Made by a program: the position numbers and the translations under genes. A DNA stretch of 64,000 bases from positions 1-64,000 of the forward strand of contig JACRNB010000012.1 in NCBI GenBank assembly GCA_016219425.1, read 5' to 3'. Origin of the DNA: Betaproteobacteria bacterium. GTDB lineage: Bacteria > Pseudomonadota > Gammaproteobacteria > Burkholderiales > Thiobacillaceae. The first letter of the stretch is position 1; every line of letters begins with the position of its first letter. This document shows positions 1-64,000 of this stretch, piece by piece. Below the pieces are notes generated by a model, which was not told where the DNA came from, made no database searches, and was given only the letters and a program-made list of their open reading frames with translations.

Positions 1-121
1 CATCACAGGTCACTTCAAAGTCGATGCGGCGTTTCGCTGTGTTGAGTTCGACTTCCCGCACCTTCCACGGCGCTTGCAGCCCCAGGGCGGCGGTAAACAG
101 GGTTTCAACAGGCAGGTTCAT
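1..121 (-). CDS. ISL3-family transposase, N-terminal fragment
   Basis: Forty codons are visible from an ATG at 121. The peptide begins MNLPVETLFTAALGL and continues with an APWKV stretch and alternating hydrophobic residues, which resembles the N-terminus of ISL3-family transposases, where a short helical segment precedes the zinc-binding region. The catalytic domain and zinc ligands lie beyond the edge, so the assignment rests on the N-terminus only. The gene reads out of the window and its intactness is unknown. Confidence 0.6.
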   Translation of the reverse strand, partial: MNLPVETLFTAALGLQAPWKVREVELNTAKRRIDFEVTCD

Positions 122-152
122 GGCTGGAATCGCATTCAGGTTGCAACAGCCC
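1..152 (-). mobile_element. End of an ISL3-like insertion sequence (partial)
   Basis: The element runs off the left edge. Its visible end lies near position 152, where the minus strand reads GGGCTGTTGCAAC, a plausible terminal inverted repeat, followed about 30 bases later by a transposase start codon. It sits inside an integron cassette and truncates the coding content there. The exact end and target duplication cannot be confirmed because the other end is outside the window. Confidence 0.6.
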
Positions 153-207
153 ACATTGGGCCAGCTTCGTCACCGTATATGAAGTCAACTTCCACTCGAA
201 ACGGCAT
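136..207 (-). pseudogene. Cassette ORF interrupted by the insertion sequence
   Basis: A minus-strand ORF starts at ATG 207 and encodes MPFRVEVDFIYGDEAGPMW before running into the IS terminal repeat, where it stops at 136. The coding-like composition (alternating charged and hydrophobic residues) ends at about 153, so this looks like the head of a cassette gene cut by the IS. No function can be assigned. Confidence 0.35.
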
Positions 208-331
208 AGAGCCTGTCTATGTAGGTTTGCGCTAAAGCTTGGTGATTTGATGAATCAGATCGCGATTCGCGGGCGGGAAGGAGGGCAACTGCGAAAATCA
301 GTGGGATAAAGAGATTTTTCAGGTATCGCAT
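185..331 (-). CDS. Small cassette protein with signal-peptide-like N-terminus
   Basis: A 48-residue ORF starts at ATG 331, 15 bases from the attC end at 346, the usual place for a cassette gene start in this array. The first ~20 residues (MRYLKNLFIPLIFAVALLPA) form a basic then hydrophobic segment typical of a signal peptide. The remainder is short and unrecognised, and overlaps the next ORF (136-207) in another frame. A frameshift joining the two is possible. It is either a tiny secreted peptide or the 5' part of a broken gene. Confidence 0.4.
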   Translation of the reverse strand: MRYLKNLFIPLIFAVALLPARESRSDSSNHQALAQTYIDRLYAVSSGS

Positions 332-345
332 GGCAGTTTCGTGTT

Positions 346-468
346 GGCTAACGTTCAAATTGAGGGGCTGGCCGCTACGAAACGTGAACGGAGCCCCGAA
401 AGTTCAAAAACCCACAGGCCGTGAAGAGAACGCTTATCGGCCAGTCCCTCTCCAATGCAGGGTTAGGC
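346..468 (-). other. attC site 1
   Basis: A 123-bp imperfect palindrome bounded by a core box GTTAGGC at 462-468 and GGCTAAC at 346-352, with inner complementary arms (gaggggctggcc and ggccagtccctc). It is longer than the other sites. It directly abuts the stop codon of the LamG-like gene at 473, as expected of a minus-strand cassette. Confidence 0.8.
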
Positions 469-472
469 TGTA

Positions 473-1516
473 TCACGACTGCCCCATTGATTTAAGAATT
501 ACCTTCACTGAACTATTCAAGTTCTCGACTGATTGAGGCGTAAGCACTCTCCTAAACATCATAAATTCACGAATATAGCCATTCATTGAGTAGTCAAGAT
601 CCTTTGCTATTATCGCGCCTCTTTCATTGTGATGAACAAAGCCACCAATATTTAAGTATGGCGTTGCCGATGTATTAAGAATAACGTTTTGCTGAAATAT
701 CTCTGATCCATTCATGTAAAACTTAAGCAGGTCACCGTCGTAGCTGACAACAATGAATTGCCATTGGTTTAGCTGGAGTTTTGGCAATATAACGACCGTG
801 TCGCAATTTTCGCTAGTTCTGTCGGCGACACAATGTTCGCAATAGAAAAAGACCCTTACACCCATGCCCTTATATTTATCAGGAATTGGGTCTCTGGGCT
901 TTGGTTCACCCCAGAATATGCCAAAAGATTTGTCGTGATTGGATATGCCATCGTCGCAATCATGGCATATTCGCTGCCCATAAGAAAAGAAAAACATTGG
1001 CTTGCCTATGGTGGCGCTTTGTGTCGGATAAATGGCAAAGGCAAAACTTCTGGCCTCTCTGTCATGTGGAAGATTGCCGTTTAGGTGAACGGAGATCATA
1101 TTATTTCCGTTAAATCTATACCCAAATCCGCTAACAAACTCCGTATTGGGAAGTGTGCTTCCGTCGGTGTAAATATATGGGAAGACATTTATATTGCATG
1201 CCGGAATGTTTGCGATATTTAGAAAGTGCGTATCAAGTGGAAGATACAAAACTGGAGAAAAGTTGCTAACAATCTCCATTCTGGCGGGAGTGTCATGCTG
1301 CATCAGGCAGTTGCTGTCGCTTTTAGCGCAATTTAATGGGGCGGGTAATGGCTTTGTGTTTTGTTCTGAATTAATTGCACCGAGCTTGAATGGTCCTACT
1401 TCGAGGGATATATTTATTTTGTTTTTGCGCGCCAGATACACTATTCCCACTACTACAAGCAGTAGCGAAATAAGTATGGCAACGAGTAATTGCGCGTTTA
1501 GATTCTGGATGTCCAT
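473..1516 (-). CDS. Membrane-anchored LamG/concanavalin A-like domain protein (integron cassette)
   Basis: The protein has 347 residues. Residues ~8-30 form one transmembrane helix followed by a basic KNK stretch, so the rest is probably anchored at the membrane surface. Residues ~80-335 look like a LamG/pentraxin-type jelly roll: a WQFIVVSYDG motif is followed by FYMNGSEI and a late IREFMMFRRVLT strand, features typical of the Laminin_G_3 fold. Such domains bind sugars or proteins, but the ligand is unknown. Its stop lies 5 bases from attC1 and its start 28 bases from attC2, so it fills one cassette. Composition is much more AT-rich than the core genome. Confidence 0.8.
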   Translation of the reverse strand: MDIQNLNAQLLVAILISLLLVVVGIVYLARKNKINISLEVGPFKLGAINSEQNTKPLPAPLNCAKSDSNCLMQHDTPARMEIVSNFSPVLYLPLDTHFLNIANIPACNINVFPYIYTDGSTLPNTEFVSGFGYRFNGNNMISVHLNGNLPHDREARSFAFAIYPTQSATIGKPMFFFSYGQRICHDCDDGISNHDKSFGIFWGEPKPRDPIPDKYKGMGVRVFFYCEHCVADRTSENCDTVVILPKLQLNQWQFIVVSYDGDLLKFYMNGSEIFQQNVILNTSATPYLNIGGFVHHNERGAIIAKDLDYSMNGYIREFMMFRRVLTPQSVENLNSSVKVILKSMGQS

Positions 1517-1543
1517 TTATTTCACCTACGATTGATGTCTGCG

Positions 1544-1613
1544 GCCTAACGTAGAAGTCACCGGCGCTGCGCGGCTTTATCGCGCAGCGTCCGTGTGGAC
1601 TGCCGGGTTGGGG
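1544..1613 (-). other. attC site 2
   Basis: Core boxes GCCTAAC (1544-1550) and GTTGGGG (1607-1613) enclose complementary arms (gctgcgcg / cgcgcagc). Its arms share the GTAGAAGTCACCGG end with attC 8, showing one site family. Confidence 0.85.
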
Positions 1614-1619
1614 CTCGGG

Positions 1620-1808
1620 TCAACGGTCCTGATTGATTTCGAAGCGACGCTGGCATGTGAGGCACCTATATGAATGCGTGTGAGGCGGAGTTGTTCCGTC
1701 CCGAGAGCGAACACGCGAGCGCATTTCCTCGCGGGGGATGTTTCTCAAGTCCCCTCTGCAAGCGGGACAGTAAAGTACCTCGGGTTGTTGCCCTGGGACG
1801 TTTGCCAT
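1620..1808 (-). CDS. Small zinc-ribbon protein (integron cassette)
   Basis: A 62-residue protein with two CxxC pairs, CPAC at residues 14-17 and CLTC at 49-52, separated by a basic loop. This is the layout of a zinc ribbon and suggests nucleic-acid or protein binding. It is the second gene of a two-gene cassette: its start lies 42 bases downstream of the lipoprotein gene stop with no attC between, and its stop lies 6 bases from attC2. No specific family is recognised. Confidence 0.6.
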   Translation of the reverse strand: MANVPGQQPEVLYCPACRGDLRNIPREEMRSRVRSRDGTTPPHTHSYRCLTCQRRFEINQDR

Positions 1809-1850
1809 TCTTCTACTTTCTGACTCACATAGAACTGGTAAGGGGCGCCG

Positions 1851-2261
1851 TCATTCTTTGAAAATCTCCGCACACCGAGAGGTTGTCCATCTCCCGATGG
1901 TGTCTCGGAACGGCGATATGGACTTGATGGTTCCATCTTGCGCGGTGAGGATTTGAACTTCGCAGAACACGTTGACGGTTCCGCCGCCGGTAGTTGTTGC
2001 TGTGCCAGAGAACCCATAGGGCGACGCAGTTCCTTGCACGGTTGTTGTAGCCGGAAGACCGTAGGCACGGATTTCTGAACTCCATGTGTAGAGAAAGTCG
2101 CCACTGTTCAGTTGATGTCGTTGGAACGGTGCGCCGTGGCGCAAGACAAAGGCATCAACGTTCTTTCCGTCGAAGTTCGAGCTAAGCCTATTTGCCGCCT
2201 CTTGCGTAGATGCGCAACCAGCGAGACTGAGAGCAATGATGAGTATGAGTATGCGGTTCAT
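1851..2261 (-). CDS. Lipoprotein (integron cassette)
   Basis: The ATG at 2261 is preferred over an upstream in-frame ATG at 2273 because the latter falls inside attC 3. The N-terminus MNRILILIIALSLAGC is a lipoprotein signal with lipobox LAGC, so the mature protein should be lipidated and exported. The remaining ~120 residues resemble small outer-membrane-type lipoproteins: a short N-terminal helix, a GAP motif, then Gly/Thr-rich beta strands. No defined family. It is the first gene of a cassette shared with the zinc-ribbon gene at 1620. Confidence 0.75.
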   Translation of the reverse strand: MNRILILIIALSLAGCASTQEAANRLSSNFDGKNVDAFVLRHGAPFQRHQLNSGDFLYTWSSEIRAYGLPATTTVQGTASPYGFSGTATTTGGGTVNVFCEVQILTAQDGTIKSISPFRDTIGRWTTSRCAEIFKE

Positions 2262-2267
2262 ATAGAG

Positions 2268-2339
2268 CCCCAACGCAGAGCTAACCGGACCGCAAAACGC
2301 GCAGCGTTTTGTGGGTCCGAGTTGAGCGCCATGTTGGGG
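2268..2339 (-). other. attC site 3
   Basis: Core boxes CCCCAAC and GTTGGGG enclose strong complementary arms (accgcaaaacgcgc / gcgttttgtgggt). The site is nearly identical to attC 5. Confidence 0.85.
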
Positions 2340-2633
2340 GCGTGGTTGCCGATTGAGACGTCCCCGAAGGACGGAACAGAGATCATTGCAGCGTGGAAGT
2401 GTAACGACGGCGAGTGGGCTGTTGGCGCGCTGGCGTGGGTTGTTGATCGGTATTGGGCGCTACCTGGGCGGAACTACACAGGATGGTGGCTCGCCGCACG
2501 GCCAGGATGCGCTGTGCCATACCAAGACCCGCAATACTGGCAACCACTGCCCGACGCCCCCAACGTAGAGCTAACCGGCGCCCGCGAGCCGGCCAGCGAA
2601 GACCAAAGCCGGATGTTCGGGCGTCCGAGTTGA
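2331..2633 (+). CDS. DUF551-like small protein in a reversed cassette
   Basis: The only coding-like frame between attC 3 and attC 4 is on the plus strand, opposite to the other cassettes. The ATG at 2331 overlaps the attC 3 core box, and translation gives about 75 plausible residues with the motif WLPIETSPKDGTEI and a closing WQPLPDAP, the hallmark pattern of DUF551-type phage and plasmid proteins. The last ~25 codons read into attC 4. Function is unknown. Transcription would have to come from a promoter inside the array. Confidence 0.55.
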   Translation: MLGAWLPIETSPKDGTEIIAAWKCNDGEWAVGALAWVVDRYWALPGRNYTGWWLAARPGCAVPYQDPQYWQPLPDAPNVELTGAREPASEDQSRMFGRPS

Positions 2634-2647
2634 GCGCAATGTTAGAG
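2558..2647 (-). other. attC site 4
   Basis: Core boxes CCCCAAC and GTTAGAG with arms cgcccgcgagccgg / ccggatgttcgggcg. The outer arms GTAGAGCTAACCGG and CCGAGTTGAGCGCAAT match those of attC 3, 5 and 10. Confidence 0.8.
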
Positions 2648-2658
2648 GTTGTTTGCAA

Positions 2659-3087
2659 TTATTTTGAACTCTCAGACCAGTTGTATAATGTTTTAAGTTC
2701 ATTGATTCTCTCCTTGATTTTTGTGTATCTGCATTTTTGTAATGAAGTCATGCGCGTAGATGGGCTGCCAACTGTCAGGATTGTATAGCCAGATCCGCAG
2801 TGCTTTTCAAAATATACTAGCCATGCACGCTGCGCTTCGCGGAGTTCACTAATCGCTTCATCGTTGTAGTTTGAATTTATTCGATCAGTGCTTTGAATTG
2901 AACTGATTAACCTTTTGTAGACAATGTTTAACTCTTTGTCTGCTGCAATTCTCGCCCTATCATAAGCATCCTCTTCGCACCATTCCCCTGCTGCGCCAAG
3001 TTTCTGAATGTCTTCAGGGCATTCACTGGCGGCATAGGAAATGTTTGTGGCTAATGAAACTAATAATAATATTACCAAACGTTTCAT
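2659..3087 (-). CDS. Secreted LprI-like (DUF1311) protein (integron cassette)
   Basis: The start at ATG 3087 lies just outside attC 5 and gives a classical signal peptide (MKRLVILLLVSLATNISYA-A), so an upstream in-frame ATG that reads through the attC is rejected. The mature ~120 residues contain REAQRAWLVYFEKHCG, matching the QRAW-x-x-C core of LprI/DUF1311 proteins, and conserved Cys residues near both ends. LprI proteins of mycobacteria inhibit lysozyme, but whether this one does is unknown. It fills a single cassette. Confidence 0.75.
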   Translation of the reverse strand: MKRLVILLLVSLATNISYAASECPEDIQKLGAAGEWCEEDAYDRARIAADKELNIVYKRLISSIQSTDRINSNYNDEAISELREAQRAWLVYFEKHCGSGYTILTVGSPSTRMTSLQKCRYTKIKERINELKTLYNWSESSK

Positions 3088-3093
3088 GGCCAC

Positions 3094-3165
3094 CTCTAAC
3101 GTAAAGCTAACCGGACCGCAAAACGCGCAGCGTTTTGTGGGTCCGTGTTGAGCGCCATGTTGGGC
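3094..3165 (-). other. attC site 5
   Basis: Core boxes CTCTAAC and GTTGGGC. Arms are nearly identical to those of attC 3 (accgcaaaacgcgc / gcgttttgtgggt). Confidence 0.85.
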
Positions 3166-3232
3166 GTAACGGGCAATGTAATTGAGGCATTTTGATTGCA
3201 ACGGCCCAAGAATGGATTTTAAATAAAAACAA

Positions 3233-3472
3233 TTAAAACCGTTTTGCCTGAAGATGACAACAAACCTCACAAGTGCCACCAACATTTAAAGAGTCAAGCC
3301 AATCGTTTTTTGCTTGAAGCCGAACGGCTTCGACTTCATTTACTTCCCATGCCGTCTTGCGCTGAAGTCTTAATTCATACATTTCAACGCTATTTCTTTT
3401 TATCCATTCCTTATCCGTTTCAAGGAAACACTGCCCATCCTTACACCCACAATCAACTTGCTTGCGCTCCAA
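3233..3472 (-). CDS. Small Cys-rich protein (integron cassette)
   Basis: A 79-residue ORF of unknown function. Cysteines cluster at both ends: CGCKDGQC near residues 8-15 and CEVCC near residues 68-72, with a basic, helix-favouring middle. The pattern suggests metal binding by the paired Cys clusters. It is the only long ORF in its cassette on the orientation used by the array, but the ~55-bp spacing from its start to attC 6 is longer than usual, so the start is uncertain. Confidence 0.5.
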   Translation of the reverse strand: MERKQVDCGCKDGQCFLETDKEWIKRNSVEMYELRLQRKTAWEVNEVEAVRLQAKNDWLDSLNVGGTCEVCCHLQAKRF

Positions 3473-3526
3473 CTTGGCCCCCTCGCTCTAAATTGAGGCC
3501 TAGTGGTGCATAAGGTTACCGCACAG

Positions 3527-3613
3527 GCCCAACGTAGAGCTAACCGGCGCTGCGCGGCTTTATCGCGCAGCGTCCAGCGACCGAAGGGAGCGAGGTTGAG
3601 CGCCGGGTTAGAA
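3527..3613 (-). other. attC site 6
   Basis: Core boxes GCCCAAC and GTTAGAA with arms gcgctgcgcgg / cgcgcagcgtc, plus a longer asymmetrical right arm (gaccgaagggagcgag). The stop codon of the HEPN gene overlaps its core box. Confidence 0.85.
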
Positions 3614-4237
3614 CTCGTTGGTGACAAGGCGCCCGCCTTTCTCAAGTGAAAGTCCGAGGTTGCTCAGTACAGCGGCGAGCATTTGGTTGAAAACCGCTGT
3701 AGAAACGTCTATTCCGTGCTGTGCTTGTTCAGGAGTAATTGCTTGGCCTTGATGAATTACAGTGTTTCGGAGTTCCTGAATATCAGCCGCTTCTCGAAGC
3801 AATGGCTTTGCTTCTGGTTGTCGACGTAGCGTAGTCAGTTCAACGCCTGCCAATTCTACGAACAATTTCGCAAGAAGTTTTTCATACCGCATAAATCCAG
3901 TTTGTGAGAGTGCGGCCGTAACTACAAGTTCGGCTAGAGATTCGTTATGGACGAGTCCGTAGACGACCGGCCTAAGCAAGGACGATTTGAGAAACAACTC
4001 GGTAGCCGATGCAGCAAATACCAACGCGGCACTGTGATGGCCATTCGCGTGAAGCACCTTCGCTTCTTTGAACGCTCGGGCAGCTGGCACGAGAACTTCC
4101 GGGTGTGCAACATAGTAAGAACGCAGGCGTTCGCTGGTGAATTCAGCAATCGCTTGTTCTTTGTGTTCGGGATACATCTCACGAGACATGCTCTCGTAAG
4201 CCTCGTCCCATGCTGCATCTTCGGGGCTGTAGCTCAT
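3608..4237 (-). CDS. HEPN-domain protein, putative RNase (integron cassette)
   Basis: A 209-residue, predominantly helical protein. Residues 157-162 read RNTVIH, the R-x4-H signature of catalytic HEPN nucleases, in the last third as expected, preceded by the helix AALVFAASATELFLKSSLL typical of the fold. HEPN proteins act as RNases in toxin-antitoxin and phage-defence systems, while others are non-catalytic. No antitoxin (MNT or Mut7-C) gene is next to it in the cassette. The stop TAA is inside the attC 6 core box. Function as an abortive-infection toxin is inference. Confidence 0.65.
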   Translation of the reverse strand: MSYSPEDAAWDEAYESMSREMYPEHKEQAIAEFTSERLRSYYVAHPEVLVPAARAFKEAKVLHANGHHSAALVFAASATELFLKSSLLRPVVYGLVHNESLAELVVTAALSQTGFMRYEKLLAKLFVELAGVELTTLRRQPEAKPLLREAADIQELRNTVIHQGQAITPEQAQHGIDVSTAVFNQMLAAVLSNLGLSLEKGGRLVTNEF

Positions 4238-4247
4238 GGTTGAAGAG

Positions 4248-4343
4248 TTCTAACGTAGAGGTGAGGGGCAGCCGGAGCGCGAAGCGCGGAGGGAACCCAA
4301 ATGCGCAGCATTTGGGCTGTCCCGCTCGACCGCCATGTTATGC
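4248..4343 (-). other. attC site 7
   Basis: Core boxes TTCTAAC and GTTATGC enclose a 96-bp palindrome with internal arms aacccaaatgcgc / gcatttgggct. It is almost identical to attC 11 over ~85 bp, so the two flanking cassettes share a recent site origin. Confidence 0.85.
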
Positions 4344-5066
4344 ATCTTCATAAACAGTGCCATCTGGCGAAACAAATATTGCCGAAATGCTTGTGCGCAA
4401 TTTTGCCAAATCAGGAAGTCGTTCCCACAGGCTGCGATACTGACGTATATTGGGCAGAGCAATGGAGTATTTGGCGTGCGGATCATTCATTCGCTGCAAT
4501 AGCTCACCAAGAATCGCGATAAAATAATTAACCCTCATCGCATCAAGAGAGCCGAGCCCCTTTACTTCGATTACCCAGGTTACAGTGTTTCTAGTGGCGA
4601 TAATGTCGGCCCCTTGTTTTCTGCCCCACGCAATTTCAGTTTTCCAGCCATCGCAGTTAAGCCATGTTTGTAATTTTTCTTTTAGTTCATCCTCCGAGAG
4701 TCCCTCAGGTGTTTTGAGAATTTCCTGGTCATGTGACTGAGGAGGGGCGATATTTCTTGCTTTGGGGGTGTTATGCGTTAGCTCGCTTGGCTTTTGTTTG
4801 TCGTTCGCCAACTCGTGAGCAGCCAACAATACAAATTTTCCACGGCCTACACTATGGAGAAGACGTTTTCCATCAGATCCTGGTGCGCCCCCTTTTAGGT
4901 TATCTGTCATTCCTTGAATTATTGGGTTAATAGAATCGGCTTTCGCGTTTCTTGATTGTTCTTGTACGCAAGAAATTAGTTCGCCTCGTGTGAACGGAAC
5001 TCTCTCTGCGCTTGTGAGTTTTAGCGCACACGAATGTATGAGACGCCATAAAGGTTCACTGCTCAT
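4338..5066 (-). CDS. PD-(D/E)XK-like nuclease with N-terminal winged-helix-like region (integron cassette)
   Basis: A 242-residue protein. The C-terminal half carries E144, D154 and the E167-x-K169 pair in GADIIATRN followed by WVIEVKG, the spacing of the PD-(D/E)XK nuclease core. The N-terminal ~85 residues (TRGELISCVQ ... GRGKFVLL) resemble the winged-helix module seen at the front of some restriction-type proteins. A host-defence or restriction role is inferred. No methyltransferase accompanies it. The stop TAA overlaps the attC 7 core box and the start lies ~26 bp from attC 8. Confidence 0.6.
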   Translation of the reverse strand: MSSEPLWRLIHSCALKLTSAERVPFTRGELISCVQEQSRNAKADSINPIIQGMTDNLKGGAPGSDGKRLLHSVGRGKFVLLAAHELANDKQKPSELTHNTPKARNIAPPQSHDQEILKTPEGLSEDELKEKLQTWLNCDGWKTEIAWGRKQGADIIATRNTVTWVIEVKGLGSLDAMRVNYFIAILGELLQRMNDPHAKYSIALPNIRQYRSLWERLPDLAKLRTSISAIFVSPDGTVYEDA

Positions 5067-5091
5067 CTTGTTGCTCCATATTGCTGCTTAT

Positions 5092-5157
5092 GCATAACGT
5101 AGAAGTCACCGGCCTGCGCGGCTTTTCGCGCAGGTCCGGTGGACTGCCGGGTTGGGC
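5092..5157 (-). other. attC site 8
   Basis: Core boxes GCATAAC and GTTGGGC with arms ccggcctgcgcg / cgcgcaggtccgg. A compact 66-bp site similar to attC 12. Confidence 0.85.
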
Positions 5158-5165
5158 GTTACCGT

Positions 5166-5543
5166 CTATTTACACGCGCCAAGTGCACATGCTGCCTCAC
5201 AGGCGGGATTGCAACCCCACCAGACGCAACAGCCAGCAATACAAGCTAGGCAAGCCTCAGTGCTCCCCATGGGCTTAATTGATGCTTTCTTTGGAGTCAA
5301 CTTGAGTACATCTTTATATTTTGCCGCTTCTTGGTTGGTCAGCTTTCCATCGATCCATTTCTGGAGAGCTTCAGTTGCGACTTTGCGATCTGCTGAAGGC
5401 GTTTTTGCAAGCGCGTCTGAGTACAGCAGTACCTGTTCAGCAGTCGGCTTTTGAATAACATCAGTTGATGTGTCAGCAGCCATTGCTGAACCGAAAAAGC
5501 TAACAACCAAAAACATGAAGATGGAAATAAATGTCGCTTTCAT
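5166..5543 (-). CDS. Secreted protein with Cys-rich C-terminal peptide (integron cassette)
   Basis: A 125-residue precursor. Residues 1-22 are a clear signal peptide (MKATFISIFMFLVVSFFGSAMA-A). The middle ~65 residues are charged and helical. The last 28 residues are extremely Cys-rich (CLACIAGCCVWWGCNPAC, then CEAACALGAC without overlap), with Gly, Ala and Trp between them. This leader-plus-Cys-rich-tail layout resembles secreted disulfide-rich or modified peptides, but no maturase or transporter is in the cassette. It shares a cassette with the gene at 5573. A good RBS-like stretch (AAAGGAGAGTG) precedes the ATG. Confidence 0.65.
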   Translation of the reverse strand: MKATFISIFMFLVVSFFGSAMAADTSTDVIQKPTAEQVLLYSDALAKTPSADRKVATEALQKWIDGKLTNQEAAKYKDVLKLTPKKASIKPMGSTEACLACIAGCCVWWGCNPACEAACALGACK

Positions 5544-5572
5544 TGCACTCTCCTTTAGTTGAACACTGGTTA

Positions 5573-5851
5573 CTACTCAATTTCTCCCTCGACGGTTGAC
5601 CCAAGAGGAAGCCCTTTAAAGCAAACCTCAATGTTTGCCCAAACATCTGCCGTCCGAATGGTCGTTTCATCTTTGAACTCTTCTTCGACCTGTTTACCCT
5701 TTTCCTTGTAGTACCTCACTTTCCCCATAACCAACGTATCGCCGATTGGGGTATAGAAAATTTTGAAAGCGATGGGGCCACCATGGCTTTCGATTGTCGT
5801 CCACGGCCCCCACAACATCGGTGCAGCATAAGCAGTAAATGTTTTTGCCAT
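5573..5851 (-). CDS. Small beta-rich protein of unknown function (integron cassette)
   Basis: A 92-residue ORF preceded by GAGGAGGGAATATG, a strong ribosome-binding site. The sequence alternates aromatic and charged residues (FKIFYTP, VMGKVRYYKEKG), which suggests a small beta barrel or sandwich. It has no signal peptide and no recognised family. It is the promoter-proximal gene of a two-gene cassette with the Cys-rich secreted protein, 29 bp upstream of it. Confidence 0.6.
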   Translation of the reverse strand: MAKTFTAYAAPMLWGPWTTIESHGGPIAFKIFYTPIGDTLVMGKVRYYKEKGKQVEEEFKDETTIRTADVWANIEVCFKGLPLGSTVEGEIE

Positions 5852-5878
5852 ATTCCCTCCTCAGCGATTGTTCAAGAC

Positions 5879-5959
5879 GCCCAACGTTCAAGGTAAGGGG
5901 CTGGCTGGAAGTGGGCGAAGCCCGCTGTAAGCCAGTCCCGCTTGACCGCAATGTTAGGT
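5879..5959 (-). other. attC site 9
   Basis: Core boxes GCCCAAC and GTTAGGT with arms gggctggct / agccagtccc. Its left outer arm (GTTCAAGGTAAGG) differs from the GTAGAGCTAACCGG family. Confidence 0.8.
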
Positions 5960-6439
5960 TGCGTTTCGTGGCAACCGCATGTGAATAAGTGCAACCCGAT
6001 TTCCTTTTTTGTCTTGCCGTTCCTCGATGGCGTAAGGCTGAAATCCCAGCTTCGGATAAAGCAGCAGGCCGGCAATGTTTTGGTTGAAACACGACACTGT
6101 GACCTCGGCGGCCTGATGCTTTGAGAAAGCAAGGCCAATCATCTGTTCGATGAGATAGCGACCCACCCCGCGTCCACGGGCCGCCGGGGAAACGATGACG
6201 TTTCCAATGGAACAACAGCCGCCAGCTTCCCAGTGGTAGAAGTTGGCGAAAGCGACAACTTCACCGCCAAGTTCCACTACCGTTGAGTCTGAACGCTGGG
6301 CAATTGCGTCCTGCAATTGCGATGGGGTCAGCGGGAATGTCGCCTTTGGGTACAAGAAAAACAACTCCTCTTTACTTTGCGGAAAACTGCAAATGACTTG
6401 AATGTCTTTCTCGTCAACGGGGCGATGCGTCAGTGGCAT
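5954..6439 (-). CDS. GNAT-family N-acetyltransferase (integron cassette)
   Basis: A 161-residue protein with the acetyl-CoA binding motif A of GNAT enzymes, VIVSPAARGRGVGRYLIEQM, at about residues 81-100 (the R-G-x-G-x-G/V loop), followed by a beta-bulge segment and a LLLYPKLGF motif B. It would transfer an acetyl group to an amine; the substrate is unknown. Acetyltransferases are a common cassette cargo. Its stop TAA is inside the attC 9 core box and the start is 12 bp from attC 10. Confidence 0.85.
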   Translation of the reverse strand: MPLTHRPVDEKDIQVICSFPQSKEELFFLYPKATFPLTPSQLQDAIAQRSDSTVVELGGEVVAFANFYHWEAGGCCSIGNVIVSPAARGRGVGRYLIEQMIGLAFSKHQAAEVTVSCFNQNIAGLLLYPKLGFQPYAIEERQDKKGNRVALIHMRLPRNAT

Positions 6440-6450
6440 ATTTTCAAGCG

Positions 6451-6522
6451 ACCTAACGTAGAGCTAACCGGCGGGCCGAATGCGCAGCATTTGGACTGTC
6501 CGCGTTGAGCGCAATGTTATGT
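6451..6522 (-). other. attC site 10
   Basis: Core boxes ACCTAAC and GTTATGT with arms gggccgaatgcgc / gcatttggactgtcc. Outer arms belong to the GTAGAGCTAACCGG family. Confidence 0.85.
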
Positions 6523-6711
6523 GTTGTCATTGACGATTTTGAATTTGTACTGAGAAGGGCCATCTTGATGTGCGATCTTCTCAATGGCTTTATGTGTGGA
6601 CAAGCATTTAGGGCAAACAACAACAAGGCAACCATGCTCTTTAGAGTTATTTATTGAAGCCTTGAACTCATGTGCACATGCAGTATTCTGACAATGAAAG
6701 GTTGAACTCAT
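6517..6711 (-). CDS. Zinc-ribbon protein A of a divergent pair (integron cassette)
   Basis: The ATG at 6711 gives a 64-residue protein starting MSSTFHCQNTACAHEF. It has a C-x4-C pair and a later CPKC pair, a four-Cys zinc ribbon. A longer in-frame start at 6762 would overlap the opposite gene and is not preferred. The start codon overlaps the start of the plus-strand gene at 6710 on the tetranucleotide CATG, so the two genes are exactly back to back. The stop TAA overlaps the attC 10 core box, as for normal cassette genes. Confidence 0.55.
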   Translation of the reverse strand: MSSTFHCQNTACAHEFKASINNSKEHGCLVVVCPKCLSTHKAIEKIAHQDGPSQYKFKIVNDNT

Positions 6712-6958
6712 GGCAATATCATTTGATGATGCAATGAAGAAGCTGCAAGGCAAAGAGGGCATTGTTTTTGCTTGCCCTGTATGTGACTCCGCACTGAATA
6801 TTGATTACGAATCAAACACGATGTATTGCGAAGAACATGGCGCATATGTCCATGCGCGCGATGCACATAACGTAGAGGTGAGGGGCAGCCGGAGCGCGAA
6901 GCGCGGAGGGAACCCAAATGCGCAGCATTTGGGCTGTCCCGCTCGACCGCCATGTTAG
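6710..6958 (+). CDS. Zinc-ribbon-like protein B of a divergent pair (integron cassette)
   Basis: The ORF begins MAISFDDAMKKLQGKEG and contains CPVC and a second CEEHGAYVHA motif, so it is also zinc-ribbon-like. Coding character stops at about residue 50, where the frame runs into attC 11 and continues there to a stop at 6958. It reads against the array. It could be a real small protein whose tail is attC-encoded, or a chance ORF opposite gene 6517, but the CxxC motif and acidic/basic balance favour a real gene. Confidence 0.5.
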   Translation: MAISFDDAMKKLQGKEGIVFACPVCDSALNIDYESNTMYCEEHGAYVHARDAHNVEVRGSRSAKRGGNPNAQHLGCPARPPC

Positions 6959-6960
6959 GG
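6865..6960 (-). other. attC site 11
   Basis: Core boxes ACATAAC and GTTAGGG. The interior is almost identical to attC 7 over ~85 bp. Confidence 0.85.
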
Positions 6961-7215
6961 CTAAATATTGGCATTTTTCTCTTTCATTGACTTACCAAAT
7001 CTAATCAAGCCATTTAGATGGGGTACACCAAGTAGAAAACCAATGCCAACCATATACCAAGCGTAGTTTTCAAAACGCAAAATCTGCGGGGTGATACTGG
7101 TGTTGGCCAGTGCATCTGCTAAACCTATACCCATAATAATGCTTCCAATAATTTCTAGGACGACGTAAATGGGATTGGGTTTGTATCTAATTTCGTGGTG
7201 CGTTTCGGGTTCCAT
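6961..7215 (-). CDS. Small two-helix membrane protein (integron cassette)
   Basis: The start at ATG 7215 is chosen because AGGGAG lies six bases upstream; an in-frame ATG at 7233 has no such site. The 84-residue protein has two hydrophobic helices (YVVLEIIGSIIMGIGLADAL and WYMVGIGFLLGVPHLNGLI) and charged ends, so it is an inner-membrane protein. It is the second gene of a cassette and lies just downstream of the membrane protein at 7226. Unknown function. Confidence 0.6.
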   Translation of the reverse strand: MEPETHHEIRYKPNPIYVVLEIIGSIIMGIGLADALANTSITPQILRFENYAWYMVGIGFLLGVPHLNGLIRFGKSMKEKNANI

Positions 7216-7225
7216 ACTTATCTCC

Positions 7226-7537
7226 CTAGCCAAGGCCGCTTAATAACTTTAGTAACATGCGCATTAGCAAAATTAACGATCGCCCATCGCTGCATTCAGC
7301 ATTAGAGATGCACCATATGACTCTTGTCATAACTAAAATTATCAGTACGACAACGAGATTTCTTGCAAGTATGGATTTGGCGAGTTTTTTTGCATTAGAT
7401 ATTCCGGATTGGATTTCGGTTAAGTCTTCTGAATTGGCGTTACGCACTGGAGAGGTGAGCCATATAAATCCAAAGCCAATAATAATTGGGGATGCAGCAA
7501 TTAGCATTATTATGGCGAGAAGGATGAGTTCTCCCAT
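7226..7537 (-). CDS. Small two-helix membrane protein (integron cassette)
   Basis: A 103-residue protein with an N-terminal hydrophobic helix (ILLAIIMLIAASPIIIGFGF), a polar middle with NSEDLTEIQSG, and a second helix (LVVVLIILVMTRVIW). Both termini are short. It starts immediately next to attC 12 and is followed by the second membrane protein gene, so the pair may form a small membrane complex. No family recognised. Confidence 0.55.
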   Translation of the reverse strand: MGELILLAIIMLIAASPIIIGFGFIWLTSPVRNANSEDLTEIQSGISNAKKLAKSILARNLVVVLIILVMTRVIWCISNAECSDGRSLILLMRMLLKLLSGLG

Positions 7538-7541
7538 GGCG

Positions 7542-7608
7542 CCCTAACGTTTGAATTCACCGGCCTGCGCGGCTTTTCGCGCAGGTCCGGTGGAATGAGG
7601 GGTTAGGC
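7542..7608 (-). other. attC site 12
   Basis: Core boxes GCCTAAC/CCCTAAC and GTTAGGC with arms ccggcctgcgcg / cgcgcaggtccgg, very close to attC 8. It is the last recognisable attC on the right. Confidence 0.85.
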
Positions 7609-7666
7609 CGCAATTGAGCCGTGTAGATTGACTGCCTTCTTTCATGAATGTTGCATACCTCACTTG

Positions 7667-7975
7667 CTATTCATCCACCCGGTCAGTACGCGCGAAAGCA
7701 CCTTTCGGCCAGCCAATGACTCGCCGAAGCCGGAAGCCTGCCCACAACCAAAGAGGAGAAAGGAAGAAGGCTGACAGGAAGAAGGTGCTCATTACAACTA
7801 CACCTCCCCCGACACTGTCATCAATTCCATCCGGGGTACCACGGCTGTAGTCCTCCGCGACTATCAGCGTAATGACGAGGGACGCTGCAATGGTGATCAA
7901 CAAAGCGAGCACAAGTGAGAACGCGACAGCAATGGTGTCGATTCGCTTCTGGGTACTCAGGGGGCGTTCCATCAT
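7667..7975 (-). CDS. Small two-helix membrane protein (first cassette gene)
   Basis: The start is placed at ATG 7975 (MMERPLSTQKR); the upstream ATG at 8047 would read through the array boundary. The ~102-residue protein has two hydrophobic helices (TIAVAFSLVLALLITIAASL and VVVMSTFFLSAFFLSPLWLW) with a short soluble loop and a basic C-terminus. It ends about 58 bp before attC 12. It is the rightmost, hence presumably most recently inserted, cassette gene if the array is read from the right. Unknown function. Confidence 0.55.
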   Translation of the reverse strand: MMERPLSTQKRIDTIAVAFSLVLALLITIAASLVITLIVAEDYSRGTPDGIDDSVGGGVVVMSTFFLSAFFLSPLWLWAGFRLRRVIGWPKGAFARTDRVDE

Positions 7976-7984
7976 TTCGGTGCG

Positions 7985-8050
7985 GCCTAACGTGATGTGT
8001 ACACCAATTGGCGTGCAACCTGGCAGCCTGGACGGGCAAACACGCATGAC
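7985..8050 (-). other. Right boundary of the cassette array (attI-like core box)
   Basis: A core box GCCTAAC at 7985-7991 (GTTAGGC on the minus strand) precedes the first cassette gene, but the sequence to its right lacks the palindrome of an attC. This is where attI would lie in an array read leftward. No integrase gene follows, so identification as attI is tentative. Confidence 0.4.
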
Positions 8051-8353
8051 AAATCAATCACTTGATCAGTTCGTGCCAAGTTGTACACCGAATGCCCCAT
8101 TTTGACCCGTCCTCAAAGTTCTCAGACCCGATGCGCCAACAGCGGCTTCTTTTCTGTACTGCGCGCGCATCGAACTGCTCTATATGCCCGGATTTAACGC
8201 TCCAATTGCTTGAGCCGCAAGCGTCATCCAGAGGCCAAGAGTAGACCGGCGGGCGTGGCCTGGATGAGGGTCGAAGACCGGAATCCGGGGCATGGATGCG
8301 ATGGCTGTGCCGCTTCCCGGATTCCGCTGCGTTGCGTCCGGCCTACACGGTGT

Positions 8354-8491
8354 TCAGGTCTGCGCGGGGCGCGGTTGCTCATGGTCTTCCCAGGTAAGCA
8401 GCCATTCAGCCGGCGTCATGCTGGTTGGCCCGAACTTGGCAACGGCGGCAAGCATCGCTTGCGTAGATCTGGTGAGCGAGGCGAGGTGCAT
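8354..8491 (-). CDS. Possible short ORF or gene remnant
   Basis: A 45-residue ORF beginning MHLASLTRSTQAM and containing FGPTSMTPAEWLLTWEDHE, which looks protein-like rather than random. It has no good ribosome-binding site and is flanked by repeats, so it may be a remnant of a longer gene lost at the array boundary. No family recognised. Confidence 0.3.
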   Translation of the reverse strand: MHLASLTRSTQAMLAAVAKFGPTSMTPAEWLLTWEDHEQPRPAQT

Positions 8492-8527
8492 TGCCTAATG
8501 GTGGCCTCGAAAACCTCTGGATTTGTC

Positions 8528-8597
8528 GCTCCCGCGAAAGCGGGAACCCCGTGAAATCTACAACCTGGATTCCCGCTTTCGCGGGAATGACGGGTTT
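8528..8597. repeat. Inverted repeat, CGCGAAAGCGGGAA type
   Basis: Two copies of a ~17-bp arm (tcccgcgaaagcggga / tcccgctttcgcggga) face each other across ~25 bp. The same repeat type occurs at 15367-15444, so it is a dispersed palindromic element. Confidence 0.75.
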
Positions 8598-8645
8598 TTC
8601 GAGGCGCTCCTATGTTGATGCGCGGTTCGCTGCGCTTACCGCGTC

Positions 8646-9224
8646 CTACGTCAGGACATCCAGCCCCTCGTTGGCCAGCATCTCTACCAGTTTGATGAGG
8701 GGCAGGCCCACCAGGGCGTTGGGGTCTTCCGTTTCGTAGCGGGCGATGAGGGCGATGCCCAGGCTTTCGCTACGGGCGCTGCCGCAGCAGTTGTAGGGCT
8801 GGTCTTTCCTGAGGTACGCCTCGATCTGGGTGTCGCTGTACTCGCGCATCACCAGCCGCACCGGCACGTTGGCGGTCTGCACATGGCCGGTGCGGGCGTT
8901 GAGCAGGGTGAGGGCGGTGTGGAATTCCAGGGTCTTGCCGCGCATGGCGCGCAGTTGTTCCACGGCTTTTTCGTGGGCGCCGGGCTTGCCCAGTTGCCGG
9001 CCTTCCAGCAGGGCTACCTGGTCGGAGCCGATGATGAGGGCGTCCGGGAATCGCTCCGCCACCGCCCGCGCCTTGAGCAGCGAGAGGCGCATGGCGGTGT
9101 CGTCCGGGGATTCGCCGGGCAGGGGGGTTTCGTCCACGTCCGGCGCGGCCACCTCGAAAGGCACACCCAGGCGGGCCAGGAGTTCGCGGCGGTAGGGGGA
9201 GGTGGAGGCGAGAACCAGGTCCAT
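8646..9224 (-). CDS. yceF: Maf-family nucleotide pyrophosphatase (7-methyl-GTP type)
   Basis: A 192-residue Maf/YceF protein, which hydrolyses non-canonical nucleoside triphosphates and is thought to keep modified nucleotides out of nucleic acids. The N-terminus LASTSPYRRELLARLG carries the Maf signature S-x-S-x-x-R, the SDQVALLEG motif contains the catalytic Asp, and SARSESLGIAL matches the substrate loop of the YceF subgroup. YceF often neighbours yceD and rpmF; here pycAB lies between. It ends just before a repeat-rich spacer. Confidence 0.93.
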   Translation of the reverse strand: MDLVLASTSPYRRELLARLGVPFEVAAPDVDETPLPGESPDDTAMRLSLLKARAVAERFPDALIIGSDQVALLEGRQLGKPGAHEKAVEQLRAMRGKTLEFHTALTLLNARTGHVQTANVPVRLVMREYSDTQIEAYLRKDQPYNCCGSARSESLGIALIARYETEDPNALVGLPLIKLVEMLANEGLDVLT

Positions 9225-9317
9225 TTCGGATGTCGGATTTCGGATTGCGGATTTCGGATGTGGCCGGCGAAAGCGGTTTTTAAATCCGAAATCCGCAATC
9301 CGAAATCCGAAATCGCC
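9225..9317. repeat. Heptamer-type inverted repeat (GGATTTC / GAAATCC)
   Basis: Runs of GGATTTC-like heptamers at 9228-9260 face their complement GAAATCC at 9286-9317, giving a large hairpin between maf and pycB. The same GAAATCC heptamer is repeated three times at the hypF frameshift (52140-52160). It could act as a terminator-like structure for the gap but has no T-run. Confidence 0.8.
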
Positions 9318-11171
9318 TCATTCCGGCTGAATCTCCACCAGCACCTGATCCGGCGTCACCGCGTCGCCCTTGGCGACATGCACGGCGATGACGGTGCCGG
9401 TGACGGTGGCCTGGATCTCGTTTTCCATCTTCATGGCTTCGATCACCAGGACGCCGTCGCCGGCCTTGACCTTGTCGCCGGCCTTGACCTTTACATCGAC
9501 GATGGCGCCGGGCATGGCGGTGGTGACGCAGCCGGCGTGGGTGGGACGGGGGCGTTGCTTGGAGCCTGACGCATCCTTCTTGCTGCTGCTCCTGCGCGCG
9601 CCGGCGGCGCCGGGGGTGACTTCGACTTCATCCAGGGCGTCGAGCATGACTTCTTCCGCGACGCCGTCGATGTGCACATAGAACGGACGCTGGCCTTCGC
9701 CGCCGTGGCCGGTGCCCTTGATGCGGATGTGGTAGGTCTCGCCGTGCAGGGTGACGTTGAATTCGGTGGGGGCGAATACCGCCGGGCAGGAGGCGGCCTC
9801 TTTGGCTGCGGGCGGCAGCAGGGTCTCGGGGGTGAGGGTGCCGGCGGCGCGTTCCTGCAGGAAGGTGCGTCCGATGTCCGGGAACATGGCGTAGGTGAGC
9901 ACGTCCTCGTCAGACTTGGCGAGGCCTTCCGCCTCGGTGCGCAGCTTGTCCAGTTCATCGCTGAGCAGGTCGGCGGGGCGGCAGGTGATGACCTCCTGAT
10001 TGCCCACGGCCATCTGCCGAACCTGTTCGTTGACCTTGCCGGGGGCGGCGCCGTAGCGGCCCAGCAGGTAGTTCTTCACCTCGTTGGTGACGGATTTGTA
10101 GCGTCCGCCGGTGAGCACGTTGAGCACGGCCTGGGTGCCGACGATCTGGGAGGTGGGGGTGACCAGCGGGGGGTAGCCCAGGTCTTCGCGCACGCGCGGG
10201 ATCTCGGCCAGCACGTCGTCCATGCGGTTCAGTGCGCCCTGTTCCTTCAACTGGTTGGTGAGGTTGGAGATCATGCCGCCCGGCACCTGGGAAACCAGGA
10301 TGCGGGTGTCCACCTGCTGGCCGGACATCTCGAACTGCCAGTATTTTTTGCGCTCTTCGCGGAAGTAGGCGCTGATCTCCTGGAGCTTCACCAGGTTGAG
10401 GCCGGTGTCGTATTCCGTACCCGCCAGGGCTGCCACCAGGCTTTCCGTGGTGGGGTGGCTGGCGCCTTCGGAGTAGGCGGAGAGGCAGGTGTCGATCATG
10501 GTCGCGCCCGCTTCCACGGCCTTCATGTGCACCATGCTGGCGAGGCCGGAGGTGGCGTGGCTGTGGGTGTGGATGGGGAGGCTGACCGCAGCCTTGAGCG
10601 CCTTCACCAGTTGTTCGGTGTGGAAAGGCGTGAGCAGGCCGGCCATGTCCTTGATGGCCAGGGTGTCGCAGCCCATGGCCTCCAGTTCCCTGGCCATGGC
10701 GACGAAGTAGTCGATGTCGTGCACCGGGCTGGTGGTGTAGCTGATCGCGCCTTCGGCATGCTTGCCGGCGGCCTTCACCGCTTCGACCGAGACGCGCAGG
10801 TTGCGCAGGTCGTTCATGGCGTCGAACACGCGGAATACGTCGATGCCGTTGTCGGCGCATTTCTGCACGAAGGCGCGCACCACGTCGTCCGGGTAGTGGC
10901 GGTAGCCCAGCAGGTTCTGGCCGCGCAGCAGCATCTGGATGCGGGAGTTGGGCAGGGCGCGGCGCAGTTTCTTCAGGCGTTCCCACGGGTCTTCCTTGAG
11001 GAAGCGCACGCAGGCGTCGAAGGTGGCGCCGCCCCAGGCCTCCAGCGACCAGTAACCGGCGGCGTCGAGCGCGCCGCAGATCGGCAGCATGTCCTCGGTG
11101 CGCATGCGGGTGGCGATGAGGGACTGGTGGCCGTCGCGCAGGACCAGTTCGGTGACGTGTACTTTCGGCAT
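9318..11171 (-). CDS. pycB: Pyruvate carboxylase subunit B (carboxyltransferase/biotin carrier; oxaloacetate decarboxylase alpha-like)
   Basis: A 617-residue protein from ATG 11171. Residues 1-~300 form the HMGL-like carboxyltransferase barrel (VLRDGHQSLIATRM, AIKDMAGLLTP, HTHSHATSG metal-ligand region), then the conserved PYC/OADA domain, a Ser/Lys-rich linker, and a C-terminal biotinyl domain with EAMKMEN carrying the biotin lysine. With the neighbouring biotin carboxylase it would make oxaloacetate from pyruvate, an anaplerotic step. The oxaloacetate-decarboxylase pump is the alternative, but no beta/gamma membrane subunits are present, which favours two-subunit pyruvate carboxylase. Confidence 0.9.
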   Translation of the reverse strand: MPKVHVTELVLRDGHQSLIATRMRTEDMLPICGALDAAGYWSLEAWGGATFDACVRFLKEDPWERLKKLRRALPNSRIQMLLRGQNLLGYRHYPDDVVRAFVQKCADNGIDVFRVFDAMNDLRNLRVSVEAVKAAGKHAEGAISYTTSPVHDIDYFVAMARELEAMGCDTLAIKDMAGLLTPFHTEQLVKALKAAVSLPIHTHSHATSGLASMVHMKAVEAGATMIDTCLSAYSEGASHPTTESLVAALAGTEYDTGLNLVKLQEISAYFREERKKYWQFEMSGQQVDTRILVSQVPGGMISNLTNQLKEQGALNRMDDVLAEIPRVREDLGYPPLVTPTSQIVGTQAVLNVLTGGRYKSVTNEVKNYLLGRYGAAPGKVNEQVRQMAVGNQEVITCRPADLLSDELDKLRTEAEGLAKSDEDVLTYAMFPDIGRTFLQERAAGTLTPETLLPPAAKEAASCPAVFAPTEFNVTLHGETYHIRIKGTGHGGEGQRPFYVHIDGVAEEVMLDALDEVEVTPGAAGARRSSSKKDASGSKQRPRPTHAGCVTTAMPGAIVDVKVKAGDKVKAGDGVLVIEAMKMENEIQATVTGTVIAVHVAKGDAVTPDQVLVEIQPE

Positions 11172-11191
11172 TGCGTGCTTCCTCTTGACTC

Positions 11192-12610
<1,419 letters not shown>

Positions 12611-12638
12611 GCGTGATGCCCCAAAAGTGGCAATTACT

Positions 12639-12667
12639 TTGACAAAACAAGGCTGTGCAGAATACCA
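12639..12667 (+). promoter_or_regulatory. Candidate sigma-70 promoter for yceD-rpmF-fab operon
   Basis: TTGACA at 12639-12644 is a perfect -35 box, followed after 17 bp by ATACCA, a weak -10. It lies in the 67-bp divergent spacer between pycA and yceD, so it would drive the fatty-acid cluster. Confidence 0.45.
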
Positions 12668-12677
12668 TCCGCCGCTT

Positions 12678-13118
12678 ATGTCTGCACCGGCCCACATCGA
12701 CAGCCTGCATTTCGCCAAGTCTGGAAGCGAGTTGTCCGGGCAGTTGAAGGTGGATCAGTTGCCCCGGCTGCGCGATAGTTTGGACCGAGACGATGTTGCA
12801 GTGCAATACCGAATTTCCGGGTTGACTGCCGACGGACGCCCGGCCCTGCGGGTCCAGATCGAGGTCGAGGTTTGGCAGACTTGCCAGCGGTGTCTTGAAC
12901 GCTTCCCTCTGTCGCTTGAGCTGGACGAGGTATTGCCCATAGCCCGTACTGCCGCGCAGTTGAGCTATTGGGAAGACCTGGACCCCTTGCTCGACGCCCT
13001 GGTGGCGGAACGGCAAATGGATATCGCCGGTCTGGTGGAAGACGAGATTTTGTTGGGGCTGCCTACGGCGCCGCGCCACCCGGATGGGGAGTGCGAGGTT
13101 TTGGCCCTGAATCAGTAG
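12678..13118 (+). CDS. yceD: YceD family protein (DUF177), 23S rRNA accumulation protein
   Basis: A 146-residue acidic protein from ATG 12678. It has the YceD pattern: a central VWQTCQRCLERF segment with the CxxC pair, then an acidic stretch around DPLLDAL and the motif VEDEILLGLP near the C-terminus. YceD homologues are needed for accumulation of 23S rRNA, and the gene is normally paired with rpmF, as here (21 bp away). Expressed from the divergent spacer. Confidence 0.93.
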   Translation: MSAPAHIDSLHFAKSGSELSGQLKVDQLPRLRDSLDRDDVAVQYRISGLTADGRPALRVQIEVEVWQTCQRCLERFPLSLELDEVLPIARTAAQLSYWEDLDPLLDALVAERQMDIAGLVEDEILLGLPTAPRHPDGECEVLALNQ

Positions 13119-13139
13119 AGATTTTTTTAGGAGTTCGAG

Positions 13140-13325
13140 ATGGCTGTTCAGCAGAATAAAAAATCCCCGTCCAAGCGTGGCATGCATCGCGCCCATGACT
13201 TTCTGACCAATCCCTCCACCGCCGTGGAACCCACCACCGGCGAGGTTCACCTGCGTCACCACATCAGCCCCAACGGCTTCTATCGTGGTCGCAAGGTCAT
13301 CAACACCAAGGCTGACAACAGCTAA
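13140..13325 (+). CDS. rpmF: 50S ribosomal protein L32
   Basis: A 61-residue basic protein beginning [20 protein letters not shown], the standard bL32 N-terminus. It lacks the paired Cys of the zinc-binding form, so it is the C-minus type that does not need zinc. It sits between yceD and plsX as in most proteobacteria. A good RBS (TAGGAG) precedes it by ~9 bases. Confidence 0.97.
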
Positions 13326-13364
13326 CACCCAGCGACCAGGCCCTGTCCCGCCGGGCCGATCGTC

Positions 13365-14402
13365 ATGCGTGAAATCACCATCGCCATTGACGCCATGGGG
13401 GGCGACCACGGCCCTCATGTCACCGTCAAGGCCGCACTGAACGTCCTGGGCCGGGAGCGCGACCTCAATATCGTGCTGGTTGGCCTGGAAGACGCCATCG
13501 CCGCCGAACTGCACACCCTGCGCGCCGTTCCCGACAGCCGGTTACGCATCCACGCCGCCAGCGAGGTGGTGAAGATGGACGACCCCCTCAACGTCGCCCT
13601 GCGCACCAAGAAGGATTCCTCCATGCGCGTCATGGCGGATCTGGTGAAACGGGGCGAGGCGGATGCGGGGGTTTCCGCCGGCAACACCGGCGCGCTGATG
13701 GCGGTCTCCCGTTTTGTGCTCAAGACCCTGCCGGGCATCGACCGTCCGGCCATCGCCTCGACCCTGCCCTCGCGCGCCGGACGCACCTACATGCTCGACC
13801 TGGGCGCCAACGTCGATTGCACGGCGGAGCACCTGCGCCAGTTCGCCATCATGGGCGCCGCCCTGGTTTCCGCCATCGAGCACAAGGAGCGCCCCAGCAT
13901 CGGCCTGCTCAACATCGGCGAGGAAGACATCAAGGGCAACGAGGTGGTGAAACAGGCCGGCGAACTGCTCAAGACCAGCGGTCTCAACTTCCACGGCAAT
14001 GTGGAGGGGGACGACATCTACAAAGGCACGGTGGACGTGGTGGTGTGCGACGGTTTCGTCGGCAACGTTGCGCTCAAGGCCTCCGAGGGGCTGGCCAAGT
14101 TCATGGCCGACCACTTGCGCGCCGAATATCGCCGTAACCCTTTCACCAAGCTGGCCGCCTTGATCTCGCTGCCGGTGCTGCGGGCGTTCAAACGCAATCT
14201 CGACCCCAGCCGTTACAACGGCGCCAGCCTGCTGGGGCTCAACGGCATCGTCATCAAGAGCCACGGTTCCGCCGACGTGTTCGGCTTCGAACAGGCCATC
14301 GCCAAGGCGGTGGAAGAGGTGCGCGGCGGTTTGCTCAAACGCATCGCCGACCAGGTGAACAGCCACCACGCCAAAAATCAGGAAGAAGGAACGCCCGCGT
14401 GA
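13365..14402 (+). CDS. plsX: Phosphate acyltransferase PlsX
   Basis: A 345-residue enzyme that converts acyl-ACP to acyl-phosphate for phospholipid synthesis. The N-terminal [12 protein letters not shown] motif is diagnostic, followed by [15 protein letters not shown] and [11 protein letters not shown] peripheral membrane protein. It overlaps fabH by the GTGA overlap at 14399-14402, indicating translational coupling. Confidence 0.97.
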
Positions 14403-15361
14403 CCTACGCCCGCATCATCGGCACCGGCAGCTACCTGCCGGCCCGTGTCGTACCCAACAGCGAATTCGAGGCCATCGTCGAGACCACCAGCGAGTGGATC
14501 GTCGAACGTACCGGCATCCGCCAGCGCCACCGCGCCGCCGAGGGTGAGCTCACCAGCGATCTGGCGCAGCGCGCGGCGGAACGCGCCCTGGAAGCCGCCG
14601 GCATCGACGCCTCCGAGATCGACCTCATCATCGTCGCCACCACCACGCCGGATCGCGTCTTTCCCAGCACCGCCTGCGCCATGCAGGCCAAGCTGGGCAT
14701 CAGCAACGGCTGTCCCGCGTTCGACGTGCAGGCCGTGTGCAGCGGCTTCGTCTACGCCGTGTCCGTGGCGGATCAGTTCATCCGCTCCGGCGCGATGCGC
14801 ACCGCCCTGGTGGTGGGGGCCGAGACCCTCTCCCGCATCACCGACTTCAATGACCGCGGCAACTGCATCCTCTGGGGTGACGGCGCCGGGGCCGTGGTGC
14901 TGCGCGCCTCGGACGAGCCGGGCATCCTCAACACCCATCTGCACGCCGACGGGCGCTACCAGGATCTGCTGTTCGTGGATGGCGGCGTCTCGCTCAAGAA
15001 GGAAGGCGGCGAGTGCTACATGCGCATGTCCGGCAACGCCGTGTTCAAGATGGCCGTGAACACCCTGGACGCCATCGTCGATGAGACCCTGGCCGCCAAC
15101 GGCCTGGCCAAGACCGACATCGACTGGCTGGTGCCGCACCAGGCCAACATCCGCATCATCCAGGCCACCGCCAAGAAGCTGGGCATGGGCCTGGAGCGCG
15201 TGGTGGTGACGGTGGACCGGCATGGCAACACCTCCGCCGCCTCCATCCCCCTGGCGCTCGACACCGCTGTGCGCGACGGTCGCATCAAGCCCGGCGAGAC
15301 CGTGCTGATGGAGGCCTTCGGCGGCGGCTTCACCTGGGGTTCGGTGCTGGTGAAGATGTGA
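14399..15361 (+). CDS. fabH: Beta-ketoacyl-ACP synthase III
   Basis: A 320-residue condensing enzyme starting fatty-acid synthesis from acetyl-CoA and malonyl-ACP. The catalytic Cys lies in AVCSGFVYA, His in PHQANIRI and Asn in HGNTSAAS. The GTG start at 14399 overlaps the plsX stop. Ends at a dispersed inverted repeat that separates it from fabD. Confidence 0.97.
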
Positions 15362-15366
15362 TGGAT

Positions 15367-15444
15367 ACGTCATTCCCGCGCAAGCGGGAATCCAGAAAGG
15401 AAATCAGACGCACACCCTGGATTCCCGCTTGCGCGGGAATGACG
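15367..15444. repeat. Dispersed inverted repeat, CGCGCAAGCGGGAATCC type
   Basis: Arms cgtcattcccgcgcaagcgggaatcca and the complement after ~22 bp form a near-perfect hairpin between fabH and fabD. It lacks a T-run, so it is more likely a mobile palindrome than a terminator, but it could stabilise or attenuate the transcript. Related to 8528-8597. Confidence 0.85.
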
Positions 15445-15473
15445 GTGGAAGCGGCGTCCGGTAAGGAGACTCC

Positions 15474-16400
15474 ATGAAATTTGCGTTTGTGTTCCCCGGC
15501 CAGGGCTCCCAGTCCGTCGGCATGATGACCCACTACGGCGACGCCGCCCGCGCCACCTTCGACGAGGCCTCCGCCGCCCTGGGCCAGGATCTCTGGGCGC
15601 TGGTGAGCGAAGGCCCCGCCGAGGCGCTCAATCAAACCGTCAACACCCAGCCCGTCATGCTCGCCGCCGGCGTTGCCGCGTGGCGGCAGTGGCTGGCCCA
15701 GGGCGGTGCTGCGCCCGCTTTGATGGCTGGTCACAGCCTGGGCGAGTACACCGCCCTGGTGTGCGCCGGGGCGCTGGGCTTCGCCGACGCCGTGCGTCTG
15801 GTGCGCCTGCGCGCCGAGGCCATGCAGTCCGCCGTGCCGGAAGGCGTGGGGGCCATGGCCGCGGTGCTGGGCCTGGACGATGCCGCCGTGGTGGCGGTGT
15901 GCGCCGACGCGGCCCAGGGCGAGGTGCTGGCGGCGGTCAACTTCAACTCCGCCGGTCAGGTGGTGATCGCCGGCCACAAGGCCGCCGTGGAGCGCGGTTG
16001 CGCCCTGGCCAAGGAACGCGGCGCGAAACGCGCCCTGCCGCTGCCGGTGTCCGTGCCCTCGCACTGCGCCCTGATGCGGCCCGCCGCCGAGAAGCTGCTG
16101 GCCGCCCTGAACGGTATCGAGGTGAAGGCTCCGGTCATCCCCGTCCTGCATAACGCCGACGTGGCCGCCCACAGCGCGCCGGACGCCATCCGCGACGCCC
16201 TCGCGCGCCAGCTCTACAGCCCGGTGCGCTGGGTGGAGACGGTGCAGGCCATGGGCGCGCAAGGCGTGACCCTGATCGCCGAATGCGGCCCCGGCAAGGT
16301 GCTGGCCGGCCTCAACAAACGCATCCTGGCCGACCTACCCACCCTCGCCATCACCGACGCCGCCAGCCTGGGCGAAGCGCTGGCGAAGACCCAAGTTTGA
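15474..16400 (+). CDS. fabD: Malonyl-CoA:ACP transacylase
   Basis: A 308-residue enzyme transferring malonyl from CoA to ACP. FVFPGQGSQSVGM is the N-terminal signature, GHSLGEYTAL contains the catalytic Ser, and PSHCALM carries the catalytic His. It is preceded by GTAAGGAGACTCCATG. Followed after 11 bp by fabG. Confidence 0.97.
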   Translation: MKFAFVFPGQGSQSVGMMTHYGDAARATFDEASAALGQDLWALVSEGPAEALNQTVNTQPVMLAAGVAAWRQWLAQGGAAPALMAGHSLGEYTALVCAGALGFADAVRLVRLRAEAMQSAVPEGVGAMAAVLGLDDAAVVAVCADAAQGEVLAAVNFNSAGQVVIAGHKAAVERGCALAKERGAKRALPLPVSVPSHCALMRPAAEKLLAALNGIEVKAPVIPVLHNADVAAHSAPDAIRDALARQLYSPVRWVETVQAMGAQGVTLIAECGPGKVLAGLNKRILADLPTLAITDAASLGEALAKTQV

Positions 16401-16411
16401 GGAGAAAAAAC

Positions 16412-17149
16412 ATGGAACAACGTGTAGCCCTGGTCACCGGCGCCTCGCGCGGAATCGGCAAGGCCATCCTGCATGCCCTGGCCCGCGCCGGCGCCACCGT
16501 GGTGGGCACCGCCACCAGCGAATCCGGCGCCGCCGCCATCACCGCCGACCTCGCCGCCGCCGGCTTCAAGGGCGAAGGGCGCATGCTCAACGTCACCGAC
16601 GCGGCCCAGATCGACGCCCTGATCGAGGCGCTGATGGGGCAGTACGGTCGCCTCGACATCCTGGTCAACAACGCTGGCATCACGCGCGACAACCTGCTCA
16701 TGCGCATGAAGGATGCAGAGTGGAACGACATCCTGGATACCAACCTCGCCTCGGTGTTCCGCATGTCGCGCGCCGTGTTGCGTCCCATGATGAAGGCGCG
16801 CTTTGGCCGCATCGTCAGCATTGCTTCCGTGGTGGGGGTGTCGGGCAACGCCGGGCAGACCAATTACGCCGCCGCCAAGGCCGGCATGATCGGTTTTTCC
16901 AAGTCGCTGGCGCAGGAAGTGGGCAGCCGCGGCATCACCGTCAACTGCGTCGCTCCCGGCTTCATCGACACCGACATGACCCGCGCCCTGCCCGAGGCCG
17001 CCCGCACCAAGTTGCTGGAGCGCATCCCCCTGGGCAAGCTCGGCACGGCGGAGGACATCGCCCAGGCGGTGGTGTTCCTGGCCTCCGAGGGGGCCGGCTA
17101 TGTCACCGGCAGCACCCTGCACGTCAACGGCGGCATGTACATGGACTGA
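16412..17149 (+). CDS. fabG: 3-oxoacyl-ACP reductase
   Basis: A 245-residue short-chain dehydrogenase reducing beta-ketoacyl-ACP with [17 protein letters not shown] is the Rossmann glycine loop, [14 protein letters not shown] is the family motif, and the catalytic Ser, Tyr-x3-Lys appear in SIASVVG and [11 protein letters not shown] 16412 lies behind GAGGAGAAAAAAC; an upstream in-frame start inside fabD is rejected. Confidence 0.97.
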
Positions 17150-17237
17150 TTCTGAACCACGGGGCTTTTTGCTAGAATCGCCCGGCTTTTTCAACAACCT
17201 TTTTTACCCGCATCCATCCCTGAGGGAGCAGCAGCAA

Positions 17238-17477
17238 ATGAGCGATATCGAAGCCCGTGTCAAAAAGATCGTTGCCGAACAACTCGGCGCCAACGAAGCC
17301 GACGTCCAACTGTCCTCTTCTTTCGTGGACGACCTGGGCGCGGATTCCCTCGACACGGTAGAACTGGTCATGGCCCTGGAAGAGGAATTCGAGTGCGAGA
17401 TTCCCGATGAAGACGCCGAAAAGATCACCACCGTCCAGCAGGCCGTTGATTACGTCAACGGGCATCTGAGCAAGTAA
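17238..17477 (+). CDS. acpP: Acyl carrier protein
   Basis: A 79-residue acidic protein. The DSL motif in [19 protein letters not shown] carries the serine for the 4'-phosphopantetheine arm. ATG 17238 is selected because [17 protein letters not shown] is the normal ACP start and GAGGGAGCAG precedes it. The 88-bp spacer to fabG contains a TTTTTGCTAGAAT stretch, so acpP may also have its own promoter, as in other bacteria. Confidence 0.98.
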
Positions 17478-17510
17478 TTCGCATCCTGCCCGCCGCTTCG
17501 GCAGGGCGTT

Positions 17511-17540
17511 CGCCCGGCTTTAGCGCCGGGCGATTTGTTT
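17511..17540 (+). terminator. Possible terminator/attenuator between acpP and fabF
   Basis: The stem CGCCCGGC/GCCGGGCG with a short loop is followed by ATTTGTTTC. A second hairpin (CCTGCC/GGCAGG) lies just upstream. They could let acpP, needed in large amounts, be expressed above fabF. Confidence 0.5.
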
Positions 17541-17553
17541 CAGGAGCCGTATC

Positions 17554-18807
17554 TTGTCCCAGGATTTCCGATCCTCCAGGCGGCGCGTCGTCGTCACCGG
17601 CGTAGGCGTTGTCTCCCCGGTAGGTAATACCGTGGACGCCGCCTGGGCCAATCTCCTTGCCGGCGTCTCCGGCATCACCCGCATCACCCGTTTCGATGCC
17701 GCCGCCTTCGCCTCCCAGGTGGCCGGCGAGGTGAAAGACTTCGACGTCACCCAATACCTGTCCGCCAAGGACGCGCGCCGTATGGATACCTTCATCCATT
17801 ACGGACTCGCCGCCGGCATCCAGGCCATGCGGGACTCCGGCCTGGAAGTCACCGACGCCAACCGCGAGCGCATCGGCGTCAACATCGGCTCCGGCATCGG
17901 CGGCCTGCCCATGATCGAAGACACGCACTCGACCTACGTCGAGACTGGCGGCCCGCGCAAGATTTCGCCCTTCTTCATCCCCGGCACCATCATCAACATG
18001 ATCTCCGGCAACCTCTCCATCCATCTCGGCCTCAAAGGGCCGAACCTGGGGGTGGTGACCGCCTGCACCACCGGCCTGCACGCCATCGGCCTGTCCGCCC
18101 GCGTCATCGCCTACGGTGACGCCGATGTGATGGTTTGCGGCGGCGCCGAAGCCACGGTCTGCCCGCTCGCCGTGGGCGGCTTCTCCTCCGCCAAGGCCCT
18201 GTCCACGCGCAATGACGACCCCGCCACCGCCAGCCGTCCCTGGGACATGGGCCGCGACGGCTTCGTCCTGGGCGAAGGTTCCGGGGTCATGGTGCTGGAG
18301 GAGTACGAACACGCCAAGGCGCGCGGCGCGCGCATCTACGCGGAACTGGCCGGCTTCGGCATGAGCGGCGACGCCTTCCACATGACCGCCCCGGACACCG
18401 ACGGACCCAGGCGTTCCATGCAGAACGCCCTCAAGGACGCCGGCGTGAACCCGGACCAGGTGCAGTACGTCAACGCCCACGGCACTTCCACCCCCCTGGG
18501 CGACAAGAATGAGACCGAGGCCATCAAGCTGACCATGGGCGACGCCGCACGCAAGCTGGTGGTCAACTCCACCAAGTCCATGACCGGCCACCTGCTGGGC
18601 GGCGCGGGCGGGCTGGAGTCCGTGGTCACCGCCCTGGCGGTGTTCCATCAGGTTTCTCCCCCCACCATCAATCTGTTCGAGCAAGACCCCGAGTGCGATC
18701 TGGATTACTGCGCCAACCAGGCGCGGCCCATGCGGATCGACGTGGCGCTGAAGAACAACTTCGGCTTCGGCGGCACCAACGGCTCGCTGGTGTTCCGCCG
18801 CGTCTGA
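17554..18807 (+). CDS. fabF: Beta-ketoacyl-ACP synthase II
   Basis: A 417-residue condensing enzyme for elongation. The catalytic Cys is in [13 protein letters not shown] and the two His in [11 protein letters not shown] and [11 protein letters not shown]. The start is TTG at 17554, placed 8 bases after CAGGAG; no ATG lies before the conserved [17 protein letters not shown] start fits lower expression than acpP. Overlaps nothing; pabC follows after 13 bp. Confidence 0.95.
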
Positions 18808-18820
18808 CGCGGCGGCGTTC

Positions 18821-19618
18821 TTGACCCAGGTGCTCGTCAACGGCCTCCCCGCCGCCACGGTGGGGGCGCTGGATCGCGGGCTTGCCTATGGCGATGGCGT
18901 ATTCCGCACCCTGCGCGTGGCCGATGGTCAGCCGGTGTGGCTGGAAGAACACCTGGCCCGGCTGGCGATGGATGCCAGCCGCCTGGGACTTCCCTGCGAC
19001 GAGGCCGCCTGGCGCGCCGATCTCGCCGCCCTGACCCTGCCGCCGCAGGGTGTGCTGCGCCTCACCCTCACCCGCGGCGAGGGGCCGCGCGGCTACCTGC
19101 CTCCCCATCCTGTCCGCCCCACCCGTATCGCCGCCTGCTGGCGGGATGAACTGCCTGTTGCGCCCGAGTCCGGCATCCACGCTCGCGTCTGCCGCCTGCG
19201 CCTCGCGCGCCAGCCCGCCCTGGCCGGGGTGAAGCATTTGAACCGCCTGGAAAACGTCCTCGCCCGCGCCGAGTGGGACGACCCGGCGATTCAGGAAGGC
19301 CTGCTGCTGGACCAGGAGGATCGCGTTATCAGCGGCGTCCTGAGCAACGTGTTCATTTGGCGCGGCGGCGAACTGCTCACCCCCCGCCTGGACGCGTGCG
19401 GCGTGGCCGGCGTCACCCGCGCCCGGCTGTTGCGTCTCGCGCCCGAGGCCGGGTTCCCCGTGCGCGAGGCCGATCTGGGCCTGGACGACGTGCTGGCCGC
19501 CGACGAGGTGATGTGCTGCAACAGCCTCATCGGCCTCTGGCGCATCGCCCGGCTGGAGGGGCGCGCCTGGGGTGCGGCGGTGGTGAGCGGCGCACTTTGG
19601 AATCTGCTCCATGCTTAA
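18821..19618 (+). CDS. pabC: Aminodeoxychorismate lyase
   Basis: A 265-residue fold-type IV PLP enzyme making 4-aminobenzoate for folate. LDRGLAYGDGVFRTLRV is the family N-terminal signature, the PLP lysine is in LAGVKHLNRLENVLAR, and ADEVMCCNSLIGLWRI closes the active site. The start appears to be TTG at 18821. It overlaps mltG by 8 bp. The fabF-pabC-mltG-tmk-holB order is typical of Gram-negative bacteria. Confidence 0.93.
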   Translation: MTQVLVNGLPAATVGALDRGLAYGDGVFRTLRVADGQPVWLEEHLARLAMDASRLGLPCDEAAWRADLAALTLPPQGVLRLTLTRGEGPRGYLPPHPVRPTRIAACWRDELPVAPESGIHARVCRLRLARQPALAGVKHLNRLENVLARAEWDDPAIQEGLLLDQEDRVISGVLSNVFIWRGGELLTPRLDACGVAGVTRARLLRLAPEAGFPVREADLGLDDVLAADEVMCCNSLIGLWRIARLEGRAWGAAVVSGALWNLLHA

Positions 19619-20603
19619 GCTGATCCTGTTCCTGCTCACCCTCGCCCTGGCCGCAGCGGGCGGCCTGTTCTGGTATGCCGCCACCCCGCCCCAGAGCGCT
19701 GCCGCCTACCCTCTGGAAGTCACCGTCAAGCCCGGTGACAGCCTGGCCGCCGCCGCCCAGTCCTTTGCACGGGTCGGGGCGCTGCAACAGCCCCTCCTGT
19801 TGCGTCTGCTGGCGCGGGCCACGCGCCAGTCCGGCGCCCTCAAACCGGGGCTCTATCGCCTGGACAAGCCCCTCACCCCCCTGGCTCTGCTGCGCAAGCT
19901 CGCCGCCGGCGATACCGTGCCGGCCCGACTCACCGTGGTGGAGGGCTGGACCTTCGCCGACATGCGCCGCGCCGTGGACGCCGCCGCCAGCCTGCGCCAC
20001 GACAGCCGGGGCATGAGCGACGCGGACCTGCTCCAGGCCATCGGCGCGAAGCCGGGGGCGGTGGAGGGGCGCTTTTTTCCGGATACCTATGTATTCGACC
20101 ATGGCGTATCCGACCTGGCGATCTACAAGCGCTCCTGGCAGGCCATGGAGCGCAAATTGAAAGAGGCCTGGGAATCCCGCGCCCAGAACCTGCCCTACCG
20201 CACGCCGGAGGAGGCCCTGGTCATGGCCTCCATCATCGAAAAGGAGACCGGCGCGCCGGAAGAACGCCCGCAGATCGCCTCGGTATTCATCAACCGTCTG
20301 CGCATCGGCATGCGCCTGCAAACCGACCCCACGGTGATCTACGGCATGGGCGCGGCCTACGACGGCAACATCCGCAAGCGCGACCTGGAACGCGACACGC
20401 CCTGGAACACCTACACCCGCGCCGGCCTGCCCCCCACCCCCATCGCCCTGCCGGGCGAGGCCGCCCTGCACGCCGCCGTGAATCCGGAAGCCGGCAAGGC
20501 CCTGTATTTCGTCGCCACGAGCGCGGGCGGGCGGCATGTCTTCTCCAGCACCCTGACGGACCATAATCGGGCGGTTTCCAAGTACCAACGAGGCGGACGC
20601 TGA
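19611..20603 (+). CDS. mltG: Endolytic murein transglycosylase MltG (YceG)
   Basis: A 330-residue protein with one N-terminal membrane anchor ([20 protein letters not shown]), a LysM-like segment and the YceG domain. The catalytic Glu lies in ASIIEKETG, and the [11 protein letters not shown] and [16 protein letters not shown] motifs are conserved. It cleaves nascent peptidoglycan and is thought to set glycan length. The stop overlaps the tmk start (TGATG). Confidence 0.95.
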
Positions 20604-21202
20604 TGTTCATCACCCTGGAAGGCGTCGATGGCGCCGGCAAGAGCAGCCACCTGGACTGGCTGGCGGACTGGTTCCGCGTCCGGGGTCGCAGCGTGCGCAT
20701 GACGCGCGAGCCCGGCGGCACTCCGGTAGGGGAGAAGCTGCGCGAGATCGTGTTGCACGACCCCATGCACCTGGAGACCGAGGCGCTGGTCATGTTCGCC
20801 GCCCGGCGCGAGCACCTGGCCCAGGTCATCCGCCCCGCCCTGGCGGCGGGCGAGGTGGTGATCTCGGATCGTTTCACCGACGCCAGCTTCGCCTACCAAT
20901 GCGGCGGACGCGGCCTCGACCCGGCGCGCCTGGAGGTGCTGGAGCAATGGGTGCACGGCGACCTGCAACCCGACCTCACCTTGCTGTTCGACGTGCCCAC
21001 CGAGATTGCCGCAGCACGCCTCGCCAACGCGCGCGCGCCGGATCGCTTCGAGCGCGAGCGCGCCGATTTTCATGCCCGTGTGCGCCACGCCTATCTGCAC
21101 CGGGCGGAACGTTTTCCCGAGCGCATCCGCGTCCTCGACGGCAGCCGCACCCTGGACGAGGTGCGGGAGCAACTGGCGGCGATCCTGGGGGCGCGGACGT
21201 GA
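20603..21202 (+). CDS. tmk: Thymidylate kinase
   Basis: A 199-residue kinase of d[19 protein letters not shown] is the P-loop, [11 protein letters not shown] the substrate loop and [12 protein letters not shown] the DR(Y/F) motif. Overlaps holB by four bases (GTGA). Confidence 0.96.
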
Positions 21203-22248
21203 GCGACCTGTTCGTGGTGGACCCGGTAAGCAGGCTTCACCCCTGGAATCGGGCCCGGTTCCGCCAACTCACCGCCGACCCGGCGCACATGCCCCATGCC
21301 ATCCTGCTCTCCGGCGCCAAGGGGGTGGGCAAGCTGGAACTGGCCCTGGAACTGGCGCGCTGGCTCCTGTGCCAGCGCCCTCATGCCGAAGGGGCTTGCG
21401 GCGACTGCGACGCCTGCAACTGGTTCGACCAGGGCAACCACCCGGACTTTCGGCGCGTGGAGCCCAAGACGGAGGATGAGGCGGAGGAGGGCGTGGAGAA
21501 CGAGGCCAAGCCCAAGACCAAGCCCAAAAAGGGCGCGCGTCCCATCCCGGTCGAGGCGGTGCGGGAGGTGACGGAGTTCCTCAATCTGTCCTCGCACCGG
21601 GGCGGCTGGCGCGTGGCCCTGTTCCACCCCGCCGAGGCCATGAACGCCGCCGCCGCCAACGCCCTGTTGAAGACCCTGGAAGAACCCCCGGAGCGGGTGT
21701 TGCTGCTGCTGGTCTCGCACCAGCCGGGGCGTCTCCTGCCCACGGTCCTGTCCCGTTGTCGCCAGGTCGCCATCCCCCTGCCGCCCAAGGATCAAGCGCT
21801 GGTCTGGCTCGAAGCCCAGGCCGAGCAGGCTGCGGCCCTGCTCGCCGAGGCGGGCGGCGCGCCCCTGGCGGCCCTGGCCTTCGCCGACCCGGAACGGCTG
21901 GAACTGCGCCAGGCCTTTCTCGCCGCTCTGGCCGCCCCCGCCCGGTTGGACGCCGCCGTCGTGGCGGAGACCTATGGCAAGAAGAACGACCCCGCCCTGG
22001 CCTGGGGCTGGCTCTCGCGCTGGCTCATGGACCTGCTGCATCAGCGTCTGGCGGGCGCGCTGCGCTACTTCCCCGAACAGGCCCCGGTCCTCGCCCGGCT
22101 CGCCGCCCAGGCGGACCTGTCCGGTCTTCTGGCCCTGCAACGCGAGGTGTCGGGGGCGGGCTTCTGGTTGCGGCATCCGCTCAATCACGCCCTGTTGCTA
22201 GAATCCTGGCTCATCCGCTACATCGAAACCATGAGGGCCAAGGCATGA
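21199..22248 (+). CDS. holB: DNA polymerase III subunit delta'
   Basis: A 349-residue clamp-loader subunit from GTG 21199. The modified P-loop [12 protein letters not shown], the zinc module [10 protein letters not shown] with [15 protein letters not shown] and SRCRQV (arginine-finger SRC) are all visible. An unusual 35-residue acidic then basic insertion (rich in E, K and P) lies after the zinc module, around residues 85-115. The stop overlaps pilZ. Confidence 0.94.
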
Positions 22249-22613
22249 GCGAAGCAGTCAAGCAGGCCGGTTCCGCCCGCGCCGGGATGCTCTCCCTGGC
22301 GATCAAGGAGCGCGCCGCGCTGTACATGGCCTACATGCCCTTTCTGAAAAATGGCGGTCTGTTCATCCCCAGCGCGCGCGCGTATCAGTTGGGGGATCAG
22401 GTCTACATGCTCATCACGCTGATGGAAGACTCCGCCAAGATCCCGGTTTCCGGGCGCGTGGCCTGGGTGACGCCCGCCGGCTCCCAGGGCAACCGCCAGC
22501 AGGGCGTGGGCGTGCAGTTCGACGACAACGAATCCGCCACCATGTTGCGCCAGAAGATCGAAGGCATCCTCGGCAACGCGCTCAAGTCCACCAAGCCCAC
22601 GCATACCCTGTAA
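22245..22613 (+). CDS. pilZ: PilZ-domain protein, type IV pilus-associated
   Basis: A 122-residue single-domain PilZ protein. It lacks the RxxxR c-di-GMP motif at the N-terminus and has GRVAWVTPAGSQGNRQQGVGVQF, the pattern of the true PilZ of type IV pili, which does not bind c-di-GMP but works with the pilus machinery. Start ATG overlaps the holB stop. This tmk-holB-pilZ-tatD order is standard in Beta- and Gammaproteobacteria. Confidence 0.93.
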   Translation: MSEAVKQAGSARAGMLSLAIKERAALYMAYMPFLKNGGLFIPSARAYQLGDQVYMLITLMEDSAKIPVSGRVAWVTPAGSQGNRQQGVGVQFDDNESATMLRQKIEGILGNALKSTKPTHTL

Positions 22614-22653
22614 CGGCGTCCTTCCGGCGCGCCCGGTAGCGGGCGTGATCGTC

Positions 22654-23430
22654 ATGTTCATCGACTCCCACTGCCATATCGACTTTCCCGATTTCTCCGA
22701 GGGCGCCGCCCCGCTGCTGCAACGCATGCAGACGGCCCGCGTCACGCATGCCCTGTGCGTCAGCGTCAACCTGGAGAACTGCCCGCGCGTGCTGGCGCTG
22801 GCCGAGGCCCATGACAATGTTTATGCGTCGGTGGGCGTCCACCCGGATCACGACGAAGGGCGCGAGCCGGATGTGGCCGAGCTGGTGCAGCTGGCGCGCC
22901 ATCCGCGCGTGGTCGCCATCGGCGAGACCGGGCTGGACTACTACCGGATGCAGCGGGAGTCCGTGGACTGGCAGCGCGCGCGTTTCCGCACCCACATCCG
23001 CGCCGCGCGCGAGGCCGGCAAGCCGCTCATCATCCACACCCGCAACGCCGCGGAAGACACCCTGGCGATCATGGCGGAGGAGGGGGCCGGGGAATGCGGC
23101 GGCGTCATGCACTGTTTCACCGAGAGCCAGGCGGTGGCGGACGCTGCGTTGGCGATGGGTTTTCACCTCTCGTTCTCGGGCATCGTCACCTTCAAGAGTG
23201 CGAAGGATCTGAAGGAAGTGGCGCGCAACGCGCCCCTGGAACGGCTGCTGATCGAGACTGATTCACCCTATCTCGCGCCCGTACCGCACCGCGGCAAGCG
23301 CAATGAGCCGGCCTATGTGGCCGACGTGGCGGCGGAGATTGCGGCGTTGCGGGGCATGACGCCGGAAGCAGTCGGACAAGCGACGAGCCGGAACTTCCAC
23401 CGCCTGTTCCGCACCGAGGCCGTGCGGTAG
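22654..23430 (+). CDS. tatD: TatD-family metal-dependent DNase/hydrolase
   Basis: A 258-residue TIM-barrel hydrolase. The metal ligands are in DSHCHID, GETGLDYY, IIHTRNA, MHCFT and ETDSPYLAP. ATG 22654 is preferred because the family starts just before the DSHCHID motif; a GTG at 22645 is possible. It follows pilZ and closes the cluster. Confidence 0.93.
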   Translation: MFIDSHCHIDFPDFSEGAAPLLQRMQTARVTHALCVSVNLENCPRVLALAEAHDNVYASVGVHPDHDEGREPDVAELVQLARHPRVVAIGETGLDYYRMQRESVDWQRARFRTHIRAAREAGKPLIIHTRNAAEDTLAIMAEEGAGECGGVMHCFTESQAVADAALAMGFHLSFSGIVTFKSAKDLKEVARNAPLERLLIETDSPYLAPVPHRGKRNEPAYVADVAAEIAALRGMTPEAVGQATSRNFHRLFRTEAVR

Positions 23431-23468
23431 ACGTTTTTCCGTCTGTATCCCTGCCGCAGGCTGCGGAG

Positions 23469-23497
23469 ATCGCCCGGCGCAGCCGGGCTCCTACAGG
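23469..23497. repeat. REP-like palindrome (GCCCGGC-GCCGGGC type)
   Basis: The 29-bp ATCGCCCGGCGCAGCCGGGC-containing palindrome ending in TCCTACAGG lies between the convergent tatD and clpA genes. The same element recurs at 29166-29358 and 37647-37955. Confidence 0.8.
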
Positions 23498-23509
23498 TGG
23501 GCTCCGGGG

Positions 23510-25771
23510 TCAGGCGGGGGTGAGATCTTCCGCGAAGGTCAGGCGAATCTCGCCGCCTGCGTCGATATCCACGTCCACCTCGCCGCCCTCCGCCAGCCGT
23601 CCGAACAGCAGTTCGTCGGCCAGGGCCTTGCGGATGGAGTCCTGGATCAGACGCGCCATGGGGCGTGCGCCCATGAGGGGGTCGAAGCCCTTTTTGCCCA
23701 GCCAGACGCGCAGGGCGTCGCTGAACCGGGCCTCCACCTTCTTGGCGTGCAGTTGTTCCTCCAGTTGCATGAGGAACTTGTCCACCACGCGCAGGATGAC
23801 TTCTTCATTCAGGGCGGCGAAGGAGATGGTGGCGTCCAGGCGGTTGCGGAATTCGGGCGAGAACAGGCGTTTGATGTCGGCCATCTCGTCGCCTTTCTTG
23901 TCCGGCAGGGCAAAGCCGATGCCGGTCTTGGTCATGTTCTCCGCCCCGGCGTTGGTGGTCATGATGACGATCACGTTGCGGAAATCGGCCTTGCGCCCGT
24001 TGTTGTCGGTGAGCGCGCCGTGGTCCATCACCTGGAGCAGGATGTTGAAGATGTCCGGATGGGCCTTTTCGATCTCGTCCAGCAGCAGCACGGTGTAGGG
24101 GGTCTTGGTGATGGCCTCGGTGAGCAGGCCGCCCTGCTCGAAGCCGACATAGCCGGGCGGTGCGCCGATCAGGCGGGAGACGGCGTGGCGTTCCATGTAT
24201 TCGGACATGTCGAAACGCACCAACTCCACCCCCAGCACATAGGCCAGTTGCCGCGCCACCTCGGTCTTGCCCACGCCGGTGGGGCCGGAAAACAGGAAGG
24301 AGCCGATGGGTTTGGCCGGGTTGCCCAGGCCGGAGCGGGACATCTTGATGGCGGCGGCGAGGGCGTCGATGGCCTTGTCCTGGCCGAACACCACGGCCTT
24401 CAGGTCGCGCTCCAGGTTGCGTAGCGCGTTGCGCTCGTCCGTGGCCACGGTCTTGGGCGGGATGCGCGCGATCTTGGCGACGATCTCCTCGATCTCCCTG
24501 GGCGTGATCACCTTCTTCTGCTTGGACTTGGGCTGGATGCGCTGCGCCGCGCCGGCCTCGTCGATGACGTCGATGGCCTTGTCCGGCAGGTGGCGGTCGT
24601 TGATGTAGCGAGCCGAGAGTTCCACCGCCGTGGACAGTGCGCCCAGGGTGTATTTCACGCCGTGGTGGGTCTCGAAGCGGGACTTGAGGCCCTTGAGGAT
24701 GGCCAGGGTCTCCTCGTTGCTGGGTTCCTTCACCTCCACCTTCTGGAAGCGGCGTGAGAGGGCGTGATCTTTCTCGAAGATGCCCCGGTACTCGTTGTAG
24801 GTGGTGGCGCCGATGCAGCGCAGTTGCCCGGAGGAGAGGGCGGGTTTGAGCAGGTTGGAGGCGTCCAGGGTGCCGCCGGAGGCCGCCCCCGCGCCGATCA
24901 CGGTATGGATCTCGTCGATGAACAGGATCGCCTTGGGGTTGTCGGCCAGTTGCTTCAGAACGGCCTTGAGGCGCTGCTCGAAGTCGCCCCGGTATTTGGT
25001 GCCGGCCAGCAGCGCACCCATGTCCAGGGCGTAGACGGTGGCGTCTTCCAGGATCGTGGGCACCTCCTGATGCACCACGCGGCGCGCCAGGCCTTCGGCG
25101 ATGGCGGTCTTGCCGACGCCGGCTTCACCCACCAGGAGCGGGTTGTTCTTGCGCCGCCGACACAGGATCTGGATCACCCGTTCCAGTTCGTGTTCGCGCC
25201 CGATCAGCGGGTCGATACGGCCCGACAGGGCGACGCTGTTGAGGTTGATGGTGAAGGAATCCAGCGGCGAGGCGGTCTTGTCTTCGGCCTCCTGCTCGCC
25301 TGCGGTCTCGGCGCGTCCGGGCTGCGTAGTCTCCTTGGCGATCTTGGAGATGCCATGGGAGATGTAGTTGACCACGTCGAGCCGGTTCAGCCCCTGCTGG
25401 CTGAGAAAGTGCAGGGCATGGGAATCCTTTTCGCCAAACAGGGCCACCAGGATGTTGGCGCCGGTGACTTCCTTTCTGCCGGAGGACTGCACATGCAGGA
25501 TGGCGCGCTGGATCACGCGCTGGAAACCCAGAGTGGGTTGCGTATCCACATCCGCCTCGCCGCTCACGCGCGGCGTGTGGCGTTCAACGAAATCCGCCAG
25601 CTTGCGGCGCAATTCATCGAGATTGATGGCGCAGGCGCGCAAAACTTCCGCAGCGGAGGGGTTGTCGAGCATCGCCAGGAGCAGATGTTCCACCGTGATG
25701 AACTCATGCCGCTTCTGCCGGGCCTCCATGAAGGCCATGTGCAAACTTACTTCCAATTCCTGAGCGATCAT
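23510..25771 (-). CDS. clpA: ATP-dependent Clp protease ATP-binding subunit ClpA
   Basis: A 753-residue Hsp100 unfoldase that feeds ClpP. The N-domain contains [16 protein letters not shown]-1 has the P-loop [18 protein letters not shown]-2 has [16 protein letters not shown] and [13 protein letters not shown]. The start at ATG 25771 sits behind GGAGGAATCGCG and overlaps the clpS stop (ATGA); a longer ATG at 25792 would lie inside clpS. Some IGF/L-type loop residues for ClpP docking are visible (KTGIGFALP). Confidence 0.97.
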
Positions 25772-26079
25772 CGCGATTCCTCCATCACGCATTGCAGCGG
25801 GTGCTGGTGCGCCCGCGCATGCGCCGTGACTTGATTGACCTTGGATTCGGCGATATCGCGCGGGTAAACGCCCGCCGCACCTGCACCTTCATTATGCACT
25901 TTGAGCATGACCACCGTGGCCTGTTCCAGGTTCATGCGAAAGAAGCGCTGCAAGACCTCAATGACGAAATCCATGGGAGTGAAATCATCATTTAGAAGCA
26001 GCACCTTATAGAGCGGGGGAGGCGGACTGACGCGGGTGTCCTGAGCCAGGGCCGTGTCTTCCTGATGTCTTACTGCCAT
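25768..26079 (-). CDS. clpS: ClpS, ClpA adaptor (N-end rule)
   Basis: A 103-residue adaptor that delivers N-end-rule substrates to Clp[21 protein letters not shown] and the [17 protein letters not shown] motif are diagnostic. Directly upstream of and translationally coupled to clpA. Confidence 0.97.
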
Positions 26080-26140
26080 GGAATCAACGCCGGATGAATT
26101 GCGTTGAATTCTGGCGACGAACCAGCATTTTTCAAGCGGA

Positions 26141-26169
26141 TTGACGATATGAAATTGCGCGGGTAAAAA
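26141..26169 (+). promoter_or_regulatory. Candidate sigma-70 promoter for csp
   Basis: TTGACG (26141-26146) and TAAAAA (26164-26169) are separated by 17 bp, about 80 bp before the csp start, leaving the long 5' leader typical of cold-shock genes. Confidence 0.5.
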
Positions 26170-26250
26170 GCGCGCGTTTGGTTCGAGTCGTATCCAAGGA
26201 GTGGCTTGATCTGGACGATTCTTTTCGTATTTTTGCTAGGAGTAGTTTTG

Positions 26251-26454
26251 ATGGCCACTGGTACTGTTAAATGGTTTAACGACTCGAAGGGCTTCGGCTT
26301 CGTTACCCCCGATGGCGGCGGCGACGATGTTTTCGCCCATTTCTCCGCGATCACGGGCAAGGGCTTCAAGAGCCTGAAGGAAAACCAGCGCGTCACCTTT
26401 GACGTGGTGGAAGGCCCCAAGGGCAAGCAGGCCGCCAACATCCAGCCGATGTAA
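26251..26454 (+). CDS. Cold-shock protein (CspA family)
   Basis: A 67-residue OB-fold protein. [20 protein letters not shown] is RNP1 and DVFAHFSAI is RNP2. ATG 26251 follows TAGGAGTAG; an upstream in-frame ATG at 26206 would add a spurious hydrophobic tail. It binds single-stranded RNA or DNA and is likely an RNA chaperone. Neighbouring clpS/clpA is a common arrangement. Followed by a strong terminator. Confidence 0.95.
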
Positions 26455-26475
26455 TCCCGCTTTACCCCTCTTTGA

Positions 26476-26512
26476 CAGGCTGCGAAGCGCAGGTTTCGCA
26501 GCCTGTTTTTTT
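26476..26512 (+). terminator. Rho-independent terminator of csp
   Basis: A stem CAGGCTGCGAA/TTCGCAGCCTG with an 8-base loop is followed by seven T residues. Located 22 bp after the csp stop. Confidence 0.9.
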
Positions 26513-26562
26513 GGTGGTCCGGTGCTATACGTTCATTCAGAACCAAGTGCCGGAGCGGCCAG

Positions 26563-26764
26563 ATGGACCCCACAACCAATCGATCCATAAAGACAGGCGC
26601 CCTATTCAGGGAATCAGGCATGTCAGGCGGGGATGCATCGGGGGAATTGGCGCATCTGATGGCCGGACTGGAGCGCCAAAAGGAAGAACTCGGCCCGATT
26701 GCAGAGGAATTGCTGGAACTTCTGCATCAGGTGGGCGTGCCGGAAACACGCCCGCGCGGGCGCA

Positions 26765-26784
<20 letters not shown>
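26563..26784 (+). CDS. Hypothetical small helical protein
   Basis: A 73-residue ORF. The centre ([26 protein letters not shown]) is amphipathic and coiled-coil-like in character; the ends are polar. Its last 20 bp overlap the 3' end of the convergent icd gene. It may be a real small protein, since the helix is well formed and the codon use fits the host, but no family is recognised. Confidence 0.45.
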
Positions 26785-28006
<1,222 letters not shown>

Positions 28007-28038
28007 GATGGCTCCTGATTGCGAAGAAAGGAAAACGG

Positions 28039-28644
28039 GTGTCCCGCATCATCCTGTTCAACAAGCCCTACGGGGTGCTGAGTCAGTTCACCGCCGAAGA
28101 CGGACATGCGAGTCTGAAGGACTTCATCGACCAGCCCGGCTTCTACGCGGCGGGCCGTCTGGATGCGGACAGCGAAGGGCTGCTGATTTTAACGGACGAT
28201 GGCGCCCTCCAGCATCGCCTGGCCGACCCGCGCCACAAGCAGCCCAAGACCTACTGGGCGCAAGTGGAGGGCGCACCGGACGAGGCGGCGCTGGAACCCC
28301 TGCGCCGGCCCCTGGACCTGGGGGATTTCGTCACCCGTCCGGCGCGGGCGCGCGTGATCGCGGAACCGGCGGGCCTGTGGCCGCGCGACCCGCCGGTGCG
28401 CTTCCGCAAGGCCATCCCCACCACCTGGATCGAGATCGTCCTCACCGAAGGCAAGAACCGTCAGGTGCGACGCATGACCGCCAAGGCCGGGTTTCCCACC
28501 CTGCGCCTGGTGCGCGCCGCCATCGGGACATGGACCCTGGGCGATCTGGCGCCGGGTCAATGGCGTATGGAAGGCGCATCCCCCTCAAACCAGAACCCCC
28601 CTTTGCAAAAGGGGGGCAGCGGGGATTTCAGCGGGGGTTGGTGA
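28039..28644 (+). CDS. rluE: Pseudouridine synthase, RluE type, with repeat-derived C-terminus
   Basis: An RsuA/RluE-family enzyme that isomerises uridine in rRNA. The catalytic Asp is in [13 protein letters not shown], preceded by [11 protein letters not shown], and [21 protein letters not shown] is the closing motif. The native fold ends near residue 182 ([10 protein letters not shown]). The last ~20 residues, [18 protein letters not shown], are translated from an inserted KGG repeat, so the original stop has been replaced. Start GTG 28039, divergent from icd. Confidence 0.92.
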
Positions 28645-28692
28645 AGAGACGTCCTCAAATCCCCCCCAGCCCCCCTTTTGCAAAGGGGGGAG
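28587..28692. repeat. KGG element pair at the rluE 3' end
   Basis: Two half-units: one has arms CCCCCCTTT/AAAAGGGGGG (28592-28617), the other CCCCCCTTTT/AAAGGGGGG (28661-28690). They lie at the 3' end of rluE and just before the DUF3617 gene. This is the only KGG locus outside the hydrogenase region. Confidence 0.85.
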
Positions 28693-28734
28693 CAGGCCGT
28701 GCTAGGGTGCGGCGTTCAGACCAAGGAGACCGTC

Positions 28735-29157
28735 ATGTACCGAACCCTCGCCGCCCTGGCCCTGCTCTACATCGTCCCCGCCCACGCTCAGGACATCGCC
28801 CCCGGCCTGTGGCAGATCACCATGGAAACCCGCGTCAGCGCCACGCCGGGGTTCACCCCCGCGCCCTACACCCTGAACCAGTGCCTCACCGCCGCCGATG
28901 CGCGCGACCCGAGCCGGGTGCTGGGCGGCGTGGCCAACCCCGGCGCCACCGGCTGCACCTATACGGACAAGGGCTACAGCGGCAACACCTTCCGCTTCAC
29001 CATGCAATGCGCGGGTACTTTTGGCATTCGCACTCGCGGCGAGGTGAGTTTCAGCGCCGACAGCCTGGACGGCACGATCAGCGCCAGCGCCGACGTGGGC
29101 GGGCAGAAGGTCGAATTCGGCAACCGCATCCGCGGCAAGCGGGTGGGGGGGTGTTGA
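28735..29157 (+). CDS. DUF3617-family secreted protein
   Basis: A 140-residue protein with an 18-residue signal peptide (MYRTLAALALLYIVPAHA). The mature part begins IAPGLWQITMETRV and contains NQCLTAADA and GCTYTDKGYSG, the Cys pattern of DUF3617. Function is unknown; it is probably periplasmic. ATG 28735 is preceded by AAGGAGACCGTC. Confidence 0.8.
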   Translation: MYRTLAALALLYIVPAHAQDIAPGLWQITMETRVSATPGFTPAPYTLNQCLTAADARDPSRVLGGVANPGATGCTYTDKGYSGNTFRFTMQCAGTFGIRTRGEVSFSADSLDGTISASADVGGQKVEFGNRIRGKRVGGC

Positions 29158-29165
29158 CTGGCGCG

Positions 29166-29358
29166 GATCGCCCGGCAAAGCCGGGCTCCTACAGGGGCGG
29201 CGCGGGTGGAAGGTCAGGATCGCCCGGCAAAGCCGGGCTCCTACAACGTCAGCTCCCCCTGTAGGAGCCTGGCTTTGCCGGGCGATGGGGCCAGGAGCGC
29301 CTCGCGCAAGCGCGCGAGGCCAACGTCCCCTGTAGGAGCCCGGCTTTGCCGGGCGATG
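29166..29358. repeat. Cluster of four REP-like palindromes
   Basis: Two direct (29166, 29218) and two inverted (29259, 29331) copies of the ATCGCCCGGCAAAGCCGGGC element, each flanked by a TCCTACA tag. They occupy the space between DUF3617 and rlhA, which converge here, and can form large hairpins. Confidence 0.9.
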
Positions 29359-29367
29359 GGGCGGCAG

Positions 29368-31299
29368 CTAACCGCTTTTGCGCGGGTGGAAGGTCAGCGG
29401 CGCGCTCTTCAATATGTGTTTCTTGATCCGTCCCAGCACATGCATCTCGCAGGCGCGGCAGTCGAAGCGCAGGGTGTAGCGCTCATCGCCGTTCACCAGG
29501 GTCATGGGTTCCGCGCGCACCTGGCCCTGCACCCCGGTCACGCCCTTGGCCTGTTTCGGGCACAGGCTGTAGGAATAGCGCAGGCAGTGTTTGGTGATCA
29601 TCAGCGACACCTCGCCCGCCTCTTCATGCGCCTCGAACGCGGCGGCGATTAGCTTCACCCCATGACGTTCGTAGAAGGCCCGCGCCGCGTGGTTGTAGAC
29701 GTTGGCCAGGTAGCTCAACGCGTCTTCGGGATAGGGCGTGGGCGGAATCGCCGCCGCCCGGCGCGGCAGACGCACATGGGCGGCCAGACGCGCCGCCTCC
29801 AGGGCCGCCGCCGCCTCGCGGCGCAGGCCGTTGGTCACGGAGTTGGGCACGAACCAGGGCTGCCGCCAGGCGATCTCCAGGCCCACGAGCTGGAAATCCG
29901 TGGTCCCGAAACGCCCCAGTTGTTCGCGTAGCGAGGCCTCCGCCTTTGCCGCCTCGCGCGCGGGCTGCTTCTCCACCACCACCTCCGCCTCGGCCTGGAT
30001 GCCGTCCGCGTCGGTCAACGCCAGCCGGAAACCCGTTTGCGTCTCCTCGAAACGGGCGGTCACGTCGATGCGCCGCTCCGCCGACTTCCTGCGCAGCGCC
30101 GCCTCCCATGCCTGATCCCGGTTGCGGCTCACCTCCACGCCCGGTTTCAGGCCCGCCAGCGCGGCCACGGGCTCGTTGGGGCGGATGCGCCAGCGGCGCT
30201 TGCCGCAGGGTTCCACCGTGTTGGCCTGCATCCCCACCACGGTGCGCTTGTTGAGGTAGGTGAGGCCGTCGCCGTTGGCCATTTCTGCATCCGTCTCCAC
30301 CTCCAGCCAGTCCGGTCCCACCCGGCTCACCACCCCCAGGGGCAGGCCCACGAAGGCCGGGGTGTCGAAGGCGCCGATGTCCGCCTGGCGTCCGTGCGTG
30401 AAGTAATCGGTGCTGCCGCGATGGAAGGTCTTGTCCGGGTTCGGCTGGAACAGCAGGCGGGTGTGGCCGCTGGAAGCGGGGGCCAGGTCTGTGCGTTGTT
30501 CGAGAAGCTGGTCCAGCAACTGGCGGTAGTGCCCGGTGATGTTCTTGACGTAGTCCGCGTCCTTGTAGCGCCCCTCGATCTTGAAGCTCCGCACCCCGGC
30601 CTCCACCAGGTCCGCCAGGTTTGCGCTCTGGTTGTTGTCCTTCACCGAGAGCAGGTGTTTTTCGAACGCCACCACGCGGCCCTGGGCGTCGTGCAGGGAG
30701 TAGGGCAGGCGGCAGGCCTGGGAGCAATCGCCCCGGTTGGCGCTGCGTCCGGTGTGCGCGTGGCTGATGTAGCACTGCCCGGAAAAGGCCACGCACAGCG
30801 CGCCGTGGACGAAGTGCTCGATCACCACATCCTGCGGCACGGCGGCGCGCACTTGCGCGATCTCGGGCAGCGACAACTCCCGCGCCAGCACGATCTGGGA
30901 GAACCCCGCATCGGCCAGAAAGCGCGCCTTTTCCGGGCTGCGGATGTCGCACTGGGTGGAGGCGTGCAGGTCGATGGGCGGCAGGTCCAGTTCCAGCAGG
31001 CCCATGTCCTGCACGATGAGGGCGTCCACCCCGGCGTCGTACAACGCGTGGATCAACGTGCGCGCCGGTTCCAGTTCCGCGTCGTGCAGGATGGTGTTGA
31101 GGGTGACGTAGAGGCGAGCGTGGAAGCGGTGGGCGTAGGCCGCCAGCGCGGCGATCTCCGCCACGGAGTTACCCGCGTTGTGGCGCGCACCGAAGGCGGG
31201 GCCGCCGATGTACACCGCGTCCGCCCCGTGCAGGACGGCCTCGCGTCCGATCTCGGCGCTGCGGGCGGGGGCGAGGAGTTCCAGGGGGTGGGCGGACAT
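29368..31299 (-). CDS. rlhA: U32-family protein, 23S rRNA C2501 hydroxylation (RlhA)
   Basis: A 643-residue protein of the YdcP/RlhA type of the U32 family, which hydroxylates C2501 of 23S rRNA. LLAPARSAEIGREAVLHGADAVYIGG begins the barrel (shown here in part), EHFVHGALCVAFSGQCY and NRGDCSQACRLPY bear the conserved Cys residues, and FKIEGRYK is the U32 signature. Further Cys (CLRYSYSLCP, CRACEMHVLG) lie at the C-terminus and suggest an Fe-S site. Length fits E. coli RlhA. Confidence 0.88.
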   Translation of the reverse strand: MSAHPLELLAPARSAEIGREAVLHGADAVYIGGPAFGARHNAGNSVAEIAALAAYAHRFHARLYVTLNTILHDAELEPARTLIHALYDAGVDALIVQDMGLLELDLPPIDLHASTQCDIRSPEKARFLADAGFSQIVLARELSLPEIAQVRAAVPQDVVIEHFVHGALCVAFSGQCYISHAHTGRSANRGDCSQACRLPYSLHDAQGRVVAFEKHLLSVKDNNQSANLADLVEAGVRSFKIEGRYKDADYVKNITGHYRQLLDQLLEQRTDLAPASSGHTRLLFQPNPDKTFHRGSTDYFTHGRQADIGAFDTPAFVGLPLGVVSRVGPDWLEVETDAEMANGDGLTYLNKRTVVGMQANTVEPCGKRRWRIRPNEPVAALAGLKPGVEVSRNRDQAWEAALRRKSAERRIDVTARFEETQTGFRLALTDADGIQAEAEVVVEKQPAREAAKAEASLREQLGRFGTTDFQLVGLEIAWRQPWFVPNSVTNGLRREAAAALEAARLAAHVRLPRRAAAIPPTPYPEDALSYLANVYNHAARAFYERHGVKLIAAAFEAHEEAGEVSLMITKHCLRYSYSLCPKQAKGVTGVQGQVRAEPMTLVNGDERYTLRFDCRACEMHVLGRIKKHILKSAPLTFHPRKSG

Positions 31300-31331
31300 G
31301 GCGGTCTTGAGTCAGTGGTTTGGAAGGCGAG

Positions 31332-31469
31332 CGTTGCTCGCCCCACCCTCTCCCTAACCCTCCCCCCTCAAGGGGGAGGGGACGCGCCCATTTCCGGCGC
31401 GGCGCAGGTTTTCTCCCCTCCCCCTTGAGGGGGGAGGGGCGGGGGAGAGGGTGGGGCAGGCGCAGCCTG
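31332..31469. repeat. Long inverted repeat, CCTCCCCC-GGGGGAGG type
   Basis: A ~45-bp arm (gcgttgctcgccccaccctc..., 31332) is complementary to the end ...gggtggggcaggcgcagcc (31469), with internal CCCTCAAGGGGGAGGGG palindromes. It lies between rlhA and mtaD. Related elements interrupt hypF (50048-50164) and the hypC-hypD gap (52700-52812). Confidence 0.8.
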
Positions 31470-31481
31470 CCAAGGTCTTCT

Positions 31482-32804
31482 TCACGAGTGATGCCCGATG
31501 CGCTCGCGCCACCCCTGCGCCTGGGCGGCGAGGCGGGCGTGGTCCACCTGGAGCGCGCGTCCGTCCCGCACCACCTGGCGTCCCGCCACCCAGACGTGGC
31601 GCACCTCTTCCCGCCCTGCGCTGTATACGAGATGGGAAACGGGGTCATAGCAGGGCTGGTGCGCCGGGCTGGTGAGGTCCACCGCGGCCAGGTCGGCCTG
31701 CTTGCCTACCGTGAGCGAGCCGATCTCATCCCCCATCCCCAGCGCCCGCGCGCCCGCCAGGGTCGCCATCGCCAGCGCCTGATGCGCGGGCAGGGCGGCG
31801 GCGTTGCCGCTCACGCCTTTCGCCAGCAGCGCAGCCAGACGCATCTCGCCCATCAGGTCGAGGCGGTTGTTGCTGGCGGCCCCGTCCGTGCCCAGACCCG
31901 TGTTCACGCCCGCCGCGAGCAGCCCGGCGACGGGGGCGAAGCCGCTCGCCAGCTTGAGGTTGGAGGCGGGACAGTGCGCCACATGGCAGCCGTGCCCGGC
32001 CAGCAACTCGATCTCCCCCGGCGTCAGGTGCACCGCATGCACGGCGGTGAGGCCGGGGGTGAGCAGGCCCAGGTTGTTGAGGCGCGCGAGCGGGCGCAGA
32101 CCGTATTTCTCCAGGCCCTGGCGGATCTCGTCCTCGGTCTCGTGGATGTGCATGTGCACCGGCAGGTCGAGCTGTTCAGCGTAGGTCACCACCTTTTCCA
32201 GGCTGCGGTCGCCCACCGAATAGGGCGCGTGCGGGGCCAGGGTGAAGCGCACCAGCGGGTGGTCGCGCCAGGCGTCGCGCAGGGCCAGGCCCTGTTGCAG
32301 ATAGGCGTCGGCGTCGCCCGCGTAGGCCGAAGGGAAGTCCGCCACGATCAGGCCGCAGGCGATGCGCAGGCCGGTCTCCACCGCCGCCTCCAGCGTCGCC
32401 TCGGGGAAGAAATACATGTCGTTGAAGCAGGTGACGCCGCCTTCCAGCATCTCGGCGCAGGCGATGCGCGAACCGTCGCGCACGAAATCCGCGCTCATGT
32501 GGCGCGCCTCGGCGGGCCAGATGTGGTCGTGGAGCCAGGTCATCAGCGGCAGATCGTCGGCGTAGCCGCGCAGCAGCGTCATCGCCGCGTGGGTGTGCAG
32601 GTTGACGAGGCCGGGGATGAGGCAATGGCCGGGCAGGACGAGGTGTTCCCCGCACTCCCAGTCGTCCGCCAGATCGCGCGGGACGATGGCGGCGATGCGC
32701 CCGTCGCGCACCAGCAGGCTCTGGCGGTAGAGCACGGCATTGGCGGGCTCCACCGGAACGATCCATTCCGGGTCGATGCGCAGGTCGGCGTGGTTGGGAG
32801 GCAT
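31482..32804 (-). CDS. mtaD: 5-methylthioadenosine/S-adenosylhomocysteine deaminase-type amidohydrolase
   Basis: A 440-residue amidohydrolase. [10 protein letters not shown] carries the metal HxH, HIHETEDE and [12 protein letters not shown] complete the site, and [14 protein letters not shown] is the active-site Asp. ATG 32804 is behind GGAGCCGCC. It probably deaminates MTA or SAH, recycling methyl-donor byproducts; other substrates in the TRZ/ATZ family are possible. Divergent from pdxA. Confidence 0.85.
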
Positions 32805-32865
32805 GGGCGGCTCCTGGCGTAGGGACGGCGATGGTAGCGCAGGCCGTGCGCTACCATCCCGCGCC

Positions 32866-33843
32866 ATGAAAACCGACCTTCCCCTCGTTCTCACCGCCGG
32901 CGAGCCCGCCGGTATCGGCCCCGACCTGTGCGTGATGCTGGCCCAGTCCCCCCCCGAGGGCGGGCTGGTGATCCTGGCGGATCGCGCCGTGCTGGAGGCG
33001 CGGGCGACGCAACTGGGGCTCCCTTTCAACGCGCCGGAATACGACCCGGCGCACCCCGCTCCATGCAGCGTGCTGCACCTGCCCGCCCCCGCGCCGGTGA
33101 CGCCGGGGCGGCTGAACCCGGCCAACGGCGGCTATGTGCTGGACACCCTGCGCCGCGCCCTGGCGGGTTGCCAGAGCGGCGAGTTCGCCGGCCTGGTGAC
33201 GGGGCCGGTGCACAAGGGCGTGATCAACGAGGCCGGCATCCCCTTCACCGGGCACACCGAGTTTCTGGCGGAACTCACGCATACCCCGCGCGTGGTGATG
33301 ATGCTGGCGGGCGGCGGCATGCGCGTGGCGCTGGTCACCACGCACCTGCCGGTGGCGGCCATCGCCGCCGCCATCACGCAGGAGGCGGTGGAGGCGACCC
33401 TGCGCATCCTCCACGCCGCCCTGCGCCGCGACTTTGGTTTGAGCGCGCCCTGCATCCTGGTGGCCGGGCTCAACCCCCACGCCGGCGAGGGCGGCCACCT
33501 CGGGCGCGAGGAGATCGAGGTGATCGAACCCGTACTGGAGCGACTGCGTGCGCAGGGCATGGAGCTGACCGGCCCCCTGCCCGCCGACACCCTGTTCCAG
33601 CGCAAATACCTGGAGGCGGCGGACGCGGTGCTGGCCATGTATCACGACCAGGGCCTGCCGGTGCTGAAGCACGCCAGCTTCGGCGAGGGCGTGAACGTCA
33701 CCCTGGGCCTGCCCGTCATTCGCACCTCGGTGGACCACGGCACGGCGCTGGACCTGGCCGGCACGGGGCGTGTGAATGCAGGCAGCCTGCGCGTGGCCAT
33801 CGCCACGGCGCAGGAGATGGCGCGGAACCGATCCCGCCTTTGA
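32866..33843 (+). CDS. pdxA: 4-hydroxythreonine-4-phosphate dehydrogenase
   Basis: A 325-residue pyridoxal-phosphate synthesis enzyme. [50 protein letters not shown] and [12 protein letters not shown] are PdxA motifs and metal ligands. ATG 32866 is used; the earlier in-frame start lies in the divergent spacer. rsmA normally follows pdxA, but here a SulP gene and a pseudogene intervene. Confidence 0.95.
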
Positions 33844-33948
33844 AAAAGGGCTAGGTCGGGCGGCCCAACCTCCGGCCCCGGCGTCTCCATGCATGGCATG
33901 CGCGAGGTCTACTTTGAAACGGGCTAGGTCGGGCAGCCCAACCTCCGG
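33838..33948. repeat. Direct repeat after pdxA
   Basis: Two copies of ~37 bp reading TTTGAAA(A)NGGGCTAGGTCGGGC-NGCCCAACCTCCGG (33838-33876 and 33912-33948). The first overlaps the end of pdxA. Their role is unknown. Confidence 0.7.
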
Positions 33949-33952
33949 AGCC

Positions 33953-34020
33953 GTAGGTGCGAATTCATTCGCACAGAAGTCATTGATTGTGCGAATGAAT
34001 TCGCACCTACAGTGGTTTTT
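33953..34020. terminator. Perfect 22-bp inverted repeat followed by T-run
   Basis: Arms at 33953-33974 and 33989-34010 (GTAGGTGCGAATTCATTCGC and complement) are perfect and followed by AGTGGTTTTT. It may terminate pdxA transcription or be a mobile palindrome. The remaining gap up to 34099 contains nothing recognisable. Confidence 0.55.
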
Positions 34021-34099
34021 GGAATGAGTTCAGCGCGGGCCCCGTGCGGGGGCTATAGGAGTAGGGACCGAAGCTGCGCATGAAAGGGCCGCGACAAGC

Positions 34100-36292
34100 A
34101 TGAAACGCATCCTCTTTGCACGCTGGACCGGCGACGCCTGGGGCGGTCTTGCCGCCATGCTGGTGGCGCTGCCCTCCGCCATCGCCTTCGGCGTCACCAT
34201 CTACACCCCGCTGGGCGGCGCGGCTCAGGGGGCGCTGGCGGGCATCCTTGGGGCCACCGCGCTGGGCCTGATCGCCCCCGCCCTGGGCGGCGCCAACCGC
34301 CTCATCACCGCCCCCTGCGCCCCCGCCGCCGCCGTGCTCTCCGCCTTCGCCATCGAACGCCTGGCAGCGGGCGTCGCAACGGAGACCGTGCTGGTGATGA
34401 TGACGGTGCTGGGCCTCGCCGCCGGCGGCCTGCAAGTGGCGTTCGGGGCCGTGGGCCTGGGGCGGCTCATCAAATACATGCCGTATCCGGTGGTGAGCGG
34501 CTACCTCAGCGGCGTCGGCCTCTACATCCTCGCCAGCCAGACCCCGCGCCTGCTCGGCGCACCCAAGGGCGCGCATTTCTGGGAAACCCTGGCGGACCCG
34601 GCGCTGTGGCAGTGGCGCGGGGTCGCGGTGGGGGTGGTGACCATGGCGGTCATGCTGGGGGCGGGGCGCTTCACGCGCGCCATCCCCGCCGCCATCCTCG
34701 GTCTGCTGGCCGGGGTGCTGGCCTACTTTGCCCTTGCCGCCTTCGACCCCGCCCTGCTCACCGCCGCAGGCAACCCGCTGCTCATCGGCGCCCTGGGCGA
34801 TGGCGGCGCGGGGGCGTTCGGCGATGCCCTGGCGCAGCGCTGGCAGGGCCTGGGCGGGCTGGACCTCCCCCTGCTCACGGGCCTGCTCGCCCCCGCCCTC
34901 ACCCTGGCCATCCTGCTCTCCATCGACACCCTCAAGACCTGCGTGGTGCTGGACGCCCTCACCCGCACGCGCCACAACTCCAACCGCGAACTGATGGGGC
35001 AGGGCGCGGCCAACCTGGCCTCGGCGGTGATCGGCGGCATCCCCGGCGCGGGCACCATGGGGGCGACCCTGGTGAACCTGTCGAGCGGCGCGCAGTCGCG
35101 CTGGTCCGGGGTGATCGAGGGCGTGCTGGCGCTGCTTGCCTTCCTGCTCCTGGGGGCGCTGCTGGCGTGGATTCCGGTGGCGGCGCTGGCCGGCATCCTC
35201 ATGGTGGTGGGCGCGCGCATGATCGACCGCCACAGCCTGGAATTTCTGCGCGCCCGCTCCACCGTGCTGGACTTCGTCGTGATCGCCGCCGTGGTGTGCG
35301 TGGCGCTGACCGTGAGCCTGATCGCCGCCTCCGGCGTGGGCGTCGTGCTGGCGGTGCTGCTCTACCTGCGCGCGCAGATGGGCGCGTCCATCGTCCACCG
35401 CAAGGTGTATCTCAACCAGATCTCGTCCAAGCGCAACCGCCTGGGCGAAGAGCGCGAGATCCTGCAACAGCACGGGCGCGAAGCGGTGGTGTTCGAACTG
35501 CGCGGCGGCCTCTTCTTCGGCACCGCGGACCAGCTCTACACGGCGCTGGAGGCGGAACTCAAGCGCCGCAACTACCTCATCCTCGACATGCGCCGGGTGC
35601 AGATGCTGGACATCACCGCCGCGCACATGCTGGACCTGATCCGCGACACCCTGGCCGAGCGCGATGCGGTGCTGATCTTCAGCCAGCTCCCGCGCAAGCT
35701 GGCCACCGGCCAGGACATGCAGCGCTATTTCGACCAGGTGGGCCTGGTGCGCCCCGGCCTGCCGGTGCGGGTGTTCGAGGAACTGGATGCGGCGCTGGAA
35801 TGGGTGGAAGACCGCATCATCGAGGCGCGTTTCGTGCGCGTGGGCGAGACGGCGCTGCCGCTCCAGGCCTTCGAACTGTTCCGGGGGCGCAAGGAGGCGA
35901 CAGTGGCCATGCTGGAACAGCGCCTGGAGCAGCGCGCGTACCGCGCCGGGGAGCGCATCGTGGCCTACGGCGAGGCCGGGGACGCCATGTTCCTGATCCG
36001 GCGCGGCGCGGTGCGGCTGGTGCTGCCCCTGGAAGACGGCGCGGAACGCCACCTCAGCACCCTGGGCCGGGGCGCGTTCTTCGGCGAGATGGCCTTCCTG
36101 GACGGCGCCCCCCGCTCCGCCGACGCCATCGCCGCCGGCGACACCGAGCTGTTTGTATTGAGCCGCGCGGTGTTCGACGCCTTCGCCGAGGAACACAAGA
36201 AGGCCGCCCTCCAGTTCATGGAAGGCCTGGCCAGCGTCCTGGCGGATCGCCTGCGGGTGACCCACGCGGAACTGCGGGCGCTGGCGGGGTAG
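34100..36292 (+). CDS. SulP-family anion transporter with STAS and cyclic-nucleotide-binding domains
   Basis: A 730-residue inner-membrane protein. Residues ~1-430 are the SulP transport domain with ~12-14 helices (TAPCAPAAAVLSAF, the SLC26-type substrate loop region, and PGAGTMGATLVN). Residues ~455-565 form a STAS domain (VVFELRGGLFFGTADQLY). Residues ~605-715 form a cNMP-binding domain (GDAMFLIRRGAVRLVL, FFGEMAFLDGAPRSAD with the phosphate-binding loop). Substrate (sulfate, bicarbonate or other anion) is unknown; the cNMP domain implies allosteric control. It lies between pdxA and rsmA, which are normally adjacent. Confidence 0.88.
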   Translation: MKRILFARWTGDAWGGLAAMLVALPSAIAFGVTIYTPLGGAAQGALAGILGATALGLIAPALGGANRLITAPCAPAAAVLSAFAIERLAAGVATETVLVMMTVLGLAAGGLQVAFGAVGLGRLIKYMPYPVVSGYLSGVGLYILASQTPRLLGAPKGAHFWETLADPALWQWRGVAVGVVTMAVMLGAGRFTRAIPAAILGLLAGVLAYFALAAFDPALLTAAGNPLLIGALGDGGAGAFGDALAQRWQGLGGLDLPLLTGLLAPALTLAILLSIDTLKTCVVLDALTRTRHNSNRELMGQGAANLASAVIGGIPGAGTMGATLVNLSSGAQSRWSGVIEGVLALLAFLLLGALLAWIPVAALAGILMVVGARMIDRHSLEFLRARSTVLDFVVIAAVVCVALTVSLIAASGVGVVLAVLLYLRAQMGASIVHRKVYLNQISSKRNRLGEEREILQQHGREAVVFELRGGLFFGTADQLYTALEAELKRRNYLILDMRRVQMLDITAAHMLDLIRDTLAERDAVLIFSQLPRKLATGQDMQRYFDQVGLVRPGLPVRVFEELDAALEWVEDRIIEARFVRVGETALPLQAFELFRGRKEATVAMLEQRLEQRAYRAGERIVAYGEAGDAMFLIRRGAVRLVLPLEDGAERHLSTLGRGAFFGEMAFLDGAPRSADAIAAGDTELFVLSRAVFDAFAEEHKKAALQFMEGLASVLADRLRVTHAELRALAG

Positions 36293-36304
36293 GGTGCAGT
36301 AGCC

Positions 36305-36398
36305 GTAGCCCGGATGCAGGCCGCAGGCCGGAATCCGGGGCTTTTGGGCCGATGGCAAAGCAGTCCCCCCGGATTCCGCTGCGCTGCATCCGAGCTAC
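36305..36398. repeat. REP-like palindrome, GTAGCCCGGATGCA type
   Basis: Arms GTAGCCCGGATGCAG and CTGCATCCGAGCTAC flank GGAATCCGGGG/CCCCGGATTCC inner arms, 94 bp in all. Same family as 49389-49469 and the degenerate copy near 8277-8345. Confidence 0.85.
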
Positions 36399-36474
36399 AG
36401 GGGGGAGGGCGGCGCATCCCGCGTCCTTCCCATGCGTTACCCTCGCGCCTTCCTGATTTCGCGTGTTCTTTCTC

Positions 36475-36817
36475 ATGATCCCTGACAGCAAGGCCGGGTT
36501 TTCCACCCGTTGCATCCACCACGGTTACGACGCCTATGCCGGCCATGGGTCGCTCAACCCGCCCCTCTATCTCAGCTCCACCTATACCTTTCCCACCAGC
36601 GCCGACGGCAGCGCCCGGTTTGCCGGGGAGCAGGCGGGTTAGCAGCGCCCCCGGCTCGGGAAAACCGCCCGAGCCGCCCCCCGTGGGGGCCAAGTCGTTC
36701 TTGGGGCGGCCCGGCGAACGACTTGAGAGCCTTGCCCAGCACCCGGCCAGCATGACCCACTCCAGCTATTCCCTGGAGGATGCGGAGGATCTGGCCCAGG
36801 CCCTGGCGGCGGTGTGA
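36475..36817 (+). pseudogene. Decayed PLP trans-sulfuration enzyme gene (methionine gamma-lyase/MetZ-like)
   Basis: The first ~50 codons read FSTRCIHHGYDAY and LNPPLYLSSTYTFPTSADG, the N-terminus of methionine gamma-lyase/cystathionine gamma-synthase-like enzymes. A frame change and large deletion follow. The end reads LAQHPASMTHSSYSLEDAEDLAQALAAV, which joins the family's QHPASMTHS motif directly to the C-terminal LEDAEDL, so even the segment between them is missing. PLP-binding Lys and ~300 residues are absent, so no enzyme can be made. Confidence 0.85.
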
Positions 36818-36853
36818 GGCGGGTGGCCTTGACCGGGCTGCTATCCTCGTCCC

Positions 36854-37651
36854 ATGCATAGCCCTCTCCCCCGCGCCAAGAAGTCCCTCGGTCAGCATTT
36901 TTTAACCGACGCCCACTACATCCGCCGCATCGTCGAGGCCATCGCCCCCCGCCCGGAGGACCGCATGGTGGAGATCGGCCCCGGCCCCGGCGCGCTGACC
37001 CGGCCCCTGCTGGCGGTGCTGCCGCATCTGGATGTGGTGGAGGTGGACCGCGACATGGTGGCGCGGCTCGTCGCCGAGTTCCCGCCCGAGCGCCTGAGCG
37101 TGCATGGCGTGGACGCCCTGACCTTCGACTTCGGCGCTTTGGGTTCCGGTGATGGGCCGGACCTGCGGGTGGCGGGCAATCTGCCCTACAACATCTCCTC
37201 GCCCCTGCTGTTCCATCTGGCGGAGTTCACGGCGTCGATCCGCGACATGACCTTCATGCTGCAAAAGGAGGTGGTGGACCGCATGGCCGCCGCCCCGGAC
37301 ACGCCGGATTACGGGCGGCTCACGGTAATGCTCCAGGCGCGCTTCAAGGTGACGAAGCTGTTCACCGTGCCGCCAGGGGCGTTCACCCCGCCGCCCAAGG
37401 TGGATTCCGCCATCGTGCGGCTGACGCCCCTGCCGGCAGAGGCGCGGCTGTACCGAAATCACAAAATCTTGGCGGAAGTGGTAGCGCGCGCCTTCGGCCA
37501 GCGCCGCAAGACCCTGCGCAATACCTTGAAGGGACTGGTGCAGGACGAGGATTTCGCCGCCGAGGGCATCGACCCCGCGCGCCGGGGAGAAACCCTGTCG
37601 GTAGCGGAGTTCGCAGCGCTGGCAAACCGGCTGCCGTCCCCACCGTCGTAG
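36854..37651 (+). CDS. rsmA: 16S rRNA dimethyladenosine transferase
   Basis: A 265-residue enzyme that dimethylates A1518/A1519 of 16S rRNA (KsgA). KKSLGQHFL is the N-terminal signature, EIGPGPGALTRPLL the SAM loop and NLPYNISSPLLFHL the NLPY catalytic motif. The 3' 60 bp are duplicated twice downstream. Confidence 0.96.
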   Translation: MHSPLPRAKKSLGQHFLTDAHYIRRIVEAIAPRPEDRMVEIGPGPGALTRPLLAVLPHLDVVEVDRDMVARLVAEFPPERLSVHGVDALTFDFGALGSGDGPDLRVAGNLPYNISSPLLFHLAEFTASIRDMTFMLQKEVVDRMAAAPDTPDYGRLTVMLQARFKVTKLFTVPPGAFTPPPKVDSAIVRLTPLPAEARLYRNHKILAEVVARAFGQRRKTLRNTLKGLVQDEDFAAEGIDPARRGETLSVAEFAALANRLPSPPS

Positions 37652-37998
37652 GAGCCCGGCTGCGCCGGGCGATGCAACGTTCGCCATCGCGCTACCGTCA
37701 ATCGCCCGGCACAGCCGGGCTCCTACAGGGGGTTGCATTCGGCCCCGCGCCGGGGAGAAAGCCGAAGTCCGCGGCGCTGGCAAACCGGCTGACGCCCCCA
37801 CCGTTGTAGGAGCCCGGCTGCGCCGGGCGATGCAACGTTCGCCATCGCGCTACCGTCAATCGCCCGGCACAGCCGGGCTCCTACAGGGGGTTGCATTCGG
37901 CCCCGCGCCGGGGAGAAAGCCGCCGTCAATCGCCCGGCACAGCCGGGCTCCTACAGGGGGGTGCATTCGGCCCCGCTGCGCTGGCAAACCGCCGGTGA
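37647..37998. repeat. Tandem array of REP palindromes and rsmA 3'-end duplications
   Basis: Units of ~155 bp contain a GTAGGAGCCCGGCTGCGCCG palindrome, a GCAACGTTCGCCATCGC spacer, the reverse palindrome, and a degenerate copy of the rsmA tail (CGCCGGGGAGAAA ... GCGCTGGCAAACCG). Copies begin near 37647, 37805 and, shortened, 37923. It fills the convergent gap between rsmA and ppk2, and no gene is seen. Confidence 0.88.
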
Positions 37999-39186
37999 TT
38001 ACGCCGGCGGTTTGCCTCCTTGCTCCCCCCGTTCGTACAGCACGTTGGCGCGACCGACCAACAGGTTGTCCACCAGGCCCAGGTGTTCCACATCCTTGTT
38101 GGGGTAGGCCATGCGGTGCAGGACGTGGCGCAAGGCATTGAGGCGGGCGCGCTTCTTGTCGTCCGACTTGATCACCGTCCACGGGCAGTCGGCGGTGTCG
38201 GTGTAGAAGAACATCGCCTCCTTGGCCTTGGTGTAGTCCTCCCACTTGTCGAGCGAGGCGAGGTCGATGGGCGACAGCTTCCATTGCTTCAGCGGGTGCA
38301 CCTTGCGTTCCTTGAAGCGGCGGCGTTGTTCGGGGCGAGAGACCGAGAACCAGAGCTTGACCAGATGGATGCCGCTGCGCACCAGATTGCGTTCGAACTC
38401 GGGCGACTGGCGCATGAACTCGTAGTACTCATCTTCCGAGCAGAAGCCCATCACCCGTTCCACCCCGGCGCGGTTGTACCAGGAGCGGTCGAACAGAACG
38501 ATCTCGCCGCGCGTGGGCAGGTGGCTGATGTAACGCTGGAAGTACCACTGGCCGCGCTCGCTTTCGGAGGGTTTTTCCAGGGCGACCACGCGCGCGCCGC
38601 GGGGATTCAGGTTCTCCATGAAGCGCTTGATGGTGCCGCCCTTGCCCGCCGCGTCGCGGCCCTCGAACAGGATCACCACGCGCTGGCCGGTCTCCTTTAC
38701 CCAGGCCTGGAACTTGAGCAGTTCCACTTGCAGGCGGAACTTCTGCTTTTCGTAATTCCGGCGCGACATCAGGTTTTGGTACGGGTAGCCGCCTTCGCGC
38801 CAGTCGGCGGAAAGTTCGTCGTCCGGGTTTACCGGGAGCTTCCCGGTCACCGGCGCATCCGCTGGTTTGAGCAGCGATTTGCGCAGTACGGCCTGGTCTT
38901 CCGGCGAGGCCCCGGCGAGGATGGCCTCCAGCGAGCGGACCAGTTCCGGGCTGCCGCCGCTCTCGGCGGCGTGGTCGAGGATGTCGCGCACGGCGATCAC
39001 CTTGGATTCCTGCGCGGCGCTCACCGCCTCGCCCACCACGAAGTTCTCCACGCCTTCGCTGGTGAGCGTGGGCGGAATGTCGCCCTGGGCGGCGCGGCGC
39101 GGACGCGCTGCCTTGCGCGGGCGGGGCGACTTGCCGGCAGGAGGGAGTGACTTGTCAGATGCGGAGGGGGCGGTGTTGGAATCCAT
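37999..39186 (-). CDS. ppk2: Polyphosphate kinase 2
   Basis: A 395-residue PPK2-family enzyme. FEGRDAAGKGGTIKRF is the Walker A, FDRSWYNRAGVERVMGF the Walker B and lid region, and PEFERNLVRSGIHLVKLWFSV closes the fold. The first ~100 residues are Pro/Lys/Ser-rich and disordered, then helical. PPK2 phosphorylates NDP or NMP from polyphosphate. ATG 39186 gives the MDSNTAPSASDKS start; a longer frame to 39426 runs into the hox promoter. Divergent from hoxK. Confidence 0.92.
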   Translation of the reverse strand: MDSNTAPSASDKSLPPAGKSPRPRKAARPRRAAQGDIPPTLTSEGVENFVVGEAVSAAQESKVIAVRDILDHAAESGGSPELVRSLEAILAGASPEDQAVLRKSLLKPADAPVTGKLPVNPDDELSADWREGGYPYQNLMSRRNYEKQKFRLQVELLKFQAWVKETGQRVVILFEGRDAAGKGGTIKRFMENLNPRGARVVALEKPSESERGQWYFQRYISHLPTRGEIVLFDRSWYNRAGVERVMGFCSEDEYYEFMRQSPEFERNLVRSGIHLVKLWFSVSRPEQRRRFKERKVHPLKQWKLSPIDLASLDKWEDYTKAKEAMFFYTDTADCPWTVIKSDDKKRARLNALRHVLHRMAYPNKDVEHLGLVDNLLVGRANVLYERGEQGGKPPA

Positions 39187-39496
39187 GGTGTCCTCGGTAT
39201 CGGGTTGAGCATTGGAAAAATACGGGTGGTGGTGCGCCCGATTCTTATCGGCGTGGACGGCGGAATCCTGAAGGAGACAGTGAGGACAACCGGCCCGAGC
39301 ACAAAACGTAAACATTGTGACCAATAAAATGGAAATGTAATTTGCGTTTAAGGGCTGATCCAAACCGAACCTTATGTTGCAACAGCCTGATTGCAAATGA
39401 AAAACACGGTCTTGTAGAGCTGGCACGTTTCTTGATCCATGGACTCCATCTCCTCCGGGTGGAGGGGCGTCAACCGATCAAGAGGAGAACGATCCC
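39187..39496. promoter_or_regulatory. Divergent ppk2-hoxK control region
   Basis: A 310-bp gene-free spacer that is more AT-rich than its neighbours. It holds the sigma-54-type promoter (39421-39436), a perfect palindrome TGTTGCAACA (39375-39384) and a nearby ATTGCAAAT (39390-39398), which could be upstream activator sites for HoxA. Assignment of the binding sites is inference. Confidence 0.6.
39421..39436 (+). promoter_or_regulatory. Sigma-54 promoter of the hydrogenase operon
   Basis: TGGCACGTTTCTTGAT matches the -24/-12 consensus TGGCACG-N4-TTGC with one mismatch in the -12 element. Transcription would begin near 39447, leaving a ~50-base leader before hoxK. It fits control by the NtrC-type activator HoxA encoded at the end of the locus. 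Confidence 0.8.
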
Positions 39497-40579
39497 ATGG
39501 TGGAGACCTTCTATGAGGTGATGCGGCGGCAAGGCATCACCCGACGCAGCTTTCTCAAATATTGCAGCCTCACCGCCGCCTCTCTGGGGCTGGGGCCGGC
39601 CTTCGTGCCGAAGATCGCCCACGCCATGGAGACCAAGCCGCGCACCCCGGTGTTGTGGCTGCACGGTCTGGAATGCACCTGCTGCTCCGAGTCCTTCATC
39701 CGCTCCGGCCATCCCCTGGCCAAGGATGCGGTGCTGTCCATGATCTCCCTGGACTACGACGACACCATCATGACCGCCGCCGGCCATCAGGCCGAGGCCA
39801 TCCTTGATGAGGTGATGACCAAGTACAAGGGCAACTACATCCTGGCGGTGGAGGGCAACCCGCCCCTGAACCAGGACGGCATGAGCTGCATCATCGGCGG
39901 CAAGCCCTTCCTGGAGCAGTTGAAGCATGTCGCCAAGGACTGCAAGGCCATCATCTCCTGGGGTTCCTGCGCCTCCTGGGGCTGCGTGCAGGCGGCCAAG
40001 CCCAACCCCACTCAGGCCACGCCGATCCACAAGGTCATCTTCGACAAACCCATCATCAAGGTGCCGGGCTGCCCGCCCATCGCCGAGGTGATGACCGGCG
40101 TAATCACCTACATGCTGACCTTCGACCGCCTGCCGGAGCTGGACCGCCAGGGCCGTCCGAAGATGTTTTACGGCCAGCGCATCCACGACAAGTGCTACCG
40201 CCGCCCCCATTTCGACGCCGGCCAGTTCGCCGAGGCCTGGGACGACGAGGGTTCGCGCAAGGGTTACTGCCTCTACAAGATGGGCTGCAAGGGCCCCACC
40301 ACCTACAACGCCTGCTCCACGGTGCGCTGGAACGGCGGCGTCTCCTTCCCCATCCAGTCCGGCCACGGCTGCATCGGCTGTTCCGAAGACGGCTTCTGGG
40401 ACAAGGGCGGGTTCTACGACCGGGTCACCGGCATCCAGCAGTTCGGCGTGGAGGCCAACGCCGACAAGGTGGGGGGCGCGGCCCTGGGCGTGGTGGGCGC
40501 GGCAGTGGCGGCCCATGCGGCGGTGAGCGCCATCAAACAAACCCAGCAATCCCGCAACAAGCCCGGTCAAGACGAGTGA
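39497..40579 (+). CDS. hoxK: Membrane-bound [NiFe] hydrogenase small subunit, O2-tolerant type
   Basis: A 360-residue Tat precursor: TRRSFLKYC at residues 15-23 and cleavage after AHA-43. It carries three Fe-S clusters. The proximal site reads [10 protein letters not shown] with C60, C62 and C63 (mature 17, 19, 20) and SCASWGC with C158 and C163 (mature 115, 120). The extra Cys19 and Cys120 are those that build the [4Fe-3S] cluster of O2-tolerant group 1d enzymes. A C-terminal hydrophobic helix ([20 protein letters not shown]) anchors it to the membrane. First gene of the operon. Confidence 0.97.
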
Positions 40580-40590
40580 GGTAGAGACAA

Positions 40591-42393
40591 ATGGCTGCTT
40601 ACGAAACCCAAGGCTTCAAGCTCGACAACTCCGGCAAGCGCGTGGTGGTGGACCCGGTGACCCGCATCGAGGGCCACATGCGCGTGGAAGTGAACCTCGA
40701 CGCCAACAACGTGATCCGCAACGCCGTCTCCACCGGCACCATGTGGCGCGGTCTGGAGGTGATCCTGAAAGGCCGCGACCCCCGCGACGCCTGGGCCTTC
40801 ACCGAGCGCATCTGCGGCGTCTGCACCGGCACCCACGCGCTGACCAGCGTGCGCGCCGTGGAAGACGCCCTGGCCATCAAGATCCCGGAGAACGCCAACA
40901 GCATCCGCAACATCATGCAGTTGACCCTCCAGGCCCACGACCACCTGGTCCACTTCTATCACCTGCACGCCCTGGACTGGGTGGACGTGGTGAGCGCCCT
41001 CAAGGCCGATCCCAAGGCCACCTCGGCCCTGGCCCAGAGCATCTCCCCCTGGCCCAACTCCTCCCCCGGCTACTTCCGCGACGTGCAGAACCGGCTGAAG
41101 AAGTTCGTGGAATCGGGCCAGCTCGGGCCGTTCATGAACGGCTACTGGGGCAACCCGGCCTACAAGCTGCCGCCGGAGGCCAACCTGATGGCGGTGACCC
41201 ACTACCTGGAGGCCCTCGATTTCCAGAAGGACATCGTCAAGATCCACACCATCTACGGCGGCAAGAACCCCCACCCCAACTGGCTGGTGGGCGGCGTCCC
41301 CTGCGCCATCAACGTGCACGACACCGGGGCCGTGGGGGCGGTGAACATGGAGCGCCTGAATCTGGTCTCCTACATCATCGACCGCACCATCGAGTTCATC
41401 GACCAGGTCTACATCCCGGACCTGCTGGCCATCGCCAGTTTCTACAAGGGCTGGACCCATGGCGGCGGGCTCTCCTCCAAGAGCGTGCTCTCCTACGGCG
41501 ACATCCCGGACAAGGCCAACGACTACTCCGCCGCCAACCTCATGCTGCCGCGCGGGGCCATCATCAACGGCGACCTCACCCGTGTGCATGAAGTCGATCT
41601 GCGCGACCCCACCCAGGTGCAGGAATTCGTGGACCACTCCTGGTTCAAATACGAGGGTGGCAACAGCGTACCAGGCAAGGGCCTGCACCCCTGGGACGGC
41701 GAGACCGTGCCCCATTACGAGCTGGGCAAGAACGCCAAGGGCAGCAAGACCAACATCCAGCAGATCGACGAGGGCGGCAAGTACTCCTGGATCAAGGCCC
41801 CGCGCTGGAAGGGCCACGCCATGGAAGTCGGCCCCCTGGCCCGCTACATCATCGGCTACGTGCAGAAAAAGCCCGAGTTCAAGGAGCCGGTGGACATGGT
41901 CCTGAAGAAGCTGGACCTGCCCCTGCCGGCCCTGTTCTCCACCCTGGGCCGCACCGCGGCGCGGGGCCTGGAGGCCTCCTGGGCGGCGCACAAGATGCGC
42001 TACTTCCAGGACAAGCTCATGGCCAACCTCAAGGCCGGCGATCTCTCCACCGCCAACATCGAGAAGTGGGAGCCCTCCACCTGGCCGGCGGAGACCAAGG
42101 GCGTCGGCTTCACCGAAGCGCCGCGCGGCGCGTTGGGCCATTGGGTGCGGATCAAGGAAGGCCGCATCGACAACTACCAGTGCGTCGTCCCCACCACCTG
42201 GAACGGCAGTCCGCGCGACAGCAAGGGCCAGATCGGCGCCTTCGAAGCCAGCCTGATGAACACCCCGGTGGCCAAGGCCGACCAGCCCCTGGAGATCCTG
42301 CGCACCCTGCACAGCTTCGACCCCTGCCTCGCCTGCTCCACCCACGTCATGGCGCCGGACGGGGCGGAGTTGACCAAGGTAAGGGTGCGGTGA
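40591..42393 (+). CDS. hoxG: Membrane-bound [NiFe] hydrogenase large subunit
   Basis: A 600-residue catalytic subunit that binds the NiFe(CN)2CO centre and oxidises H2. The Ni ligands are in [11 protein letters not shown] and DPCLACSTH. The C-terminal peptide after His, [15 protein letters not shown], is the maturation tail removed by HoxM. It follows hoxK by 11 bp and would be co-exported with it through Tat. Confidence 0.97.
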
Positions 42394-42403
42394 GTTCAGC
42401 CAC

Positions 42404-42512
42404 TCAAATCCCCCCTGTCCCCCCTTTTTCAAAGGGGGGGACTCTCCGGCACAGGTTGGCGGTCATGTCGACCCGCTCCCCCCTTTGGAAATGGGGGGCT
42501 GGGGGGGATTCC
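42404..42512. repeat. KGG element between hoxG and hoxZ
   Basis: Two half-palindromes, CCCCCCTGTCCCCCCTTTTTC/AAAGGGGGGG region and CCCCCCTTT/AAATGGGGGG, fill the 161-bp hoxG-hoxZ gap. The gap otherwise carries only the hoxZ RBS (TTAGGAGAAC). Confidence 0.8.
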
Positions 42513-42554
42513 CGCAACGCCCGCCCTACCCCTGCCCGCAATTAGGAGAACACC

Positions 42555-43271
42555 ATGCTTTCAGCCCAAGACATGCAGGAAGCCGCCGCCCACGGGCGCG
42601 CGGTCAAGGCGGTCTACGTCTACGAAGCGCCGGTACGGTTGTGGCACTGGGTCAACGCCCTGGCCATCACCGTCCTGGCCATCACCGGCTGGTTCATCGC
42701 CAGCCCCCTGCCCAGCCTGCCCGGCGAGGCCAGCGATCACTTCCTCATGGGCTATATCCGTTTCGCCCACTTCAGCGCCGGCTACATCCTGCTGATCGGC
42801 TTTCTGGGGCGGGTGTACTGGGCCTTCGTGGGCAACCCCCACGCCCGCCAGATGTTCGTGCTGCCCCTCACCAACGCCACCTGGTGGCGCGAAGTGCTGT
42901 TCGAACTGCGCTGGTACCTGTTCCTGGAGCCGGACCCCAAGAAATACGTGGGCCACAACCCCCTGGCGCAGCTCGCCATGTTCACCCTGTTCCTCACCAC
43001 CGCCGTATTCATGATGGTCACCGGCTTCGCCCTCTACGGCGAAGGCGCCCAGGCGGGGAGCTGGTCCCACACCCTGTTCACCTCCTGGGTCATCCCCCTG
43101 TTCGGCCAGAGCCAGGACGTGCACACCTGGCACCACATCGGCCTGTGGGTGATCGTCCTGTTCGCCCTCATCCACATCTACGCCGCCCTGCGGGAAGACA
43201 TCATGTCCCGGCAAAGCCTGGTCTCCACCATGCTGTCCGGCTGGCGCATGTTCAAGGATGACAAGCCATGA
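42555..43271 (+). CDS. hoxZ: Hydrogenase b-type cytochrome subunit
   Basis: A 238-residue inner-membrane di-heme cytochrome b with four helices (WVNALAITVLAITGWFI, YILLIGFLGRVYWAF, AMFTLFLTTAVFMMVTGFAL, IGLWVIVLFALIHIYAAL). His residues in RLWHWVN, RFAHFSAG, TWHHIG and LIHIY would ligate heme. It passes electrons from HoxK to quinone. Overlaps hoxM by ATGA. Confidence 0.96.
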   Translation: MLSAQDMQEAAAHGRAVKAVYVYEAPVRLWHWVNALAITVLAITGWFIASPLPSLPGEASDHFLMGYIRFAHFSAGYILLIGFLGRVYWAFVGNPHARQMFVLPLTNATWWREVLFELRWYLFLEPDPKKYVGHNPLAQLAMFTLFLTTAVFMMVTGFALYGEGAQAGSWSHTLFTSWVIPLFGQSQDVHTWHHIGLWVIVLFALIHIYAALREDIMSRQSLVSTMLSGWRMFKDDKP

Positions 43272-43897
43272 ACCAGGATGCCGACTACGCCTGCGACACC
43301 CTGATCCTGGGCATCGGCAACCTGCTCTGGGCCGACGAAGGCTACGGCGTCCGCGCCCTGGAGCGCTTGCACCAAGGCTGGCGCTTCCGCCCCGGCGTGC
43401 GTCTGCTGGACGGCGGCACCCAGGGCCTCTACCTGCTCCCCTACGTCGAAAACTGCCGCCGCCTGCTCATCTTCGACGCCGTGGACTACGGCCTGCCCCC
43501 CGGCACGGTGAAAGTGGTGCGGGACGGCGACGTGCCCGCCTTCATGGGCGCGCGCAAGATGAGCCTGCACCAGACCGGCTTCCAGGAAGTCCTGGCGGTG
43601 GCCGGCCTGCGCGGCTGGCAACCGGAGGCCATCGTCCTCATCGGCGTACAGCCCGAGGTGCTGGAAGACTACGGCGGCAGCCTCACCGCCACCGTCAAGG
43701 CCCGCCTGCCCGAAGCCCTAGCCCTGGCCCTGGAACATCTACGCGCCTGGGACGCCGGCCCGGAACCCCGGACCACCCCCCCGGCGGAACGCATCACCCT
43801 GGATGCCCTCGACCTGACCCCCTACGAAACCCAACGCCCCAGCGCCGCCCAGGCCTGCCGCCTGGGGGATGGGCGGTTTCTGGGTGGGGCGGCGTGA
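43268..43897 (+). CDS. hoxM: Hydrogenase maturation protease
   Basis: A 209-residue endopeptidase that removes the HoxG C-terminal tail once Ni is in place. LILGIGNLLWADEGYGVRA is the family motif with the metal-binding Glu/Asp; ENCRRLLIFDAVDYG and MSLHQTGFQEVL carry the remaining ligands. Typical length is ~160-200; the C-terminal ~45 residues are long and Pro-rich. Coupled to hoxZ. Confidence 0.95.
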   Translation: MNQDADYACDTLILGIGNLLWADEGYGVRALERLHQGWRFRPGVRLLDGGTQGLYLLPYVENCRRLLIFDAVDYGLPPGTVKVVRDGDVPAFMGARKMSLHQTGFQEVLAVAGLRGWQPEAIVLIGVQPEVLEDYGGSLTATVKARLPEALALALEHLRAWDAGPEPRTTPPAERITLDALDLTPYETQRPSAAQACRLGDGRFLGGAA

Positions 43898-43955
43898 TTA
43901 CTGCCGCCCGCACAAGGGTGGAAGCGCCCACCTTCCTTTTGGCCCATGCCGAAGC

Positions 43956-44188
43956 GTCCCTCCCTTTCCCAAAGGGAGGACAGGAGGGATTCAGCAACGC
44001 CCGCCCAGTCACCGTCGCAGGAATCCCCCCCAGCCCCCCTTTAAGAAAGGGGGGAGACCACCCCCCCGCGCCAACGCTGGCCGAAGAGTCCCTCCCTTTC
44101 CCAAAGGGAGGACAGGAGGGATTCAGCAACGCTCACCCAGTCACCGTCGCAGAAATCCCCCCCAGCCCCCCTTTTTCAAAGGGGGGAG
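43956..44188. repeat. KGG element array between hoxM and hoxL
   Basis: About 1.8 units with a 132-bp period (TCCCTCCCTTTCCC at 43957 and 44089). It fills the hoxM-hoxL gap and is open in the hoxL frame from an ATG at 43869 inside hoxM, so read-through into HoxL is possible. It ends in GGGGGGAG, which forms the hoxL RBS. Confidence 0.9.
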
Positions 44189-44228
44189 TAAGACCATGTG
44201 CCTAGGCATCCCCGTCCGGAGTAAGACC

Positions 44229-44534
44229 ATGTGCCTAGGCATCCCCGTCCAAATCCTTGAAACCCACGGCCTCATCGCCCACTGCGCCAGCCGCAGCGGC
44301 CCCCGCACCATCGACCTGGCCCTGGTGGGCGAACACCCCCCTGGCGTCTGGCTGCTCACCTTCATCGACGCCGCACGGGAGGTCATCGACGCCGCCACCG
44401 CCGCCCGCATCAACGCCGCCCTGGATGGCCTGGAGGCCGCCATGGCCGGCGAGACCGACCTCAGCGCCCACTTCGCCGACCTCATCGAGCGCACCCCCCA
44501 ACTGCCGCCCCACCTGCGAGAAGCCGCCACATGA
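44229..44534 (+). CDS. hoxL: HypC-family hydrogenase chaperone
   Basis: A 101-residue HypC/HupF-type chaperone dedicated to HoxG. The essential N-terminal Met-Cys starts MCLGIPVQILE. The 33-bp segment 44188-44220, including GTAAGACC-ATG-TGCCTAGGC, is repeated at 44221-44253, so there are two in-frame starts (44196 and 44229) that both give MCLGIPV. The second starts the normal protein. Overlaps hoxO by ATGA. Confidence 0.92.
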   Translation: MCLGIPVQILETHGLIAHCASRSGPRTIDLALVGEHPPGVWLLTFIDAAREVIDAATAARINAALDGLEAAMAGETDLSAHFADLIERTPQLPPHLREAAT

Positions 44535-44962
44535 AAACCCATCCCCTGATCGCCCGCCTGGGCGACGAGCACGGCTACCCCACCCTCCGCGCCGACAACC
44601 TGGACGCCTTCTGCCACGCCCCCGGCGACGCCGTCCTGTTCTGCGCCGGCGACCCGGTGCAGTACCCGGAATGCCTGGACGTGGCCGTGGTGCTGCCGGA
44701 ACTCCTGCGCGTCTGGCCGGGCCGGTTCCGCGCCGCCGTCATCGCCCCGGAGCAGGAGACCGCCATCCAGGCCCGCTACGGCTTCAACCGCTGGCCCACC
44801 CTGGTGTTCCTGCGCGGCGGCGACTACCTGGGCGCCCTCTCCGGCATCCAGGACTGGGCCGTATACCTGGCCCGCATCAACGAACTCCTGACCGCCCCGA
44901 TCAGCCGTCCGCCCTCCATCGGCATCGCCGTCAGCGCCGCCGCCTCGCCCACCTGCCACTGA
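44531..44962 (+). CDS. hoxO: Thioredoxin-like hydrogenase chaperone (HyaE/HupG)
   Basis: A 143-residue thioredoxin-fold protein lacking the CxxC active site. VLFCAGDPVQYPECLDVAVVLPEL and YGFNRWPTLVFLRGGDYLG match HoxO/HupG, which holds the small-subunit precursor before Tat export. The start overlaps the hoxL stop. Confidence 0.93.
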   Translation: MKTHPLIARLGDEHGYPTLRADNLDAFCHAPGDAVLFCAGDPVQYPECLDVAVVLPELLRVWPGRFRAAVIAPEQETAIQARYGFNRWPTLVFLRGGDYLGALSGIQDWAVYLARINELLTAPISRPPSIGIAVSAAASPTCH

Positions 44963-44972
44963 GAGGTCCGCC

Positions 44973-45818
44973 ATGCACGCCTTCCCCATCCCCGTCGTCG
45001 CCATGACGCTAGGCCCCGGCTCCCAGCAGGAAGAAGAGTCCCTGGACTACCTGCCCATGCCCCACGAGATGCGCACCTACCGCGCCCCGGTGCTGCCGGA
45101 GCCGGAAGAGATGGCCGCCGGCCCGCAAGCCCGCGCCTTCCTCGCCGGCCTGCTCAACAGCGCCCGCGCCTGGAAGGCGGGCATGGCTCCCATCAGCCTG
45201 GAACTGGGTAGCCTGCCGCCGGGCGACCGGCAACTCATCGACCAGGTGCTGGGGGAGGGGGAAGTGAGCGCCCAGGTGACGGAAAGCGGCGGTGTCCTGG
45301 CGATCCAGGAAAGCGTGTTCGCCGGGGTGTGGCGACTGCGGGGCCGTAGCGCCGACGGCGGGGTTTTCGCCGAACGTCTCGAAGTGGGCGCCGCCCCCGC
45401 CGCCCTGCTCCAGGCCCGCCTCATGGGCTCCCCCGCCCCGGAAACCCCGTCCCTGGAACCCGGCGTCATCAACGCCCCGGCCCTGCTGGCGGAGATCGCC
45501 GCCAAGCTGAAGGAAGCCGGCGCGGCGGTCCACGTCATCAACCTCTCTCTCCTGCCCTTCTCGCCGGAAGACGCCGCCTGGCTCGACCGCGCCCTGGGCC
45601 GGGGCGCCGCCACGGTGCTGTCGCGGGGCTACGGCAACTGCCGCATCACCGCCACCGGCGTGGCGCGGGTGTGGTGGGTGCAGTACTTCAACTCCCAGGA
45701 CGCCCTCATCCTCAACACCCTCGAAGTCACCGACCTCCCCGACGTCGCCCGCGCCGCCCCGGAAGACCTGGAAGACAGCGCCGAGCGCCTGGCGGAGGTG
45801 CTGGAGTGGGTGGGATGA
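44973..45818 (+). CDS. hoxQ: Hydrogenase accessory protein HoxQ (HyaF/HupH)
   Basis: A 281-residue protein. The N-terminal PIPVVAMTLGPGSQ and LDYLPMPHEM motif and C-terminal VWWVQYFNSQDALILNTLEVT are typical of HupH/HyaF, needed with HoxO for maturation of the small subunit. Its partner is the HoxK precursor. Confidence 0.93.
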   Translation: MHAFPIPVVAMTLGPGSQQEEESLDYLPMPHEMRTYRAPVLPEPEEMAAGPQARAFLAGLLNSARAWKAGMAPISLELGSLPPGDRQLIDQVLGEGEVSAQVTESGGVLAIQESVFAGVWRLRGRSADGGVFAERLEVGAAPAALLQARLMGSPAPETPSLEPGVINAPALLAEIAAKLKEAGAAVHVINLSLLPFSPEDAAWLDRALGRGAATVLSRGYGNCRITATGVARVWWVQYFNSQDALILNTLEVTDLPDVARAAPEDLEDSAERLAEVLEWVG

Positions 45819-45887
45819 ACCGCGCTACGTGACATCCGCAGGCCGGCCTGCTTCCCAGGCCGTCTTGCTGCGGCGCACACTTCCCCC

Positions 45888-46106
45888 ATGAACCATTTCG
45901 AAGGCAGTTTCCTCGGCGACGCCGCCCGCCTGCGGCCCGACGCCCGGCTGGAATGCAAGATCTGCTGGCACGTCTACGACCCCGCCGAAGGCGACCCGGT
46001 CTGGCAGATCCCCCCCGGCACCCCCTTCGCCGCGCTGCCGGAGCATTGGCGCTGCCCCAACTGCGACGGCGCGCGGGAACAGTTCATGGTGCTGGAAGAT
46101 GAATAA
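45888..46106 (+). CDS. hoxR: Rubredoxin-like protein
   Basis: A 72-residue rubredoxin. CKICWHVYDPAEGDP and CPNCDGAREQF supply the four Cys for one iron. In C. necator HoxR is needed for normal assembly or function of the [4Fe-3S] cluster in O2. It overlaps hoxT by 8 bp. Confidence 0.95.
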   Translation: MNHFEGSFLGDAARLRPDARLECKICWHVYDPAEGDPVWQIPPGTPFAALPEHWRCPNCDGAREQFMVLEDE

Positions 46107-46908
46107 CAGGGCACTCAAGCTGGAACCCCCCTTTGAAAAAGGGGGGCAGGGGGGATTCGCGGGTGCCGCCCAGGCCACCGCCGCAGGAATCCCCCCCAGC
46201 CCCCCTTTGAGAAAGGGGGGAGCCCACCCCCCCGCGCCAACGCTGGCCGAAGAGTCCCTCCCTTTCCCAAAGGGAGGACAGGAGGGATTCAGCGACGCCC
46301 GCCCAGCCACCGCCGCAGGAATCCCCCCCAGCCCCCCTTTGAGAAAGGGGGGAGCCCACCCTCCCGCGCCGACCGTCGCCGAAGAGTCCCTCCCTTTCCC
46401 AAAGGGAGGACAGGAGGGATTCAGGCCCGCCAGCCCCGACGCTCTCGTCGCCGGCTTCCGCCACATCGCCGCCACCCGCATGACCGGGGTCTCCCTGGTC
46501 AACCCGGCCTTGCGCGTCGAGGCCGTAGGCTTCCGCGAAATCAACGGCTACACCGTGGGCGTGCTCATTACCCCCTGGTGCATGAACCTCATCGGCCTGC
46601 CCGGCGCCGAAACCGAATGGATGGCACGGGGCAGCGGCACCAAACACGACCTGACCCTGCCCTCCGGCGACTACGAATTCCTCACCGCCCACGAAGACAA
46701 CCTCGGCCCCTACCTCTCCGCCTCCCTGTTCTCCCCCCTGTTCGAATTCGGCGACATGGATCAGGCGCGGGCAGTCGCCCAGGCCGTGCTGGCGGAGATC
46801 TTCAACCCCCCCGGGCCGGAACCACTGCCCCAGGGCTTTAGCGCCAAGCTGGACCAGCCCGTCTCCCGCCGGGGCTTCCTCGGCGCCCTCCTGGGCAACC
46901 GGCCATGA
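46099..46908 (+). CDS. hoxT: HybE-domain hydrogenase assembly protein with repeat-derived insertion
   Basis: A 269-residue protein, ~100 residues longer than usual for HoxT/HupJ. The HybE domain is residues ~115-240 (HIAATRMTGVSLVNPALRVEA, TPWCMNLIGLPG). After nine native-like residues, codons ~10-108 are made of KGG elements (PPFEKGGQGGF, IPPSPPLRKGGAHPP, SLPFPKGGQEGF), in frame and without stop. HoxT binds hydrogenase precursors. If the insertion is tolerated, it is an unstructured Gly/Pro/Lys loop; alternatively translation starts further in. Confidence 0.88.
   Translation: MNNRALKLEPPFEKGGQGGFAGAAQATAAGIPPSPPLRKGGAHPPAPTLAEESLPFPKGGQEGFSDARPATAAGIPPSPPLRKGGAHPPAPTVAEESLPFPKGGQEGFRPASPDALVAGFRHIAATRMTGVSLVNPALRVEAVGFREINGYTVGVLITPWCMNLIGLPGAETEWMARGSGTKHDLTLPSGDYEFLTAHEDNLGPYLSASLFSPLFEFGDMDQARAVAQAVLAEIFNPPGPEPLPQGFSAKLDQPVSRRGFLGALLGNRP
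46121..46423. repeat. KGG element array inside hoxT
   Basis: About 2.3 units with an exact 132-bp period (GGAATCCCCCCCAGC at 46186 and 46318), placed in frame near the 5' end of hoxT. The first partial unit is 46121-46160. Confidence 0.92.
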
Positions 46909-47966
46909 GCGCCAGCCTGGAAGGCCGCATCGACATCCGCCACGCGGGCGGCCAGTGGGAAATCCGCTCCACCCGTCCCCAGCTCGCCCAGCGTCTGCTG
47001 GCGGGCCGCAGCCCGGCGGAGGCCGCCGAACTGGCCGGAACCCTGTTCAGCCTGTGCGGCCAGGCCCAGCGCGCCGCCGCCCGCGCCGCCTGCGCGGCAG
47101 CCCTGGGCCAGCCCCTGCCCGACCTGAACCGCGAGGTGCTGGCGGAACTGGCGCGGGAGCACGCCTGGCGGCTGGTGCTGGACTGGCCGCGCGAATTGGG
47201 CAAAAACGTGGGCCAGAACCCCAATCCTGCCGCCCTGCCACGCCTGATGCAGATCGGCCCCCAGCCCGACGCCCTGGGCAGTTGGCTGGAGGAACACCTG
47301 CTGGGCGAGCCCCCCGAGACCTGGCTGGCGCGGGACTGGGCCGGTCTGCAAGCCTGGATCAGCGCCGGGAGCCCCCCCATCGCCACCCTGTTCCAGGGCC
47401 TGGCGGAAGACCAGGGGGAGGGGAGCCCCTTCCTCCCCCCTCTCAGCGCCCTCACCGCCCCCCAGGCCGCCGCCCTCGCGCAACACGCCCTCGACACCCC
47501 CGAGTTCTGCGCCCGCCCCGAATGGCAGGGCGTCCCTGCCGAGACCGGGGCGGTGGCGCGGCAGGCGGGGCATCCCCTGGTGCGGGCCTGGATCGAGCAA
47601 CGGGGCCGAGGCATCGGCGCGCGCCAACTGGCCCGGCTGGTGGAGCTTGCCCAACTCCCGCAACGCCTGCGTCCGAGCAACCCGGCGGCGGACCTGATCC
47701 GCGCCTGGACCCTGGAGGACAATACCGGTCTGGCCGGGGTGGAGACCTCGCGGGGCCTGCTGCTGCATGGGGTGCGCATCGAGACCGGGCGCATCAGCCA
47801 ATACCGCATCATCGCCCCCACGGAATGGAACTTTCACCCCGCCGGCCCCCTGGCGCGGGCACTGCAAGCGCTGCCGCCGGGGCCGGACCTGGAACTACGC
47901 GCGCGCCTGGCGGCCCAAGCCCTGGACCCCTGCGTGGCCTACGGAATCGAGATCGACGATGCATGA
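46905..47966 (+). CDS. hoxV: Hydrogenase assembly scaffold, large-subunit-like
   Basis: A 353-residue HupK/HoxV protein. It is a degenerate relative of the large subunit: LFSLCGQAQ stands for the N-terminal Ni motif and DPCVAYGIEI for the C-terminal one, each keeping a single Cys. It serves as scaffold for building the Fe(CN)2CO unit with HypC/HypD. It overlaps hypA by 8 bp. Confidence 0.93.
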   Translation: MSASLEGRIDIRHAGGQWEIRSTRPQLAQRLLAGRSPAEAAELAGTLFSLCGQAQRAAARAACAAALGQPLPDLNREVLAELAREHAWRLVLDWPRELGKNVGQNPNPAALPRLMQIGPQPDALGSWLEEHLLGEPPETWLARDWAGLQAWISAGSPPIATLFQGLAEDQGEGSPFLPPLSALTAPQAAALAQHALDTPEFCARPEWQGVPAETGAVARQAGHPLVRAWIEQRGRGIGARQLARLVELAQLPQRLRPSNPAADLIRAWTLEDNTGLAGVETSRGLLLHGVRIETGRISQYRIIAPTEWNFHPAGPLARALQALPPGPDLELRARLAAQALDPCVAYGIEIDDA

Positions 47967-48300
47967 AATGTCTTTGGCGGAGGGCATCCTCCAGATCGTG
48001 GAAGACGCCGCCGCCCAACAAGGATTCAAGCGCGTGACGGAAGTGCGCCTGGAGATCGGCGCGCTCTCCGGCGTGGAAGTGGAGGCCCTCAGCTTCTGCC
48101 TCGACGTGGTGCTGAAAGACAGCGTCGCCGACGGCGCGAAAGTGGAACTGGAACGCCTGCCGGGGCAGGGCTTCTGCATCGCCTGCGGCCAGTCCGTGGA
48201 GATCGCCGCGCTCTATGACGCCTGTCCGAAATGCGGCAGCTACCAGGTGCAGGCCACCGGCGGCACGGAGATGCGGGTGAAGGATTTGTTGGTGGAATAG
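47959..48300 (+). CDS. hypA: Hydrogenase nickel insertion protein HypA
   Basis: A 113-residue protein starting MHEMSLAEGIL, where His2 binds Ni. The zinc module is CIACGQ and CPKCGS. It delivers Ni to the large subunit with HypB. The start lies inside the hoxV 3' end. Confidence 0.96.
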   Translation: MHEMSLAEGILQIVEDAAAQQGFKRVTEVRLEIGALSGVEVEALSFCLDVVLKDSVADGAKVELERLPGQGFCIACGQSVEIAALYDACPKCGSYQVQATGGTEMRVKDLLVE

Positions 48301-48344
48301 GTGGATACCCCCTCACGGGGAAATGGCAATGACAGGAGAAACGT

Positions 48345-49364
48345 ATGTGCACGGTATGCGGCTGCGGCCAAGGTGAAACCCGCGTCGAGGGCGAGGCCCA
48401 CGATCATCCCCATCCCCACGACCACAGCCACGAACACGTCCACGCCGACGGCACGGTCCACAGCCACGAACACGGCCATGAACACGGCCACGCCCATACC
48501 GGCCACGACCATACCCACACCCATGCGGATGGCACGGTGCACAGCCATGCCCCCGGCGACGGCCACTTCCACGAGCACAAGGGTGACCTCCATTACGGCC
48601 TCGGCCCCGCCCGCGCCCACGCGCCGGGCCTGACCCAGGAACGCATGGTCCGCATCGAGCAGGACATCCTGGGCAAGAACAACCGCTACGCCGACGCCAA
48701 CCGCCAGCGCTTCACCGAGCACGGCCAGTTCGCCGTCAACCTGGTCTCCAGCCCCGGCTCCGGCAAGACCACCCTGCTGGTGAAGACCATCGAGCTGCTC
48801 AAGGACCGGGCGGCTGTGGCGGTGGTGGAAGGCGACCAGCAGACCAGCAACGACGCCGACCGCATCCGCGCCACCGGCGCGCCAGCCATCCAGGTCAACA
48901 CCGGCAAGGGCTGCCACCTGGACGCCCACATGGTGGGCCACGCCCTGGAACGCCTGGCGCTGCCGGACGACAGCCTGGTGATGATCGAAAACGTCGGCAA
49001 CCTGGTCTGCCCCGCCGCCTTCGACCTGGGCGAAGCCCACAAGGTAGTGATCCTCTCGGTGACGGAAGGCGAGGACAAGCCGTTGAAATACCCGGACATG
49101 TTCCACGCCGCCGACCTGATGTTGTTGAACAAGGTGGACCTGCTGCCCTACCTCCGCTTCGACGTCGCCCAGTGCGAGGACTACGCCCGGCGGGTGAACC
49201 CAAAACTGACGGTGCTGCAAGTCTCCGCCACCTCCGGCGCGGGCATGGAGGCGTGGGTGGAGTGGCTGCTGGCGGGGTTGGGCAAGGCGAAGGCGGGGCG
49301 GGAGTCGATGCATGAAGGGATGAATACCCCCACGGAAAATTGTAGTGAGGAGCCCGGCTGGTGA
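48345..49364 (+). CDS. hypB: Hydrogenase nickel insertion GTPase HypB, His-rich
   Basis: A 339-residue GTPase. MCTVCGCG is the N-terminal high-affinity Ni site. Residues ~19-80 are exceptionally rich in His, with HADGTVHSH appearing twice, showing an internal duplication; this tail stores nickel. [14 protein letters not shown] is the P-loop, [13 protein letters not shown] and NVGNLVCPA follow, and NKVDLLPYL is the guanine motif. The 20 C-terminal residues are variable. Confidence 0.95.
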
Positions 49365-49388
49365 GCTGGAAGCGCGCTGCCGCCACCT

Positions 49389-49469
49389 GTAGCCCGGATG
49401 CAGCGCAGCGGAATCCGGGGTCTTGTGAACGTTGAATCCCCGGATTCCGCTGCGCTGCATCCGGGCTAC
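49389..49469. repeat. REP-like palindrome, GTAGCCCGGATGCA type
   Basis: An 81-bp near-perfect hairpin between hypB and hypF. It ends ten bases before the hypF ATG, so it could hinder or shape hypF translation. Same family as 36305-36398. Confidence 0.9.
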
Positions 49470-50047
49470 GGTGACCCCATGACCCGCCACCTCCGCATCA
49501 CCGGTATCGTCCAGGGCGTGGGCTTTCGGCCCTACGTCTGGCATCTGGCGCGGGAGCTGAACCTCACCGGCTGGGTGCGCAACGACGCCGTCGGTGTGGA
49601 GGTGCTGGTGACGGGGGAGCCGCAGCCCATCGACGCCTTCTCCCGCCGCCTGCCTTGGGAGATCCCCCCCCTGGCGCGGGTGGATGCGGTGACCTGGACC
49701 GACCTGCCCGCTGCCGACGCGCCCCCGGACTTCCGCATCGTCGAGAGCGGCGCGGGGCGGGCGGCCACCATGATCGGGGTGGATACCGCCGTGTGCCCCG
49801 ACTGTCTGGCCGAGATGCTCGATCCCGCCGACCGGCGTTGGCGTTACGCCTTCATCAACTGCACCCACTGCGGCCCCCGCTACACCCTCACCCGCCGCCT
49901 GCCCTACGACCGCGCCCAGACCAGCATGGCGGCGTTTCCTCTGTGTCCGGCCTGCGCGGGGGAATACCGCGATCCGGCCAACCGGCGCTTTCATGCCGAA
50001 CCCACGGCCTGTCCGGTGTGCGGGCCGAGGCTGTGGGTGGAGGCGCT

Positions 50048-50164
50048 TTCTTCCCCTCCCCCCCCGGGGGAGGGTGGCCCGGAGGGCCGGGTGAGGGAGC
50101 AACGCATCCACCCCGAGAACCGTTGCTCCCTCACCCCAACCCTCCCCCGGGGGGGGAGGGGGCA
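50048..50164. repeat. CCTCCCCC-type repeat inserted in hypF
   Basis: A palindromic unit (CCCCTCCCCCC/GGGGGGGAGGGG arms with GAGGGAGCAACGC inner arm) placed in frame between the HypF zinc fingers and the YrdC domain. It adds about 39 codons. Related to 31332-31469 and 52700-52812. Confidence 0.88.
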
Positions 50165-50733
50165 AGACCCCATCCCTGCCACCCTGGACCGCTTGCGGGC
50201 CGGCGAGATCGTCGCCATCAAGGGCCTGGGGGGCTTTCACCTGGCCTGCGACGCTCGCAACGCCGCCGCCGTGCAGGCCCTGCGGGCGCGCAAGAATCGG
50301 GAGGAGAAGCCCTTCGCCCTGATGGCGGCCAATCCGGCCTCTCTGGCGGCCTGGGTGGAGTGGGGCGCGGAAGAACTGGCCCTGCTGGAATCCCCCGAGC
50401 GGCCCATCGTGCTGTTGCGCAAGCGGCCCGGCGCGGACGCGGCCCTTCCCGACATCGCCCCTGGTCTCGCTTGGTTGGGGGTCATGCTGCCCTACACGCC
50501 GCTGCACTGGCTGCTGTTCCACGAAGCGGCGGGGCGTCCGGCGGGGACGGGCTGGATGTGGGAGGTTCAGGACTTGGTGTTGGTGATGACCAGCGCCAAC
50601 CCCGGCGGCGAGCCTCTGGTGATCCGTAATGACGAGGCGGTGGAACGCCTCGCCGGCATTGCCGATGCGGTGCTGATGCATGACCGGGACGTGGTGGTGC
50701 GGTGTGACGACTCGGTGGTGCGGTGGGAGGCGG

Positions 50734-51297
50734 GAATCCCCCCCAACCCCCCTTTGGAAAAGGGGGGGGCCTCAACCCCCGCGCTGATGGTGGCCGGAGG
50801 GTTCCTCCCTTTAGCAAAGGGAGGACAGGAGGGATTTGGCGACGTCACCTTGGCTACCGTCGCAGAAATCCCCCCCAGCCCCCCTTTGGGAAAGGGGGGA
50901 GCCACAACCCTCGCGCTGACGGTTGCCGAAGGGTTCCTCCCTTTAGCAAAGGGAGGACAGGAGGGATTTGGCGACGTCACCCTGGCCGCCGCCGCAGAAA
51001 TCCCCCCCAGCCCCCCTTTGGGAAAGGGGGGCGCCTCAACCCCCGCGCTGACGGTTGCCGGAGGGTTCCTCCCTTTAGCAAAGGGAGGACAGGAGGGATT
51101 TGGCGACGTCACCTTGGCTACCGTCGCGGGAATCCCCCCCAGCCCCCCTTTGGGAAAGGGGGGAGCCTCAACCCCCGCGCTGACGGTTGCCGAAGGGTTC
51201 CTCCCTTTAGCAAAGGGAGGACAGGAGGGATTTGGCGACGTCACCTTGGCCGCCGCCGCAGAAATCCCCCCCAGCCCCCCTTTGGGAAAGGGGGGAG
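50734..51297. repeat. 132-bp x 4.3 KGG tandem array inside hypF
   Basis: Successive copies start at 50734, 50866, 50998, 51130 and 51262, an exact 132-bp (44-codon) period, with only point changes between copies. Each holds arms CCCCCCTTTG/AAAGGGGGG and CTCCCTTTAG/AAAGGGAGGAC. The last copy is truncated. It replaces the short loop between the YrdC and Kae1 domains. Confidence 0.95.
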
Positions 51298-52139
51298 TAC
51301 ACAGCCAGTTCATCCGCCGCGCCCGCGGCTATACCCCCCGCGCCATCAAACTTCCCCGTTCCGGACCCTCGGTGCTGGCCCTGGGGGGCTATCTCAAGAA
51401 CACGATCTGCGTCACTCGGGGGGATGAGGCCTTTCTTTCCCAGCACATCGGCGGCCTGGACAACCCGGCCACTTGCGGCATGGTGATGGAGGTCGCCCAG
51501 CACCTGTTGGGCATCCTGGAGGTGCGCCCCCAGGCCGTGGCCCACGACCTGCATCCGGATTTCTTCTCCACCCGCCATGCCTTGGAATTAGCGGCGCAAT
51601 GGGACGCGCCCGCCGTCGCCGTGCAGCATCACCACGCCCACATCGCCGCCGTGGCGGCGGAACATGGCGTCGAAAAGCCCCTGCTGGGGCTGGCCCTGGA
51701 TGGCGTCGGTCTGGGCGCCGATGGCGGCGCATGGGGCGGCGAACTGCTGCGGCTGGAGGGTGCGGCGTTCACCCGCCTGGGCCACCTCGCCCCCCTGCCC
51801 CTGCCCGGCGGGGACAAGGCGGCGAAGGAGCCCTGGCGCATGGCGGCGGCGGCGCTGCACCGGATGGGGCGGGGCGGGGAGATCGCCCGGCGCTTCCCGG
51901 AGCAAGCTCTGGCGGTGAATCTGGAACGGCTGCTCAGTCAGGGCGACGGGTTGAAACCCGCCCTACAGACCACCACCAGCCTGGGCCGCTGGTTCGACGC
52001 GGCGGCGGGGCTGCTGGGGGTGCGGGCAGTGATGGCTTACGAGGGTCAGGCGGCGATGTTGCTGGAAGGGCTGGCGGAGCGGCACGGCCCGGTCGCGCCG
52101 CTGGAGGGGGGCTACCGCCTCACGGAGCGCACCCCATAC

Positions 52140-52160
52140 GAAATCCGAAATCCGAAATCC
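52140..52160 (+). repeat. GAAATCC heptamer x3 in hypF (frame-changing)
   Basis: Three exact heptamers at 52140, 52147 and 52154. In the upstream hypF frame, three copies leave the downstream coding region in another frame, while one or four copies would restore it. The same heptamer family forms the hairpin at 9225-9317. Confidence 0.95.
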
Positions 52161-52464
52161 ACCTCGACCTGCTGCCCCTGCTCCACCGCCTCGCCGACGA
52201 ACCCGACGCCGCCCACGGCGCGGCCCTGTTCCACGCTACCCTGGCCCTGGCCCTGGCGGACTGGGTGGAGGCCGCCGTCCGGCGGGAGAATCTGACCACC
52301 GTCGCCCTGGGCGGCGGCTGTTTTTTGAACCACATCCTGAGCCGGTCTCTGGAACGCCAGTTGGCCGCGCGCGGGATCACCACTCTGGCCGCGCGCCAGG
52401 CCCCGCCCAATGACGGCGGTTTGAGCCTGGGCCAGGCCTGGGTCGCTCTGCAAGGAATGCAACC

Positions 52465-52686
52465 ATGTGTCTAGCCATCCCCGCCCGCGTGGCGGAACTC
52501 CGCGCGAACGACATCGCCATCGTCGATCTGGGCGGCGTGAAGAAGGACATCTCCCTGGCCCTGGTGGAGGACGTGCAGGTGGGCGATTACGTCATCGTCC
52601 ACGTTGGCTACGCCCTCACCCGCCTGGACCCGGAAGAGGCGGAAAAGACCCTGGCCCTGATGGCGGAAGCGGGGGTGTTGTCATGA
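52465..52686 (+). CDS. hypC: Hydrogenase assembly chaperone HypC
   Basis: A 73-residue chaperone starting MCLAIPARVAELR, with the essential Cys2. It works with HypD in assembling Fe(CN)2CO. It overlaps the hypF stop (ATGTGTCTAG) and its own stop overlaps ATG 52683. Confidence 0.96.
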   Translation: MCLAIPARVAELRANDIAIVDLGGVKKDISLALVEDVQVGDYVIVHVGYALTRLDPEEAEKTLALMAEAGVLS

Positions 52687-52823
52687 GCGCCCAGCCTTTC
52701 TCCCTCCCCCTCCGGGGGAGGGCCGGGGTGAGGGAACAACGTTTCCTGACCTCAGCGCCCAATGAGCCGTGGCTCCCTCACCCCCGGCCCCTCTCCCCGA
52801 GGGAGAGGGGAGCAAAACCATGA
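52683..52823 (+). CDS. Possible 46-codon bridging ORF made of a repeat, between hypC and hypD
   Basis: The ORF starts at ATG 52683, overlapping the hypC stop (ATGA), and ends at TGA 52821-52823, overlapping the hypD start (ATGA at 52820). Its sequence (MSAQPFSLPLRGRAGVREQR, then a stretch ending SPRERGAKP) is translated from the CCTCCCCC-type repeat. It could keep hypD translationally coupled to hypC despite the insertion. No function as a protein is proposed. Confidence 0.45.
   Translation: MSAQPFSLPLRGRAGVREQRFLTSAPNEPWLPHPRPLSPRERGAKP
52700..52812. repeat. CCTCCCCC-type repeat between hypC and hypD
   Basis: Palindrome with arms CTCCCTCCCCCTCCGGGG ... CCCCTCTCCCCGAGGGAGAG and inner GGGTGAGGGA/TCCCTCACCC arms. 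Separates hypC and hypD, which are normally adjacent. Confidence 0.88.
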
Positions 52824-53944
52824 AGTACGTTGACGAATTCCGCGACGGCGACATCGCCCAAGGACTCAGCAAGGCCATCGCCGCCGAAGTCCGCGCCGAC
52901 CGCCGCTACAACTTCATGGAGTTCTGCGGCGGCCACACCCACGCCATCTCCCGTTACGGCGTCACCGACCTGCTGCCCGCCAACGTGCGCATGATCCACG
53001 GCCCCGGCTGCCCGGTCTGCGTGCTGCCCATCGGACGCATCGACCTGGCCATCCACCTGGCCCTGGAGCGGGGCGTCATCGTCTGCACCTACGCCGACAC
53101 GATGCGCGTACCCGCCTCCCATAACCTCTCCCTGATGCGGGCGAAAGCGCGGGGAGGCGACATCCGCATGGTCTATGCCGTCACCGACGCCCTGCGCATC
53201 GCCCGGGACAACCCGGCCAAGGAGGTGGTGTTTTTCGCCATCGGCTTCGAGACCACCACGCCCCCCACGGCGGTGGCCATCAAGCAGGCCCAGGCCGAGG
53301 GCCTGACCAACTTCACGGTGCTGTGCTGCCATGTGCTCACCCCGTCGGCCATCATGAACATCCTGGAATCGCCCGAGGTGCGGGAGCTGGGCACGGTGCC
53401 CCTGGACGGTTTCATCGGCCCGGCCCACGTCTCCACGGTGATCGGCAGCCGCCCCTACGACCACTTCGCCGAGGAATACCGCAAGCCCGTGGTGATCGCC
53501 GGCTTCGAGCCCCTGGACGTGATGCAGGCCATCCTCATGCTGGTGCGCCAGGTGAACCAGGGCCGCGCCGAGGTGGAAAACGAATTCACCCGCGCCGTCA
53601 CCCCGGACGGCAACCTCAAGGCCCAGGCCCTGGTGTCGGAGGTGTTCGAGCTGCGCCGCAGCTTCGAATGGCGCGGCCTGGGAGAGGTGCCCTATTCCGC
53701 CCTGGCCATCCGCGCGGCCTACGCCGAGTTCGACGCGGAGCGCCGCTTCGATCTGGAATACCACCCGGCCCCGGACAACAAGGCCTGCGAATGCGGGGCC
53801 ATCCTGCGCGGGGTGAAGCGGCCCACCGACTGCAAGCTGTTCGGCACGGTCTGCACGCCGGAATCGCCCATGGGCTCGTGCATGGTGTCCAGCGAAGGGG
53901 CCTGCGCGGCGCATTACACCTACGGGCGGCACAAGGATGCTTGA
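52820..53944 (+). CDS. hypD: Hydrogenase maturation protein HypD
   Basis: A 374-residue Fe-S protein forming the Fe(CN)2CO assembly core with HypC. EFCGGHTHAISRYG, GPGCPVCVLPIGRID and FETTTPPTAVAI are conserved, and the C-terminal cluster Cys are in KACECGAILRG, CKLFGTVC and GSCMVSSEGACAA. Start ATG 52820. Confidence 0.97.
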   Translation: MKYVDEFRDGDIAQGLSKAIAAEVRADRRYNFMEFCGGHTHAISRYGVTDLLPANVRMIHGPGCPVCVLPIGRIDLAIHLALERGVIVCTYADTMRVPASHNLSLMRAKARGGDIRMVYAVTDALRIARDNPAKEVVFFAIGFETTTPPTAVAIKQAQAEGLTNFTVLCCHVLTPSAIMNILESPEVRELGTVPLDGFIGPAHVSTVIGSRPYDHFAEEYRKPVVIAGFEPLDVMQAILMLVRQVNQGRAEVENEFTRAVTPDGNLKAQALVSEVFELRRSFEWRGLGEVPYSALAIRAAYAEFDAERRFDLEYHPAPDNKACECGAILRGVKRPTDCKLFGTVCTPESPMGSCMVSSEGACAAHYTYGRHKDA

Positions 53945-53968
53945 GGACGACACGATGGAGACGTCGCG

Positions 53969-54072
53969 GGAATCCCCCCCAGCCCCCCTTTGGAAAAGGG
54001 GGGAGCGCCTGCATTCCCACCCAGCGTCATCGAAGGGTTCCTCCCTTTGGAAAAGGGAGGACAGGAGGGATT
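53969..54072. repeat. KGG element after hypD
   Basis: One unit with both palindromes (AGCCCCCCTTTGG/AAAAGGGGGGAG and CTCCCTTTGG/AAAAGGGAG), ending in GACAGGAGGGATT, which lies four bases before the ATG of the next gene and serves as its ribosome-binding site. Confidence 0.9.
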
Positions 54073-54074
54073 GG

Positions 54075-54599
54075 ATGGCCGATGAATCCGCGTCCCCCAA
54101 ACCCGTCCGCCTGACCGGAGTCCTGGGCGTATGGCTGTTCTTCGCCGCCATCGTGGTGCTGCGCCTGCGTTCCGGAGAAGACTGGGTTCCCATCCTGGAC
54201 AGCGCCAACCTGGTCATCCATGAGGCGGGGCACCCCCTCGTCGGCCTGTTCTCCAGCCGCCTCAGCGTCTACGGCGGCGCCCTGTTCCAGCTCCTCTTCC
54301 CCCTGCTGGTGGTCGTGCATTTCCTGCGCCGGGGCGAGGGCGTCGGAGCCGCCGTGGGCGGCGTCTGGCTGGGGGAGAATCTCCTCAACGTGGCCCGCTA
54401 CATGGCCGACGCCCGCGCCCAGGTTCTGCCCCTGGTGGGCGGCGGCCACCACGACTGGGCCGAGATATTTAACCGCTGGGATGTGCTGGCCGCGGATACC
54501 ACCATCGCCGGCCTGATCGCCTTTTTCGGCTGGGCGCTAATGCTCGCCGCCCCCGCCTGGGTCACCTGGGTCTGGTGGCGGGATTCGGAATACACATGA
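54075..54599 (+). CDS. M50-like membrane protein with HEAGH motif, between hypD and hypE
   Basis: A 174-residue protein. Four to five hydrophobic segments (GVLGVWLFFAAIVVL, LFQLLFPLLVVVHFL, LIAFFGWALMLAAPAW) surround NLVIHEAGHPLVGLF, a HExxH-like zinc site, and GGVWLGENLLNVARY. The family resembles small M50-type or putative membrane zinc proteins. It has no classical hyp role, yet lies inside the hyp operon. ATG 54075 is preferred because AGGAGGG from the repeat precedes it; an in-frame ATG at 53937 overlaps the hypD stop and would add ~46 repeat-encoded residues. Confidence 0.7.
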   Translation: MADESASPKPVRLTGVLGVWLFFAAIVVLRLRSGEDWVPILDSANLVIHEAGHPLVGLFSSRLSVYGGALFQLLFPLLVVVHFLRRGEGVGAAVGGVWLGENLLNVARYMADARAQVLPLVGGGHHDWAEIFNRWDVLAADTTIAGLIAFFGWALMLAAPAWVTWVWWRDSEYT

Positions 54600-54614
54600 A
54601 CGAATGGAACCAAC

Positions 54615-55664
54615 ATGGGTGACGTAAAAAAAGGCTACGCCCGCCCCCTGGACATCAAACAGGGCCGCGTGGACCTCTCCCACGGCGGCGGCGGACGCGC
54701 CATGGTGCAGCTCATCACGGAACTGTTCGCCAAACACCTGGGCAACGAGTACCTGGCCCAGGGCAACGACGGCACCCTGCTGCCCGCCGGGGCCGGACAT
54801 CTCGTGATCTCCACCGACAGCCATGTGGTTTCGCCCCTGTTCTTCCCCGGCGGCGACATCGGCGGCCTCTCGGTGCACGGCACTGTCAACGATGTGGCGG
54901 TGATGGGCGCCACGCCCCTCTACCTCACCGCCGGTTTCATCCTGGAGGAAGGCTTCCCCCTGGCGGACCTGGCCCGCATCGTCGAATCCATGGCCCGGGC
55001 CGCCAACGCCGCCGGCGTGAAACTGGTGGCGGGCGACACCAAGGTGGTGGAGCAGGGCAAGGGGGATGGCGTGTTCATCACCACCACCGGCGTGGGCTAT
55101 GTGCCGGAAGGCCTGCGCCTCTCCGGCGACCTGGCCCGGCCTGGGGACGTGGTGCTGGTGTCCGGCAGCATCGGCGACCACGGCATGGCCATCATGAGCC
55201 AGCGGGAAAACCTCTCCTTCGACGCCCCCATCCTGTCCGATTCCGCCTCCCTCCACGGTCTCACCGCCGCCATGCTGGCCAGCGGCGCGGCCCTGCGGGT
55301 GATGCGCGACCCGACCCGGGGCGGCGTGGCGGCTACGTTGAACGAGATCGCCCACCAGTCCGGCGTGGGCATCCATCTGGACGAAGCGGCGATTCCGGTC
55401 AAACCCGAGGTGAACGCCGCCTGCGAACTGCTGGGCCTGGACCCCCTCAACATCGCCAACGAAGGCAAGTTGCTGGCGGTGTGCGCGGCGGCGGATGCGG
55501 AGCGGTTGCTGGCGGCGATGCGCGCCCATCCCCAGGGGCGGGAGGCGGCGGTGATCGGGCGCGTGGTGGAGGACGCCCATTGTTTTGTGCAGATGAAGAC
55601 CGGCTTCGGCGGGCGGCGCATGGTGGATTGGCTCTCCGGCGAGCAGTTGCCGAGGATTTGTTGA
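54615..55664 (+). CDS. hypE: Hydrogenase maturation protein HypE
   Basis: A 349-residue PurM-like enzyme that dehydrates thiocarbamate to thiocyanate on its C-terminal Cys, made by HypF. LSHGGGGRAMVQLI is the N-terminal motif, STDSHVVSPLFFPGGDIGGL the ATP site and the protein ends in the diagnostic PRIC. It depends on HypF for substrate. Confidence 0.97.
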   Translation: MGDVKKGYARPLDIKQGRVDLSHGGGGRAMVQLITELFAKHLGNEYLAQGNDGTLLPAGAGHLVISTDSHVVSPLFFPGGDIGGLSVHGTVNDVAVMGATPLYLTAGFILEEGFPLADLARIVESMARAANAAGVKLVAGDTKVVEQGKGDGVFITTTGVGYVPEGLRLSGDLARPGDVVLVSGSIGDHGMAIMSQRENLSFDAPILSDSASLHGLTAAMLASGAALRVMRDPTRGGVAATLNEIAHQSGVGIHLDEAAIPVKPEVNAACELLGLDPLNIANEGKLLAVCAAADAERLLAAMRAHPQGREAAVIGRVVEDAHCFVQMKTGFGGRRMVDWLSGEQLPRIC

Positions 55665-56354
55665 GTGGTGGGAAAAGCGCAAATCCCCCCTAACCCCCCT
55701 TTTTCAAAAGGGGGGACCGATGACACTCCCCCTATTGGAAAAGGGGAGCGCAACGACACTCCCCCCTTTGAAAAAGGGGGGCGGGGGGGGATTCCCGAGG
55801 CTCAACAACCCCTCCACCTCACCGACTTCGACCCCCACCTGAAACGCTACGCCCGCAACCTGCGCAGCCACCAGACCGACGCCGAGCAGCACCTCTGGCA
55901 GCGCTTGCGGCGCGACCAGTTGGGCGTGCGTTTCCTGCGCCAGCGACCCTTGGGCCAGTACATCGTGGATTTCTACGCCCCCGCCGTCCGCCTGGTGGTG
56001 GAGCTGGATGGCAGCCAGCATTACGACGACCCGGTGCAGCGAGAGAAGGATGTTCGGCGCGATGCCTGGCTGGGCTCGCAGGCCTTGCGGGTGTTGCGCT
56101 TCGACGACCGGCAGGCGCTGCTGGAAACGGCTGCGGTGTTGGAGGTGATCCTGGCGGCGGTGCGTGAAGCGACCGTCGCAGAAATCCCCCCCAGCCCCCC
56201 TTTTTCAAAGGGGGGCGCGCCTGATGAACCGGCGCCCGTCGCCGAAGGGGCCCTCCCTTTGGAAAAGGGAGGAGACAAACCAGAACCCCCCTTTCCCAAA
56301 GGGGGGCAGGGGGGATTTAGCGACGCCTCCCCAAGCGCCCCGCCCGCAAAGTAA
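55665..56354 (+). CDS. DUF559 (PD-(D/E)XK, Vsr-like) endonuclease-domain protein with repeat-encoded ends
   Basis: A 229-residue protein. The DUF559 core is residues ~55-165: NLRSHQTDAEQHLWQRLR with E75, QYIVDFYAPAVRLVVELDG with D102, E113 and D115, then QHY and RVLRFDD. This is the PD-(D/E)XK nuclease layout related to Vsr. The first ~45 residues (NPPFSKGG, TPPIGKGE, TPPFEKGGRGG) and last ~57 are translated from KGG elements. There is no ATG in the core, so the GTG 55665 start inside the repeat must be used. It sits between hypE and hoxX, an odd place for a nuclease. Confidence 0.8.
   Translation: MVGKAQIPPNPPFSKGGTDDTPPIGKGERNDTPPFEKGGRGGIPEAQQPLHLTDFDPHLKRYARNLRSHQTDAEQHLWQRLRRDQLGVRFLRQRPLGQYIVDFYAPAVRLVVELDGSQHYDDPVQREKDVRRDAWLGSQALRVLRFDDRQALLETAAVLEVILAAVREATVAEIPPSPPFSKGGAPDEPAPVAEGALPLEKGGDKPEPPFPKGGQGGFSDASPSAPPAK
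55681..55793. repeat. KGG element at the 5' end of the DUF559 gene
   Basis: Three half-palindromes with AAAAGGGGGG arms, translated in frame as the protein's N-terminus. Confidence 0.88.
56181..56319. repeat. KGG element at the 3' end of the DUF559 gene
   Basis: A full unit plus a half-palindrome (CCCCCCTTTCCC/AAAGGGGGGC) translated in frame as the C-terminus of the DUF559 protein. Confidence 0.9.
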
Positions 56355-56356
56355 CC

Positions 56357-58207
56357 ATGCGCCTCCTCCTCCTCACCCACGCCTTCAACTCCCTCACCCA
56401 GCGCCTGTTTGTTGAACTCCAGGCCCTGGGCCACGAGTTATCGGTGGAATTCGACATCAACGACCGCGTTACCGAAGAGGCGGCGGACCTGTTCCGCCCC
56501 CACCTGATCCTGGCCCCCTACCTGCGCCGGGCCATCCCGGAGTCGGTCTGGCGCAAGCATTTGTGCCTCATCCTCCACCCCGGCCCCGTGGGCGACCGGG
56601 GGCCGTCGGCCCTGGACCGGGCGATTCTTGAAGGCGCGCAGGAATGGGGCGTCACCCTGCTCCAGGCCGAGGCGGCGATGGACGCCGGCCCGGTCTGGGC
56701 CAGCGAACGCTTCCCCATGCGGGCGGCGAAGAAATCCAGCCTCTACCGCAACGAGGTGACGGAAGCGGCGGTACGGGCGGTGAAGACGTCCCTGGAACGC
56801 CTGCCGGACTACCGCGCAGGCCGCTGGACGCCCCAGCGGCCCGAGATTCAAGCCCTGCGCCCCCTGCTGCGCCAGGAGGAGCGGGCCATCGACTGGTCCC
56901 GCGACGCCACCGCCGTGGTGCTGGCGAAGATCAACAGCGCCGACGGCTTCCCCGGCCTGCGTGACCGCCTGTTCGATGCCGACTGCCACCTCTACAACGC
57001 CCGCCCCTACCCGGCGCAGGGCGCGCCCGGCGCGGTGCTGGGCCGGGCGGGGGAGGGGCTGGTGCGGGCCACCACGGACGGGGCGGTGTGGATCGGCCAC
57101 GGACGGCAGAGCGGCGGGATCAAACTGCCGATGAGCCTGGTGTGGGGCGAGGTTTGGCGGGGGGTGGTGGAGATGGAGGCGTTGCTGAATCCCCCCTGCC
57201 CCCCTTTGGAAAAGGGGGGTTCTGGTTTGACTCCCCCCTGCCCCCCTTTGAGAAAGGGGGGTTCTGGCTTGATTTCTCCCTGTCCCCCTCTGGGAAAGGG
57301 GGGGGCTGGTTTGTCTCCCCCCTTTCCCAAAGGGGGGCAGGGGGGGATTCCTACGACCGACGACATCCACTACGAAGAATCCAACCAAGTCGGCTTCCTC
57401 CACTTCGACTTCTACAACGGCGCCATGGGCGTAGCCGCCTGCCAGCGCCTGCTGACCGCCTACGAGGCCGCGAAGCAACGCTCCACAAAGGTCATCGTCC
57501 TCCTGGGCGGCGCGGACTTTTTCAGCAACGGCCTGGACCTCAACCGCATCGAGGCCGCGGACAGCCCGCCGGATGAATCCTGGCGCACTATCCAGGCCAT
57601 GGACGATCTCTGCCGCGCCATCCTCACCACCGAAAGCCACCTCACCGTCAGCGCCCTGCGCGGCAATGCGGGGGCGGGGGGCGCTTTTCTGGCCCTGGCG
57701 GCGGATCACGTCTGGGCGCGGCGCGGGGTGATCCTCAACCCCCACTACAAGAACATGGGCAACCTGTACGGCTCCGAGTACTGGACCTATGTGCTGCCGC
57801 GCCGGGTGGGGGCGGACCAGGCCGCTGCGATCCTGCGCAACCGTTTGCCTCTGGGGGCGCAGACGGCGGCGCGCATCGGCTTCCTCGACGCCGCCTTCGG
57901 TGAAGACCTGAACAGCTTCGAGGCGGAGGTTCGCACCCGTGCCCAGGCCCTGGCCGCCGCCCCGGATTTCGCGGACCAACTCGCAGCCAAGCGCGCCCGC
58001 CGCGCCGCCGACGAGGCCGCCAAGCCCCTGGAGGTCTACCGCGCGGAGGAGTTGAAACCCATGCAGCGCAACTTCTACGGCTTCGATCCCAGCTACCACG
58101 TGGCGCGCCACCACTTCGTCGCCAAGACCCCCGCCTCCTGGACGCCCCGGCATCTGGCGGTGCATCGGGAGCTTGGCTGGGTGGCGCCGGAGGAGGGGGG
58201 GTCGTGA
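56357..58207 (+). CDS. hoxX: HoxX/HypX, CO-ligand synthesis protein with repeat insertion
   Basis: A 616-residue protein. Residues ~1-270 are the formyltransferase-like half (LILHPGPVGDRGPSALDRAI with the catalytic region), residues ~335-600 the enoyl-CoA hydratase-like half (LGGADFFSNGLDLNRIEA, GNAGAGGAFLALAADHV). HypX makes the CO ligand from 10-formyl-THF under oxic conditions. Between the halves, ~56 residues are repeat-encoded (PPCPPLEKGGSGL x3, PPFPKGGQGGIP), in frame. Placement in the linker should leave both domains intact. Confidence 0.92.
   Translation: MRLLLLTHAFNSLTQRLFVELQALGHELSVEFDINDRVTEEAADLFRPHLILAPYLRRAIPESVWRKHLCLILHPGPVGDRGPSALDRAILEGAQEWGVTLLQAEAAMDAGPVWASERFPMRAAKKSSLYRNEVTEAAVRAVKTSLERLPDYRAGRWTPQRPEIQALRPLLRQEERAIDWSRDATAVVLAKINSADGFPGLRDRLFDADCHLYNARPYPAQGAPGAVLGRAGEGLVRATTDGAVWIGHGRQSGGIKLPMSLVWGEVWRGVVEMEALLNPPCPPLEKGGSGLTPPCPPLRKGGSGLISPCPPLGKGGAGLSPPFPKGGQGGIPTTDDIHYEESNQVGFLHFDFYNGAMGVAACQRLLTAYEAAKQRSTKVIVLLGGADFFSNGLDLNRIEAADSPPDESWRTIQAMDDLCRAILTTESHLTVSALRGNAGAGGAFLALAADHVWARRGVILNPHYKNMGNLYGSEYWTYVLPRRVGADQAAAILRNRLPLGAQTAARIGFLDAAFGEDLNSFEAEVRTRAQALAAAPDFADQLAAKRARRAADEAAKPLEVYRAEELKPMQRNFYGFDPSYHVARHHFVAKTPASWTPRHLAVHRELGWVAPEEGGS
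57184..57352. repeat. KGG element array inside hoxX (45-bp period)
   Basis: Three to four short units of ~45 bp (15 codons), each with arms CCCCCCTTTG/AAAGGGGGG, lie in the inter-domain linker. Unlike hypF, the short half-unit alone has been amplified. Confidence 0.9.
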
Positions 58208-58220
58208 AGAGCCCCCCCTT

Positions 58221-58300
58221 GAATCCCCCCCCGCCCCCCTTTGAAAAAGGGGGGAGTCAAACCAGAACCCCCCTTTCCCAAAGGGGGGCAGGGGGGATTC
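58221..58300. repeat. KGG element between hoxX and hoxA
   Basis: Two half-palindromes (GCCCCCCTTTG/AAAAAGGGGGG and CCCCCCTTTCCC/AAAGGGGGGC) fill the 130-bp gap before hoxA. Confidence 0.88.
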
Positions 58301-58337
58301 CTGCAACGCCTCCTCTCTCACCCACCCCCAGCCCAGC

Positions 58338-59867
58338 ATGACCCCCGCCCTCCCCACCGTCCTCGTCGTGGACGACGAAATCCGCTCCCAGGAGGCCCTG
58401 CGCCGCACACTGGAGGAGGACTTCACCGTGTTCACCGCCTCCTCCGCCGCCGAGGCGCGGGCGATCATGGGGCGGGAGGCGATCCAGGTGGTGCTCACGG
58501 ACCAGCGCATGCCCGAGGTCAGCGGCGTCACCTTCCTCAAGGAGGTGCGGGAGACCTGGCCCGACACGGTGCGCATCATCATCTCCGGCTACACCGACAG
58601 CGAAGACATCATCGCCGGTATCAACGAGGCGGGCATCTACCAATACCTGCTCAAACCCTGGCATCCGGACCAGCTCCTGCTCACCCTGCGCCGGGCCGCC
58701 GAACTGCATCGCCTGCAACAGGAGAACTGCCAGTTGGCGGTGGAACTGCGCGCCGCCGAGCCGGTGCTGCGTCGCCATGTGGAGGGGGTGCGGGCGCGGG
58801 TGAAGCAGGCCTTCGACCTCAACAACCTGGTGCGCGCGCCTCATAGCCCCATGCATGCCCTGTGCGACCAGGTGGCGCGGGCGGCGCGCTACGACGTCTC
58901 CATGCTGCTCATGGGCGAATCCGGCACCGGCAAGGAGTTGCTCGCCCGGGCCATCCACTACGCCAGCGGGCGCGCCGACCAGGCCTTCGTGGTGGAAAAC
59001 TGCGGCGCTCTGCCCGACACCCTGCTGGAGTCGGAACTGTTCGGCCACAAGAAGGGGGCCTTCACCGGGGCCAGTGAAGACCGCATCGGCCTGTTCCAGC
59101 AGGCCCACGGCGGCACCCTGTTCCTGGACGAGATCGGCGAGACCACCCCGGCCTTCCAGGTCAAGCTGCTGCGGGTGTTGCAGGAGGGCGAGTTCCGCCC
59201 CGTGGGGGGCGCGCGGCCCCAGCGGGTGGACGTGCGCGTCATCGCCGCCACCAACCGGGATCTGGAGACGGAGGTGAAGGCGGGCCGCTTCCGCGAAGAC
59301 CTCTACTACCGCCTCGCCACCGTGCCGGTGCGGGTGCCGCCCCTGCGCGACCGGCCCATGGACATCCCCCTCATCGCCCAGGCCATCCTGCGCAAGGCCG
59401 CCCAGGCCCTGGGGCGGGGCGAGGTGCGGGGTTTCGGCGACGAACTCGCCGCCTGCCTCGCGGCCTATCCCTGGCCCGGCAACGTGCGGGAATTGCAGAA
59501 CGAGATCCAGCGCCTGCTGGTGCTGTCGGAGGGGGCCACCCTGGATGTGGGCCTGCTCGGGCCCCACATCCGCCACGCCGGTCTGGTCCGTGTTTTGGGG
59601 GAGGGTGACCCGGCCCGGGGCGCGTTGCGCAACCAGGTGGACGCCCTGGAGGCGCGTCTGGTGCAGGAGACCCTGGTGCGCCACGACGGCAACCTGAGCC
59701 GGGCGGCGAAGGAACTGGGCCTGTCGCGCTTAGGCCTGCGCCAGAAGCTCACCCGCCTGGGGCTGGAACCGCCCCTGCGCCCGCGCGGGCGACCCGTCTC
59801 TCCCCTCTCCCCCGCCGGGGGAGCGACCGTCAAGTCCCCCAAGGGGGCCAGGGAAGTCGAGCCATGA
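58338..59867 (+). CDS. hoxA: HoxA, NtrC-type response regulator of hydrogenase genes
   Basis: A 509-residue protein. Receiver residues 1-120 hold D55 (TDQRMPE) and K106 (LLKPWHP). The central AAA+ domain has GESGTGKE near 193-200 and GAFTGA at 240-245, the sigma-54 contact loop. The C-terminal Fis-type HTH is [20 protein letters not shown]. In C. necator the unphosphorylated form activates. It should act at the 39421 promoter. The last ~30 residues are Pro-rich and probably come from a palindrome (59796-59850). Overlaps hoxB by ATGA. Confidence 0.96.
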
Positions 59868-60865
59868 CCGCCCCCCTCAACCTCCTCTGGCTGCAATCCG
59901 GCGGCTGCGGCGGCTGCACCCTGTCCCTGCTCAACGCCGAACAGCCGGACCTGTTCCAGCGCCTGGAGGATGCGGGCATCCGCCTGCTCTGGCACCCCAG
60001 CCTGAGCCGGGAATCCGGCGACGAGGCCCTGGCGATCCTGCGCGCCTGCGCCGAGGGGCGGGAGCGAGTGGACCTGCTCTGCATCGAGGGCTCGATCATG
60101 ACCGGACCCCACGGCAGCGGGCGTTACCACCTGCTCTCCGGCACGGGCCGCCCGATGATGGACTGGGTGCGGGAGCTGACCGCCCGCGCCCGGCACACCC
60201 TGGCCATCGGCAGTTGCGCCGCCTTTGGCGGGATCACCGCCCTGGGGGATGCCGGGGCGGTGGGCCTGCAATTCAGCGGCGACCAGCCCGGCGGTCTGCT
60301 GGGCGGGGCCTACCGCTCCGGCTCGGGCCTGCCGGTCATCAACGTGGCGGGTTGCCCCACCCACCCCGGCTGGGTGCTGGACACCCTGCTGGCCCTGGCC
60401 CTGGATCGCTTCAGCGCCGCCGACCTGGATCTGTTGCAGCGCCCTCGCCTGTACGCCGACCATCTGGTGCATCACGGCTGTCCCCGCAACGAGTTCTATG
60501 AATTCAAGGCCAGCGCCGAGAAGCCCTCGGACCAGGGCTGCATGATGGAAAACCTGGGCTGCAAGGGCACCCAGGCCCATGCCGACTGCAACACCCGGCT
60601 ATGGAACGGGGCCGGCTCCTGCCTGCGCGGCGGCTATCCCTGCATCAGTTGCACCGAACCGGGTTTCGAACACCCCGGCCACCCCTTCGCCGAGACCCCC
60701 AAGGTGGCGGGCATCCCCATCGGCCTGCCCACCGACATGCCCAAGGCCTGGTTCGTCGCCCTGGCCGCCCTGTCCAAGTCCGCCACCCCCAGGCGGGTGC
60801 GCGAGAACGCCGTGGCGGACCACATCGTGGTGACGCCGGCGGTGAAGAAGACGGGGTTGAAATGA
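59864..60865 (+). CDS. hoxB: Regulatory (H2-sensing) hydrogenase small subunit
   Basis: A 333-residue HupU/HoxB protein. It has no Tat signal and no membrane anchor, so it is cytoplasmic. SGGCGGCTLSLL and SCAAFGG show the standard proximal cluster, with Gly in place of the extra Cys of HoxK. CTEPGFEHPGHPF is the distal/medial cluster region. With HoxC it senses H2 and controls HoxJ. Confidence 0.96.
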   Translation: MTAPLNLLWLQSGGCGGCTLSLLNAEQPDLFQRLEDAGIRLLWHPSLSRESGDEALAILRACAEGRERVDLLCIEGSIMTGPHGSGRYHLLSGTGRPMMDWVRELTARARHTLAIGSCAAFGGITALGDAGAVGLQFSGDQPGGLLGGAYRSGSGLPVINVAGCPTHPGWVLDTLLALALDRFSAADLDLLQRPRLYADHLVHHGCPRNEFYEFKASAEKPSDQGCMMENLGCKGTQAHADCNTRLWNGAGSCLRGGYPCISCTEPGFEHPGHPFAETPKVAGIPIGLPTDMPKAWFVALAALSKSATPRRVRENAVADHIVVTPAVKKTGLK

Positions 60866-60874
60866 GAGGTACGC

Positions 60875-60978
60875 AAATCCCCCCCAGCCCCCCTTTGGGA
60901 AAGGGGGGGGCCAAAACCCCCGCGCTGTGGGTAATCGAAGGGTTCCTCCCTTTTCCAAAGGGAGGACAGGAGGGATTC
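60875..60978. repeat. KGG element between hoxB and hoxC
   Basis: One unit with both palindromes (CCCCCCTTTGGG/AAAGGGGGGG and CCTCCCTTTTCC/AAAGGGAGGAC). It separates hoxB and hoxC, which are usually adjacent. Confidence 0.92.
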
Positions 60979-61009
60979 CCGCTACGCCTGCCATCCTCCA
61001 AGGCCCCCC

Positions 61010-62425
61010 ATGACTGAACGCCTCCTCGGCCCCTTCAATCGCGTCGAAGGCGACCTGGAAGTACGCCTGGAGATCGCCGATGGTCAGATCCAGTCCGCTC
61101 AGGTCGTCTCCCCCCTGTACCGGGGCTTCGAGACCATGCTGCCGGGTCGCGCGCCCCTGGACGCCCTGGTGATCGTGCCCCGCATCTGCGGCATCTGTTC
61201 CGTCTCCCAGAGCGCCGCCGCCGTCACCGCCCTGCGTCAGCTCACCGGCCTGACGCCGCCGGACAACGGTCGCCTGGCGGAGTGCCTCATCACCGCCGGC
61301 GAGAACGTGGCCGACCACCTGACCCACTTCTACCTCTTCTTCATGCCCGACCTCGCCCGCCCGGCCTACGCGGCGCGGCCCTGGCATGGGCGCATGGCAG
61401 AACGTTTCGAGGCGGTGAAAGGCCAGGGTGCGGCGGAGTTCCTGGCCGCCCGCGCCGCCTTCATGCACCTCCAGGGTTTGATGGCGGGCAAGTGGCCCCA
61501 CACCCTCACCCTGCAACCCGGCGGCAGCGCTCGCCCCCTGCACCAGGCGGAATGCCTGCAACTCACCGCCTTGCTGCGGTCCTTCCGGCGCTTTCTGGAG
61601 CAGCGGGTCTACGGCGGCCCCCTGGAGGCCTTCGCCGCCCTGGCCGCCCCGGAGGAACTGAATGACTGGCGTCGCCGGCACCCCGGCGACCTCTCCCTGT
61701 TCCTGGAGGCGGCGGAAGACCTGGACCTGGCCCGGCTGGGGCGTTGCGATGCCGACTACCTCAGCTTCGGCGTGTACGAGGCCCCGGAGGGCCGCCTGTT
61801 CCCGGCGGGGGTCTGGTCCGGCGGACGGCTCGCTCCCCTGGCCCCGGAGCGCATCAGCGAAGACCTGAGCCATGCCTGGATGCGCAGCGAGACCCTGCCC
61901 GACGCCGACAAGCCCGGCGCCTACACCTGGTGCAAGGCCCCCCGCTACGGCGGTCAGGTGATGCAGACCGGCGCCCTGGCCCGGCAGTTGGTGGCAGGTC
62001 AGCCCCTGCTGCACCGGCTGGTGGCGGAGCAGGGCGGCGGCGTCCTCGCACGGGTGCTGGCCCGCCATATCGAGGTGGCGCGGCTGCTGCCGGAGATGGA
62101 GGCCTGGGCCGCCCGCCTGATCCCCGGTCAGCCCTGGTGCGCGCCAACGCCGGAGTGGCCCCGGCAGGGCGCAGGCGTCGGGCTCACCGAAGCGGCCCGG
62201 GGCAGCCTGGGCCACTGGCTGGAGGTGGAGGAGGGACGCATCCGCCGCTACCAGATCATCGCCCCCACCACCTGGAACTTCTCGCCAAGGGACGAGGCGG
62301 GGGTTCCGGGCGCGTTGGAGCAGGCCCTGACCGGCCTGCCGGTGGCGGCGGACGACCCCATGCCGGTGAATGTGCAGCATGTGGTGCGGTCTTTCGACCC
62401 GTGCATGGTGTGTACGGTGCATTGA
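61010..62425 (+). CDS. hoxC: Regulatory (H2-sensing) hydrogenase large subunit
   Basis: A 471-residue HupV/HoxC protein. RICGICSVSQSAA and DPCMVCTVH carry the Ni ligands. It ends exactly at His, with no cleavable tail, as is normal for sensor hydrogenases that need no protease. Its activity still needs Hyp maturation, so the hypF defect would also affect H2 sensing. Confidence 0.96.
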   Translation: MTERLLGPFNRVEGDLEVRLEIADGQIQSAQVVSPLYRGFETMLPGRAPLDALVIVPRICGICSVSQSAAAVTALRQLTGLTPPDNGRLAECLITAGENVADHLTHFYLFFMPDLARPAYAARPWHGRMAERFEAVKGQGAAEFLAARAAFMHLQGLMAGKWPHTLTLQPGGSARPLHQAECLQLTALLRSFRRFLEQRVYGGPLEAFAALAAPEELNDWRRRHPGDLSLFLEAAEDLDLARLGRCDADYLSFGVYEAPEGRLFPAGVWSGGRLAPLAPERISEDLSHAWMRSETLPDADKPGAYTWCKAPRYGGQVMQTGALARQLVAGQPLLHRLVAEQGGGVLARVLARHIEVARLLPEMEAWAARLIPGQPWCAPTPEWPRQGAGVGLTEAARGSLGHWLEVEEGRIRRYQIIAPTTWNFSPRDEAGVPGALEQALTGLPVAADDPMPVNVQHVVRSFDPCMVCTVH

Positions 62426-62464
62426 TGAAGCGGCGCTGGCTTATTCCCGCGCTGAGGGTGACCG

Positions 62465-62569
62465 AAGGGTTCCTCCCTTTCCCAAAGGGAGGACAGGAGG
62501 GATTTGGCGGCGTCCGCCCAGTCACCGTCGCGGGAATCCCCCCCAGCCCCCCTTTTTCAAAGGGGGGAG
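62465..62569. repeat. KGG element between hoxC and hoxJ
   Basis: One unit in the opposite internal order: CTCCCTTTCCC/AAAGGGAGGAC first, then CCCCCCTTTTTC/AAAGGGGGG. It lies in the 162-bp hoxC-hoxJ gap. Confidence 0.92.
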
Positions 62570-62587
62570 TCAGACACGGGGAGCGCC

Positions 62588-63940
62588 ATGCCCGCCGATA
62601 AGCCTCTGACCCGCCTTCCCATCCCGGAACTGCTCTCCGGCGAGGGTCTTGATCCTCTGGGCGAGGCGGTCTGGATCGAGGTCATCCAGAAGATGGACGA
62701 GGTCTACAACGACCTGCTTCAGTACGAAGTGGCCCTGGAGGAGAAGAACACCGCCCTGGAGGACTCTCAGCGCTTCGTGCTTTCGGTGCTCTCCTCCATG
62801 TCCGACCTGCTGCTGGTGTGCGATGGCGAGGGGCGCATCGAGGTGGTGAACGAGGCCCTGGAACGGTTCGCCGGCCAGCCCCAGACGGCCCTCATCGGCG
62901 CCCGCCTGTTCGATCTGTTCGCCGACGACGCTTCCCGCGAGACCGCCCGCGCCGGCTTCGCCCAGGAGCGCCCGCCCCTGCATGACTGCGAGCTGTTCCT
63001 GCGCGCCGCCGATGGGTCCGCCGTGCCCGTGTCCTTCAATTGCACCCGCCGCCTCAACCCCCAGGGGGCGTCCTGCGGCATGGTCATCACCGGGCGTCCG
63101 GTGGGGGAGTTGCGGCGCGCCTATCAGGCCCTGCATGAGGCTCATGAGGACTTGAAGCGCACCCAGCAGCAGCTTCTGCATTCGGAGAAGATGGCTTCTC
63201 TGGGGCGGCTGGTGGCGGGGGTGGCCCATGAGCTGAACAACCCCATCAGCTTCGTCCTGGGCAATGTCCATGTCCTGCAACGCTACGCCCAGCGCCTGCG
63301 CCGCTATCTGGAGGCGATGCACGCCGGCGCGCCGGAGGCGGAGAGGGCGGCCCTGCGCGGGGAGTTGCGTATCGACCGCCTGCTGGATGATCTGCCGGAG
63401 TTGATCGAGGGCACGGTGGAGGGGGCGGAGCGCACCCGTGACATCGTGGATAGCCTGAAACGTTTCTCCGCTGTGGACCGGGACCAGTCCCAGCCCTTCA
63501 ATCTGGCCCAGGTGATCGAGCGTTCCGTGCATTGGGTGGCCAAGGCCGCCAACGAGCGCTTCCGGGTGGAACTGAACATTCCCGAGGGCATCACCGTGGC
63601 CGGGTCTTCCGGCCAGATGCAGCAGGTGGTGATGAATCTGGTGCAGAACGCCCTGGACGCCACCGGCGAGACGCCGGAGCCCCGGCTGGAGATCCGCGCG
63701 CGGGGGGTGGTCGGACGCGTGGAGGTGACCTTCTGCGACAACGGCCCCGGCATCCCGCCGGAGCTGTTGCCCCACATCTTCGAGCCCTTTTTCACCACCA
63801 AGCCGGTGGGCAAGGGCACCGGCCTGGGGCTGGCCATCTCTTACGGCATCGTCGAGCGCCATGGCGGCGCCCTGGCCGCTGCCAATGCGCCGGGGGGCGG
63901 GGCCTGTTTCACCCTGACCTTGCCCCTGGCGCGGCCCTGA
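62588..63940 (+). CDS. hoxJ: HoxJ, histidine kinase of the H2-sensing system
   Basis: A 450-residue cytoplasmic kinase. Residues ~66-175 form a PAS domain (LLLVCDGEGRIEVVNEA). A dimerisation helix with H214 (GVAHELNNPI), N-box NLVQNALDATG, G1 DNGPGIP and EPFFTTKPVGKGTGLGLAI follow. It has no membrane segments. Contact with HoxBC through the PAS region controls phosphorylation of HoxA. ATG 62588 is chosen, since upstream frame is repeat sequence. Confidence 0.95.
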   Translation: MPADKPLTRLPIPELLSGEGLDPLGEAVWIEVIQKMDEVYNDLLQYEVALEEKNTALEDSQRFVLSVLSSMSDLLLVCDGEGRIEVVNEALERFAGQPQTALIGARLFDLFADDASRETARAGFAQERPPLHDCELFLRAADGSAVPVSFNCTRRLNPQGASCGMVITGRPVGELRRAYQALHEAHEDLKRTQQQLLHSEKMASLGRLVAGVAHELNNPISFVLGNVHVLQRYAQRLRRYLEAMHAGAPEAERAALRGELRIDRLLDDLPELIEGTVEGAERTRDIVDSLKRFSAVDRDQSQPFNLAQVIERSVHWVAKAANERFRVELNIPEGITVAGSSGQMQQVVMNLVQNALDATGETPEPRLEIRARGVVGRVEVTFCDNGPGIPPELLPHIFEPFFTTKPVGKGTGLGLAISYGIVERHGGALAAANAPGGGACFTLTLPLARP

Positions 63941-64000
63941 AGCAGTACAGCCGGGGCTCGCCCTTGCCTATTTCCTGGCGGTGCGCCGCAGCCGCGCAAG

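Follow-up and report, generated by a model that had tools for sequence, protein, structure and literature searches.

A three-unit GAAATCC array breaks the reading frame of the only hypF found in a betaproteobacterial genome: recent unit loss, artefact or switch?

Does a short tandem repeat in a maturation gene switch the hydrogen metabolism of a bacterium on and off, or does it mark a gene that has recently been lost? This question is raised by a locus in Betaproteobacteria bacterium GCA_016219425.1, contig JACRNB010000012.1, positions 1 to 64,000 of the forward strand; these 64,000 nt, the whole stretch that was analyzed, are referred to as the window. The original prediction held that three copies of GAAATCC put the end of hypF out of frame and that the repeat may be a slippage switch. 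As a whole this interpretation is partly supported. The frame break was confirmed by the frames of the ORFs and by TIGR00143 pieces that match in different frames. The parts of the gene are:

49476..52139, + strand: upstream part of hypF, in frame (TIGR00143, 658 bits, three stretches, model positions 1-627)
50735..51297, + strand: 132-bp tandem array of 4.3 copies, in frame within hypF between model positions 366 and 368
52140..52160, + strand: GAAATCC x3 array, frame break of hypF (GAAATCCGAAATCCGAAATCC)
52161..52295, + strand: out-of-frame tail after the repeat, to the stop codon (ORF reading)
52160..52474, + strand: last ~100 hypF codons, out of frame with the upstream part (TIGR00143 positions 655-739; 654-739 in a second run)

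The body of hypF, which presumably comprises the acylphosphatase, zinc-finger and YrdC-like domains and the start of the Kae1-like domain, is read in the frame of ORF 49398-52295, with a stop 135 nt past the repeat. The conserved end of the gene (HLDLLPLLHRLADEPDA...GGGCFLNH) is in a different frame, that of ORF 51473-52474, which is the -1 frame. One or four GAAATCC units leave hypF in one frame, and two or three put it out of frame; the predicted arithmetic (one or four units restore, three break) is correct, and unit number sets the frame. As in a contingency locus, the unit is not a multiple of three and lies within the coding sequence, and some unit number regains the conserved full-length frame. 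TRF called the array at 52139-52160 with a period of 7 and a 100% match. It is the sole perfect 7-mer triplet in the 64-kb window, and 60 first-order Markov simulations of the window produced none. About 18 nt 5' of the array are also unlike the relatives, so the insertion is not simply a heptamer run.

The upstream match (658 bits) exceeds the TIGR00143 cut-off of 466.1, yet model positions 655-739 lie in another frame, as in a broken copy. The original prediction had left room for another hypF, and none was found by a profile search with TIGR00143 and HypF_C_2 across the 3.10-Mb genome (16 contigs, completeness 100%, contamination 0.06). Further TIGR00143 matches on contigs C9 and C11 are weak (7.8e-9 and 1.1e-4, below cut-off) and were rejected as a second hypF since they are partial only; we take them to be YrdC/Sua5- and TsaD-type proteins. 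TIGR00143 matches also occur in all 14 control genomes, mostly below cut-off. The C11 locus passes the low HypF_C_2 cut-off (31.5 versus 27 bits), as do 10 of the 14 controls. Solved HypF structures (3vth, 3tsq, 3tsp, 4g9i) were matched by sequence and confirm the family only.

Four [NiFe] large-subunit genes were identified in the genome with PF00374. Two are in the window (uptake and sensor-type) and two on contig C10 (a second group-1-like gene and a VhuA-like gene near a NuoF-like gene); a short C-terminal PF00374 match was also seen in ORF 46905-47966. The cyanide ligands of [NiFe] sites come from HypF, and all four large subunits should therefore depend on this hypF, which should serve more hydrogenases than the original prediction knew of. 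That prediction took HypF to be needed for both the membrane-bound hydrogenase and the H2 sensor; this agrees with the one hypF found for four large subunits, while switching of the whole system is unsupported. The hydrogenase and hyp genes around hypF include:

39497..42393, + strand: uptake [NiFe]-hydrogenase small and large subunits, open frames, expected HypF clients (TIGR00391, NF007550)
48345..49364, + strand: hypB, intact (TIGR00073)
52465..52686, + strand: presumably hypC (open frame starting MCLAIP), its start overlapping the hypF end
52769..53944, + strand: hypD, intact (TIGR00075)
54615..55664, + strand: hypE, intact (TIGR02124)
59864..62425, + strand: sensor-type hydrogenase small and large subunits, presumably HupU/HupV-like, open frames, expected HypF clients (profile matches)

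Open frames were found in all recognised neighbours, namely the hydrogenase subunits, maturation protease, hybE, hypA, hypB, hypD, hypE, a regulator and a kinase. When 20 ORFs of the window were compared with NCBIfam, matches were in open frames except for 44973-45815 and 52467-52685, the latter being in a frame other than that of hypC. A frameshift-ridden assembly was rejected because the other ORFs of the window match families in open frames. A gene presumed to be pycB had been suspected of being broken as well, and this too was rejected, as it is contained in ORF 9318-12011.

Relatives of the same genus show what the site looks like elsewhere. In 19 of the 22 other genomes compared, the site lacks the repeat and is spanned by a single hypF frame. 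For 17 of these the site could be aligned, and in all 17 both pieces share a frame and GAAATCC is absent there. The other two (G009 and G020) are too divergent for site alignment and were judged by a single open model match (positions 2-738); neither has a double heptamer anywhere in its genome. Three congeners were not judged, one with hypF cut by contig ends (G007) and two with no hypF above cut-off (G016, G018). In a set of 98 hypF loci, in which some genomes occur more than once, 90 keep a single frame, 6 are without one or both matches and 2 differ in frame: L081, which breaks further downstream, and L132, which has masked bases. In the L081 locus (JALOTG010000079.1, a MAG) the frame change follows ADW in the C-terminal part. 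Among 117 family genomes, a pattern search with part of the motif limited to codons ending in G or C found the repeat beside LDLLP only in this genome; it gave four matches in three genomes, of which two overlap each other at the hypF site and the other two are no heptamer arrays. The conservation expected of a contingency locus is therefore not seen at the hypF site, and a four-unit hypF was not seen in any relative examined. Growth of a native single GAAATCC to three units was rejected because the corresponding loops of 16 relatives hold no GAAATCC.

The turn at this site varies in length among relatives. G004 and G008 (loci L054 and L059) carry a different in-frame insert at the same turn, VIPAQAGIQ or VIPANAGIQ followed by ~15 residues. 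In the predicted structure of a relative (375 residues, mean pLDDT 86.9), the site corresponds to an HDDG turn of a beta-hairpin between strands 266-267 and 272-274, with pLDDT 97 in the 10-residue blocks around it, and the C-terminal piece is part of one predicted domain. These in-frame insertions and the predicted hairpin turn indicate that the site tolerates inserts.

GAAATCC arrays are a lineage-specific heptamer family, being numerous, dispersed and above chance. The pattern GAAATCCGAAATCC gave 43 overlapping double-unit matches in this genome and was found in 8 of 23 genus genomes, this one included; the reversed-pattern control gave none in either case. The stretches around the matches listed in these eight genomes hold 114 arrays of at least two perfect units, with hypF included. 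Among the 17 in this genome, one is in hypF, two are at the start of a glycosyltransferase gene, and the rest are intergenic or at most ~55 nt from a predicted gene end. The family is mostly intergenic, and its arrays often occur as inverted pairs. One such pair, degenerate, is at 9223-9314 in the window, directly 5' of a gene named maf-like by likeness; upstream of maf in G015 there are instead 6 and 14 perfect units, the 6 at the very start of a contig.

Some arrays lie in the interior of genes; in five species this gene is mutL, and the other hosts are hrpA, a cheA-like gene and a gene for a 49-kDa-subunit-like protein (host names presumed, some from Pfam domains). Two further arrays at the 5' end of the glycosyltransferase gene are in frame with its body and out of frame with its ATG. 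This gene follows a diacylglycerol kinase gene on the minus strand of L049 (G000:C6:79500-83500; arrays 1980-2007 and 2046-2073). Its start region is duplicated, the 66-bp units containing GAAATCC x4, and the ATG that overlaps the kinase stop is out of frame with the body. Altogether, nine of ten in-gene arrays outside hypF have 4 units and one has 7 (27 or 48 nt, encoding an EIRNPKSEI-type peptide); counted alike, with one mismatch allowed per unit, the hypF array has 3 units and 20 nt. The frame is kept when the unit number is 1 mod 3, and the ten arrays with 4 or 7 units point to 4 as the in-frame state of hypF. Of 113 arrays examined, 53 were flagged as overlapping a predicted gene; 13 ORFs were read and 6 counted. 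Since six of the ten were located via an open frame, their in-frame state is partly a matter of ascertainment. Start-proximal arrays (L153, L157, L158, L187, L188, L192 and L193) are outside the count, and the rest of those flagged showed a weak coding signal or were close to ends.

In mutL, the interdomain linkers of five species (L231, L233, L234, L236, L237) contain an in-frame EIRNPKSEI-type insert, some beside PPFxKGG-type repeats. These are five of the 14 linkers displayed for the 21 mutL genes found (7 linkers were not caught by the search expression), and the mutL of this genome is not among them. Between the linkers of G013 and G014 there is a difference of 7 codons, equal to three units. 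Together with the maf arrays, this indicates that arrays change unit number over evolutionary time and that frame-keeping numbers remain in genes. A screen for arrays whose flanks differ in frame flagged seven. L047, L050, L147 and L169 mark gene boundaries, L153 is adjacent to a gene start, and for L048:9405 and L149:2806 the judgement is based on ORF ends only. The hypF array scored just below the threshold and two contig-edge arrays were unscored, so this screen is insensitive.

We consider it somewhat probable that hypF is a null allele created by recent loss of a unit from an in-frame repeat insertion. An array of the spreading GAAATCC family would have entered the beta-hairpin turn of HypF and been tolerated as an in-frame EIRNPKSEI-type insert, probably of four units. 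Loss of one unit would have left three, throwing translation off frame and removing the last ~100 residues, GGGCFLN included; such an allele should disable [NiFe] hydrogenase maturation in this cell. Here we infer the ancestral four-unit state, the loss by slippage and the loss of function. The C-terminal piece retains coding signal and shows no decay; the ratio of its mean identity to that of the upstream part is 0.938 against the 17 relatives, whose own range is 0.874-1.009. The change is thus recent, reversible, or an artefact, and reversal of the break is possible in principle.

An assembly or consensus artefact, in which the true array has four units or a small indel lies nearby and hypF is intact, is unlikely though not negligible. 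A broken hypF is odd when the other recognised hydrogenase and hyp genes are open, and another repeat-associated gene of the same assembly, the glycosyltransferase, starts in a frame other than that of its body. However, any usual read is longer than the 21-bp array, and completeness is given as 100%. Among the matches listed, the starts of contigs C9 and C12 fall within arrays with a 135-bp spacing, and a site of this kind is at 114 in C2, suggesting a short-read assembly, in which few indel errors would be expected.

A maintained slippage switch appears distinctly unlikely. Unit number would have to change so frequently that cells with HypF on (4 or 1 units) and off always coexist, and the uptake, bidirectional-type and sensor [NiFe] hydrogenases would be toggled together. 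The unit length is not divisible by three and the array is in a gene, one hypF was found for several hydrogenases, and the C-terminal piece is not decayed, all of which speaks for a switch. With a recent null allele or an artefact of assembly, however, the locus would look no different. The in-gene arrays counted outside hypF are in frame with the body of their gene, and the repeat is absent from the site in the 17 aligned congeners and, by the restricted pattern, present only here among the 117 family genomes. There is a precedent for a coding heptanucleotide switch: in the available text of PMC13001214, neuO of phage CUS-3 in E. coli K1 is phase-variable through AAGACTC, with 3-53 units, 20 being commonest, and 42 of 64 complete genomes off. 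As far as that text goes, the two genes are alike in having a coding heptanucleotide repeat whose number decides the frame. However, the neuO repeat is at the 5' end, differs in number among many strains and acts on the capsule, with measured mixtures, whereas hypF has three units near the 3' end in one genome and encodes an intracellular enzyme. With three units, at the bottom of the range given there for neuO, and no examined congener having the repeat at the site, the predicted switch is unsupported. No report on phase variation of hypF or of hydrogenases was among the literature matches listed, which cover titles and the starts of abstracts in open-licence literature and so give no proof of absence.

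Two other readings are very improbable. HypF could be completed despite the frameshift, by -1 ribosomal frameshifting or by a separately started C-terminal piece. This would fit the conserved downstream -1 frame; however, by eye the array lacks a canonical X XXY YYZ slippery site and the C-terminal frame has no ATG, GTG or TTG before the valine of ADWVEA, and the piece belongs to one predicted domain. Equally hard to credit is an old pseudogene in a lineage whose hydrogen metabolism is on its way out, for which the frameshift in the only hypF found would speak, but open frames persist in the C-terminal piece and in the hyp and hydrogenase genes that were recognised.

Other repeats are also present in and around these genes. 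Arrays of 132 bp (and 42 bp) with the palindrome CCCCCCTTTnnnAAAGGGGGG are at 50735-51297, 46138-46424, 43948-44188 and 57186-57323, inside the frames of hypF, hybE and others, where they encode PPSPPLGKGG-type peptides; the palindrome has 87 sites in the genome and its reversed control has none. At 44185-44250, an exact 33-bp tandem duplication over the start of what we take to be a second hypC-like gene yields MCLGIPVRSKTMCLGIPV. Tandem repeats of 158 bp and 70 bp containing CGCCCGGCACAGCCGGGCTCCTACA were found at 37608-37994.

In-frame insertion into many unrelated proteins is also known from Rickettsia palindromic elements, which are longer palindromes and not heptamer arrays. Heptameric intergenic repeats have been reported in Xanthomonas (GGGAATC) and Nostoc (GGGGATT) in the accessible portion of PMC4692102, and TAACTGA in Beggiatoaceae, with in-gene repeats mainly at protein ends, in that of PMC4679880. 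Judged from these portions, they resemble GAAATCC in being lineage-specific and mostly intergenic with occasional in-gene arrays. The GAAATCC family differs in unit sequence and in its frequent inverted pairs and, unlike TAACTGA, has some in-frame arrays inside the body of conserved housekeeping genes. In Borg ORFs, tandem repeats similarly make new amino-acid repeats under frame selection, but their units, in the excerpted account (PMC9879509), are divisible by three, while with 7 nt only totals of 1 mod 3 keep the frame.

This work brings to light a heptamer family whose arrays occur in proteins in a frame-keeping form of 4 or 7 units. Judged from its hypF sequence, the genome as assembled does not look capable of using hydrogen, and even a plain hypF-null allele warns that hydrogenase annotation in such genomes can overstate H2 use. 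Should reads show mixed unit numbers, the array would be a phase-variable energy-metabolism switch at the one gene that the [NiFe] hydrogenases share, and such a switch, if true, would mean phase-variable energy metabolism in an environmental lithotroph.
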